From the NCBI GenBank assembly GCA_037783415.1, contig JAZGTN010000073.1, positions 4,712,001 through 4,776,000 on the forward strand: a DNA stretch of 64,000 nucleotides, given 5' to 3'. The notes beneath the pieces are model-generated. The model was given only the letters and a program-made list of their open reading frames with translations, was not told the origin of the DNA and made no database searches. The DNA comes from Leptasterias polaris. Lineage: Eukaryota > Echinodermata > Asteroidea > Forcipulatida > Asteriidae. The number at the start of each line of letters is the position of its first letter. The stretch's first letter is position 1. Shown here piece by piece: positions 1 through 64,000 of this stretch. The translations under genes and the position numbers were made by a program.

Positions 1-1499
1 TCGCGCATGCGCGCGGACCTGGATTGTTGACAACATGTTAGTGATGCATCGTGTCTTTGAGTCAGTTCTTTCTCTGTTTTAAAAACCCTCAATAAAAAAA
101 GTTATTACAATGTGCAAATTGTGTTTTAAAACAACCGAGCGTGTAAGTTTGATAATTTTTCTGTCACCAAAAGTCAACATATAATATTAAATTATGCGTG
201 GGAATTATAAAGGTTGTTTGGGTATAATTCTAACAACAAAGATGTAAAAACTAATGCCATATTTTTGGGGGGTCAGCAACCATTTTATTGCTTACCATTG
301 TTACTGGAAAAAGTATTGTGGGACTGGAAGAAAAGGGCGTAGTACTCAGTAGTAGGGCTTTTAGCCCTTCTTCCAGGCATGCGCACACCCCGACGATTAA
401 TAATAGACCTTATGCATTGACGTCACCAAGCCGCCATCTTAGAGGTAAACTGATGATGAAACAATGGAAACGCGCTGATTTGTACGCGCGGCGCACAAGA
501 CTGGCCAATGAGCATCTTCCTTTTGACCTCTAGGTGAGGGCGCCCTACTCAAATGACGTCATATGCATAAGGTCTATACACTTTAGTTTCACCATCCTTG
601 CTCTATGGTTTCACTACCTCCATGGTTTCAACATGAACTGCGCCGACCCATTCAAGCGGAAGATCCTTGCTTCACACAGTTTGTATGTCAAAGTACTTAA
701 TGGATTGTTTATTATTTTGTCAAACATACACGCGTATATGTCTTCAACCGAAATAAAGATATTCTTCAAATAGCAACGTAACTGATAACAGGGTTGTTAT
801 TTACCCACGTCTAAGTTAAGATAGCCGCGTAGATACCGCCAACTTGCGGGGGCGCTCCCCCATTTTTAATCAATGAACATTTCAGATAAAATTATCATAT
901 TTTGCATTCGATATCCATGGTTATAAAATATAAATGAATATTTCATCTGAAATTTTTTTTGATGAGAAAAGAGGACACGCCCCCGGCAATCAACTCGAAC
1001 CTTCAAAATCAAAATGCGTTTGTTGTTTTTGTTTGACTTTGTTGTTGGACTGAGGACTAATGTTTTATTTGGCATCACATGTAAATTTCAATGTAAATAT
1101 ATACTGCTAGAAAAATGTTTGCTGTTCTTCTGCATGTAGTACAATTGGTTGCCACCATACAGGCAACTAGTTCCAGGCAATTTCCCTAAAACGAAATTTC
1201 ATTCTGTTTTCTCATCATGCTTTGGGATAGTGAGATACAGCCACCAATGCCTCCTGTGTGCTGCTGAAGTGCTCTTTGTGCATACAGTGTATTTGGTTGC
1301 CTGTTGCCTGATGAACAAATTCCACATAATATGTGACAAGGCATATCTAGCAATCTCAAATCAATACGCAATATGGTAATGCCAAGTTCTGTATAAATAT
1401 TGGTATGTGTGTCATTTATTTTGCATACATGTAATAGCTTTAGTCGGCAACGTTTGGTGCTCGCTTCAGTTTAAAGGGTAAGTACAACATTGGTAAGAC
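1..1499. other. Flanking DNA without recognised gene
   Basis: AT-rich sequence with only short open frames that resemble no protein I know. It contains one 173-bp MITE (404-576). No homology to the PLSCR tandem unit was seen until about 1,500. No RNA gene or promoter could be supported. Confidence 0.5.
404..576 (+). mobile_element. MITE family A, copy 1
   Basis: A 173-bp element that starts TAGACCTTATGCAT and ends with the reverse complement ATGCATAAGGTCTA. Just inside each end sits a TGACGTCA palindrome. Nearly the same element recurs at 7,710, 12,561, 20,742 and 41,345. It has no coding capacity. The copy at 20,742 has a TA target duplication against an empty site in the paralogous unit, which points to a Tc1/mariner-like mobiliser (inference). 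Confidence 0.9.
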
Positions 1500-3040
1500 T
1501 GAAAATAGAAGTGTTCACAGAATTGCACTTTAAACTTACATGGTATAAAGATGGTCATGGTGGAAAACTTCCCTGGAAATAGTCTTGCCTGAAATGCTAT
1601 AGTTTTTAGGAAATGGGTTTTCACTGTTTTCTCATGACTCCGAAGACCGATTTAGCTTAATTAATTTTCACAGATTTGTTATTTCATGTATATGTTGGGT
1701 CACATCAAGTATGGATACTGCAGTATACTGGTCTTTGACAATTACCAATGTTGTATAGTGTCTTTAAAGGCACTGAACACGTTTTGTAATTGTCAAAGAT
1801 GGGTATTCTCACTTGGTGTATCCCAACATATGCATAAAATAACAAGCCTGTGAAAATTTGGGCTCAATTGGTCATTGAGGTTGCAAGAAAATGATGAAAG
1901 AAGAAACACCCTTGTTGTACAAATTAGTGTGCTTTCAGATAGTAATAAAAGGCTTCTGGCCAGAAGTCTTTTATTATTTTAGTGAGAAATTACCTCTTTC
2001 TCAAAAACTACGTTACTTCAGAGGGAGTCGTTTCTCACAATGTTTTATACTATCAACAGCTCTCCGTTGCTCGTTACCAAGTAAGTTTTTATGCTAATAT
2101 ATATTTTGAGTAATTACCAAACGTGTACAGTGCCTTTAAAGAGGGGCTCCAAGGTCAAATTCAGCTTTGTGATGCACTTATTTTCCAATAGAGAGAGTCC
2201 TCATGAAAGTGTGCAAAAAATTATAAGTATCTTACCTGACCTTAAAATGGGGTAAAATATCACTTTATATACTTGATACTCTTTTAGAGCGAAACTTGAA
2301 ACATGACGTCATGGGACACCACAAACAAAATGGTCTGTACGTTCCAAAGAGGTTTGTTTTTCGTAAGTCAAACTCATTGGCGTTTTGATTGAATCTCATC
2401 AAAATTCAAAATGCACTAACAAATAATTATCTGTACAAAAACGAACAGACCATGCATTTGAAAGTGACGTCATGGAACCTTTTTATATTATGTTGACAAA
2501 AATTGCACACGAAATGTATTGAACACACCGTTTTATACCGTTTTAACTTGAGTTTAAGAGAGTAGTTTTACCCACTTTCATATAAAGGCTTCACTCAATT
2601 GGAAAATGAGTGGATCACGGAACATCAGTGAGTGAGTGACCTTGGGTGTCCCTTTTTCATAACACCCATGCAACGATCAATGTATGGTCTGCCAAACACA
2701 ATGAGTTTCTAGGGCGCACGCTGGAGCTACTTAAAAATTCCGCATCGACTGGTCGTGGTGGTGACTGCAAATATTTAACGATATGTATTAATTATGTAGT
2801 GTATAATATACATGTAGAATGATAGGCCATCGTTTCCGCGTGGATGTGAGTGTAGTTTGAAGTGGTGTCAACGGACTGGTTTGAAGTTGGACTCAATGTT
2901 TTCTACGCATGTAATCGATTATAGCTTATCAAAGTAAAATATTTGCGTTATGGTATAATGTGCAGGTTGCACACCCCTAGCCGGTACATCCATGTTCAGA
3001 TGTTCCGACTTGTTATAAGACTACTGTGACGGTGCTGAGC
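1500..3040. repeat. Upstream tail of tandem unit 0
   Basis: This stretch matches the DNA upstream of PLSCR copy 2 (about 45,510-47,090) and, in part, upstream of copy 1 (23,580-24,710). Shared landmarks include the block at 2,140 on crosstalk with 46,171, two TGACGTCA sites and the block at 3,010 that matches 47,058. Because the genes run on the minus strand, a unit tail lies to the right of its gene, so this implies a further unit whose gene lay to the left. Between 1 and 1,500 I found no exons of it, so that unit is truncated or interrupted. Confidence 0.7.
1764..2139 (+). mobile_element. Dispersed element B, full-length
   Basis: A ~375-bp non-coding element with short inverted ends (AAAGGCACTG ... 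CAGTGCCTTT). Full or partial copies lie at 10,299, 15,829, 22,186, 23,704, 27,138, 28,748 and 35,628. The centre carries a short imperfect palindrome (GGCTTCTGGCCAGAAGTC). It is the most frequent repeat in the window. No protein is encoded. Confidence 0.85.
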
Positions 3041-3114
3041 CATTCTCTCCAGTGGTTTCAGCGTATGATTGCTCCATATTGAGAGGTGTGACCCGTACAA
3101 TGGGAATTAGTCTG

Positions 3115-4355
3115 GTTTACATTTACAACGTCCGCTTTATCTGGTAACTGTTGAGGTCATTTTCGATACCACGACTTGGGCATTGGCTTGCATGGCCTCC
3201 GTCCACCTGAGTGAAGCCGAGTAATGGGGCCATTCAGAATAGTCAATGTTTAAAAATAAAATCGAAATTATTTTGACCTACCCACCCGACCCAAATTTCC
3301 ATTTTTAAAGATTGATTGGCTTCATAATACAATCTTTAAACTGAAGAACAAACTAATGCCTAAAATGAACCAGATATTTAGATCAAAGGTCTCCAACATC
3401 AGTAGTTTTCACTGTGCTTTTTTTCCCCTGGCTTAAACAAACAACTTTGTAGTTTAACCAGGAATGAAATTGACGATCTTGGCCAACTGAGTACTTTTCT
3501 TTTTCCTTTCGTTTGTTAATTTATATACTTTATTAAGAAAGAAAAAAATGGTTTTGAAAAAGTCATAGTTTGAATAATAGTTATTAGTATGACGCCTTGG
3601 GTGGTTATCGCGGCTGGTGCATCCGTAAAGCCCCCTTTTAATTTGTTGTTGGCAATAACATGATATAGTGTTAATCTCTTCTGCAAATTAATAGTTTGAT
3701 CAAAGGTACTCTTAAGATAACAAGATTGGTCCCACCCGAGTGATTTGCCTGTGGATTTTGTTATCACAGAACTCGGGAACTGAGTGGAGTGCTCACATCG
3801 GGTAAGGGTAAAAAACCAAGATTGGTTGTGTTTACCAAATTTCAAATCAAGCGAAGAACAACGGCAATGAGTTTAATAAATTATAAATCTGATTCTAATA
3901 ATAATAGATAGGCCTACATTCACTTTTTGAAAATATCATTTTCTGAAGGAGCTGATGAAAACGTTAAGAAAATGCCCCGTAAAAAAAATATAACGATCAC
4001 ATGTTATGGGAGGAGACTATTATATGGTTCATATTGCCGTATTTTATATGGAGACTAGTATGTTGACGTGAAAGGTAAGTTTGGCCTTGATCTGAACTTC
4101 CAGGAATGTTCATAATCATCAGGACATGAGCGCGAATGGCCTTGTTCTCTTTAAGGCTTCCGTTGCTAGGAAATGGTTAACCTTTAAAAAAATTCACAGG
4201 ACTCGGGCTGTCAATACTTCCCAGGGACATAACTATTGACGGTCCACACTCAAACCATGTTCCACCAAACAAATTAAAGGGATAAAGCATAAGAGTACAC
4301 ATTTTGTGTTGTAAATACAGATGTTTTTGGATCGGAAATGGTTAACCTTAAACAA
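3115..4355. other. Unit-1-specific spacer block
   Basis: Sequence present in unit 1 between two stretches that are contiguous in units 2 and 3 (around 26,585 and 53,980). It holds no recognisable gene. The part at 3,735-3,810 resembles a repeat inside intron 6 of both PLSCR copies (18,010 and 40,280). It is likely an old insertion; its ends are not clear. Confidence 0.45.
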
Positions 4356-6607
4356 AATTCGCAGGACTCAGGCTGAGTTCACAGTGCTTTACACACATCA
4401 TCGAGGGTAAAACCAAATAATATTATTTATCCCCGATGCAAATTTAACATCTATTAAACATTAAATTATTGTTTGTCCTATATCAGAACCTGTGATAGAT
4501 CTTGTTGATGAGAATATTTGAATTATTTATTCGTCTATTTCGTCTTGTTTTATCGGGGTCGACCCCTGCTGTCAAGTAGCTGGGCTCCCTGGAAGGACTG
4601 GGGGCTGTAAACGCAGTGGTGACAAAAACTAAATGGTGACATACAATGCAACCGAAAAACAAATATCCAATAACAAATAAAACCCCAAATAAAACTAGCA
4701 CTTGATTGAAAAAATAACTATCAAGAAAAGTATTAAAATTCCTATCGAAGGGACGAATATTATGTAGCTTAAAAACGAAAAAACACACCCAAAACCCCAT
4801 CAAAAACAACAAACAAACAAACAGACACAAAGAAAACTTCCCCCATTAAACCAACAATTGATAACGACATAAATTTGTTTCAAAAAATCAAACACCTCTC
4901 ATCATTTATCTGCCTGTCCCCTCAAACAAGTGTTTTATTATTTTGTCCAATATCGTTATCACTGCAAAAACTGGTGTTTGAATTGACACAATGGGTGTTG
5001 TCACACGTTTATTTTAACACACTTTCGGTTTCTATAACACTAACTTCTGCCAACACAATTACATTGGTGTTGTTTTTACACCATATTATGTTAATTTTGA
5101 TTCTCTCGTGGCTCCTTTCACGCACAACATAAAGCACAACAACAAACAAACAACAACAATTCAGATAAGAATTGAAGATTAGTCCATTCTTGTATCGCCC
5201 ACTTGGCCCTCTGCAAGCTAGGAACTTCGTTCTATGCAGCGACTTACCCACACAATTATTTGGTAGCGGTTGAGTATAAACTACCGTACACGTACAACAA
5301 ATATTCTTCCTTGTTTCGGTGCAAACCGTTGTTACCGTGGTTACCATTACCGTGCGTTTTCATTCAATTTTCAAAACACATTGCGACGTCCACAGTTTTA
5401 ACTATTCCCTAACGATGATATTAAACACCGCATTTGTTGGTTTGGAATCTCTGTGATTTATTTGAGTTTGATGCAACTGTATAGTCGATGCAATTAGGAT
5501 TGTAAAATGCATACATTACAACGGGTGTTGATCCTTGTTTAAACAAGTCTATGTCCAGCAAGAACAGTGCAGTTAGAGCATTCTATGTGTGTGAAAATTC
5601 CTGAAAATGTTAGACCGGGTCCTCCTTACTAGATCCGGAATTCATCCATGTTTGAAGGATCGTGGGTTGAACCATGGCTGAACCCGACATAGTATTCAAT
5701 GACACGAAATGCGGATCTGATATTGGGTGTACGTGACTGACCGTATAATTATACACAGAGCTGGAAGAGAGCGCTGGAAACAAAATGGCGGCAAAACAAA
5801 ACAAACTAGTACACACGATATAGGCGCACTCTACACTCAAAGGTCCTTTTCGAAACTAGGGTGTTGGCTTGGGCCAACAACAAAAACCGCATGTTATGCA
5901 TAAATGCCAAATCATTAAGCTTTTTGAACATTAATTGAGTGCGTTCCGGTCCTACTATTTTCTTTGCATGTCCTTTAAAAGAAATTTTCTATGTGATGTA
6001 TACCATCAAAATGTTGTTGAGTGGTCGTGTCCTTTCTCTATGAGTGGTCACACTTAATTTCATCTCATGATTTGCTTGCACACGGCTACTACGTGTATGA
6101 TTTCACTTTTTCCTCAACAAACATTAAATAGACACAAACTCTTAAATAGTTCATTAGCTAAAGCCATGGCCAGAGGAATGCGTGAATTGATTTTTTTCTA
6201 TTGTTCAAACTGTTGGCCAAGCCAGCGGGCATTACTATCCAAGAGTCGTTACGTAACAAAATAAAACAGAAACCAAATTAAGACCTCGTCATCATTAACC
6301 ATTATTCCAATTAACTACTTAACTCGTGGCGGAAGGCTTTACGTCAAAAGGGCTTCGTTTGTCACTTACGGAAATACAGCGTTCTCCTTGCGCGAATTCA
6401 AACATTGAATGTCGGGCACCGCGACTTTCTAAAAGCAGGCCATCATTTTGTGTATTATTCCATACCATACAATAATACAAAGTGAAAACAGAATCTCTCA
6501 AAAATGTTTCAAAAGACTCGAGACTTGCGCAATTATTGAAAAATAAAAGCTTGTGCTGCCTGTGGGCTCTAATCCCACTATCCCAGAAAAGAATGCAGTC
6601 TTTTTTT

Positions 6608-6984
6608 AAAGGTGCTGCATACGTTTGGTAATTGGAGGCTACTGATTGTGTTAATCCTATATAGGTACATACAATAAAACTAACCTGTGAAAATTTCACT
6701 TCAAAAGGTTGTCGCGTTTTTGAGATATCACCGAAAACCGGAGCGAATACTTCCACGCAGGAAGAATATTCCCCATAGGAATACACAGTCTGAGAAGCTT
6801 TTCTGACAGAAACGCTTGCTTCTCAGATTCAATTTTTGGGAATAAAAAGTGATATATTTTTCCATAACCTTAGTACTTCGAAGTTAAAAGTTTCTCAAAA
6901 TTCATTACCCAAAGCTGCTGTACTTCTTACCAAGTAAGTTTTTATTGGCATTAATTTTCAGAGTCATTACCAAACCTGTGCCTT
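6608..6984. mobile_element. Dispersed element G
   Basis: A ~375-bp non-coding repeat with ends of the type 'AAAGGTGCTGCATACGTTTGG' and 'ATTACCAAACCTGTGCCTT'. Inverted copies are at 16,644-17,055 and 38,190-38,610, next to PLSCR exon 7. The middle has an inverted repeat around GAGAAGC/GCTTCTC. The ends resemble those of element B, so the two may be related non-autonomous families. Confidence 0.7.
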
Positions 6985-7709
6985 ACTCACCAAAATACCT
7001 GGCTCATCTGATAGGATCTTCAGATACGAACGAATCAAAGCTCTTCAACAAGGACAAGTACGATGAGGGGACGACCGCGACCGACACTATTGACGCAAGT
7101 ATTAGAACCAAACCAGTTGATGAACTGCTAGAAGCCTTCTAGAGAAAGGAAAGCCTTTCTCATGGTTGTACTACAAGTTCGGCTTATGCTACCCGAATAC
7201 TTGTCAATTACCATTGTAATGAATGCCTCTGGTAACTATCCTGTTCAATCCTTAGTGTGACCCAAGCAGGCAAGGCAAGCTTTTATACTAACGGTCTTCA
7301 AAGACTAAGGTCCTCTCAGAAATTTAAATTTTCCGTCAAAAGAAATGCTTTCGAACGATGACATGCGTGTTGTTGTTATTAATTTTTAATTTTTTGTATG
7401 TTTTATTTTTTCCTATTATTATTATTATGAAAAAAATAAACAAATTGGGGGGGGGGGGATTGCACTCAAACGGATGCAAGCTTTGAAGCTGGTGCTTTTA
7501 GCGTGCATAAGATACAAACTCGCGTGACGCAATGACTTATTAACAGGATAGCTTTGAGCATAGCAAAAAGATCCTGAATTTATACACATTTAAAAACAGA
7601 CTACATAAGGTACAGACTAAATAGACAAAGAACGAGAGAGAGATAGATCTGTGCCCCGTTAAATCTACATCTTTTTAAGGTGGAAACAACATTCATCAGA
7701 AAGTCTGTA

Positions 7710-7882
7710 TAGACCTTATGCATTGACGTCACCAAGCCGCCATCTTAGAGGTAAACTGATGATGAAACAATGGAAACGCGCAGATTTGTACGCGCGGCGC
7801 ACAGGACTGGCCAATGAACGGCTTCCTTTTGACCTCTAGGCGAGGGCGCCCTACTCAAATGACGTCATATGCATAAGGTCTA
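7710..7882 (+). mobile_element. MITE family A, copy 2
   Basis: Same orientation and length as the copy at 404-576 and nearly the same sequence, with TAGACCTTATGCAT ends and a TGACGTCA site near each end. It sits within the block found only in unit 1. Confidence 0.9.
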
Positions 7883-10298
7883 TTTATTGTATAAAGACCC
7901 AAAACAAGGTGTGACGATGACGACTCGACCAGCAAGTCACAAGATCATAAGTCAATTGATAGAGGCAATTTGGTTCAATAGCATATCACATTGCATGCAC
8001 ATTATTAGTCATTAGGATATTTCCATGAAGTCACTGAATGCAAACTTTAGAATTCCACAGGTTGTGAACCTGGTGCCAAATTCAGAATGGTCGTCACTTA
8101 ATATGACGTCAAACAATAATTGCAAAGATTTTTGTTTGGTCCCTCAATACAAAGGGTACGGTTGGTCCCGATTTTTTTTCTTTTTCAGAATTGCACTGGA
8201 AAAAAGTTAACTCACTATTAAATAGACCTTCCCTAAAAGTACTTCGTGTGGTAAATTACATTACAATGAACATCATTTTAATGTATTGCTCGCACATCCT
8301 GTTTGCCAACCCTTTCAAAATGTTTGACGAAACACAAAAAACAAGGACAATGTAAACGCCTTTTAGTGAGCAATTTAATCCTATCTCAATCGTAATCCGG
8401 GCCATAGGCGGATCCGGAATTTCACATGATAAGCATGGTAAAGAAACATTATTAACATTATGACAACAAAAACCAAAAATCAACAGCTTCCCCTGTTTTC
8501 ATGCAGGGCCTAGACTGACGAAGTGGGGTGCAGATTTTCTGTTTTGCATGACTTCCCCCAAAACCCTTGCTCCCTCCCCCATAAATGGCTATAGGTACAT
8601 TAATATAAAGCTCACTTCAAATTATGTCTCTGCCCTACCTGCAACTTCCCCGCCCAAATGAAAACGTTTGGTTACGCAACTGATACAGATGTGTCATGTG
8701 TAAAGAGCAAAGATGTTTTTTAAGAAGTTCAATACGCCCCCCCCCCCCCCCCCCCCCACCGTGTCAATGACGCGCTGGCCCAGCACATTGGCGTTATTTG
8801 TTATATGGGGCTGTACTAACACCACATCCAACGGTTTAAATTGTACCTGTATGTGGTTTGAATCAGCTTGAATTCATGCTGGGTGTGCCAATGGAGCTGT
8901 ATGCTCCATGGTGTGCCACGCTGCGATACAATGGCACTACAACAAAAGCCGTGCTGTTAATGACGAGTCGACCCACATTCTAAAAAGCCATTAATTTAAT
9001 AATCACACACTAGTACTACACAGCTTTAATTTGATAAATGTTATGTCGTAAGTAAAGAAAACAACTCGATATAAACTACAATAATACTTACGATTGATAA
9101 GGCATTTATTTACAGAACGCAGAAGGATGGATCACCAGGTATAATTCCTTCATGTGCGGTGCGAACTCCGCAACTGAACTCTGACCACTGCGGCCTATAC
9201 AACTAGTCAATAATGAATAGCGCTTGACGAGTGCGGTTTGGAATTTAACCAGAGTGCAAAACGTGAAGTACTTACCCTATGTTATGTATGGTCACACCCT
9301 GTCGAGTAGTTTACATGTCATTGGTAACACACGTAGCTTAGTTAGTGCAGTAGAGGTATGCAGCTAGTTGTAGGCTTGATTATTGATCCTTATGTTTTTA
9401 TCTGTGGCTAGCCTTCGACCACTAAATATATGACATCACTTGCATGTGATATTTCACTATTGTTATTATAATAAGGTAACGTGGACAACAGCCCAGTGCC
9501 GTCACACAAACAGAAACTCTTTTATTCAGAGCCTCTGTCATGCATACAACGCGCGCTGTCTGCGTACATGCATGCAAGACCATAACAACGGACCGTTTTT
9601 GACGTCATGCATGGTTGCCGCGGTGACGTCGTCACTTAGCTAGTTACACGCATGAGTGAGCGTGTTTGATTGGGACTTATATCAGTGGTTCGGCTGGTTC
9701 GTTTGGGGTGGAGCTCCACCACTAACCCAACCCGCCGTCCACGCTGGCCATTAAAATTATGTTCTTCCTTTTTTCCTTTGGGGAAATTTTGAAACTGAAA
9801 GGGATATTGAAAGGGAGGAGCTATATAGTTGCGACAACTTTTTTCTTTCTTAGTTTTGAGTGTTTAGGGGTCATACATTGATCATAAAGATCTCGGGGGA
9901 AAAATAATAATAATCTGAAATTGTTATAAAATCTTATTGTTATAAATACGGTAATGGGAGTAATTTAAGCATCTTGTGAAACTATTTCGTCTGAAATGCC
10001 TTCCCCCCCCCCCCCCCCCCGTTACTTAGAAATCAATAACAGTGTATCGAGCAACTTTCCAAAAATTCAACTCATGGGGAGTTTTTGAAATTCAAATTCC
10101 CGTGGTGTCCGTTTGTGAATGCAGCCAGAGATGCGGCTGGTACCCGCTCTCACCTTACCCAACAACGTGGATGGGTCTTGATGAAAATATCGTGACAGCT
10201 TTTGGCTGTTTTCTCAACAAGACAAGAAGACACGGTCTCTGCTGACACTTTTAAAGGTGACTATCTTCATTGAAAATTTGAAAAACAAACATTTACAT

Positions 10299-10672
10299 AA
10301 AAGGCACTGGACACGTTTGGTAATTACTCAAAATATATATTAGCATAAAAACTTACTTGGTAACGAGCAACGGAGAGCTGTTGATAGTATAAAACATTGT
10401 GAGAAACCACTCCCTCTGAAGTAACGTAGTTTTTGAGAAAGAGGTTATTTCTCACTAAAATAATAAAAGACTTCTGGCCAGAAGCCTCTTATTCCTATCT
10501 GAAAGCACACTAATTTGTACAACAAGGGTGTTTTTTCTTTCATCATTTTCTTGCAACTTCAATGACCAATTGAGCCCAAATTTTCACAGGCTTGTTTTTT
10601 ATGCATATGTTGGGATACACCAAGTGAGAATACTGGTCTTTGACAAATACCAAACGTGTCCAGTGCCTTTAA
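10299..10672 (-). mobile_element. Element B inserted in unit 1 spacer
   Basis: Full-length inverted copy of element B with AAGGCACTGG / CAGTGCCTTT ends. The paralogous site in unit 2 (31,315-31,335) is empty and continuous, so this insertion happened after the units duplicated. The flanks are compatible with a TAA target duplication. Confidence 0.85.
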
Positions 10673-11648
10673 CAACCTCTTGCGAAGCAAATATTGTAAG
10701 CGGGATAACAGTCATAGATTGTATATGAGAGATAGTATTTTGGCTGTTAACCTTGTTCTGGTTTAGCATAATTTAGTTATGCTTAGCTATGGGCCCTGGG
10801 ACAAAAAATTATATTGCACCGTACGTTCACCAATATCGTCACGCGGGATATGTTTTGTCAACTTCCAATAAACCTCCCCACAGGAACATAAATATTGATG
10901 GTCTGTCCTCAAACCATGTTCCACCAAACCAATTAAAGGGATAAAGCATGATAAGTACACATTTCGTTATGTAAATACAGATGTTGTTGGAATGAATGTT
11001 GTACCTCACACACGTTCAGGCAGACCATAACCACTGGCGTAACCAGAGGGGGTGAGGCAGGGGTAGAGCCCCTTCTGCTTAGAACCCTTGCCCCCCCCCC
11101 CCCGCATCTTTCCCCATCAAAAATGAGATCGAAAAATGCACAAACGAATTGTTTCAATAAATAATTTAATAGTCCCCAAACAGAAAGAAACCACAAGCAG
11201 CAAAGAAACCAAAATAAAATAAAAGTTTAGGAGAATGTCACAAGTTTTATTTTAAATATTGATTAATAGATAAAGAATAGCATGCAGACAATAGGTAGAA
11301 TCTGTTTGCAACCAACATATACACATAATATTTCAACTGCGAATTTCAATATCACTATATTACAAATAGTATACATTTTCTAAGAAAAGTGTTTTTACTA
11401 CTGTGTTCACATAATTATTTTATTTCAACCTCACTACAAAATATATGATCTTTGATTAATATGTGAAAAGATCGTAAGAAATTACATTGACCTCTTTGAT
11501 CACATTGTTACCAATATTTAAAAAATCAGACAATGAATAACCAAAATTGGTCTCCATAAAAAATAATAGAGATCCAAGACGAACAGTATATTTTGTTTTA
11601 TTATGATTCAATATTGTCAACGACCGTGCGCTATCATTACTTGGTAAT

Positions 11649-12008
11649 GGGAGACTTTTGAACGCTAGGTGGCAGCACACTTACCAGGTAAATTTCCATT
11701 GTTTACGTTGTTCTGAGCATGCGCACTTTTATTGAGAACAATGGATTTACCTGGTAAGTCTGCTGCCACACCTATAGACTTGATTCAAGTCCCTTTCTCG
11801 TGCGAGGTTCCTAACGTAACGCGCCAGCATGCAGCCACAGAATACCAGTGCGCCCTCACCGACAAAATGTAGTTATTTATGCGCGCGGAACAGGTTGGGG
11901 AATGCAGAGCGCAAAATAATAGTTTTCTGACGATGAGGCAAGGAAGGGCCTTGCACGGGATTGGGACTTGAGTCAAGTCTACCACACCTAGCGTCCCAAA
12001 AGTCTCCC
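11649..12008. mobile_element. Inverted-repeat element with nested insertion
   Basis: Outer element with ends GGGAGACTTTTGAACGCTAG and CTAGCGTCCCAAAAGTCTCCC as inverted repeats. It also has a second internal inverted repeat at 11,680-11,765 (ACTTACCAGGTAAAT / ATTTACCTGGTAAGT). Unit 2 has the uninterrupted empty site at about 32,258, so the element arrived after duplication. A younger element (11,775-11,981) has inserted into it. Confidence 0.8.
11775..11981. mobile_element. Mutator-type non-autonomous element (9-bp TSD)
   Basis: A 207-bp element with inverted ends TAGACTTGATTCAAGTCCC and GGGACTTGAGTCAAGTCTA. It is flanked on both sides by the identical 9-mer CCACACCTA (11,766-11,774 and 11,982-11,990). 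Nine-base target duplications are typical of the Mutator superfamily. Its terminal 15 bases are themselves palindromic. A longer relative with its own 9-bp duplication is at 52,788-53,486. Confidence 0.88.
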
Positions 12009-12560
12009 ATTCACACATAGGTCATTTCTGTTACGCTTTGCGGGAAAAGCCCCTGCATATGACGTCACAAACTAGAACAAACCCTTGCATATGACGTCAC
12101 AATCTCAAAAAGCGCGCCCTCACCGAGACAAAAGAAGGCATTTCATTGGACGACAGCTGCTTTTGGTGCGTACCACCAGCAGCGTTGTTTGCTTTGCAAG
12201 GGGTCTATCTCTGTTTGTATAGTGTGACGTAGTTCCACGTTAATCCACGCCCAATACTTCGTTACAAGACGCCCATTATAGGAAATACATCGAGCAAAGG
12301 TTTCTTTGAGAATTAATGTATGCACAAGATAGTTTTTGGACTTGGCTTCCGCTCACCTAATGGTCTTGCCAGAATAATCAAGTTGCTGTCATAAGAAAAA
12401 CCCTTTAACAATGAAACAAGTGATTTCTATATAAAATTTATTCACAAACGTATGCCAGCTTTGAATACGGAAGCTGCTAGCAAAACCTTTGTGCGCGCCG
12501 AGCTCAGCGGATGCGCGCGCATGGTGTGACGTATCAACCTTAAAAATGGCAGCAGGATAA

Positions 12561-12733
12561 TAGACCTTATGCATATGACGTCATTTGAGTAGGGCGCCCT
12601 CACCTAGAGGTCAAAAGGAAGATGTTCATTGGCCAATCCTGTGCGCCGCGCGTACAAATCAGCGCGTTTCCATTGTTTCATCATCAGTTTACCTCTAAGA
12701 TGGCGGCTTGGTGACGTCAATGCATAAGGTCTA
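12561..12733 (-). mobile_element. MITE family A, copy 3
   Basis: Inverted 173-bp copy of the family A element with intact TAGACCTTATGCAT / ATGCATAAGGTCTA ends and both TGACGTCA sites. It lies in a part of the unit 1 spacer that is missing from unit 2. Confidence 0.9.
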
Positions 12734-14636
12734 TGGTGACACGAGTTCTGCTCACCGCTGCGTACTCGAGCGTTTATTAGCCCCAGTAGTGGCGGGAAAA
12801 GGGACCGAAGATAAAAGGAGGTATAATTAATGTGCAACTTCAGTGACATTATGTGTAAAGCACTTAAAGATGATTAAAATACAATATTAGGTCATTACAC
12901 AATTCATACCGATTTAATTAAAATATTAAAGAAAAACTAGATATAATGGCTTACAGAGAAAACTTTGACATTGAGGAAACATTTACATTAACTGACGTTC
13001 TGGGCAATGCACACCTACAGAGACACGCCCCTACCGCACGATGTTAGTCTTGCCCATAGCCTGTGCATGTACCGCGCGAAACATTGAGAGCTGATCAAAA
13101 TGCGTGATTTTGTTTCATTCACACACAAACAAAAACTTGGAAACATGAGGTCCATAGTTTTTGTTCTTGTACACGCGATGCTGCACTGGCCATATTGCAC
13201 GCCGTCTGTGCAAAAAATGTCAATAAACACTTTCAGGCGTTATAAAGGCAAAATATATATTTTTAGAGCAAAAATAAAACGCAAATGTATAAATATGTCC
13301 ATGGAGGTTTCTGTGCTTTGGTTGTTCGAAGGAAGAAAAAAAATAACCATGGTGTGATGGTCATTGTGAAATGAACACACAAACTAACATATTCTCACAA
13401 ACTAACCCGAATAAGATTACAGATAATCCGATTGGTTTCCTTAAGAAAATATTTTGTTTCGCTATAAATTGAACAAAATTGCCACAAACTTGGCCACCAA
13501 AGTGGTTAAAAATATAGGAAATTAATGCAGTTTAAATGTTAATTTTAAATCAAATGCAAACATAATGGTTTTAAAGGAAAAATATATACAAGTTTACCTT
13601 CATTATTAATGTGTAAGTCCTTATTAATGGTAACAAACAGTTTAAAATATACGAATATGTATTGTTAATTTTATACTAATGCCACTTCATGAATTATTAT
13701 ATTATATCAAAATAAATGTACATTTATTTGGATCGGAGGTATTAAATCTGAACTAGATTGTCTGTGTCAGAGCCGAGAGAGTTTCGACATAGAGGGACCA
13801 GTTTTCTTTGGTCACGTGGTTGCTTAACGCCATTTTTGGTCCAAATGCAGCACAACCCAATGGGCAGACTAGTCCGACACCCAGTATTCTTCTATATGCG
13901 TTTTTTGTGTGTGACACAAAATGGCTTCTAGCTCTAGTCGCAAGTTGTCACACCTCTCTTAACGTTACGCCCTCAATGTCAACTGTTGTAAAAGAGTACC
14001 ACAACATGTGACATGCCTGCGTGACAAACTAAACTAGATCAACAAATTGGAAGGCTGAACATTAAATTTTTTTCCCACACAACTCAAATGTCAGCGAGCA
14101 AAGAAAAGTGGCGCAGCATTCTCCAGGATTAATAACCTTGCACCAAAAAGTAAAAAAAAAAAAACTTCTTTCTAATGCCTGTGTGTTCTACGGAATTTCA
14201 AAGTTAAACTTTCAGAAGATAAAGAAAACTGAGTCGATACAAAATGGCGACTATTTACGAAATATTTATTTTAAAAATAAAATAAAAAATGTGACCAACA
14301 TCAAATGTCTTCTTAATATTGGTTGAGAACCCTTGCAGTCATAGTCAAGCCCAGAACTAGATTCCTTTTTTACACGGTTTCGTCGCTAAATACCCTTTTT
14401 GCTATCTATTTCTTTGTATGAAGGAGTGAGTTTTCATTAAAAAACATCAAGTCTTGATTGTTAATCTTTGGAATGGATTGCATTCATACATAACAATGTA
14501 TTTAGCAAAAACGAAGATCCAAAAAAAATAAACAAATAAAAATCAAAAACAAATTAAAAAAATAGACATTTTAAAAAGAAAACATCCAACCTTATTAATT
14601 TGGTTGTTGCCATCTTGTTATATCTCTCTTCTTTTC

Positions 14637-17600
14637 CTAGCGTCGGTTATTATTATTACCACCACTTCGCTGCTCAAAGTACATGAAGTCCTGAAGAATA
14701 TAAAATTGAGGGGAAAAAATATAAAATGATCATTTAGACTAGAAGTAGCAAGGGAAAGCAGTTACATGCATGTGTATACTATGCTCACATTATACAAGCA
14801 ATTGCATTAATTTATATACAAAGGTACATTTAAAGTACACTTGATTGAAAGAGCTGAAACAGATAGTCGCAGCCAGTGTTCTTGCTTTGTGTGAACAATC
14901 ATACATGAAATAACAACCTGTGAAATTTTGGGATTAATCCATTGAGCGAGTCAGGAGAAAATAGAGAAAAACAATTAACAATTTTCAGCCAAACACATTT
15001 TAGTTATTTTTGGCTGTAACGACCAAAATCAGCTCGAATTGAAAAAATGAATTCCTAGGCCTGTTCATAATCATAATGACTTCATTTCAGAGAGAAATAT
15101 TTTGCAGAAAATAATTAGGAGCTTTATTTAAATGAGTAAGATTTCAGACTAAAATTAAACAAAGATTTTTTTAAAAACCCCATTACCAATCCTGTATATC
15201 GTAGGAAGTCCTGTATACAAGGCGACCCTGAAATCGAGGCAAATCTTTTACGTCACTGCGCGCGATGTAAGCAGTCCCTAGATACAATTTTTAGTTTTAA
15301 CTTGCCAAACATCGAGTCTCCTCTCCTTTGACCAAAATTTAGAAACACGTAAGGCTCCACTGGTTAGTTGCACTTGTAAATGCAAAAAGTTGTGGTATTT
15401 TAGGCATTTCTACAAGGTACAAAAGTATGTCATAGGCCCTGTCGGGGCCATAACAAAATTATACCCACCGAAAAAGTTTCATCAAACACTTTTTCAATTC
15501 ACAATTCACGATGATCAAATCATGTGACTCATTATTCAGCTGAGCATTCTGGGGGGAAAATACAGAGGCCTAAAGAAGCCATGTGCCTTGCCTTGAAAAC
15601 AGGTCAAACTCCAAACAAATGGGACGCTATTGAAATCATCGAAGATCGGTGCGTGGTGTAGAATGAAAGTTTCAACGTCCATCAAGTTTTAATATATGTT
15701 TGCATACTTATAATAAACAAAGGAAGGTAATTAGGGCATCAGTTGATATACTGCATCAGTTTGGTTTTTTTTCAATCCAAAGAAAAAGGCATGGTACCTC
15801 GAAAACCGGACGGGGAGGATACACCTTTACAGGGTATACTTTGGTAATTGTCAAATACCCTAATCCTCACTTGGTGTATCCCAACATAAGCATAAAATAG
15901 CAAACCTGTAATAATTCGGGCTCAATTGGTAATCGTAGTTGCAAGAAAAAAATGAAGAAAAAAAACCACCCTTTTTGCATAGACTAGGCCTACTGTGCGA
16001 TTTTATATGGTGCCCAGCCTTTCTCAGATTCAAATTTTCCGGTGAAAAAGTACCTCCTTTTCTAAATTTACATTACTTCAAAGGGTGTCGTTTCAAACAA
16101 TGTTTTATAATATAAACATCTCTCCAGAGCTATTTAGAAAAAAAAAAATAAAAAATTCATGGTCAATAATTTTTGGAGCATCACAAGATGGCTGTTAGCT
16201 GTACTTTTCTCTGTTTAGGTAAGATAGTAGGAAATGAAAACTCACGATCAAGAACACTGCTCCAAGAAGCGTTGACTTAAGCTTCACGTCTAAGTCAGCT
16301 GGGACTGAAATAAACAAAAGTGTCCCAAAATGGGTTAAGAAAGTTATTGGCTGCAGAAAGGAATTACCTGTTTATGGAATTGGTTATTATATTATTATCT
16401 CGAGAAGGCATCACAGGGAATCTGATAGCGCCCTCTTTTGACTTAACTTCCTTCAGCCCATCGGGAGAAGAAGACCACCGTAAGCAAACTTAAACTAGCG
16501 AGTTCAATTAATGTAAAGCGCGTTGATACGCTATTGTAAAAAGCGCTACATAAGAACTAGTTTTTAAAAAGTATTACCTTGTCTAAGCGGTAATTGATAA
16601 GAGTTGCAATTTCAGAATGGTATAAATCATTTTCAGTGTTAAAGGGTCTGTATTATACGTTTGGTAATGACTCTGAAAATTAATGGCAATAAAAACGTAC
16701 ATGGTAAGAAGACAGCAGCTTAGGATAGTATAATGCATTTTCAGAAACTTTCACTTCGAAGTACTACAGTTATTGAAAAATATATCAATGTTTATTCCAA
16801 AAAATGTTAATCTGAGAAGCGTTACGGCCGTAACGCTTCTCAGACCATAATAGCAAGGAACCTTTGAAGTACAACTACGGTTGTAACTACTTCTGTTCCT
16901 TGCTCTATGCTCAGACTGTGTATTTCTGTCCGGAATTTTCTTCCTGCGTGGAAATATTCGCTCCGGTTTTTCGGTGATATCTCAAAAACGCTTCCACATT
17001 TTGAAGTGAAATTCAGTAGGCTCCAATTACCAAACGTATTCAGCACCTTTAAAAAACCTAAAAAGCTTACATGTAACGCCAAAGTTGTCTGCATTAGTGT
17101 ACATCTCCTTGACATATCCACTCCACTGTTTGCTGACTTTACCGACCTCATTTGCCAAGTCCTCGCTCAACACCTGTAGAGGAGGATACAACACAAATGT
17201 GGGATTAATAAGAATTTGGGATTAATTATGAACACAATATTTTGGTATGGTGCCTAATCACCACAGAAATGAAATAAACTAAACATGGGTTGAGAGAAAA
17301 ATCAAATGGTCCCCAAGACCCCTGACACTCCGGGCAGATGCTCTTCCAACAACTGAGCTATGAGGCACAGCGGTATACTCCCTCAGGTTTTCCCTAAGAA
17401 CCACATTTTTCTCTCGGTGTTGCATGGATTAATTATGATAATTTACGTTTACGAAAGTCCGTCAGATTACAGCTTGGTTTATTAATTAATTAACAAAGCT
17501 AAATAATTTCAATTCAACTCAAGAAAATATTCATTTATACATACTCTCAAAAATGAGAGAATATTGTGGTGAATCGTAAATAATGTTAAAATGAAGAATG

Positions 17601-20600
17601 AAGATGTACATTAATTAAGATAATGCAAACAGTATAATAGAATCAGAAACATGAGTGTGGAGGGCCATGGGTGAATTGGGAACTCTTTGGTTATGGGGGT
17701 TGATTTGCCCAAAATTTTACACAGATCAAAACATAAGTGCTAACTTCCAACTTCTAATGAATTCTCCTTCTTTTTGCTTTCTTTGTCCAATTGTTTTAAC
17801 TTCTTGTTGAGTGGACATTTGCCCGGCGTACCTCTTGAGTCGGACGTTGGTGATGGAGGCTGATTAAAAAAGTCCAAACTAGTATAAATCAGAGACGAAA
17901 GACTAAACATGCAGACACACATTGGACTGGACTCAGATAAGCATGATTACATGAGGAAAATTGATAAAAAGTATTATTTAAACAGCAAGGTAATAGGGAT
18001 TTCGAAACCGGCCCGAGTGATTTGCCTGTGGATTTTTCTTTTTCACAGAACTCGGGAAAGTACCGAGTAGGCCTATACAGTGCTTAACACACATCGGTGT
18101 AAGAATAAAAACCAAATTATATTCCTTATCCCCGATGCGATGCAAATTTACAATGTAGACAACAAGATGGAGCTTATGGGCACATTTTGATTAATATGAC
18201 AATACTTCTATTACATGCTTACAAAATTACAAATCAATTCTAAGACCAGCCAGTTCATTGAAACAACCCAACTAATAACGAATATTACCGTGAACAAAAA
18301 CTTAGGTTCAACAGCAAAAGTTATACACGTATAACATATAAGACGTATTACATGAGTGATGACGTAATATGGCTTTTTGGCGAATCTTTCTGAAAAGCAC
18401 AGGAGGTATTCAAAATTATTGTTTTTCACACAATTAACATCTTTTTAATCTCATGTGAACTCAATTTTCTTGTTGATTGAAAAAAAAATTACAAAATTTC
18501 AGCAAAGATCACTTGTTGCCGCTTTCGTTCAAGGTCTTTAAATTAAGTTTGCTTGGATTGTCTTCATCGACAGCTCTTCGTGAAACTTACATTAAACTCC
18601 TGGTCCGCTGTGCACCAGGGCCCAACACATATACAGCCAGGGCCGCGAATCCTCAACATGGTTTCTTTGTTAGCGTTCATGACGTCGAAGTGCGGGTACC
18701 AGCCACTTGTACTAAATAGACAGTGGTAGAAGGAGATACCAGTTATTTTAAACACATTTTTATTGGCTTATTCTTCTTTCAAATCAGAAGCAAAAAAAAT
18801 ACCATGACCGGTATTGGGGAGAGCGTATTCCCCACAATTATTGTCCTCTTGTACAGAAGAACACACCCCCTCCCCCTAAAATCCTCTTCAGAATTCCTGA
18901 GACTCCAAGCACAACATGAAGACACAGTATTTGGATACAACATGCCCCCATATCGAGCACAAGATGTTCAGTGTCAAAACTGGGGGTAGTTAAAACCCTC
19001 CATGTTAAAACTGACACCATTGTGTGTTGACACATAATAGAAAAAAGACAAAAAATCAAAATCAAAACTTACACCATAGGGTGCTAAAATAACACTAACT
19101 TCAGTCGACACAATATACATCATGCACATGACGTCATTTGAGTAAGGCGCCCTCGCCTGGAGGTCAAAAGGAAGATGTTCATTGGGTAATCCTGTGCGCC
19201 GCGCGTACAAAGCTGTGCGTTTTCATTGTTTCATCATCACTTTACCTCTAAGATGGTGGCTTGCTGACGTCAATGCATAGATTGGTGTTATTTTTACACG
19301 CTATGATGTTAATTAATATTCTCTCTTAATAACACCAATCTATGCATTGACGTCAGCAAGCCGCCATCTTGGAGGTAAAGTGACAACACTCATGGTGTCA
19401 ATTTTAACACCCCTGTTTTGCAGTGTAAATAAAACTAGAATTCAAAACTAGCAATCCGGGTTCCGGATACTTACGCCTGCCGAACGTATCCGATGACCTG
19501 ACCGACGGGTGCCTCTATAGCAACATCCATGGCACAGCTGTCGGACGAAGCGCACCAGCAGCATCCGGCACAGCACTTGAACTCTCGAGACACTCGCATC
19601 ACTTCCTAACAATTTGTAAAATGCAGAGATAAATGTTGAGACACACTTTGTTAACTTTTGTTATCAATGAAATTGATCATTTTTATTAAAGGAAATTGCA
19701 ATTGGTACATAAGGAAATTGCAATTGGTACATGAGGCAATGGAATAAGCACAAGAGTCTATGTAAACATTGCATTGGTGAGCAAGTGCTGGTGTCAAAGG
19801 GGATCTTGTGTTCTCCGCCGGTGATTCTGTGTGCCCCCCCCCCCCCCCCCCACGGCGAACTGTACAAACTTAGTTTGTTAACGCCCTCTTTTGACTCAAC
19901 TTCCTTCAGCACATGTTAACTTACACAAAATCCCCTGTGACGCCGTTATTGCAGAATATGATCACTCTCGTAACATTGAATAGTCCTCGTGAAATGGAGT
20001 AGTCCAGATTTATTATTTAAACTACAGAAAATTTCAGTGACAGTAAACACGCCCTCTATTGCTTAAAAGTGTAATCAAATCTCTCAAAAAAGACTACGGC
20101 CGTTTCTGAATTGTCGGCTACGGCGGCTGCGGCTGGGTCACGGTGTCATCATGCGTTGAAGAATAGGCTGCCCTTAGCAACACCCTTAGCAACAGCTGTA
20201 GCCAAAGCCACTAATTGAGACACGGCCTGTAGTGAAAAATGTACCTGATGCATGTTGTCGGTGATGTGCATTATGAAGCCGCGAGACGGTCCGCAGCATT
20301 GTCTCTGAAATTCGTCCGACTCTAAAACAGGCCAATTAAATACAGCACGATTAAATTAACAAGAATGGAATTTTAAATCTTTATTTTTGATATGAACGGG
20401 TTACCATTCCCGTCTCGATATTTATATAAAATGGATTATAAAGTGCCATGTGCATAAATGTAAAGTGTAAGTATTCCTCCAAACATAACCCAAAGAGAAC
20501 AGACGACCAAGCCGACACAACTACACCAATCAATAGCCTCACAATTGGCAACCTGGCAACCATTCGCCAGTGTTGACTATACTACCTCGTAACCTTTTCT

Positions 20601-23199
20601 CAAGAGCCGTTCAGATTTAGAACAGGCTACCAGTGGTTGCAGTCACTGCAACCAATCTGACAGGGTTCCAGAGAGAAGCACTGGCAGCTAGAACAGGGAT
20701 GGAGCTGCCAATCTCTCTCGTCTCAGTACAAATAATGACAATAGACCTTATGCATATGACGTCATTTGAGTAGGGCGCCCTCACCTAGAGGTCAAAAGGA
20801 AGATGCTCATTGGCCAGTCTTGTGCGCCGCGCGTACAAATCAGCGCGTTTCCATTGTTTCATCATCAGTTTACCTCTAAGATGGCGGCTTGGTGACGTCA
20901 ATGCATAAGGTCTATTTCGCCATCTTGTATTAAGCACCTTATAAACAGCACCAACACAGAGCACACAAGGGGTGCGTTTTCGCGGTCGTAACCAATAACT
21001 GTTTCGGTTGATTTTGCTATTAGTTAATCACTGGCCATTGACCGAAACAGTTATTGGTTACGACCGCGAAAACGCACCCCTGGTTGGCTGGTTGAGACGG
21101 GCCTCCTGGTTTGTTGCACACGGACCGATCCCTTTAAATTATTTGGTCATGTGTGGGGCCCACTGCCGTGGTGCGAGTCACCTTGGTTGGTTAGTTGGTT
21201 GGTTGGTTGGTTGGTTGGTTGATTGGTTGGTAGGTAGATGTCTGGCTACAGCTGTGTTCTGATCAAACTCACCTTCATGGGCGAAGTAGATCTGCTGCCC
21301 CACGCTGTTCTTTATTTGGTATCTGTTTGCAGTTTCCCAGTTCGTAAGCACTGAAAGGTGCAATTTGACACGAAAATTGTACAAGACTTTAAAAAACAAT
21401 AATAATATTAATAGCGTAATCTTATAATTATAGCTCCAAAGTTCACCTAAAAAGATGCCCAATGCGTTTCACAAAGATAAGATTTGTAAAGGGTTAAGGC
21501 CAAACACAATTTAAATAAAATGATGGCCATACAATTCTAAACTTCCATTCAATCTAAATGTTTCTTAAAAGGTCGTAACTGGTTTTGTCATTTCATTTGA
21601 ACCAAAGTAGGCCTACTCCCATAAAATTTACATTCTAAATCTACGTGAGGTACGTCGAGGTCACAACACTTCCTTAGGTCAAAGGTAGGTTTCTGGCCAT
21701 AAGTGGACAATTAAAATTTTTAAATGGTCATGTTTTAATTAAGGTTCTGAGCTTTAATATTCTCTACAGTATAGAGCCCGAGAACAAAACAGAAAGGGGA
21801 GAATTCTAAAGACTGGGGTGCTCCACAAGGAATGTTGTGCACAAAATATATCGGGGAATTTTAAGTACAGGGAAAACAGAAAGAAAACAAAAATTTCTCC
21901 AAAGGGATTTAAAAATAAAATGCGTGGACGGTGATAATTTTCAAAAATGAGGTTAAGATTAGGAATCAATTTGACAAAAATAACTTGGCATAAAGGCATA
22001 AATTTACCCTCAATTAACTCCACTTGTTGGTGGACAAGAAGCTGATCTATCTGCGTTAAATATTCCAGACCAGGCGGACATCCGGGAATTGACTGAGGGG
22101 AAGGCATCCACTGCGTAGGCGCTGGTTGACCAGGCAAATGTCCCGGCTGACCCACTATCTGAGATTGAAGGTAGACGATACAGTTAAAGGCACTGGACAG
22201 TGGACACCTTTGGTAATTGTCAAATACCAGTGTTCTCACTTGGTGTATCCCAACATATGCATAAAATAACAAATCTGTGAAAATTTGGACTCAATTGGTC
22301 ATCGAAGTTGCAAGAGAATAATGAAAGAAAAAACATCCTTGTTGCACAAATTTGTGTGTTTTCAGATGCCTAATAAAAGGCTTCTGGCTGAAGTCATGTA
22401 ATGCTTTTTGGACAGTTACAGGTATCTTTCAGTTGATGAGCTATAAAGAGTTTGACCATGTATAGAGCTTTTACTAATTATTGGGCACTTTCACAAGAAT
22501 CTACCATCTTATAAACCCAAATTGTCTTCATGTCATACATTTTAAACCAAATCTACCGTATCTTCTAGTATCATTACATACGAGTCCTTCAAAATCCAAC
22601 TGTGGTTTTGTTTGATTATGTTAGAGTGGGTCATTAAAACAGACACCACCATAATCAGAGTCCAGCAGTTGCTGTATTGCGTTTGGATTGTGTTAGAATG
22701 AGGAATGATCGAAGTAAATCCGGGAGTTGGGGTGTAATCACTGACTTACCGGCTGACCAGGGAACCCTGGTTGACCGTGGCCCTGGGGTGGTTGACTGTA
22801 GCCCTGGGTTGGTTGTCCGTAGCCCTGTGGTGGTTGTCCGTAGCCCTGTGGTGGTTGTCCGTAGCCCTGGGGTGGTTGACCGTAGCCCTGGGGCGGTTGT
22901 CCATAGCCCTGGGGAGGTTGGCCGGCTGGCGGCTGGCTGGCTGGCGGCTGGCCGGCTGGTGGTTGTCCGTAGCCCTGCCCCTGGGGCGGTTGTCCGTAGC
23001 CCTGCCCCTGGGGCGGTTGTCCGTAGCCCTGCCCCTGGGGCGGTTGTCCGTAGCCCTGCCCCTGGGGCGGTTGTCCGTAGCCCTGGGGTGGTTGGCCATC
23101 CGGCGGCTGGTCGGCTGGTGGTTGGGCGTTTCCCTGTGGTGGTAGATCGGGCTGCACTTGCTGCATCTCTACCTTGTCCCCTTCTTCGTTATTATCCAT
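14637..23199 (-). CDS. PLSCR: Phospholipid scramblase, copy 1 (9 coding exons, 407 aa)
   Basis: Scramblases move phospholipids between the leaflets of a membrane in a Ca2+-dependent way. Coding exons (high to low): 23199-22750, 22158-22008, 21350-21273, 20321-20245, 19605-19475, 18711-18591, 17173-17071, 16304-16246, 14690-14637. All have GT-AG borders and compatible phases; the same exon sizes recur in copy 2. Seen in the product: a Pro/Gln/Gly-rich N-terminus (residues about 20-150, repeats of PPQGYGQ and PPQGQGYGQ); the family core beginning [27 protein letters not shown] (235-242); a Cys-rich stretch KCCAGCCWC (262-270) where palmitoylation occurs in the family; [10 protein letters not shown] (347-356); a Ca2+-loop-like segment N363-D374; a C-terminal membrane helix around [13 protein letters not shown], then an Asn/Arg tail. 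The start ATG follows a likely 5'-UTR acceptor (exon resumes at 23,254), so a non-coding first exon probably lies upstream. Assignment is firm; expression is unknown. Confidence 0.94.
15197..15828. mobile_element. Element F, unit-1-specific insertion in PLSCR intron 8
   Basis: A ~630-bp block absent from the paralogous position in unit 2 (35,625-35,632), where the flanks are joined. An inverted and internally interrupted copy occurs in unit 3 (about 55,280-56,310), inside spacer where units 1 and 2 lack it. Two independent locations support a mobile element. No protein is encoded and no clear terminal repeat was found. Confidence 0.75.
15829..16140 (+). mobile_element. Decayed element B in PLSCR intron 8
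   Basis: An old, diverged copy of element B (TTTGGTAATTGTCAAATACC ... GTGTATCCCAACATAAGC) shared by both units: unit 2 counterpart at 35,628-36,150. It therefore predates the duplication. Confidence 0.7.
16644..17055 (-). mobile_element. Element G abutting PLSCR exon 7
   Basis: Inverted copy of element G that ends about 16 bp from the exon 7 donor site at 17,070. The unit 2 counterpart is at 38,190-38,610, so the insertion is ancestral. It contains the inverted repeat GAGAAGCGTTACGGCCGTAA and its complement. Confidence 0.7.
17232..17425 (-). mobile_element. tRNA-related SINE with 13-bp target duplication
   Basis: A 194-bp insertion flanked by the identical 13-mer GGATTAATTATGA (17,219-17,231 and 17,426-17,438). 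The paralogous intron in unit 2 (about 38,795) is empty. On the minus strand it carries CATAGCTCAGTTGTTGGAAG followed by AGCATCTGC, a good match to a tRNA D-arm / Pol III A box; a B box is not clearly preserved. Long target duplications are typical of LINE-mobilised SINEs. It lies only about 45-60 bp upstream of the acceptor of exon 7 of PLSCR copy 1, where a branch point would be expected. Confidence 0.8.
19117..19283 (-). mobile_element. MITE family A, degenerate ancestral copy (unit 1)
   Basis: A diverged inverted family A element in PLSCR intron 5, with its counterpart in unit 2 at 41,345-41,516, so it inserted before duplication. In unit 1 its inner end (GCTTGCTGACGTCAATGCAT) has been copied in inverted orientation at 19,340-19,378, creating a palindrome. 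Confidence 0.8.
19225..19380. repeat. Unit-1-specific inverted repeat at MITE end
   Basis: The arm reading CTTGCTGACGTCAATGCATA plus GATTGGTGTTATT is followed about 45 bases later by its reverse complement. Unit 2 has only the left arm followed by ordinary sequence (41,480-41,600). The second arm is therefore a new inverted copy, as expected of a fold-back or template-switch repair event (inference). Confidence 0.75.
20742..20914 (-). mobile_element. MITE family A in PLSCR copy 1 intron 3, clean insertion
   Basis: Inverted 173-bp family A element. The empty site in unit 2 (42,690-42,700, AATGACAATATCGCC) shows insertion at a TA dinucleotide with TA duplicated. The insertion is younger than the gene duplication. 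Confidence 0.92.
20969..21080. repeat. 112-bp perfect-arm palindrome in PLSCR copy 1 intron 3
   Basis: Two arms of about 40 bases, starting GGGGTGCGTTTTCGCGGTCG and ending in its complement CGACCGCGAAAACGCACCCC, are separated by about 31 bases. The arms match perfectly by eye. At the paralogous position unit 2 instead has about 300 bp of ordinary intron (42,740-43,050), so the hairpin sits exactly at a deletion junction in unit 1. Confidence 0.9.
21183..21234. repeat. (GGTT)n microsatellite
   Basis: About a dozen GGTT units with interruptions, in intron 3 about 40-90 bp downstream of the exon 3 donor (21,272) in transcript sense. A shorter (GGTT)n lies at the same place in unit 2 (43,151-43,182). 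Confidence 0.95.
22186..22390 (+). mobile_element. Truncated element B in PLSCR copy 1 intron 1
   Basis: The first ~200 bp of an element B copy, which then breaks off after GGCTTCTGGCTGAAGTC into unrelated intron sequence. The same truncation junction reappears at about 28,215, which shows that the DNA there was copied from this intron. Confidence 0.8.
22790..23110 (-). repeat. Coding minisatellite in PLSCR copy 1 exon 1
   Basis: Tandem 21- to 27-bp repeats encoding PPQGYGQ and PPQGQGYGQ. Copy 1 has four nine-residue PPQGQGYGQ units in a row, a [10 protein letters not shown] spacer, then more seven-residue units. Copy 2 (44,310-44,470) has only about eight seven-residue units and none of the nine-residue type. 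All length changes are multiples of three, so the frame is kept. Confidence 0.93.
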
Positions 23200-23703
23200 T
23201 ATATTACTTATTGATGATCACTAATAACAACCTTGCCAAACTCTCAATTTAAATCTGTAGTTGATAAAAAGAAGAACGAAAACAAGTCAGTATGCTGGGG
23301 AGCGCAGGCGGCACTGAAAGCGTACAATTCTTCCAGTTGTCGCAATCCTGACGATTTCATAATAAAGAAGAAAACAAGACGTTGAAGTTTTATGTATATC
23401 GGCCGGGTAGTACAGAGTTCACAAGTTTTTCGGAAAAGCTGTGTCTGGCAACAAGAAGGTATGGGCAGACCACATGGCTCAAATCTGGAGCAGCGCTGGA
23501 AGACTAACCCGTATTTAAAAACAATCTGAAAAACATTTCTGCTTCAAACGTTTGTCAAATTGAAATGTTTTTCAATCTCTATCTCTCAAGCCATATTGAA
23601 AAACAAACAGACCATGTATTTGAAAGTGACGTCATCGAACATTTTATTTTATTTTGACAACAATTGCACTTGAAATGTATTGAACACACCGTTTTAACTT
23701 GAG

Positions 23704-24079
23704 TTTAAAGGCACTGAACATGTTTGGTAATTATCAAAGACCAGTATTGTCACTCGGTGTATCCCAACATATGCATAAAATAACAAACCTGTGAAAATTT
23801 GGGCTGAATCGGTCATCGAAGTTGCAAGAAAATAAAGAAAGAAAAACACCCTTGTTGCACAATTTTGTGTGCTTTCAGATGCTAATGAAAGGCTTCATGC
23901 ATGAAGTCTTTTATTATTTTAGTGAGAAGTTACCTCTTTCTCAAAAACTACGTTACTTCAGAGGGAGTGGTTTCTCACAATGTTTTATACTATCAACAGC
24001 TCTTTGTTTCTCGTTACCAAGTAAGTTTTTATGCTAATATATATTTTGAGTACTTACCAACCGTGTACAGTGCCTTTAA
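23704..24079 (+). mobile_element. Element B upstream of PLSCR copy 1
   Basis: Full-length copy with AAAGGCACTG / CAGTGCCTTT ends, about 0.5 kb upstream of the start codon of copy 1, inside the 5' flank that is shared by units 0, 1 and 2. The regulatory meaning is unknown. Confidence 0.85.
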
Positions 24080-24717
24080 GACTGAGACAAAGTAGTTTTA
24101 CCCACTTTCATAAAGGCTTCACTCAATAGACACAATCGGCGACTGCGTCACGTGACCCATAGTGGGTATAAAATGTAAACAAACCAAGCAAGCAAGGCGC
24201 AGTGTGAATGGAAACGGAATGGATCACGGAACAGTGATTGACATCGCGTGTTTCTTTTTCATGACACCCATGCAACGATCAATGTATGGCCCGCCAAACA
24301 CAATGAGTTTCTACACGCTGAGAAATCTACTTAAAAATTCCGTATCGTCTGGTCGTGCGAATATTTGCGAATTGGGGCAAAAACCGTGAATATTTACGTA
24401 CTATATTCACGTAAATATATATGTTTGATGTCCCTTCAGGGCCACCATAGTATTATCATGATCGGCCATCGTTTCTTGCGTGGGTGTAAAATGTAGTTTG
24501 AAGTGGTGTCAAAAGGACTGTTTTGATATTGGACTCAATATTTTCTATACTAATGGAGCAAATGTTTGTGTTATGGTATAATGTGCAGGTGATACACACA
24601 TAGCCCAGGTTGGACTCCGTTGTTGCACAACGCGACGGTGCAGTGTAACGGATCTGGCGTCCTTCCAGGGCTAGTTACACGGGACATCCATGTTCAGATG
24701 TTTCGACAAAGACTATT

Positions 24718-25731
24718 GTTTTCTCGGTCAATTTCGGCAAATGAGCAGCCAATTTAACCACCACGCTATTCTATTTCGCGCGAAATCGAATGCTACTAAA
24801 AAGGGTCATTCGATTTCGTTTTATGACTAGTCAACTGTTGCGTCATTCGATTTAACAAAATAATCATTCAATTTAACGATTCATCAAAGCAGCATTCAAA
24901 TTCACAGGAGCTTTTTGAGGCGTGTGTTTGGTCATTCAAATTCATTTTTGGGCAGTCATTTCTGTAATTTGTGCAATCTAAAAAACGCTTTGTTAATAAG
25001 GCATATACGGTTCACTTATTTGCACTTGAGTCACTTTGTACTTCGAAGACGAGCTTTTGCTACAGTTTTACACGCATATTTCAAGAAGTTGCAGCTTGTG
25101 GTACAACCATACCTAAACATATACGCCAAGATGTCTGGCACGCCAACAGATTGATGGTTGAGGAAGAAACAACATACAACAAAAAACCAGGAAAAACATA
25201 AAGAATCACCCCATTCAAACACAATACAAAATTAGGCCAGTTAACCAATAAAGATCCCTCCAGAAAAGAATATAGAAGAAAACATGAACAAAGAAGAAAA
25301 AACATCATGGACCCAATGTAAAGTCTACTGGAACCATAAATAAAGAAAATAAGGTTTGCCTGAATTAAAGTGAAGATACGAAACAGTTGCCTAATACAGA
25401 TTATCTGTTTATTCGTATTTCTTTAGTCGTACTTATTTGAATTCTCATTTAGCGAAATTGATTGCCTCTTTACAAAATTGAAAAAAATTAAACTAGTAAA
25501 ATCTCCAGTCGAACCAGCTTTGCTAAATTGAATGATGATTGTGCGTCACGAAAAAGAATGACGATATATGCTAAATTGAACACAGTGCAAAAGGAATTTG
25601 AATGCCTCAATACGAAATTTAATGCCCGAATTCTGAATTTGAAACGCAGTAACTGGAGAAGCAAAATAGCTTTAATTCGAACGCACGAAAATGAAATCGG
25701 CTGCTCATTTGCCGAAATTGACCGAGAAAAC
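24718..25731. mobile_element. DNA transposon H with arrays of subterminal motifs
   Basis: A 1,014-bp element with perfect 33-bp terminal inverted repeats beginning GTTTTCTCGGTCAATTTCGG. Unit 2 has the empty site at about 47,080. Both ends carry many short AT-rich motifs: the left third repeats variants of TCATTCGATTT / TCATTCAATTT, and the right third repeats the complement (AAATTGAATGA and variants), about eight or nine on each side. Such arrays usually bind a transposase. The centre has no convincing transposase, so it is probably non-autonomous. The target duplication is uncertain (CTATT / CTATA). Confidence 0.85.
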
Positions 25732-26140
25732 CTATACTTCTGCACCCTAACCTACATATTTATTTCATATCCAGTGACACCTAATTATTGTATTAAGGTA
25801 AAAATACTTCCATGGTGTTTATGTTACTAAGAGTAAGAAAAACCCATTATAAAGTGTACTACTATACCTGAGCCGACTCGACCCGTGGTATCTGTGTCCC
25901 TCGGGTGCGCCACCGAGTCGTCCAACATTCAATTTATTGTTACAAGTCAAACCAAGTCCCTTCTGTACATGTACATACGAATTATGCGTTTGAATAAAAC
26001 ACACTAATATTAATAAGAGAACAAGCGTTCAATTTATGTTATTTACTGAGTAGTGATGATCCCTTGGGCGGGGCGGCTAAACCGCATAACACTTTACATA
26101 CAGACTACATGCGTATAGACCATGTGACCTGTGTGTGACA

Positions 26141-26439
26141 TCACATGTTTACAAAAAGCCACAGAGCTTGCACATTTTGTACACAGCTCAATGTAAATTT
26201 TGAATTTATGTGAAAGTATGACACAACATGTAAATTTTCCCATATATTATTATAGCCTGTGTAGTATCTTGCCCGGCATGAAACGCTTTCGCTTTCACCA
26301 ATCTGTAAACAAATGTAACATGGTCTATACAGTACATGTTTACAAAAGAGCCACATTGGGCACTTTCTGGATGCAGGCCCTATTTGTACACAGCGAAAGA
26401 TTCAATCTGACATTTTGTGGAGAGGTATTGTATTGTACA
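26141..26439. other. Linker between units 1 and 2
   Basis: Roughly 300 bp that match neither the end of unit 2 nor the start of unit 1. The phrase ATGTTTACAAAAAGCCACA at 26,145 recurs in altered form at 26,336. No gene is seen. Confidence 0.4.
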
Positions 26440-27137
26440 TGTGTAGGCGTATCACCAGCGCTGTTTGTTTATTCACCGCGATGACTGTATTTTCCATGGG
26501 GAAAAAGAGTCATTCTCTCCAAAGTGGTTTCAAGCATTATGATTGCTTCATATTGAGAGGTGTGACCCGTACAATGAGAATTAGTCTGAAATTCACAGGA
26601 CTCAAACTGAGTATATACAGCGCTTTACACACACAATATCCTTTATCATCGATGCAAATTTAACCAGATTATTTCACATAATCTTAAAATTCCTGTTTGT
26701 CCTATATCAGAACCTGATAGTGATAGATCTTGTTGATCAGAATATTTGAATTATTTATTCGTCTATTTTGTCTTGTTTTATCGGAGTCGACCCCTGTTGT
26801 CAAGTAGCTGTACTCCCTGGAAGGGCTAGGGGCTGTAAAACAAATTTAATGAAAAAAACTAAATGGTGACATACAGTGCTATGCAACCGAATAACAGATA
26901 AAACCCCAAATAAAACTAGAACTTGATTAGAAAAATAACTGTCAAGAAAAATATTAAAACACATATCAAAGGGACGTATATTATGTAGTTTAAAAACGAA
27001 AAAACACATGATAATAAACACCGCATTTGTTGGTTTGGAATCTCTGTGATTTATTTGAGTTTGATGCAAAATTGCTGTAGTCGATGCAATCAGGATTGTA
27101 AAATGCATACATTACAACGGGTGGTGTAGCCTTGTTT

Positions 27138-27512
27138 TAAAGGCACTGAACACGTTTGGTAATTACTCAAAATATATATTAGCATAAAAACTTACTTGGT
27201 AACCAGCAACGGAGAGCTGTTGATAGTATAAAACATTGTGAGAAACGACTCCCTCTGAAGTAACGTAGTTTTTGAGAAAGAGGTAACTTCTCACTAAAAT
27301 AATAAAAGATTTCATGCATGAAGCCTTTTATTAGCATCTGAAAGCACACAAAATTGTGCAACAAGGGTGTTTTTTCTTTCTTCATTTTCTTGCAACTTCG
27401 ATGACCGATTCAGCCCAAATTTTCACAGGTTTGTTATTTTATGCATATGTTGGGATACACCGAGTGACAATACTGGTCTTTGATAATTACCAAACATGTT
27501 CAGTGCCTTTAA
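27138..27512 (-). mobile_element. Element B in unit 2 spacer
   Basis: Full-length inverted copy with AAAGGCACTG / CAGTGCCTTT ends, at a position where unit 1 (about 5,530-5,545) and unit 3 (about 55,100) continue without it. It therefore inserted after the units separated. Confidence 0.85.
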
Positions 27513-28064
27513 CAATGTCTCTGCCCAAGCCTTCTCAATGTGTGCTTGTGAACATTCCTGAAAATGCTGGACCAAGTTCCCCTTATTCTAGATCCAGACT
27601 CTAACCATGTGGAAGAAGGATCATTGGTCCGTGGGTTGAACCATGGTTGAACAATGGCTGAACCCAGGGGCGGACCCAGGATTTTTTAAACCGGGGGGGG
27701 GGGGCACAACGGCGCACCCCGGATTTTTTAACAAAAACAAATGTACTGGGGTCCAGGGGCCGGCCTCACGGCCCTTGGTGGGGTCCAGGGGCGAAGCCCC
27801 GGTGAGGGTCCAGGGGGCGAAGCCCCCGGAAGCTCTGAGCTTGGCGTTTTGAGGGGTGAAAAATCAAGCCACTGCTGTGTGCCAGAAACAGAGAAATAGA
27901 CACACTTTTTAAGCACTTCAGATCCATATCAATCTTCTAATTTTACTAAAAGAAAATTTTATTCCCACAAATCTCGCGTTTGGATCTGGTCGCTGCCTTA
28001 TCTATTCATTAAAAACATAGTGGGTAAAATCTGGCGTTTCTTAAAGGCAATGGACACCTTTGGT

Positions 28065-28593
28065 AATTGTCAAAGACCAGTATTCTCACTTGCATAAAAT
28101 AACAAACCTGTGAAATTTTGGGCTGAATTGGTCATCGAAGTTGCAAGAAAATAATGAAAGATAAAACACTCTTGTTGCACAAATTTGTGTGTTTTCAGAT
28201 GCCTAATAAAAGGCTTCTGGCTGAAGTCATGTAATGCTTTTTGGACAGTTACAGGTATCTTTCAGTTGATGAGCTATAAAGAGTTTGACCATGTATAGAG
28301 CTTTTACTAATTATTGGGCACTTTCACAAGAATCTACCATCTTATAAACCCAAATTGTCTTCATGTCATAAATTTTAAACCAAATCTACCGTATCTTCTA
28401 GTATCATTACATACGAGTCCTTCAAAATCCAACTGTGGTTTTGTTTGATTATGTTAGAGTGGGTCATTAAAACAGACACCACCATAATCAGAGTCAGCAG
28501 TTGCTGTATTGCGTTTGGATTGTGTTAGAATGAGGAATGATCGAAGTAAATCCGGGAGTTGGGGTGTAATCACTGACTTACCGGCTGACCAGG
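28065..28593 (-). pseudogene. Displaced fragment of PLSCR copy 1 intron 1 / exon 1 border
   Basis: Nearly identical to 22,240-22,763 of PLSCR copy 1. It includes the junction of the truncated element B, the intron and the exon 1 donor ACTTACCGG with a few bases of exon 1 (GCTGACCAGG). It lies 6 kb away, inside element J. Copy 2 intron 1 differs from it, so copy 1 is the donor. It encodes nothing usable. Confidence 0.88.
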
Positions 28594-28747
28594 AACTGAG
28601 AAATAGACACACTTTTTAAGCACTTCAGATCCATATCAATCTTGTAATTTTACTCAAAGAAAATTTTATTCCCACAAATCTCGCGTTTGGATCTGGTCGC
28701 TGCCTTATCTATTCATTAAAAACATAGTGGGTAAAATCTGGCGTTTC

Positions 28748-29120
28748 TTAAAGGCACTGGACACCTTTGGTAATTGTCAAAGACCAGTATTCTCACTTGG
28801 TGTATCCCAACATATGCATAAAATAACAAACCTGTGAAATTTTGGGCTGAATTGGTCATCGAAGTTGCAAGAAAATAATGAAAGATAAAACACTCTTGTT
28901 GCACAAATTTGTGTGCTTTCAGATGCCAACAAAAAGGCTTCGCTGAAGTCTTTTATTATTTGAGTGAGAAATTACCCTTTTCTCAAAACTACGTAACTTC
29001 AGAGGGAGTCGTTTCTCACAATGTTTTATACTACCAACAGCTCTCCATTGCTCGTTACCAAGTAAGTTTTTATGCTAACAATTATTTTGAGTAATTACCA
29101 ATAGTGTCCAGTGCCTTTAA
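28748..29120 (+). mobile_element. Element B nested in element J
   Basis: Full-length copy with AAAGGCACTGG / CCAGTGCCTTT ends, inserted into the sequence GCGTTTCT.AAATTCA; the sister element J at 39,565 is uninterrupted at this point. Confidence 0.85.
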
Positions 29121-29956
29121 ATTCACTCTTAGTGTAGTCTTTGAATGCAGAACGACATGAAATATATTTTATCCAGGACAAATTGGCACGTCATGTTTCA
29201 AATGCTTATGTTATTGATGCAAATCTAAACAATTACAAGTGACATCATGAAAGATTCTTTGAGGCAGAAAGAAAAAAATGTGAATGGCATAGGATTAAAA
29301 AGAAATCAATCCTGCCGCTATGGGGGAAAGACTACCACACACACTTGTGGCTAATTTTTAAGCAGGCAGTAGTAAAACAATGTTTTATTTTTTTTTAATT
29401 CTTTTTCTTATTTTACCCGGGGGGCACGTTCCCCTTCCCCCCTTTCCCCCTCCCCCACCCCTAGATCCGCGCCTGGAACCTGATAGTGTTCAGTGACACG
29501 AATGGTGGGTTTGGTGTTGGCTGTACGGGTACGTGACTGACTGTTATACACAGAGCGTGAAGAGAGCGCTGGAAACAAAATGGCGGCAAAACAAAACAAA
29601 CACTCAAAGGCCATGTTAAAAACTAGGGCGTTGGCTTGAGATCTAGTTCTACCTACATGGCTTGAGCAATTTTTAAAGCTCCCTTTAACGCATGTTTTTC
29701 AACTAATTGAAGGAGCCTGAGCCCATTAACCCATTGGTTTCGAAAGGACCATAAAACACACACATCGTCACAAAACTGTGTAAGTAACAAATCGATTTAG
29801 GCAACTACAATAATACTTACAATTGATGGCATTTACACTTGTCAAAGGCCGAGAACAGCAATGATGGATATAATTCCCCTGATGTGCAGTGCGAACTCCG
29901 CAACTGAACTCTGCCCACAACAAGTCAATAATGAAAAGCGCCGGCCCGAGTGCGGT

Positions 29957-30604
29957 TAGTCTTGGCCCAAGACGTCAGTGATCGATAGTGGATAGTGTAA
30001 TGCGCTCGGTTACAACTCGTTACAGCGCGCCCTCTTGTGGCTTGAATTACCCAACTTGACTAGCTCTCACTAACGTCTTGGGAATTTCGTAGCGCTGGCA
30101 GCATTGGGGGCGTCGCCTTTTTATGTAAATTAAGACCGTTGTCAAGGTTGCTCAATGAATATTCAAACAATCAACTCCGCGAACAAGATGGCAGCTCCCA
30201 TGCAATAGCTAGTCTTGGTTCCAAGACCATGGTGTTTGCTCGGTACACACAGAATCAGTACCAACGTTCGTCGGGTATACACTGTGCACGTTTGTAATGA
30301 ATAAACATAGAGGGCGCTTTGTATTTTTGTTCCCTGGATCCAGATGTCGGTGAGCTGAAAAATACCACTAGTCACAGCGCCCTCTATGTTTATTCATTAC
30401 AAACGTGCACAGTGTATACCCGACGAACGTTGGTACTGATTCTGTGTGTACCGAGCAAACACCATGGTCTTGGAACCAAGACTATGCAATAGCATGCATG
30501 AGGCAGTTGGGTAATTCAAGCCACAAGAGGGCGCGCTGTAACGAGTTGTAACCGAGCGCATTACACTATCCACTATCGATCACTGACGTCTTGGGCCAAG
30601 ACTA
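29957..30604. mobile_element. Foldback element with ~98-bp perfect arms
   Basis: Left arm from 29,957 (TAGTCTTGGCCCAAGACGTC) and right arm ending at 30,604 (GACGTCTTGGGCCAAGACTA) are perfect inverted repeats for about 98 bp by eye. It replaces sequence found at 9,236-9,578 in unit 1. No target duplication is visible. A second, related element (30,210-30,484) is nested within it. Its tips are palindromic, as in the 9-bp-TSD elements elsewhere in the window. Confidence 0.88.
30210..30484. mobile_element. Nested Mutator-type foldback (9-bp TSD)
   Basis: A 275-bp element with inverted arms of more than 100 bp (TAGTCTTGGTTCCAAGACCA ... TGGTCTTGGAACCAAGACTA). It is flanked by the identical 9-mer TGCAATAGC (30,201-30,209 and 30,485-30,493). 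Arms match almost perfectly. Nine-base duplication points to the Mutator superfamily. The terminal hairpin GTCTTGGTTCCAAGAC is a near copy of the outer element's tip. Confidence 0.9.
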
Positions 30605-33600
30605 GCAAGACCATAACAACAGACCGTTTTTGACGTCATGCATGGTTGCCGCGGTGACGGCGTCACTTAGCTAGTTACACGCTTGAGTGAGCGTGTTTGG
30701 TTGGGACTTAAATCAGTGGTTCGGCTGGTTCATTTGGGGTGGAGCTGGCCATTAAAATTATGTTCTTCCTTTTTTTCCTTGGGGTGAATTGGAAACTGAA
30801 GGGGAAGAGAGCTATATAGTTGCGACACCTTGTTTTTTCTTAGTTTTTGATATTTTAGGGTCATACATTGATAATAAAGATCTCGAAAAAAAAAAATAAC
30901 AATCGGAAATTGTCACTTTTTATAAAATCTTATTGTTATAAAGACGGTAATGGGAGTAATTTAAGCATCTTGTGAAACTATTTCGTCTGAAATGCCTTCC
31001 CCCCCGTTACTTAGAAATCAAAAACAGTATGTCGAGCAACTTGAAATTCCAAAACTCAACTCATGGGGAGTTTTGGAAATTCAAATTCGCGTGGTGTCCG
31101 TTTTTGAATGCAGCCAGAGATGCGGTTGGTACCCGCTCTCACTTAACCCAACGTGCAACTGGATGGATTCGACGTTCTTGATGAAAATACCGTAACAGCT
31201 TTGGCTGTTTTCTCAACAAGTAGACACTGTCTATGCTGAAACTTTTAAAGGTGACTATCTTCATTGACAATTTGACCATGGAGGTAGGAATAAATTCCTA
31301 CCATGATTTGACAAATAAACATTACGTGAACAACCTCTTGCGAATCAAACATTAAACGCAGGATAACAGTCATAGATTGCATATGTGAGATAGTATTTTG
31401 GCTGTTAACCTTGTTCTGGTAATAATTTTGTTATGCTTAGCTATCATTGGGCCCTGGGACAACAAATTATATTGCACCGTACGGTCGCCATCGTCACGCG
31501 GGAACTATTTTGTCAACTTCCAATTGACGGTCCACACTCAAACCATGTTCCACCAAACAATTTAAAGGGATGAAGCATATAAAAACACATTTCGTGATGT
31601 AAATACAGATGTTTGGAATGAATGTTGTACTTCACACACGTTCAGGCAGACCATAAACACTGGCTTAACCAGAGGGGGCGGGGCAGGGGAAATGAGCCCC
31701 TCGGCTTAGAACCATTACCCCCCGCATCTTGCCCCATCATTAATGAGGTCGAACAATGCACAAACGAATGGTTTCAATACATAGTTTAATAGCCCCAAAC
31801 AGAAAGAAACGACAAAACAAACAGCTATTAAGAAACCAATTAAAATACAATAACAGTTTAGGAGATTGTCACAATTGTTATTTTAAATACGATTAATAGA
31901 TAAAAAAATAGCAGACAATAGGTAGAATCTATTTGCAACCAACATATACACATAATATTTCAACTGCGAACTTCAATATCAATATATTACAAACAATGTA
32001 AATTTTCTAAGAAAAGTATTTTGACCAGTGTTCACATAATTATTTTATTTCACACTCACTACAGAAAATATGATCTTTGATGAATATGTGAAGAGATCGT
32101 AAGAAAGTACATTGAACTCCTTCATCACATTGTTACCAATATTAGAAAGATCAGACAATGAATAACCAACATTGGTCTCCATAAAAAATAATAGAGATCC
32201 AAGACGAACAGTAGGCTATATTATTTTCAACGACCGTGCGCTATCATTACTTGGTAATTCACACACTGTGATGTGCACATAGGTCATTTCTGTCACGCTT
32301 TGCGGGTAAAGCCCCTGCATATGACGTCACAAACTAGAATAAACCCTTGCATAATATGTCGTCAGAATCTCAAAAAGCGCGCCCTCACTGAGACAAAAGA
32401 AGGCATTTCATTGGACGACAGCTGCTCTTGGTGCGTAAAAACGTGCGCGTGACCTTAGCGTACCAACAGCGTTGCGCGCTTTGCAAGGGGTCTTCCACTT
32501 TAAGCCACGCCCATCCCAAAAGGGATTACAACGTCAGTGACATTATGTGTAAAGCCTCTTAAAGATGATTAAAATACAATAATATGTCATTAAAATTCAA
32601 ACCGATACATAGAAAACTTTGGCATTGAGGAAACCAAAGTTCTGGGCATTGCCCCGCTCTTTTTTTTCCGTGTGTAAAGTGCACTTTCCAGAGACACTAG
32701 GCGTCTATCGCTCGCTAAGTCTTGCCCATAATAGCCTGTGCATATACCGCGCGAAACATTGAGAGCTGATCAAAATGTGTGATTTTGTTTCATTCACACA
32801 CAAACAAAAACTTGGAAACATGATCATGACTCATGAGGTCCATAGTTTTTGTTCTTATACACGCGAGAGCCTGCACTGTTCATAGTGTATGCCGTCTGTG
32901 TAAAATATTTCAATAAACACTCTCAGGCGTATTAAAGGGGCAACATATATATTTTTAAAATAGAGCAAAATAAAACGTAAATATACATGTACATGAAGGT
33001 TTCTGTGCTTTGGTTGTTCGAAGGAAGAAACAAAGAAAAACAATAACCATTTTATGATGGTCATTAAGTAATGAACACCCTGAGCTCACGAGTGAGTTTC
33101 TTGAGAAATATTCTCACAAACTAACCCGTATAAGATACAGATAACCTGAAATATATTGTTTCGCTATAAATTGAACAAAATTGCCACAAACCTGGCCACC
33201 TAAGTGATTAAAAACATTGGAAATTAATGCAGTTTTATAGAAACGTTAATTTTAAACAAAATGCAAAAATAATTGTTTTAAAGGAAACATAACAGCAAGT
33301 TTACCTTCAATATTAATGTGTAAGTCCTTTTTAAAATATACGAAGTTTAAAATATACGAATATGTATAATTGTTAATTTTATACTAATGCCACTTCATGA
33401 AATATTATATTAATACATTACATTTATTTCAGTGTTGCCATAAAGTTACAGTTTTGCACATGGTTAAAGTTAAGGTACGTGATAGTGAATATATAATGGC
33501 AAACCAGGGAAGTAGTAAAGACATTAACAATTTACACGGAAGTTGAATAAGTAAATGGTATCAAATGTACATTTTATTTGGATTGGAGGTATTCAATCTG

Positions 33601-33815
33601 AAATTACCATAGATTGTTTTTGTCAGAGCTGACCATTGAGAGAGTTTCGACGTAGAGGGACCATTTGTCTTCGGTCACGTGGTTGCTGGACGCCATTTTC
33701 GGTCCAAATGCAGCACAACCCAATGGGCAGACTAATCTGGCACCCAGTATTCTTTTATGCGGTTTTTGTGTGTGACACAAAATGGCTTCTAGTGGCAAGT
33801 TTTAGCAACTCTCTC

Positions 33816-34289
33816 GGGTTGCACCACACTAAATAAACTCCCGTAGGAACCAATGCTAAATGATAAAATAGTCAACTTGAAAAATACTCAAAAAATCGTT
33901 TAAGTCTCCCAGCCTCTTGAAACCAATCAAACATTTTTTCGGACGACTGAACTTCAGAATTCTTTTTCAATTTTTGGCAACTACCCCAGAAGAAAAAAAA
34001 AACACGAAATGTGTTTTTTCCCAAAACCGACTTGCTGCCAGTTTTCGTGAAGCACTTCTCCACTTCCCCGGTCAAATAGGGTCATATTTAACGCCTAAAT
34101 TGTTCAAGTCTCCTCAAAAGTTGAAGCACAGAACCCACGGGTTGTGATAGCTGAGTCTTATTTACACGATCTATTAATTGCATGACCCCCAAAATGTTAT
34201 AATTAAAAATATACTGTGGGTTTACAAATTATGATAAAGTAGCTTGGCGCATGGATGTTGGCCTATTTAAATTTTAGTGTGGTGCGCCC
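33816..34289 (-). mobile_element. Element E, solitary diverged copy
   Basis: About 474 bp, with ends GGGTTGCACCACACTAAATA and TTTTAGTGTGGTGCGCCC as inverted repeats. In internal sequence it is an inverted, diverged relative of the two 480-bp repeats at 48,044 and 52,162. It lies in the spacer downstream of PLSCR copy 2 and is absent at the corresponding place in unit 1 (about 13,950). It shows that element E can exist alone. Confidence 0.82.
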
Positions 34290-34917
34290 CTCAATGTACG
34301 GCTCTGGTCTGTGTCTGATCTTAAGGCAATCAATGTCAACTGTTGAAAAAAGAGTGCCATACCAGGTGACATGCCTGCGGAACAAACTAAACTAGATCAA
34401 CAAATGGGGAAGCTGAAAATTTTGCCACACAACTAACATGTCAGCGAGCATTCTACGGGATAATAACCTTGCACAAAAAAGTTAAACATTTATCTTCTTT
34501 CAAGTTTCAACTGCCTGTATAATCTACGGAATTTCATATTTAACTTTTAGAATATTGAGTCGAAACAAGATGGCGACTATTAACGAAATATAAAATTAAA
34601 ACAAATAAATAAAAATTGACCAACATCAAATGTCTTCTTAATATTGGTTGAGAACCCTTGCTGCCCTGAACTAGATTCCTTTGTTACACAATTTCGTCGA
34701 CAAGTACCATTTTGCTATTTATAATTCTTTGTATGTAGGAGTGAGTTTTCATTAGAAACATCAAATTTTGATTGTTAATCTTGGGAATGGATTGTATTAA
34801 TACATAACAATGTATTTAGCAAAAAAAAATAAAAAAATGTATAGACATTTTAAAAAGAAAACGCTCAAACTTGATTGATTAGGGTGTTGCCATCTTGTTG
34901 CATCTCTCTTTCTTCTC

Positions 34918-37900
34918 CTAGCGACGTCTGTTTCTATTTCTATTATTACTTCTTCGCTCCTCAAAGAACATAAAGTCCTGAAGAATGTTAAATTGAGGGG
35001 GGGGGGGGAACACAATAACTATAAATGATCATTTAGATTGCACAAAGTAGCAACGGAAAGCAGTTACATGCATGTGTATACTATGCTCACATTATACAAG
35101 CAAGTGCATTAATTTATATACAAAGGTACATTTAAAGTTAGCCCTGCATGGCGGCCCTTCACTTTCGTAAAACACTACAGTACATGAGGAAGAGTCCTAT
35201 ATAGGGCTAATTTAAAGTATACTTGATTGAAAGAGCTGAAACAAATAGTCGTAGACAGTGTTCACGCTTTGAGTGAACAACCATATAGGCCTACATGAAA
35301 TATAAATCTGCGAAACTTTGGGATTAATCAATAGAGTGAGTCAGGGGAAAATAGAGAAAAACCATGAAAATTTTTCAGCCGGACACATTTTAGTTATTTT
35401 TGGTTGTAACGACCAAAATCAGCTTTCGCGTTTTAAAAAAAAAGGTTTTCAGAAACAGTTTTCTCGAGTTGAAAAAATGAAGTCATATTCATAATCATAA
35501 TGACTTCATTTCAGAGATAATTATTTCGCAGAAAATAATGGTTCTATTAGGAGCTTTATAATCAGTAAGCTTTCAGACTAAAAATAAACAAAGATTTTTT
35601 TTAAATCCCCTTACTAATCCTGTATCAGGGTATACTTTGGTAATTGTCAAATACCCTAATCCTCACCAGGGCCCAATTTCATAAAGCTGTTTAGCGGAAA
35701 ATAATGCTTAGCAAATTTCTTCGCTAAGCAAAAAATTAGTGGAGCACCAGTCCCAACAATGTAAACTTTATGGAATGTTGGCTGGTTACCTGTTTGTGCT
35801 GAGCAAGATTTTTCTTTGCTTAGCAAGTTTTTGTGCTTACAGGCTTTATGAAATTGGGCCCTGGTGTATCCCAACATAAGCATAAAATAACAAACATGTA
35901 AACATTTGGGCTCAATTGGTAATCGTAGTTGCAAGAAAAAAGAAAAGAACAAAACAAAAAAAACACCCCTTTTGCATAGAATTGTGTGTTTTCCTATGCC
36001 TGAGGAAGGCTTCCCATGCCTGAAGCCTTTCTCAGATTCAAATTTTCCGGTGAAAAAGTACCTCCTTATCTAAATTTACATTACTTCAAAGGGTGTCGTT
36101 TCAAACAATGTTTTATAATATAAACATCTCTCCAGAGCTATTTAGAACAGGGAAAAAAAACTTTGCATCGTCAATAATTTGTGGAGCAACTATCAGAGGT
36201 AAACCCACCCTTCCAAAACAAGATGGCTGTTAGCTGTACTTTTCTCTGTTTAGGTAAGATAGTAGGAAATGAAAACTCACGATCAAGAACACAGCTCCAA
36301 GAAGCGTTGACTTAATCTTCACGTCCAAGTCAGCTGGGACTGAAATTAACAAAAGTGTCCCAAAATGGGTTAAGGAAATTTATTGGCTGCAGAAAGGAAT
36401 TACCGGTTTATAGAATTGGTTATTTAATCTGATAGCGCCCCCTTTTGACTTAACCTCTTTAGAAGAAGACCACCATAGGCAAACTTTAATTAGTGAGTTT
36501 AATTAACCCTTTCAGTACCGCCGAGCCAGATGTGCTCAAAAAAAGGACGACTCGACCAGCTTCAAACAGTACATGCCACGAAAGGCCACCAAATGGGGAT
36601 TGAAATGTTTTTCATTGAACGAATCAGACACAGGGTACACATGTGCCTGGGAGTTGTTCACAGGATCGCAGCCCAGGTCCCCACAAGGACAGTCCTCTGT
36701 AAGTTATCCTGAGACACACCATCCATCCGATCTTGGGGCACCAGGCAAGGTAGTCTTGAACCTTTTGCAGGGACTCGAAAATAAAGGACATTGCATCTAC
36801 ATGGACAATTGGTTTAGTAGCCCGGCTCTGTTCTCCAAGTTGTCTGAGCTAGGATTCGGAGCTTGTGGAACTGTGCGCTGTACCACCCTAGGGATACCCG
36901 ATGTTGCAAACCCCAAGAAGTTCCACATGAAAAGCGGAGCAGATCCCCAATTTTATCAGAAAGCAGGCCAACTATGCGTTATGTGGCAGGACACAAAACG
37001 TGTCACTCTCCTGTCAAACTATGGCGATTGCAGTGGCACTAGTAAACAGATTCGCAGCCGGAAAACTTCAACAGGACATCGTGATATCCAAAAACCGTGG
37101 GAGGATGGTGCTTCGAAAGAAAAACAATTGCACTTTTACATATTGGTTCATGATAGGTGTCAATTTGTACAGTTCATTTCCTCCGACATTAAGGGTGGTG
37201 ACGAATACTAGTTTGGATTTTAGCAGTAATTTGGTTCCAGTTCATATTGTGCGTAATGAAACTTCTCTTGTTTATTTTAGGCAATATTTAATGTTAGTTC
37301 CTTCTTTACATATGAGTTCATGGTAGGTGCTAATTTGTACAGCTCATTTCCTCCGACATTAAATGTGGTAACGAATAATAGTTTGGATTTTAGCAGTAAT
37401 TTTGTTCCAAGTCATATTGTGCGTAATCAAAACTCTCTTGTTTATTTTAGCCAATATTGAATGTTGAATCCTATGGGCGCCAACCAAAGTTTCCAACATT
37501 GTGGCGGGTTGGGGGGGGGGGGGGGGGGGGGGGGGGAGGATGGTGCTTCGAAAGAAAAACAATTGCACTTTGAGAAATTCATTATTTACATATAGGTTCA
37601 TGATAGGTATCAATTGAGGCGGGGGATGGTGCTTCGAAAGTAAATTATTAAAACCTTCTGTTTATTTTAGGTTTCAGAAACCAATTTTCCGAGGGAAATA
37701 ATTTTCATGCAGATTGGTATGAACAGCAACTTTAGAAATGTTAAGCTTTCACATTGAAACTACTCAATTTGGTATTTCTTGGTCATAATACCAAACCTCA
37801 AATATATGTTTAAGGCAATGAATTAGTCAAAGGCAATATGCCAAAGGAAACAGTCATTTCATTGTATACTTCATTGTCAACATTGGTTGTTTGTACAAGT

Positions 37901-40900
37901 TGCATTCTGTGACTAGGACCTAGGCTAACCCCAATCTGCCTTGTGAGGGCGCTGTAACCTCAAACTTTACAGAATACTCTTGGTAACCAAGTAGTCATGT
38001 CGATTAAATTTCTCTGGTCACCATTGCATTAGTTGCAAGTATCTGTTGGTACTGAAAGGGTTATTGTAAAGCGCGTTGATACGTTATTGTAAAATGCGCT
38101 ATATAAGAACAATCGAGCACCTTGTCTGAGCAGCAATTGCTAAGAGTTACAATTTCGGAATGGTATAAAACATTTTCACGTTTCAGTGAGGGTCTGTATA
38201 CGTTTGGTAATGACTCTGACAATTAATGGCAATAAAAACTTACTTGGTAAGAAGTACAGCAGCTTTGGATAGTATATTGCATTTTGAGAAACTTTCACTT
38301 CGAAGTACTACGGTTATGGAAAAATATATCACTGTTTATCCCCCAAATTCTGAATCAGAGAAGCGTTACGACCATAGAGCAAGGAACGAAGTACGACTAG
38401 TTGCAACTCCTTCTCTGTTCCTTGCTCTAGGCTCAGACGTGTATTCCTATATAGGGAATTTTCTTCCTGCGTGGAAATATTCGCTCCGGTTTTTCGGTGA
38501 TAGGGCCTAGATCAAAAACGCGAGAAAGTGAAATTTTCACATGTTAGTTTTATTGTATAAACCTACATTTATATAGGATTCACACAATCAGTAGGCTCCA
38601 GTTACCAAACGTATTCTTTAAAGACATAAAAAGCTTACATGTTACGTCAAAGTTGTCCTTGATATATCCACTCCAATGTTTGGTGACTTTACCGACCTCA
38701 TTTGCCAAGTCCTCGCTAAACACCTGTAGAGGAGGATACAACACAAATGTTGATTTCTGGGCCAATGAGGATTTAGGATTAATGAGGATTTGTGGTTAAT
38801 TATAATGGCATTTACGTTTACAAAAGTCCGTCAGATTCCAGCTTGGTTTATTCATTAATTAACAAAGCTAAATAATTTCAATTCAACTCAAGAAAATATT
38901 CATTTATACATACTCTCAAAAATGAGAGAATATTGTGGTGAATCGTAAATAATGTTAAAATGAAGAATGAAGATGTACATTAATTAAGATAATGCAAACA
39001 GTATATACAATCAGCAGGGGCGGATCCAGGATTTTTTTAAACCGGGGGGCACAACGGCGCATCCCGGATTTTGTATTAGGGCGTCAAAAAAAGAAATGGG
39101 TGGGGTCCATGAGCCGACCTCACTGCCCCTTGTGGGGTCCAGGGGCTAAGCTCTGAGCCTTTGGCATTGTGTGGTGAAAAATCAAGCCTCCATGTACCTA
39201 AAACAGAGAAATAGACACACTTTTTTAGCAAATCAGATCCATATAAATCTTCTAAATTTAATGGAAGAATTTCTGTAACATCGATGGTGGGGTCCAGGGG
39301 TGTGGCCCCGGTGGGGGGTCCAGGGGGCGAAGCCCCCGGAAGCTCTGAGCTTTTTTTTTGGGGGGGGTGAAAAATCAAGCCTCTGTGTGCCTGAAACAGA
39401 GAAATAGCTAGATACACTTTTAAACCACTTCTGGTCCATGACAACCTTCACATTTTACTCAAAGAAAATTTTAATCCCACAAATCTCGGGTTTGGATCTG
39501 GTCGCTGCAATATCTGGTTTCATGCATATTCATCAAAAAAATATAGTGGGTAAAATCTGGCGTTTCTCAAGTTCAAGCTTAGTATAGTCTTTACACTTGA
39601 ATGCCAGAACGACATGAAATATATTTATCCGGGACAAATTGGCACGTCATGTTTCAAATGCTTATGTTATCGTGCAAATCTAAACAATTACAAGTGACAT
39701 AAATTATTATCATGAACGATTCATTTTGGCAGAAAGAAAAAAAAAATGAATGGCATAGAATGAACAAGAAATCCATCCCGCCGCTGGGGGAAAAGACGCC
39801 ACACACACACACACACTTGTGGCTAATTTTAAAATTATAAAAAAAAATCACCCAAAAAAAAATAATCAAATTTTACCCGGGGGCACGAACCCCCTGGATC
39901 TGCGCCTGATCAGAAACATGAGTGTGGAGGGCCATGGGTTAATTGGGAACTCTTTGGTTATGGGGGTTGATTTGCCCAAAATTTTACACAGATCATTCTC
40001 CTTCTTTTTGCTTTCTTTGTCCAATATTGTTTTAACTTCTTGTTGAGTGGACATTTGCCCGGCGTACCTCTTGAGTCGGACGTTGGTGATGGAGGCTGAT
40101 TAAGAAAGTCCAAACTAGTATAAATCAGCCCTATAGGACAAGACAGACGGCCAAAGAGACGAAAGACTAAACATGCAGACACACATTGGACTGTACTCAG
40201 ATAAGTATGATTCCATGAGGAAAATTGATAAAAAGTATTATTTAAACAGCAATGTATAAATAGGGATTTCGAATCCGACCCGAGTGATTTGCCTGTGGAT
40301 TTTTTTTTCCACAGAACTCGGGAAAGTACTAGTATACAGTGCTTAACACACATCGGTGTATAGGGTAAAAACCAAATTATATTCCTTATCCCCGATGCGA
40401 TGCAAATTTACAATGTAGACAACAAGATGGAGCTTATGGGCACATTTTGATTAATATGACAATACTTCTATTACATGCTTACAAAATTACAAATCAATTC
40501 TAAGGCAAGCCAGTTCATTGAAACAACCCAATTAATAACGATTATTTACCGTGATTTTTTTTTTAGGTTCAACACCAAAAGTTGTACACGTATAACATAT
40601 AAGACGTATTACATGAGTGATGACGTAACAGGGCTTTTTGGCGAATTTTTCTGAAAAGCACAGGAGGTATTCAAAATTACTTTTTTTTACACAATTAAAA
40701 TCTGCTTAATCTCATGTGAACTCTATTTTCTTGTTGGTTGAAAAACAATTTAAATGAATTTCAGCAAAGATCACTTGTTGCCGAATTAAGTCTTTAAATT
40801 GAATTTGCTTGGATTGTCTTCATCGACAGCTCTTCGTAAAACTTACATTAAACTCCTGATCCGCTGGGCAGCTGGCACAGTGACAGATGCAGCCCGGGCC

Positions 40901-43900
40901 GCGAATCCTCAACACGGTTTCTTTGTTAGCGTCCATGATGTCGTAGAGCGGGTACCAGCCACTTGGACTAAATAGACAGTGGAAGAAGGAGATACCAGTT
41001 ATATTGAACACATTTTTATTGGCTTATTCTTCTTTCAAATCAGAAAAAATACCATGACCGGTATGGGGGAGAGCGTATTCCCCACAACTATTTTCCTCTT
41101 GTACATAAGAACACACCCCTCCCCTTTTAAAATCCTCTGAAGAATTTCTGAGACTCCAAGTACACAATGAAGACACAATATTGGGTAACATCATGCCCCC
41201 ATATCGAGCACAGAATGTTCACAGTCAAAACTGGGGTAGTTAAAACTGACACCATTGTGTGTTGACACATAATTTTAAAAAACCCAAAACATCAAAACGT
41301 ACACCATAGGGTGCTAAAATAACACTAACTTCAGTCGACACAACAGACATTATGCACATGACGTCATTTGAGTAGGGCGCCCTCGCCTAGAGGTCAAAAG
41401 GAAGATGGTCATTGGCTAATCCTGTGCGCCGTGCGTACAAAGCTGTGGGTTTCCATTGTTTCATCATCACTTTACCTCTAAGATGGCGGCTTGGTGACGT
41501 CAATGGGAAAGGTCTATTAGATTGGTGTTATTTTTACACCCTATTGATATTAATTTTGATACCCTCTATAGGGGTATGTATTAAGTGACAACACTCATGG
41601 TGTCAATTTTAACACCCCTGTTTTTGCAGTGTAAATAAAACTAGAATTCAAAACTAGCAATCCGGGTTCCGGATACTTACGCCTGCCGGACGTATCCGAT
41701 GACCTGACCGACGGGTGCCTCTATAGCAACATCCATGGCACAGCAGTCGGACGCAGCGCACCAGCAGCATCCTGCACAGCACTTATACTCTCGAGTCACT
41801 CGCATTACTTCCTAACAATTTGTAAAATGCAGAGATAAAGGTTGAAGCACATTTTGTTAGCTTAGAATAAATTAATCGCCCATAAACCTAGGATAGGTTA
41901 AAAAGTTGTTTTTTAATGCATTGAATTAAAGACTACGGCCGTTTCTGAATTGGTAGCTGCGGCTTGGTCACGGTGACATCATGCGTTGAAGAATAGGCCG
42001 CCCTTGGAAACACCCATTAGCAACAGCCGCAGCCAAAGCCACTAATTGAGACCTGGGCCCAATTTCATAGAGCTGCCTGCTCAGAAATCTTCTGCTAAGC
42101 AAAAATAAGCAGGATACCAGTCAAAAAAGGTACATGCGGAATGCCATTTTGGCTGCTTACCTTATTCTGGTAAGCATATTTTTTGATTGTACTTAACTAC
42201 TTTGTGTGCTTAAGCAGCTCTTTGAAATTGGGCCCAGTAGTGAAAAATGGCGTACCTGTTGCATGTTGTCGGTGATGTGCATTATGAAGCCCCGAGACGA
42301 TCCCCTGCATTGTCTCTGGCAAACGTCCGGCTCTAAAACAGGCCAATAAAATAAAGCACAATAAAATGAACAAGAATAGAATTTTTACTCTTTATTTTTG
42401 ATACGCACAGTCGTACTTTATGGATAACAAAGTGACATGTAGATATATGTAAGTGTATAAACTATTCCTCCAAACATAACCCGAGAGAACAGACGACCAA
42501 GCCTCACTTACAGGCAACCATTCACCAGTGTTGACTGCTACCTCTGTAGCCCTTTCTCAAGAGCTGTTCGGATTTTGAACAGGCTACCAGTGGCTGCAGT
42601 CACTGCATCAACCAATCTGACAGGGTTCCAGAGAGAAGCACTGCTGAGGGATAGAGATTCCAATCTCTCTCGTCTCAGTACAAATAATGACAATATCGCC
42701 ATCTTTAAGCACCTAGCACCAACACAGAGCACACATGGACTTGCAACCCGCCCTCTCCAGGCCGGCAGCCAACACTTTTAGGAGAGTACACCAATACAAT
42801 ATGTAGAACCTAATTGTCGTATAGGCCTACGTCTACAAAAGCTCTTCTATCTATCTGTACGATTAAAGCCGTAACCTGCGCCATCTTGGATTAACAGCGC
42901 GCCATCGTGAAAAATTCCTAAAAATTAGAATGTCCGCCACCTCGGTTGTTTGGTGTCGGTGTCACTTTATTGCTGTCTTCTCTGCGGTCGACTCAGCCGC
43001 CGGGGTGCCAGACTCTCACGTCACCGGAACTGCCGTGGTGCGAGTCGCCTGGTTGGCTGGTTGAGACGGGCCTCCGGTTGGTTGCATGCGGACCGATCCC
43101 TTTAAATAATTTTGTCGCATGCGGGGCCCACTGCCGTGGTGTTACTCGCCTGGTTGGTTGGTTGGTTGGTTGGTTGGTTGGTAATGGTAGATGTCTGGCT
43201 ACAGCTGTGTTCTGATCAAACTCACCTTCATGGGCGAAGTAGATCTGCTGCCCCACGCTGTTCTTCACTTGGTATCTGTTTGAAGTTTCCAAGTTCGTAA
43301 GCACTGAAAAGTGCAATTTGACAAGAAAATTGTACAAGACTTTAAAAAACAATAATAATAATGTATGTAGCTATATCTTATATAGCTCCAAAGTCCGCCT
43401 AAAAAGACGCCCTGCCAATGCTTTTCACAAGATACGATTTAAAAGGTTAAGGCCAAACACAATTTATATAAAAGGGGTGACCATACAATTCTAAACTAGG
43501 TGGCAACTGGTTTTGTCATTTTTTTCATTTGGACCAAAGTATTCCAATAAAATCTACAATATAAATCTACGTGAGGTATGTCGAGGTCACAACACGTCCA
43601 TAGGTCAAAGGTAAGGTTTCTGGCCATAAGTGGACAGTCAATTAATTTTTTTTAAATGGTCATGTTTTATTTTAGGTTCTGAGCTTTTTATATTTGCTAC
43701 CTTATGAAGACCAAGAACAAAACAGAAAGGGAGTGAATTTTAAAGACTGGTGTGCTCACCTCCACAAGGAATTTTCTGCATAAAATATATGGGGGAATGT
43801 TGAGCACAGGGACAAAAGAAAGAAAACAAGACTGTCTCCAAAGAGATGTAAAAATAGAATGCGTGGACGGTGATAATTTTCAAAAATGAGAGTAACATTA

Positions 43901-44570
43901 TGAATCAACTTGACAAAAATAACTTGGCATAAAGTTACCCTCAATTAACTCCACTTGTTGGTGGACAAGAAGCTGATCTAACTGTGTTAAATATTCCAGA
44001 CCAGGCGGACATCCGGGAATTGACGGAGGGGGAGGCATCCACTGCGCAGGCGCTGGTTGACCAGGCAAATGTCCCGGCTGATCCAGTATCTGAGATGAAG
44101 TCAAACGAAATACAGTAAAATTGCAAGAGAAAGGGGGAAACATGCACCATAGCTCTTTTTAATGTTTTAATATATTGTTTTGTCCGCATAACTTTTGTCC
44201 GCATAACTTTCGAAAGAAGACAAGTCGGTATAGTCTAAACCAACATAGCAATGCATGACACATGTAATATGTTGGGGTGTAATCACTGACTTACCGGCTG
44301 ACCATGGAACCCTGGTTGACCGTAGCCCTGGGGTGGTTGACTGTAGCCTTGGGGTGGTTGACTGTAGCCCTGGGGCGGTTGTCCGTAGCCCTGGGGCGGT
44401 TGTCCGTAGCCCTGGGGCGGTTGACCGTAGCCCTGGGGCGGTTGTCCATAGCCCTGGGGTGGTTGGCCATCCGGCGGCTGGTCGGCTGGTGGTTGGGCGT
44501 TTCCCTGTGGTGGTTGATCGGGCTGCACTTGCTGCATAGCTACCTTGTCCCCTTCTTCGTTATTCTCCAT
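34918..44570 (-). CDS. PLSCR: Phospholipid scramblase, copy 2 (9 coding exons, 345 aa)
   Basis: Paralogue of copy 1 with the same architecture. Coding exons: 44570-44295, 44089-43939, 43303-43226, 42332-42256, 41811-41681, 40967-40847, 38723-38639, 36339-36281, 34977-34918. All splice sites and phases are intact, so it is probably a working gene. Differences from copy 1: a shorter Pro-Gln-Gly N-terminus (exon 1 of 92 codons against 150); CRGSSR (177-182) in place of the family's CCGPSR; an extra Cys pair after the Cys-rich segment (ASDCC); exon 7 shorter by 18 bp, which removes six residues just before DNF (301-303) and alters the start of the Ca2+-loop segment; and a more basic tail (RNRNRRR). 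The Lys-His-Trp motif [10 protein letters not shown] is retained. Introns carry unit-2-specific transposons, including piggyBac in intron 7. Confidence 0.93.
35667..35863. mobile_element. MITE family K in PLSCR copy 2 intron 8
   Basis: A 197-bp element with inverted ends CAGGGCCCAATTTCATAAAG and TTTATGAAATTGGGCCCTG. Unit 1 lacks it (15,862-15,866). A related element is at 42,053-42,236. Internal sequence is rich in GCTTAGCAA / TTGCTAAGC-type inverted motifs. Confidence 0.88.
36507..38060 (+). mobile_element. piggyBac element, internally deleted, in PLSCR copy 2 intron 7
   Basis: Ends CCCTTTCAGTACC and GGTACTGAAAGGG are inverted repeats, the piggyBac form. The left flank is TTAA (36,503-36,506) and the right is TTAT (38,061-38,064), a TTAA duplication with one change. 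Unit 1 has the empty site (16,505-16,513). It contains a fragment of a piggyBac transposase and, downstream, two imperfect tandem copies of a ~170-bp segment (37,135-37,270 and 37,310-37,460) plus a 25-base G tract (37,513-37,537). It is about 1.55 kb, shorter than an autonomous element of the family (about 2.4 kb). Confidence 0.92.
36537..37112 (+). pseudogene. piggyBac transposase fragment (DDE_Tnp_1_7 type)
   Basis: The frame containing [18 protein letters not shown], then [31 protein letters not shown] and GFGACGTVR follows the middle of piggyBac transposases; the Asp of YMDNWF corresponds to the second catalytic Asp. Only about 190 codons remain of the usual ~550-600. The N-terminal part with the first catalytic Asp and the C-terminal Cys-rich finger are missing, so it cannot be active. 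Confidence 0.9.
38190..38610 (-). mobile_element. Element G near exon 7 of PLSCR copy 2
   Basis: Paralogous counterpart of 16,644-17,055, with the same orientation and the same distance to exon 7. It was present before the unit duplicated. Confidence 0.7.
39015..39908. mobile_element. Element J in PLSCR copy 2 intron 6 (5-bp TSD)
   Basis: An 894-bp element with ends CAGGGGCGGATCCAGGATTT and GGATCTGCGCCTG. It is flanked by ATCAG on both sides (39,010-39,014 and 39,909-39,913). Unit 1 has the empty site at about 17,640. It contains two imperfect copies of a ~200-bp internal segment (39,080-39,265 and 39,285-39,470). It is non-coding. Confidence 0.88.
41345..41516 (-). mobile_element. MITE family A in PLSCR copy 2 intron 5
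   Basis: Counterpart of the degenerate copy at 19,117-19,283 in unit 1; ancestral to the duplication. TGACGTCA sites at both ends are retained, but the outer ends are worn (CATTATGCACATGACGTCA; GTGACGTCAATGGGAAAGG). Confidence 0.85.
42053..42236. mobile_element. MITE family K next to exon 4 donor of PLSCR copy 2
   Basis: Ends TGGGCCCAATTTCATAGAGC and CTTTGAAATTGGGCCCA. It is absent from unit 1 (20,222-20,232). In the transcript sense it begins about 20 nt after the 5' splice site of exon 4 (42,255), leaving the donor itself intact. Confidence 0.88.
43151..43182. repeat. (GGTT)n microsatellite, unit 2
   Basis: Eight GGTT units in intron 3, at the place that holds a longer tract in unit 1. 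Length is likely to be polymorphic. Confidence 0.93.
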
Positions 44571-45031
44571 TATATTACTTATTGATGATCACTTTAACAA
44601 CCTTGCCAAACTCTCAATTTAAATCTTTAGTTGATAAAAAGAAGAACGAAAACAAATCAGTATGCTGGGGAGCAGGTGATCTAGAAAGCGTACAATTCGT
44701 GCCGCAATCCTGACGATTCCATAATAAAGAAGAAAACAAGACGAGGTTTTGTGCATGGGCCGAGTAGTACAGAGTTCACAAGTTTTTTTCGGAAAAGCTG
44801 TGTCTGGCAACAAGAAGGTATGGGCAGACCACATGGCTCAAATCTGGAGCGGCGCATGAAGAATAGGCCTAACCCGTGTTTAAAAACACAATCTGAAAAA
44901 ACATTTCTGCTTCAAACGTTTGTCAAATTGAAATGTTTTTCAATCCCTATCTCTCAAGCCATATTCATTTGAAGGAAATTGTTTTCCCAAAATGTTACAA
45001 AATTATCAACTACAGCTAAAGTGCTTCTATA

Positions 45032-45240
45032 TAGACGATGTGACCTCTGACGTCATTTGAAAATCATAACATGATGCGCGCGCATGTCGCCGGGCAAAAC
45101 CTTTGCGTACTTGACAGCCAGCTAGAAAGTACACGCAATATTACCATGACTACGCGTCTTTTTGCCCGGCGGAACATGACTTGGACAACAGACTTGTCAA
45201 CAGAGGGCGGTTTGAATGTAAACAGAGGTCACATCGTCTA
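45032..45240. mobile_element. TA-duplicating MITE related to family A
   Basis: A 209-bp element with inverted ends TAGACGATGTGACCTCTG and CAGAGGTCACATCGTCTA between TA dinucleotides. Like family A it has TAGAC ends and a subterminal TGACGTCATTTGA. It lies 0.5 kb upstream of PLSCR copy 2. Confidence 0.85.
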
Positions 45241-45626
45241 TACCGAGTAAGTTTTTATGGTAATTAATTTTCGGACTAATTACCAAAGGTATACCCTGCC
45301 TTAAAAACAGTTCAAACAGTTCAAATGTACACTGCTGGAGTGTGCATCAGATGATAAATACTGAACTGTTTGGCAATGGAACAAAACTATCCACTAAAAT
45401 ACGACAGCGTCGTCTGAGACTAGCAGGGCACTCATTTATACAGAAACATAAAAGAGCCTGTCTCTCAGCTTATCACCTGGTCACCAAAACATATAATTGG
45501 GGTTTTCACTGTTTTAGACTGATTTAGCTTAAATATTCACAGGTTTTTAATTTCATGTATATATGCTGGGTCACATCAAGTGTGGATGTTCCGCCCCAAA
45601 TTGACAATCGCACCAACTATTTGGGA

Positions 45627-46128
45627 CTGGTCCCAACTTGAGTGCTCAAGTTGGGGCGTCCCAACTGTAGTTGGGACAGATTGTACATGGTACCATGGAG
45701 GAAGCCTCCATGATGGTACTAGCGGAGCAAGCAGGCAGGGGAGCTATTTGCATATTTGCAGAATGTGTGATAGTAGAATCCCAGAAAAATTTGAAGGTCG
45801 ATCGATCAAAACAATAGACTTTTTTACAGGTAAATAAGGTGGAATATGATATATGGAATATGATATTCCCATCTCCTTTTAAGTTTTTTTATGACAAGGT
45901 TGGCACCAAAACCACATAATGACAAATTTCACACTCATCTTCTATTCTAAAGCTAAAATTGGGCTTAAAACCCACATAATTATTGAACAAGTTGAGGAGG
46001 GGGAGCTCCACGCCCGCATGTCACAGTCCCGACGATCGATCACGGTTCTTTGCAGAGGGTATCCTGGACAATCTGCGATCCCAACTACAGTTGGGACGCC
46101 CAAACTTGAACACTCAAGTTGCGACCAG
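45627..46128. mobile_element. Element L with palindrome-rich terminal repeats
   Basis: About 500 bp with imperfect ~60-bp inverted ends. Each end is built of two palindromes, CCCAACTTGAGTGCTCAAGT(T) and GTCCCAACTGTAGTTGGGAC. It interrupts sequence that is continuous in unit 0 (1,690-1,745), and GATG borders both sides of a slightly larger interval (45,587-46,136). The ends are not settled. No protein is encoded. Confidence 0.7.
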
Positions 46129-47496
46129 GGGACGATGCTGGTCTTTGACAATTACCAATGTTGTACATTGTCTTTAAAGAGTGGCTCCAAGGTCAAATTC
46201 AGCTTTGTGATGAATACGGAACTTATTTTCCAATAGAGAGAGTCCTCATGAAAGTGTGGAAAAATTATAAGTCTCTTACCTGACCTTAAAATGGGGTAAA
46301 TCACTTTATATACTTGATACTCTTTTAAAGCGAAACTTGAAACATGACGTCATGGGACACCAAAAACAAAATGGTCTGTACGTTCCAAAGAGGTTTGTTT
46401 TTCGTAAGTCAAACTCATTGGCGTTTTGATTGAATCTCATCAAAATTCAAAATGCACTAAAAAATAATAAGCTCTCACCGAACATTTTATTTGATTTTGA
46501 CAAAGATTGCACTTGAAATGTATTGAACACAATGAGTTTAAGAGAGACTTAGCAGTTTTACCCACTTATAGGTTTCACTCAATTGAAAAATGCGTGGCCT
46601 GAAGGATTCCAATGAACAAGGATTGACCTTGCATGTCCCATTTTCATAATATACCCATGCAACGGTCAATGTATGGTCCGCCAACAAACACAACGAGTTT
46701 TATTTCTACACACTGAGGCATATCTACTTAAAAATTCCTTATCGTCTGGTCGTGGTGAATTTAACGATATGTAGTACATTGTGTATTATGATAGGCCATC
46801 GTTTCTGTGTGGGTGAAAATGTAGTTTGAAGAAGTGGTGTCAAAAGGACTGGTTTGATATTGGACCCAATAATTTTCTACGGGTGGAATCGAGCTTATCA
46901 AAGTAAAATGTTTGTGTAATGGTATAATGTGCGGGTTACACCCTAGCACAGGACTCCTCCGTCGTTGCATACAACGCGACAGTGCGGTGTATTAAACGGA
47001 TACTGACGTCATACCAGGGCTAGTTACACACCTAGCCGGTCCATCCATGTTCAGATGTTTCGACTTGTTATAAGACTACTGTGATGGTGCTTCGGCACCC
47101 TGACCTATATATTTATTTCATATTTAGAGACTGTTTCGTTTTACGCTCAACTACTATCCATTTTGTAAAACACCTAATTATTTTATTAAGGTAGAAATAC
47201 TTCCATGTTACACTTAAATTAGACTAAGCCTTTAATACCAAGATATAAAGTGTACTACCTGCGCCGACTCGACCCGTGATATGTGTCCTTCGGGTGCACC
47301 ACCGAGTCGTCCAGAATTCAATTTATTGTTAAGTAAAATCAAGTCCCTTCTAATTCTGTACATACGAATTATGCGTTTAAATAAAACACAAGAGAACAAG
47401 CGTTCAATGTATATTATTTATTGAGTTTGATGATGCCGCATAACACTTTAAATACAGACTATACGTAACCTGTGACATTACATAATAATATTAGGG

Positions 47497-47660
47497 AATA
47501 ACAGTGTGGGTAGCCGGTCTTCACTGCGTGGTAATGACCGGGGTGGTGGCTGGCCGCTGTTAATGGACCGAGCCGAAGGAAGGCTCGGTCCATTAACAGC
47601 GGCCAGCCACCAACCAAGGTCATTACCACGCAGTGAAGACCGGCTACCCACACTGTTATT
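47497..47660. repeat. 164-bp hairpin palindrome
   Basis: Arms of about 78 bases (starting AATAACAGTGTGGGTAGCCG, ending CGGCTACCCACACTGTTATT) are separated by only about 7 bases (GAAGGAA). A few mismatches occur near GACCGGGGTGG. It lies just beyond the right edge of unit 2. No flanking direct repeat is obvious. Transcribed from either strand it would form a very long stem. Confidence 0.92.
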
Positions 47661-48043
47661 GCCATTAATAAATACCTTTAACGAAGAAAAAGGGTAGTAA
47701 TCATCAGAATTTGTGATTTTTCTTTCGCCGTAAATTTTGGAAATAATCCACTCATGTTCAGGGGCCATTCTTTTGGCTGTTCAACTTTTGCGTGGCTCCT
47801 AGTCCCCTGCACTTAATTAACTATATCAGAAATGTGCATATTTTGAAGAACCAGACTTTTAAAGTAACAGCACTATAAATAGAAACACTTTGGTTGGTGT
47901 ACGGCTTTATGCTTTGCATTACCTTGGCTTCATGCACGTACCAGCTACCAAAATGATACATTGTCTGCGCGTTTATGCATACGCGCGTGGTATGCACGAA
48001 CACGCGTGGTATGCGCGTACACGCGGCACCATCCTGTCCTCGT

Positions 48044-48523
48044 GGGTGCACCACACTAAATAAGCCAGAATTAATGCGCCAAGCTACTTATCATAATTTG
48101 TAAACCCACAACTTATTTTTAATTATAACGTTTTGGGGGTCATGCAATTAATAGATTGTGTAAATATAAAAATCTATCACAACCTGGGGGTTCTGTGCTT
48201 CAACTTTTGAGGAGACTTGATAAATTTAGGCGTTAAAGTTGGCCCTATTTGACCGGGGAAGTGGAGAAGTGCTTCACGAAAACTGGCAGCAAGTCGGTTT
48301 TGGAAAAAAAAAAAAAATCGTGTTTTTTTCTTCTGGGGTAGTTAGCAAAAATTCCAAACGGCTGACCTGCCAAAAATTGAAAAGAATTCTGAAGTTTAGT
48401 TGTCCGGAAATATGTCTGATTGGTTTTCAAGAGGCTGAGAGACTTACACGATTTTTTGAGTATTTTTGAATAATTATCATTTAGCATTGGTTCCTATGGG
48501 AGATCATTTAGAGGGGTGCGCCC
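48044..48523 (+). mobile_element. Element E, left copy
   Basis: 480 bp with ends GGGTGCACCACACTAAATAA and ATTTAGAGGGGTGCGCCC, an imperfect inverted repeat. By eye it differs from the right copy only by one T in a T-run. It has no coding capacity beyond a fortuitous 80-codon frame. Confidence 0.9.
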
Positions 48524-49109
48524 TATATATACAACATGGTGGCGCCCTTGCAGCCATTTTTGTTGGGATTTAAACATGTCTGCCGTTTGTTTACAATTGC
48601 AGGCGTGACAGAAATGAGTTGTTTGAGACTTCTTTCGTCAGTTATCGCCGTTTTTTTTTATTGTTCGTGAAAACATCACTCCTCTGGCTGCAAACAGTAA
48701 TTATAATAAAATATAGATAGCAATAACATTGTCACTTGTTAACAGAATAATTCAACGTTTTCAAAGAGTGGCTTGCTTTTTTTTTAGGCATCCTATTCCT
48801 ACACACTTAACAGTCAGTATACAGTGTGTAAGACGGGACAAACTACGATCGACGGTACGACTATCGTGTATGACTATTTGATGAGACTGTGATGGTAAGT
48901 CACTTTCAAGAAAATCATGGGTCAACAGCGGCTGGTTGCTTCCTCAATTAGGAAGAAATAAACATGTTGTAAACATCATCATCATACATTACATGGCATG
49001 GTTGGTATTAACTAATAACTGAACAAGAAGAGTGGGGGAGGTGTAAACATTGCATTATTATGAATGTCAAGTTTCCAGAAAAGTCAAGTGATTCAATTAG
49101 AGTTACACT

Positions 49110-51071
49110 CTATCGGTTTTTCCATTTTGAGAACATTCTGCTGTAATTGTGCTCCTTGTGAATCTTTGGCCCATCATAGTTATACGATGAGTTAGTGTCC
49201 TGTGACTTTGGATTTAGTTGGCCAGGTTGATACAAATTTTTTTTAGCATAGTAAGTGTGATATCGTTCAGCTCGACACTGTGCTCGTCGCTTTTTGTAGA
49301 TCTTTCCCATAACACGTTTTTTGTGATATTGTTGTTTTTTGTCCATTGCATCGAGGGCTTTTGCAGCGGGTGATCCAGCAGTAATGGGGCAATGAGTTGC
49401 CTCACACTTTTTGATAATAGAGTTTGCATGTTGGTTGTTCACCAGATGGATGGCGCTGTGATCTCTTGAAGCTCCGTTCCTTGAAAAGGTTAGTGTTCCT
49501 TTTGGATTTGTCATGGCGTAGGCATGATTCATGGATTCAGACTTCTGGGAACTTGTTCTGTACTTGGTTCTCTCTATCGCTTCGTCTCCTATGCGTTTTT
49601 CCAAAATTGTTTTAAAGATTTCCTCATCTTTAGATGTTAAAATAAATCTGCCGCGGACATAGCGAGAGAGGTATGGGTACTTGTATTTACCGTTGCAAAC
49701 ATGAGAATTTTGTTTGCATTTCTCATGGTCTCCCATGTAGCAGTTCGGAATTGCATCAATCGCCTTTGCAGCCAGTCTTTTCATGCTTGCTGTGTCATTT
49801 CCGCATTTAATGGAAATATGGTGTGCCTCAGCCTGTGCTCTGTGACTCACGTCATCAGCAAATCGGTCCTGTACTCTGTTTCGGTCTCTTGCACTGTTCC
49901 CAGGGAACATGTCACTGCTAAAGTTTGCTCGGCTGACTGCCGCACAAAGCGAGCGGTTCAAGTGGGATGGGTCCAGCAGACTTTCCATTTCCTTTCCCGT
50001 TCTTCTTCTCATGACAGAATTCATTCCTTATGCTAGACAGCCGTCAGCGTCTGTTGTTATTCTATCCACAAGAACTGGTTCCGTGCACTCCAAAAGTTTA
50101 GTCGCACATCGAACACCCCCTTCTCTCTCATCTCCCATATTGAAATGCGCTGGACGAGTAGCTGTGCACTTGTCGCCGTGCTTAGCGGATGTGCATTGTT
50201 GACCGAATGATGATGGTGACATTTCACCACTTTTACAAAGCTTGTTTTCTTGATGGTACATTATAACAAACTTTGAAGTAGTTGCGTTCTCGCACACGGT
50301 GTCTCTTGTCTGTGTTGCAGGAACAAATGGGGTTTTTTTCCTACAGTTGCGCAGGGGATTATTATACTGCCTGTCCATTTCAACTGCAATTGGACTTTCT
50401 CGTTCAAAGCCTTGGAGCTCACGGATGTCTTTCACTAGTTTCCTCTTGTCTGCCATGTCTCTGATATTTTCATTTTTGATCATTTCACCACATTTGTTCG
50501 AAATTTTTTGCAGCCCACTAGTGGATGGTACAGCTGTGTCCATTGATGTCAAGAGCCTCCTCGCACCTGCGGTTGCAATGCCAGTGTTCTGCAGGCCAAC
50601 TTGGAAAGACATGTTTGGGGTTGCAGTGCGTCGTCCCCGCTTCCTACCCTCGTTAGCTATCTCACTGTAAAGTTTTGTCTTTTGTGTTTTAAAACCACAC
50701 TTTTTGCAGGACATTACCTCTGAGACGGCTAAACCTCTACGCTCTTCTGCCTCAGCCAATAGTTTAGGTTGACCATCACACTTAGGATGTGTTTGTTGAT
50801 GATCAAGTACAGCTTGTGCACCCAGCTCTAGAGCTGAGTTGATGTCTACAAAACGATAACCTCCTCCTTGGTGATCAGTTCCTCTCTTGGGCAGTGGCTG
50901 GCCACATTTGTTGGCTATTGGGATCACTCCCTTGAGCTGGATCTTGTCAACTGGAGCCATTTCTACAACTTTTGGGCGAAGGAGCATCACATTTCTGCGG
51001 TTGTCTTGTTCCATCTGTGCTGCAATGTGGCAGAAATCTCCTCGCTCTGTATTTGGGGCGGCTAAACTCAA
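49110..51071 (-). pseudogene. Mutator-like DDE transposase with one in-frame stop
   Basis: An open frame of about 650 codons read on the minus strand, interrupted once by TAA (50,030-50,028); the two halves are in the same frame. Recognisable parts: a region typical of animal Mutator-like transposases (GYRFVDINSALELGAQAV), a CxxC pair (SCKKCGF), a first acidic site in VEMDRQYNNPLRN, a second in RITTDADG just before the stop, a CYMGDHEKC zinc-ligand cluster, and SESMN, the likely catalytic Glu, followed by a basic C-terminus. Family naming is from memory of these motifs. No ATG is found at the 5' end: the frame stays open upstream to about 51,140, so a first exon is missing or the N-terminus is lost. 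The premature stop falls right after the second Asp. Confidence 0.85.
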
Positions 51072-51159
51072 CTGCTGATGGGTTGGCCTGACATACCGTG
51101 GTGTAGGTATACTTTGAGTTTCACTGCCTTTGTCTTGTAGTGAATTTTAAAAAAATTTC

Positions 51160-52161
51160 GGCTTGAACCAAGTTTTTTGCATCTTGAAAATGCCGCGTCT
51201 AGCTCTACCCATTTTTATGGCAATGGATTTGTTACAAACATTGAATGGCATCCATCATAAGTGATCTCACATTAGTTGTGGTCTAAAGCAAAAATACTTT
51301 TACAGTTCTCCCGATGCACAAGCTAGCGTATCAGGGCCGACACTACGCTGAACGCACAAATTTCGGCCGATATGCCAAAATATATATATATATTTTTTTT
51401 TAATTTATTTTTTTCAATTTCAGATAAATTTCACAAAAATTCATCAAGATAAAACCATTGCCAATGCTCCATATTGGACAGTAGGACCTGTGAAAAGGCC
51501 CCCATCCCAGGGGAATTGTCTAAGATAATAGCCATCTGTTTCTGGATAGAGTTATAACTTGTCCCCATCAACCAGAAACAATCATAATGGTTTGGCCTTT
51601 TTCAACATGCCCCGCCCACGCCCCGCCCACCCTTTCCCCTTTTACCCCGTTCCAGAGGTAGAATAAAATTTGAAAGGGCAGTTAAATGTACAAAAAGTGA
51701 CCTATGTGTTTTCTAAATTTTATAAAGCTCCCCATTTTAGACTAATATGAATGCATGGTTAGAAAAATTTAAGGGAAAGCAAAATGTGCCCCCCCCCCCC
51801 CCCGGCCAGCCCCCTTCCATTTTTACAGCTTGTTCATGCCAATTAACCCCTTCTTAATGATTAATTAAATAACTTGTAAGGTTTTTATGATCCTGTGATA
51901 AAAAAGAGACATGTTAATAACTTTTTGAGTGAGGACTTGGATATAACTTCTGACTTGTCCTTAGAATGTACACAGTGTGTCGTGCAGGTTTTTCTTCTCG
52001 CATTGCTTAGAGTACATGTAAATGCTCCAACATGTTTGACCTTGTTGTAGACGAACGCAATAACATTTCACTTTTTTTTTTCCAGATATCAAGTCAGTGA
52101 CTTATTCTCAACAATTTAAGCATAATTTTTTAACCATAAAGAATAATTAAGTGCCCTTATA
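51160..52161. other. Non-coding right part of composite element body
   Basis: AT-rich DNA with a T-run at 51,388, a C-run at 51,787 and a short CCGCCCACG-type direct repeat at 51,609-51,640. No gene is seen. It could hold the promoter or first exon of the transposase, but neither can be recognised. Confidence 0.4.
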
Positions 52162-52640
52162 GGGTGCACCACACTAAATAAGCCAGAATTAATGCGCCAA
52201 GCTACTTATCATAATTTGTAAACCCACAACTTATTTTTAATTATAACGTTTTGGGGGTCATGCAATTAATAGATTGTGTAAATATAAAAATCTATCACAA
52301 CCTGGGGGTTCTGTGCTTCAACTTTTGAGGAGACTTGATAAATTTAGGCGTTAAAGTTGGCCCTATTTGACCGGGGAAGTGGAGAAGTGCTTCACGAAAA
52401 CTGGCAGCAAGTCGGTTTTGGAAAAAAAAAAAAAATCGTGTTTTTTCTTCTGGGGTAGTTAGCAAAAATTCCAAACGGCTGACCTGCCAAAAATTGAAAA
52501 GAATTCTGAAGTTTAGTTGTCCGGAAATATGTCTGATTGGTTTTCAAGAGGCTGAGAGACTTACACGATTTTTTGAGTATTTTTGAATAATTATCATTTA
52601 GCATTGGTTCCTATGGGAGATCATTTAGAGGGGTGCGCCC
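52162..52640 (+). mobile_element. Element E, right copy
   Basis: 479 bp, same orientation as the left copy and the same sequence except one missing T. Two such similar copies flanking a gene, when a third copy in the window (33,816) is strongly diverged, indicate a recent common origin of the pair. Confidence 0.9.
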
Positions 52641-52787
52641 TCGTAAAAATAACCAAAAACAATACGCGCAAAGAAACAGATTTGATAGTTTCCGCACAGC
52701 AAGCACGGTGCAAAACGAACTTTTACACAACATTGTGCTTGTTTAGGGGCCATTTATTTGCTAGTTTACAGAGAGCCGGTCTATTAT

Positions 52788-53486
52788 TAGACTTGACTCA
52801 AGTCCCAATCCCGTGCAAGGCCCTTCCTTGCCTCATCGTCAGAAAACTATTATTTTGCGCTCTGCATTCCCATACCAGGGACTTGACGAACCCGCAGTTG
52901 CCTGATATGTAAATTTATTCACTTACGAATATGCAAAGTTATGGCGCATTACTTGTTGTCCAATCAAACGCGTTCAAAAAGAAGACTCGTTGATTTTTTT
53001 ATTTGCGGGGGTGGTAAAGTACTTTGTCGAGGATCGAAATGCATGAATATATATAAAAACTACAAATTTATTTGAATTCAAGTTAATATTACGTATACAT
53101 TGGGATTGGTATTGTTTGCAAATGCATACTTTGAATTGTTGACAAATGCAATTCAGCGACTTAAAACACCCACCCCCCTCTTCCGCCCGGCAGCCATTCT
53201 GGAGATGCTTACGTCCATAGATACATGATACCAACGTCACAGAGCAAGATGAATACTAAATGAAAGGGGCGGCACTTCCACGCTCCCATTGGATTTGTAC
53301 ATCTCCCCATTTGGGGAGATTTTTCTATTCAAATGCGTGGAGTAGGAAACAACCCCGTCAAGTCCCTTGATCGCCACCGCATAAATAACTACATTTTGTC
53401 GGTGAGGGCGCACTGGTATTCTGTGGCTGCATGCTGGCGCGTTACGTTAGGAACCTCGCACGAGAAAGGGACTTGAATCAAGTCTA
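52788..53486. mobile_element. Mutator-type non-autonomous element (9-bp TSD), long form
   Basis: A 699-bp element with ends TAGACTTGACTCAAGTCCC and GGGACTTGAATCAAGTCTA. It is flanked by the identical 9-mer GTCTATTAT (52,779-52,787 and 53,487-53,495). The outer ~100 bp on each side match the short form at 11,775-11,981. The extra middle (about 52,880-53,360) contains no clear gene. Confidence 0.92.
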
Positions 53487-55279
53487 GTCTATTATCACAT
53501 GTTAATACACCCCCACGTGACCAGTCCTCGACCAATCAGAATGCACAAACTCTCCGAGGTATGTATTAATAATAGATAGTTCCCAGTAGACGCCATCTTT
53601 ACGGGCAAATCGCATTTTGGCTTGCAGGCGCGTCAAGCGCTCAAATTATTAACGCAGCCGCGTCGTTCACTAACCAATCATGCAATGAGTTTTGTGAAAT
53701 GTGCGCGTGCTGCACGCCGTTCTCACGCGTAACGCATGACTGTGTGTTCCAAATTGCCCGTAAAGAGATGTCCGATCACATTGCAACCTATGATGATATA
53801 GAGCCACATAGTTTGTATTATACATGTATAGGCGTACCACGGGCGCTGTTCTATTATTCAACGCGATGACTGTATTTTCCATGGGGGAAAATGAGCAATT
53901 CTCTACACAGAGTGATTTCAAGCGTATGATTGCTCCATATTGAGAGATGTGACCCGTATCAATGGGAGTTAGTCTGAAATTCACAGGACTCAAGCTGAGT
54001 ATACAGCGCTTTACACACACAATATCCTTTATCCCCGATGCAAATTTATAATCTTAAAATTCCTGTTTGTCCTATATCAGAACCTGATAGATCTTGTTGA
54101 TCAGAATATTTGAATTATTTATTCGTCTATTATTTCGTCTTGTTTTATCGGGGTCGACACCCCTGCTGTCAAGTACCTGGGCTCCCTGGAAGGGCTGGGG
54201 CTGTAAACATATACAATGACAAAAATAGTAAATGGTGACAAACAATGCAACCGAAAAACAAATATTCAATAACAAATAATATTAAAATCCCAAATAAAAC
54301 TAGAACTTGATTAGAAAAATAGCCATCAAGAAAAATTAATATTAAAACACCTATCAAAGGGACGTACATGTCTAGCTTTCAAAAAACAACACACACACAA
54401 AAATCCCACAAAAAAAATTAAAATAAAATAAAATAACAGACAAAAAGTAGACATCCGCTACTAAACCAACAATTGATAATGGCATTAATTTGTTCCCCAA
54501 AAACAAACACCACTCATCATTTATCTGCCTGTCCCAAACAAGTGTTTTATTATTTTATTCAATATCTGGTTATCACTGCAAAAACTGGTATTTGAATTGA
54601 CACACGTAAAAAAACACTAACTTCTGCCAGCACAATTACATTGGTGTTGTTTTACACCATATTATTTTGTTTATTTTGATTGTCTTTCATGCACACTCAA
54701 CAAAACACAACAACAAACAAACAACAACAACATTAATTCAGATAACTATAGTGAAGATCAGTCCATTCGTGTATCGACACTGGGCCCCCTGCAAGCTAGG
54801 ACCTTCGTTCTATGCAGCCAGTATGCAGCGACTTATAATTTCAAGTGGCAGCGATTGAGTATAAACTACTGTACATTACATCATTACTCTATTCTTCCAG
54901 TGATTTGGTGCAAACCGTCGTTTCCGTGGTTACCATTACCGTGCGCTTTCATTCAAAACACATTGCGACGTCCATCAGTTTTAAATGATTGTCTATAACG
55001 ATGCTATTAAACAATGATTTATTTGAGTTTGGTGCATTGAAATATTGCTGTAGTCGAATCAGGATTGTAAAATGCACACATTACAACGAGTATCGATCCA
55101 ATTGTTTTAACAAAATTATTAGTCTCTGTCCAACAGCCGGTGCAGACAATTCCTGAAAATGCTGGACCGGGTGGTCCCCCCCTTATTCTAGATCCGGAAT
55201 TTAACCATGTAAGAAGGATCATTGGTTGAATGGCTGAACCTGATATAGTACGGTGTTCAGTGACACGAAATGGCGGGTT

Positions 55280-56310
55280 TGATGTTGCCTGTAGTATATC
55301 CTCCCCTGTCCGGTTTTCGATGTAGTAGGCCTTTTTCTTTGAATTGAAAAAAAATAAAAATATTCCATAATCAACTGATGCCCTAATTACCTTCCTTTGT
55401 TTATAAGAAATATGCAAACATATATTAAAACGTGATGGACATTGAAACTTTCACACCACGCACCGATCTTCGATGACTTCAATAGCGTCCCATTTGTTTT
55501 GAGTTTGACCTGTTTTCGATGCAAACAAGAAAGTATGGTGTCCGGGTGAAGCCATACGTGGAAGAGACATCTGCAGTGACTACAAGTGTTCTGTGAGACT
55601 TAGTGTATGACTCTATAGCCAGCAGTTTTCTTCATTTTATTCAACATATTTTTTATTTAGTTTTAAAAATAACCATGGTATTTTTCAAAAACTAAAAAAA
55701 AAAAAAAAAAAAAAAAAAAAATGTAAATAATTCTTGGCTTTCAAATCTTATTTTTATTTAGTTTTGTGTCTTTTTATGTTTCTTAACATTTATAATAAAA
55801 CATATAAATAAACAGTGATAATCGAATCACAAAGCTGATGTTTAAATTTTAATATTAATAACAAAAATGATAGAGTGTTACAAAAAAAAATTATCCAGAC
55901 TATTAGAAAATGATATAGGCACGTGGCTTCTTTAAGCCTCTGTATTTTTTCCCCAGAATGCTCAGCAGAATGTTCAGTCACATGATTTGATCATCGTGAA
56001 TTGTGAATTGAAAAAGTGTTTGATGAAACTTTTTCGGTGGGAATTTTTTTTTTTATGGCCCCGACAGTATGACATATTTTTGTACCTTGCAGAAATGCCT
56101 AAAATACCACAACTTTTTGCATAACAAGTGCAACTAACCAGTGGAGCCTTACATGTTTCTAAGTTTTGGTCAAATGAGAGGAGACTCTTTGCTTGGCAAG
56201 TCAAACCACAAAAATTGTATCTAGGGACTGTTTACATCGCGCGCAGAGAGGTAAAAGATTTGCCTCGATTTCAGGGACGCCCTGAATACAGGGCGTCCTA
56301 CGATACTATT
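55280..56310. mobile_element. Element F, inverted and interrupted copy in unit 3
   Basis: The two ends (55,290-55,520 and 55,975-56,305) match 15,830-15,600 and 15,540-15,205 in reverse orientation. Between them is an AT-rich insertion containing a 35-base A-run (55,688-55,722). Units 1 and 2 have no element here. Confidence 0.75.
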
Positions 56311-56826
56311 AGTATTAGTAGGCCTATTTGAGTATACGTGACCCTGACCGTATGCACAGAGCGGGGAAAAAGCGCTGGAAACAAAATGGATGCAAAACAC
56401 AAAAAACACTCAAACTCAATTGGCCATGTTCAAAACTAGGGCGGTGCATGGCCTGAGCAATTTTTAACGCATGTTTTTCAACTAATTGACGAAGCTTGAG
56501 CCCATAATATCATAACCCATTGGCTTCGAAAAGGACCATAAAACACACACATCGTCACATGAGTAACAACTCAATTTAAACTACAATAATACTTACAATT
56601 GATAAGGCATTTACAGTACGCATGAGGACAGCAAGGATGGATCACCGGGTATTCCTTTCATGATGTACTGCGCGAACTCCAACTGAACTCTGACCCACTG
56701 CAGCCTACAACTCAATAGGCTAGTCAATCTATTTCTACCTCCATGATCTCAGTGCTCTTATCTCTTTGTAAATTCAAATTTAATTCGGCCCTTGGGCCGC
56801 AAGTTTTGAATGTTTTTAATAAACCA

Positions 56827-56827
<1 letters not shown>

Positions 56828-56857
<30 letters not shown>

Positions 56858-56860
56858 TAA
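56828..56860. repeat. (AAT)n microsatellite
   Basis: About eleven AAT/ATA units in unit 3 spacer. Confidence 0.95.
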
Positions 56861-57639
56861 TAGCGCCCGAGTGCGGTTTGGAATTTGAAGTAGGCTTGAT
56901 GTTAAAAATCTCCAAAACTCTCCCCATGGTTTGGAAATTCAAATTCCCGCGGTGTTCGTTTGTGAATGCAGCCAGAGGCGGTTGGTACCCGCCTGTCACC
57001 TTACTCAACGTGGATGGATTCGATGGTCTTGATGAAAATACTGTGACGGCTTTTGCCTGTTTTCTCAATAAGACTAAGTAGACACTGGGTCTCTGCTGAA
57101 ACTTTTGAAGGTGACTATCTTCATTGACAATTTGACAAAATCAGCATTACGTTGACAAAAACCAAGACCTTACCGTAACCCAAGTATGTTTCAACTCGCT
57201 CTAAACATACTTGTTGAACTATTGTGCAGTCAGTTCAAGTTCAACACTCCTCAAAATGTCGAAAGTCACACTATACTTTGTTGGTGAATGGTAGTGACGT
57301 TTTAGAACCAGGAGTGACAATTCGTCTACAATGAACCATCAATTACCATGGTCCAAAGAAGACGACCATGCACTTACACAATTTCCACAGACACCTAACT
57401 CGGATGCAGTTTGGAAGACCTGACAGGAATTATAGCGGATAAACCACGGGGTGGGTTAACAGAATATCAAATTATTTCGACCGTGGTCAATGGATGATGA
57501 TGACCAAGGCGGAAGATAATTTATTGGTTCCCATATTATGAGGTAGAAATCAGTGGCATAATTAGACATTTTAATCATGGTGGGGGGGGGGGGGGGGGGG
57601 TGGGGAAAGCGGGGGCAAAGACATTATTTGGTGTTTTAA

Positions 57640-57890
57640 TATTCGTTACCTTTTTATGGAGGCCGAGAATAAAACAAAAAAGGCAAACAAAGGGTGCCCA
57701 AAGGGGGAATTCTAAAGACCGGGGTGCTCCACAAGGACTTTTGTGTTCAAAGTAACGGGAGGATGTTAACTACAGGGACAAAAGGAAACAACAAAAGACG
57801 TCTCTCGGGAATGTAAACAAATTGAATGTGGGATGGGGGGGGGGGGGTGATTATTCAGCAGTGAAATCAAAATGTATGAATTATTAAAAC
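57640..57890 (-). pseudogene. Relic of PLSCR intron 2
   Basis: Sequence around GGGGTGCTCCACAAGGACTT and the flanking 250 bp match intron 2 of copy 1 (21,770-21,960) and copy 2 (43,700-43,890). The neighbouring exons 2 and 3 are absent. It marks the former extent of unit 3. Confidence 0.75.
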
Positions 57891-58439
57891 ATTAATTGAA
57901 ATGTCAAGCAGTATTGCACCTCACAAGGAACGTAAGCTTTCACTGATTTAATGTGAACTTCCTCAAATCCTCCTTCGAATTCAAATTTAGAAAAAGGAAA
58001 CCATACAAGAAGAAAGTTAGTTTGAATTGTAACCACGGGGAGTTTATTCCAATCGAAAAATTATTGCCAGGACGGAACTAAAGAGGGCGGCATTTATTAT
58101 TGTCAATGCACGACGTCAGAGCCAGACATCAACAGTGTGACATCATGGCTAAAAATACATGATAATCTTTCACTTTACGGTCGAGTCTAGTCTGATCTAT
58201 AGTCCGTGACAATCGATTCTAAAGTAATGTCATCAGAAATTCGACGTCCGACGGACACCTTCTCTTGATACTCTTAATCTTATGGGCCCCATTGGGCCCC
58301 TTAACTTATAAAGATTTTAAGAACAGTCAATTAGTTTTGGAAGAACAAGTACAGTTCTTTTGACGGTTGATTTGTTTACCTCCAGATCCAACTTTGTTGT
58401 GTGCCGTGCGAGAGAGGAGTGGGGTGAAATCTTTGCACG
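57891..58439. promoter_or_regulatory. Upstream region of PINK1
   Basis: About 550 bp between the unit 3 relic and the PINK1 start codon. It probably contains the PINK1 promoter and 5' UTR by position only. No TATA box or other core element could be assigned with confidence. Confidence 0.35.
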
Positions 58440-61400
58440 ATGTCATTACGTATTGCTCTTGCAGAAGTAGTCAGTCTTGTGAGGCGAAGGGTTCTTGGAA
58501 CGTACAGAAATAACCGCTACCCAGCAGTAAAACCGCAAAAGGAGGCAGTTTCAGCAAGACTAAGCCTCCGGCAATCTTTTATCAGCGGTCAGGGAGGTAG
58601 AGTTCAGAGCTTTGCCGCTCAGTTGCGTCGGAATGCAGCGCTGAGGTTCATCGAAACTCGCAATGCTACTGGGAGAAGGGCGACGTGGTACTGGGGATGG
58701 GGACGATTTTGCCCTGGGTTTGCCTTCGCGGGACTGACTCTAGCTGCCGGGGAAAGTAGTCGTCTGCTTGGACAAGACGATGGCGAGGTGTCTGGAATGA
58801 AGACGGTGCAAAGATTGCCACTGGACACGTGCTGCAATATAGTTAGGGTGAGAATAGACTTGGACTGGAGTAATTTTTTTATAGATTCCCTGCAATTCTG
58901 CATGATATTTCATCAAACTCAATTGAGACATTGGGGGTGGGGGTGATGGATGTATCGAACCACTTAAACATCTACATTCTCATTCTCTAGAGTGGATTAG
59001 GTGGGGGTGAGCATTAGCATTCGGAATAAGAACATGTATTTTTAGGGGTGTTGGAACAACAACAGGTGTGTACCCCTGTTACTGTCAGATCCAACCCAGT
59101 ATTGTTTTGTAGATTCAGACCAGGTGAGATCCATGTAGAGGCTAGAGGTAGACAGTTTGCCTGCCACAACATGTCCTACCCCCCTATTATTTCCAGGAAT
59201 GCTTCACAGTGGAGAGAAGATAACAATTTTTTAAATTTTTATCAGGATATTTTTGGAAGGGAAGACACTTGCCCCGACCTGAATCTTGAAGAGAAAGATT
59301 TCCCCTCCAACATCTCTTCTTATGACATCTCCAAGACACTTCTTGGCAAAGGCACAAGTGCCTCTATCTATGCAGCAAGACTGACGACCCGCTCGGAGGA
59401 AAGAGAACTGGAAACCACAAATGAGGAAGATTCTGTTGAAGAAGAAGTTGATGATGAGAGTGAAGATGACTGGGAGATGGTTTCTGTTGATGGAGGACTG
59501 GGACCTGGCAATCTTCAAGATGCTGAGACTGAAGGAGTCAGCTCGCTTGGAACCCTGGAGGAAGTCTCTGATGCAGATGAAGAAGCTCTTGATGAGGCCA
59601 GGGAAGATTGTTCTCAAGAACTTTCCTTGAAGGCAGATGCTGATGAAGGCTACGATCTGGCTTTGAAGGTGAGACCATACCAGGCAAAACATCTACAAAG
59701 ATTTTTGTTTGGGCAATTTGTTAACAGCAATATTCAACAACTTGCCAGAAACAGAGCATTGAAAATAGTCATCCAGTCACAATAGGAAAGTCTAACAAAG
59801 TTTAAACACAGTCAAGAAGTGTATCTTTTCAAAAAATAATTTTTACCTGATATCCACTTAGATGATGTTTAACTATGATGTAGACTCCAACTTCTTGGCC
59901 ATCTCACACGCTTTTCAGCGAGAGTACCTGCCTCTCTGGCCAGCAGCGGTAACCAAGGGGATGTTTGGAGCTGTCCAATGGGAGAATGGGTAAGAAAATT
60001 GTATAGCACCTAACATTTTGAAAGGCTATGTTTCATTGGCTGCGAAGAATGGTGTATGAATAATGATTATTTATGAGTGCAATGGTGAACAAAATTTCAT
60101 GAGTTGAAAGATGGAATGTTCCATTCAACGAGGCAAAGCATGGTGAGTAGTACCCAATGCACGTTTTTTGCCGTTGGCCATTTAATGATTTGTGACCAAC
60201 AATCCTCAATGACAAGGAACTACGTGTTATTTCAAAAACTTGTGGTGGCACTTTGTCGATAGTTGAGATTCTTTCTACTTTCCAGGCACAGGACAAAGAA
60301 GAAAAAGGAACTTTTTCTGCCGTTGCATCCAAACACTCTTGAGATCTACCATGCATTTGTTGCACCGACGGTGACCCATGACCTGGAGGAGGCTCGGACC
60401 CTCTTCCCAGCTGCATTACCAATGAGACTTCATGTGGATGGGTTGGGACGGAACCAGACCATGTTTTTAATCATGAAGAGGTATGTATTGTAAAAAATCT
60501 TTAGAAATTGAAAAAGAAAGCCATTTATTTTATTCGTTCGGCCCCACCGGTCTCATCCAAGACTGATGAGCTTGTACAAATTTGTGTTCAAGATGTAGTG
60601 ATGCATGATGGGAATGACTACTGCAGTTGGCGTAATGCGCACACACCAAATGATAATGCATGTAGGTTCCATGAATGTAAATAATCTTTCTAAGCCAATG
60701 TTGCTAGGAGAATGTTGCTATCGAGCCCTATTTTTAGTACCAGGCAAAGAATGACTATAATTAACGGATTTACACAATAGAGCTCAATTATTATTGAGCA
60801 CCCTTAGCAACAGTCGTAGCCAGAGCCATAACCGCCAATTCAGATCTGACTCAACAGTTTAAATATCATTGTCAAATTTCTACCTTGTCAGTGTCAATAT
60901 TTTCTTTATCGATGTCATTTCATTTTTCTTTGTAGGTATGACATGACACTGGAAGAGTACAACTACGCTATTGGTTGCCCATCACAGCGTGTTGCCATGG
61001 TGATGATTGCACAACTTCTGGAGGGTGTGTCACACTTGGTTGATTATGGGATAGCTCATCGTGATCTAAAGTCCAATAACATCTTAGTTGACATTTCAGA
61101 AGGTAATTTTTAAAATGATTAATTTGTCTGATGCAGTGCTGGAAAATGGTTTATGAAAAATTTAGTGTTTATAAACCTTTTGCAAAGGTCACCATGGGTG
61201 ATGTCAAACAATGGAAACTTGCATGTGTATGCGCGCACCATGCACATCTCTCAGCCAATGATAGGTCTCCCTTTGACCTCCAGTGAGTCTATTGACCCAC
61301 TGGACTGCCGTCAAACAGCACATAAAAACATGGTAAGTGTGAAAACGACGCTTCGCTTAAAATGTGTACTACACATTAGTCCAAAATGGCGCAATCAAGA

Positions 61401-63114
61401 TTATTGTGATGACGACATGAGGTGAATCGAGTCGATTTATTATGTTCTGGTTGAATTTTGAAGGGAGCCCTCGTGTGGTGATAGCTGATTTTGGATGCTG
61501 CCTGGCAGATGACACAGTGGGGCTACACCTTCCCTATCCAACGAGACATACAGAGATTGGTGGAAACAGCGCCCTCATGGCCCCCGAGGTATGATATGTA
61601 TATTAATAATTTAGGAGGCTAATCATCATGCAAGGGGGCCTTTTGGCAGCCAGTCACATCGAACCATAACTTATACTGTTGATTATTTTTACTCAAATTC
61701 ATTTCAGTAAACGTAATCTTGCAAACTAATACGCAAGAGAAATTTAATTCTGTTGTAGAAATGTAGATATTAACAAGAGAATCATTGGAAAATGTCAACT
61801 CAGGGACAAGACCCTCCCTTAGACCTTTTTAGTTTAGTGGAAGTAGGTGTAGTCTTGTGGCCATTGACTGCCGCTTAGAGGGTAATGTACAAGCTGCTTG
61901 CAGCCACCGTAGGTTTCTAAAGGGTTAACCTTATAGCTTCCAGTTTTAACCATTTTCGTGTATGGGTAATTTTTGAAATAGCAAAAGAAATGAAAACAAC
62001 AAGTAATGGCCACACCTGTGTGTTGTTCCAAGAGATGACATTATCTAAGCTCTACATTGTTTGTTAACAAAAATTACAGATCAAGTCAACTACACCTGGC
62101 CCTGGCTCTTCCATCAACTACACCAAATCTGATGCTTGGGCTATTGGAGCTATAAGTTATGAGATTTTGGGCTTGCAGAATCCTTTCTATCGCCATGACA
62201 GTGGGAGGCAGGGTCTCGACAGTGCTTCGTACAAGGAAGACCAGCTGCCGAAATTACCAGACAACACAGATCATGGTCTAGTGAAAGTCATCAAGGGTTT
62301 GCTGAGGAAAGATCCCCAGATGGTAAGGTGTAAAACACAACTTTGTCATTGATTTCACCAGAAACTTCTCTTTGCAACAAATGGTTGATTACTTCAACAA
62401 GGTTACATCTTGTTTGGTATTCTTTGTAGAGTTCTGTGCACCTTATCGTGACCTCTGACCTGCTTTAGAGTAAGCTTTTATAAAGTAAGTGATTGTGCAA
62501 TCAAGCGACTCTAGTTTTGAGGCATGCAAGACCTTTGTCAAGTTTGACTTTGAAATTTTGAGCTAATTAAAAGTTTGTTTTGGGTGAAGGATTCGTGTCA
62601 AAATTTGGCAGAGCAGTGACCTCTTGTCACTTAGTAGCAAGCTCAGAAGACATCTTCTCTAGAATGCAAGAAGTTGTTGATTCCGCAAATGCTAGTATTT
62701 TCTTTTTGCACTCGGAAAAATTCTGAGCATACAGTTTTTTTATCATTCAATTGTGAAAGTCTAAAATAGAAAAGACAAATTTCAAAATGTTTCACGTCGA
62801 TTTTTCAACAGCGACCTACTGCGAGGATAGCAGCCAACATGCTTCACCTGTCTCTATGGCAACCGCCAGTTTTCACCTTCACATCGATGGGAGAATGTCG
62901 TGTGATTCCCGCTCAAATCTCCATCCAGCAGCACCTGAAAACATGGCTGCTGTGTACGACAGCTGGCCTGCTGTGTCAAAGGTCAACTCAGAGTCGGAAT
63001 GTCAAAGGTCAAAAGCTCTGGCTTGACCCCACTGAGTATCAGTTGTGTACGACCTTCATGTCAGGTGTGACCCGAAATGACCTCCTACAGGCAGCATACC
63101 TTTTGGTTGAGTAG
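58440..63114 (+). CDS. PINK1: PTEN-induced kinase 1, mitochondrial Ser/Thr kinase (8 exons, ~675 aa)
   Basis: PINK1 accumulates on damaged mitochondria and phosphorylates ubiquitin and Parkin to trigger mitophagy (family knowledge). Exons: 58440-58847, 59210-59668, 59862-59989, 60286-60480, 60936-61102, 61464-61588, 62080-62322, 62812-63114. Phases fit throughout; the exon 2 acceptor (CACAG, 59,209) is the least certain. Seen: an Arg-rich N-terminus suited to mitochondrial import; a hydrophobic segment WYWGWGRFCPGFAFAGLTL (about 83-105); Gly loop LLGKGTSASIYAA (about 180-192); a long acidic insert (about 199-266); catalytic Lys289 in LALK; HRDLKSNN with Asp440; DFG with Asp461 in VVIADFGCCLADD; APE near the end of exon 6; SDAWAIGAISYEI; and the PINK1-specific C-terminal region ending AAYLLVE. 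It is longer than human PINK1 (581 aa), chiefly through the acidic insert and exon 2. Confidence 0.95.
61185..61290 (+). mobile_element. Ancient family A MITE remnant in PINK1 intron 5
   Basis: The order AAACAATGGAAAC, GCGCGCACCATGCAC, CAGCCAATGATAGGTC and TTTGACCTCCAG follows the interior of family A at 430-530 with many changes. The TAGACC ends are lost. Confidence 0.55.
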
Positions 63115-64000
63115 GCTACCTTACATGCACAACTGCACGAGGGCTCTGTTTACAACAAGGCTTTTGTCATAGGGGGACGGATTAAGAAGACCCTACACAA
63201 GTCCCTTCATTAGAAATGTTGTCTCAGCGTTATTCTGTTCTGCCCACACATTTAAATTGTCTATGCAGAATGTAACAAGCATGCCTCAGCTTAGTTTCTC
63301 CCTTAGGAATTCCTTCCATGCTTGAACTATTCCTTAACCCATATCCGCATCACTGGTCACAGTGCATAAACTCTGTTCCTGCCTATAAAGCCCATGTAGC
63401 TGCGTTACGATAAACATTCATTTTTTACTACCTTGCAAATAAACAAATCCTAAAAAACTGTATACTAACAGAAAGAGCACGTGAAATATATTTTGTCTCA
63501 TATCACTAATAAAGAAAGACACTTACTTCTTGCTCGTCTACGGGTTTTTCCTGCTGGTAGGCGCTATCAACGTTTGTTTGTTCTACGGTTATGTAGATAT
63601 GGGTCAATACAATAAAACAAACGAAAAACAGCTTTACACTACAGGGTGTTTCTTGACTTACTAGTGTGGCATTTATTTGCATACAATTGCCTCATTGTCA
63701 AGAAGACAACACTACAGAGTACAAAAGAGTCATTGTCTCCTAAGAGTGTCTTTGTTCTTGCAGAGGTCTCCTCACAAATTATTAAATTGTTTTTTTAAAT
63801 ATCTAATATTATTACATTTTGCTTTTAGTTGAAAACTCTAAAACTCCATCTTCATTCTCTGTCAAATAATTTTAACATTACTGCTTTATTTATAAACGAC
63901 TCTTTGTGGGAACAAAATTCCTCTCTGCGGAAAGCAACTTTACGGCTTGAAAGTAATAGTCTCCTTAGGTGCAATTTTAGGACAAGACATAGATCCATTG
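63115..64000. other. 3' flank of PINK1
   Basis: Likely 3' UTR and intergenic DNA. AATAAA polyadenylation signals occur at about 63,437, 63,506 and 63,606, any of which could end the PINK1 transcript. No further gene was recognised up to the window end. Confidence 0.5.

Follow-up and report, generated by a model that had tools for sequence, protein, structure and literature searches.

The locus at 48040-52644 of the window, a stretch of 64,000 nucleotides from Leptasterias polaris, is almost certainly one insertion of a KolobokP element, taken together with the mechanism of movement proposed below. In this architecture two long terminal direct repeats (LTDRs) surround an internal region (INT) that carries a transposase gene, which gives the order LTDR-INT-LTDR. 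KolobokP was described by Kojima & Bao 2022 in 'A unique eukaryotic lineage of composite-like DNA transposons...' (PMC9587614), and a literature search for the term returned nothing beyond that paper. The layout is already known, therefore, and the window family is an additional case. The family differs from the published ones, which mostly carry a homing endonuclease, in being abundant with no such frame in its canonical INT. Additionally, it has more copies and longer arrays made only of INTs than the published examples consulted, the largest of which is INT x4.

The window unit is 4,597 bp long and reads TCGT-E1-TATA-body-TATA-E2-TCGT, E1 and E2 being the left and right LTDRs (Table 1). The two repeats have the same orientation and differ by 0 substitutions and 1 gap in a homopolymer run. 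Each LTDR has termini GG..CC, and its inverted ends match at 15/18 bp (83%). A search for inverted terminal repeats belonging to the INT body itself, which might betray a Mutator element or a circle that had been opened, found none. In coordinates and sequence the two repeats, their one-base difference and the outer and inner flanks agree with what the first-pass annotation had reported; the lone copy of E that it placed at 33,816 is a lone relative, though an older one.

Table 1. Features of the window locus and of a lone LTDR relative (positions in the window).
Feature	Position	Strand	Remarks
Left target-site duplication TCGT	48040..48043	.	directly before the left LTDR; same TCGT directly after the right LTDR
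Left LTDR (E1), 480 bp	48044..48523	+	imperfect 18-bp terminal inverted repeats
Internal region (INT), 3,638 bp	48524..52161	-	TATA edges at 48524-48527 and 52158-52161
Faint remnant of a former His-Me finger homing endonuclease gene	49028..49095	+	placed by transfer from the canonical INT; weak on its own
DDD/E transposase gene (PF20700), broken	49110..51212	-	start 51212 placed by comparison with units elsewhere
Right LTDR (E2), 479 bp	52162..52640	+	one base shorter, in a homopolymer run
Right target-site duplication TCGT	52641..52644	.	directly after the right LTDR
Older solo LTDR relative	~33816..34289	-	82% identity to E; flanks have only GAG in common

The published KolobokP elements have LTDRs of ~450 or ~660 bp with their own 11-18 bp inverted ends and termini 5'-RR..YY-3' around an INT, duplicate 3-5 bp of target, occur as solo LTDRs and multimers, and encode a DDD/E transposase (PMC9587614). 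The window element shares the order of its parts, the ~450 bp class of LTDR, the inverted ends, the termini and the size of the duplication. Its length falls within the 4,022-4,748 bp of the autonomous oyster families, and its INT is edged by TATA, as is that of the clam family KolobokP-1_MeMe, which starts and finishes with TATA (PMC9587614). Solo LTDRs, (LTDR-INT)n-LTDR and LTDR-(INT)n-LTDR forms, and a single TATA between adjoining INTs are further likenesses. The element thus fits every tested KolobokP feature except the nuclease; the assignment is by architecture and motifs.

The transposase carries the same signature. In a Pfam search the N-terminal piece of the minus-strand gene matched PF20700, 'Mutator-like transposase' (E 1.3e-33), and the C-terminal piece had no Pfam match. 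The window copy is defective: its own frame is lost early, near 51147-51160, and is interrupted again by a TAA at 50028-50030. A 714-codon stop-to-stop frame is uninterrupted in 13 of the units read elsewhere; the others are either shortened or run off the edge of the sequence read. When one unit was aligned with 15 of 29 relatives from the protein database (all 29 on contigs of 1.4-4.5 kb), D294, D402, D404, E573, the DxxH motif and the zinc-finger cysteines were invariant or nearly so; the further aligned positions are C340 and C363, H431 of DxxH, and C505/C513/C520. The alignment shows the KolobokP arrangement, in which DDD/E is combined with a CCHC zinc finger that follows the first D, with C/DxxH, and with another zinc finger that precedes the E. 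The putative roles of these residues (DDD/E, zinc fingers, DxxH) are assigned from the published KolobokP description rather than from a structure.

Mutator and MULE elements have terminal inverted repeats of their own and target duplications of ~9 bp. Here no such repeats were found on the body, and the duplications are of 4 bp. The match to the family named Mutator-like stands; the name counts against the KolobokP reading, but 'Mutator' is Pfam's label only.

The unit is far from a one-off. We searched the host genome (630 Mb, 334 contigs) with patterns allowing up to 2 mismatches, for which the reversed-pattern control gave 0, and counted 1,980 INT left ends, 1,404 LTDR left ends, 890 LTDR-to-INT and 985 INT-to-LTDR junctions. 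Across loci whose flanks differ there are single units, lone copies of E, and arrays in which E and body follow one another head to tail. Under the same conditions INT-to-INT junctions number 256, and a search with a free gap of 0-30 bases between the two INTs likewise gave 256 places. INT starts outnumber the LTDR-to-INT and INT-to-INT junctions together; many of the surplus may be explained by a non-autonomous subfamily whose LTDR end differs.

This recurrence bears on whether the layout could have arisen by chance, through two independent insertions of E around an unrelated Mutator element. E does stand alone in many places, as such a coincidence would need. However, among the first 100 perfect INT starts 87 lie directly after a perfect LTDR end, 11 after another INT and 2 after neither, and the search for inverted ends of the body itself found none. 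The first-pass annotation would have accepted chance nesting if the body were always bounded by terminal repeats of its own with duplications of 9 bp, and E never flanked it elsewhere; the genome shows otherwise, and the recurrence refutes the idea, leaving it a probability next to nil. Scarcely better placed, and very improbable in our judgement, is a remnant of an LTR retrotransposon or an assembly error that duplicated one E. Direct repeats, short target duplications and solo repeats do mimic LTR elements, and the likeness extends to tandem arrays, such as TRIM arrays, a comparison already made in PMC9587614. Against it, the LTDRs have 18-bp inverted ends of their own, and the transposase family is the sole Pfam match of meaningful E-value in the two gene pieces; Pfam searches of these pieces and of seven further INT frames found no reverse transcriptase or gag-pol between the repeats. 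As for an assembly artefact, the same layout stands at many loci with different flanks.

Target duplications bear on what moves. Nine single LTDR-INT-LTDR loci were read at both ends, and 8/9 have perfect 4-bp duplications: TCGT (window), TCCG, TGAG, CTAT, ATCG, CAAT, GTCA and CTAT, the exception being L017 with TTGA/TATA. (For L022, L023 and L025 the INT piece between the two fetched ends is unread, and the distance fits one INT.) Candidate solo LTDR sites were fetched at 20 places, of which 3 had INT on the left. Among the remaining 17 solo-like sites, 14 have perfect 4-bp duplications, one has a 5-bp duplication, one has a damaged end and one, in a close pair, has none; L081 and L082, both among the 14, have common flanks and are not independent. 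A further solo LTDR, L024, is flanked by TTGG. At L016, a whole unit, and L100, a solo LTDR, the duplications lie one base apart, and the flanks agree over the roughly dozen bases seen. A single LTDR and a whole unit both behave as inserted units, so the suggestion that E is a mobile element by itself holds, as does the likeness drawn to a bacterial composite transposon.

How a single unit came to its site is a matter of judgement. Because 8/9 loci carry perfect 4-bp duplications, we prefer movement of the unit as a whole. Alternatively, the layout could stem from recombination of a circle, made up of one LTDR and INT, with a solo LTDR already in place between two copies of TCGT, leaving TCGT-E-TATA-INT-TATA-E-TCGT. 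This is Fig. 5b of PMC9587614, where it is likened to the translocatable units of IS26, and it was also one of the two models that the first-pass annotation offered for this locus, both sensible, since both are among the routes proposed for KolobokP (transposition, unequal crossover, circle entry; PMC9587614). It accounts for both flank pairs, and solo LTDRs with perfect duplications were available as targets. Nonetheless, at single units it is inseparable from transposition, because both yield the same final sequence. The inner TATA pair, which had been counted as evidence for the circle, is a recurring edge of INT and not a clue to the history of this locus. For arrays, independent entries of circles should mix INT variants, whereas within the three arrays compared the INTs differ by 0-1 substitutions and between loci by 6-32; near-identical units could nevertheless come from a circle that was itself multimeric, or from local growth afterwards. 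On balance we regard entry by a circle as unlikely.

For whole-unit transposition we propose the following scheme. Each LTDR would serve as a small pair of ends with its own short inverted repeats, on which the transposase encoded in INT would act, presumably by cutting. Pairing of both ends of one LTDR would produce solo LTDRs, while pairing of the far ends of two LTDRs would mobilise the whole 4.6-kb unit, so that single units would arrive complete. Insertion would duplicate 4 bp, TCGT at the window locus. Recombination between direct repeats on sister or homologous chromatids could add or remove LTDR-INT units and so build local arrays, which would become arrays of adjoining INTs wherever an inner LTDR went missing together with one TATA.

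Such arrays are widespread. The 41 listed matches to E show a head-to-tail spacing of ~4.1 kb, and the 100 listed perfect LTDR-to-INT junctions (contigs C2 to C47 only, leaving out units with mismatches in the pattern) fall at 61 places, 49 with one junction and 12 with at least two, the largest with 14. Spacing is mostly 4.11-4.14 kb; the exceptions lie on C22 (3.63 and 6.78 kb) and at two steps on C40 (8.3 and 14.9 kb). The low substitution counts within arrays were obtained with three C30 units, two C26 units and six of the eight C40 units, in a comparison of 18 units in which slippage in an AT run is included. In the C40 array one unit includes 988 bp of the sequence that flanks the array on its right. 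The INTs are near-identical within these three arrays, unlike between loci, and the C40 unit took in flank; both observations favour arrays that grew locally from one insertion. At first sight that C40 unit suggested a variant INT from a second family, a reading we rejected since its first 988 bp are identical to what adjoins the array on the right, the result of a local duplication that reached into the flank. The impression that E is perfectly conserved and INT variable was likewise dropped, being an artefact of choosing E by identity (100% identity is then selection); of 20 stretches chosen through INT, 18 have full LTDRs with 0-3 substitutions per 480 relative to E, L066 has a partial LTDR and L058 is an INT-to-INT junction.

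Outer bases match at 3/7 multi-unit loci read at both ends, namely a C26 dimer (ATAC), a C26 triple of INTs (ATAA) and C50 (TGTT). They do not at the C41 dimer (CCAG/ATAG), C30 (ATCG/CTGT), C40 (CATAG/TATAG) and the C37 triple of INTs (TTAATA/TTAA), loci that may be rearranged. The two triples have the form LTDR-(INT)3-LTDR. The gap measures 6 bases at all 100 listed INT-to-INT junctions, which lie at ~15 separate places by eye: what is missing is precisely one LTDR plus one TATA, and a single TATA (in a few cases TTTA) is left. On C50, 19 such junctions join ~20 non-autonomous INTs of ~1.4 kb between LTDRs; this array is known from its two ends, a single unit and the places of its junctions. 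The LTDRs of this subfamily have 95% identity to E. Re-entry of an LTDR into an INT-to-INT junction, with TATA as a landing pad, was considered and looks rare: in a search for exact ends with gaps of 0-5 bases, 28 LTDR-to-INT junctions have fewer bases than usual, 27 of them two bases shorter (24 in C182/C237 arrays) and one, on C55, starting at the second TATA.

We tentatively suggest, as a possibility somewhat short of probable, that a KolobokP family devoid of the nuclease multimerises to very high copy through direct-repeat recombination (or its transposase) rather than through the nuclease, and that loss of inner LTDRs and TATAs turns the multimers into satellites bounded by a transposon, LTDR-(INT)~20-LTDR with a perfect target duplication. 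If true, satellite DNA would here arise straight from a transposon. Since single units, LTDR-INT arrays and LTDR-free INT arrays lie side by side in this genome, the steps from the one to the other could be ordered. A layout that seemed impossible for an animal DNA transposon already has a published explanation (PMC9587614): the unit is composite-like, as the first-pass annotation had it, and its architecture is a described one that recurs genome-wide. As in bacterial composite transposons and the IS26 translocatable units, a stretch of DNA lies between two copies of a small mobile element in direct order, and in the comparison drawn in PMC9587614 a circle entering beside a resident copy yields the same layout. 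The difference is that here the repeats do not carry the transposase gene, which sits between them. From LTR retrotransposons the family differs in having a DNA transposase and inverted ends on each repeat.

Food for discussion is the role of the His-Me finger nuclease, which KolobokP usually carries (some families appear to be without it and are still included by the authors) and which was proposed in 2022 to induce the multimers (PMC9587614). The canonical INT has no His-Me nuclease frame, the longest opposite-strand frame in its first 800 bp, downstream of the transposase, being 54 codons; none of seven INT frames matched a nuclease in Pfam, and a nuclease query against the canonical INT did no better than chance. 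Multimers are nonetheless common in this abundant family with no nuclease in cis, and the genome is therefore a natural test of the proposal: a high-copy family without the gene in the units read. Searched across the whole genome, PF05551 occurs at two places, both on C160, in frames of 146 and 147 codons without stops that match zf-His_Me_endon and HNH_3 and, weakly, I-PpoI (E 0.0027). Both lie downstream and opposite of decayed transposase pieces, so the only two nuclease frames found adjoin decayed relatives; no LTDR was recognised around them. Between the two copies there are 5 mismatches over 438 bases plus an insertion of 3 bases, and since 4 of the 5 mismatches change the protein, with no sign of constraint, we rejected the idea that selection keeps them. 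Supply in trans from C160 is possible, and the arrays may predate or postdate the loss of the nuclease.

Relics of the gene are present in the family itself. The non-autonomous INT holds a clear one, with a score of 61 against a maximum of 30 in 300 block shuffles and a protein score of 46 against a maximum of 43 in 200. In the canonical INT the relic is faint, scoring 26 against a shuffled mean of 20.5 and reached by 6/300 shuffles, with a protein score of 47 reached by 3/200. From these remnants we infer that the family probably descends from a nuclease-bearing KolobokP whose gene has since been lost. In the window copy, the corresponding faint trace lies on the strand opposite to the transposase and downstream of the transposase gene.

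Amplification of the KolobokP unit, in which two long terminal direct repeats (LTDRs) bracket an internal region (INT), takes more than one shape in the host genome. The arrays on two contigs of the host assembly are a further amplified form, and at their LTDR|INT junction the TATA run is shorter by two bases. Elsewhere, LTDRs directly adjoin further LTDR copies or fragments. Three LTDR-INT loci on separate contigs (L049, L053, L019) have in common the left flank ACCACCCAG; either they share a target repeat or the loci themselves were duplicated.

Several LTDRs lie within a palindromic repeat, apparently one and the same (match over about a dozen bases), with flanks CACCGACATCTGGAT / CCAGATGTCG; in one case a pair stands there head to head, 21 bp apart. 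Possibly, inverted repeats are favoured as LTDR targets.

Coordinates of the features (L, stretches read from the host genome; C, contigs of its assembly, G000)
Location	Feature
C182:3114538-3140550	array, ~1.86-kb units
C237:381-17110	array, ~1.86-kb units
L025 3268-4204; L059; L072; L083	adjoining LTDRs
L028 3456-4436; L089; L099	LTDRs in palindromic repeat
C160:1212064-1212345, 1238973-1239260 (L078, L079, L080)	two I-PpoI-like homing-endonuclease frames
Window 47489-47670	182-bp self-complementary stretch (~90%)
Window 9574-23597; 30605-44965	paired segments, ~14 kb each
Window 36507-37211	piggyBac-type transposase-like frame (by eye)

Both homing-endonuclease frames are still open and adjoined by decayed KolobokP-like transposase pieces, and the 3.3-kb stretches that hold them are 94% alike. 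Within the window, the self-complementary stretch contains nested inverted repeats (arms of 51 and 34 nt, complementary at 94 and 97%). The paired segments, mostly collinear with blocks 75-96% alike, would by their sequence represent an old duplication.
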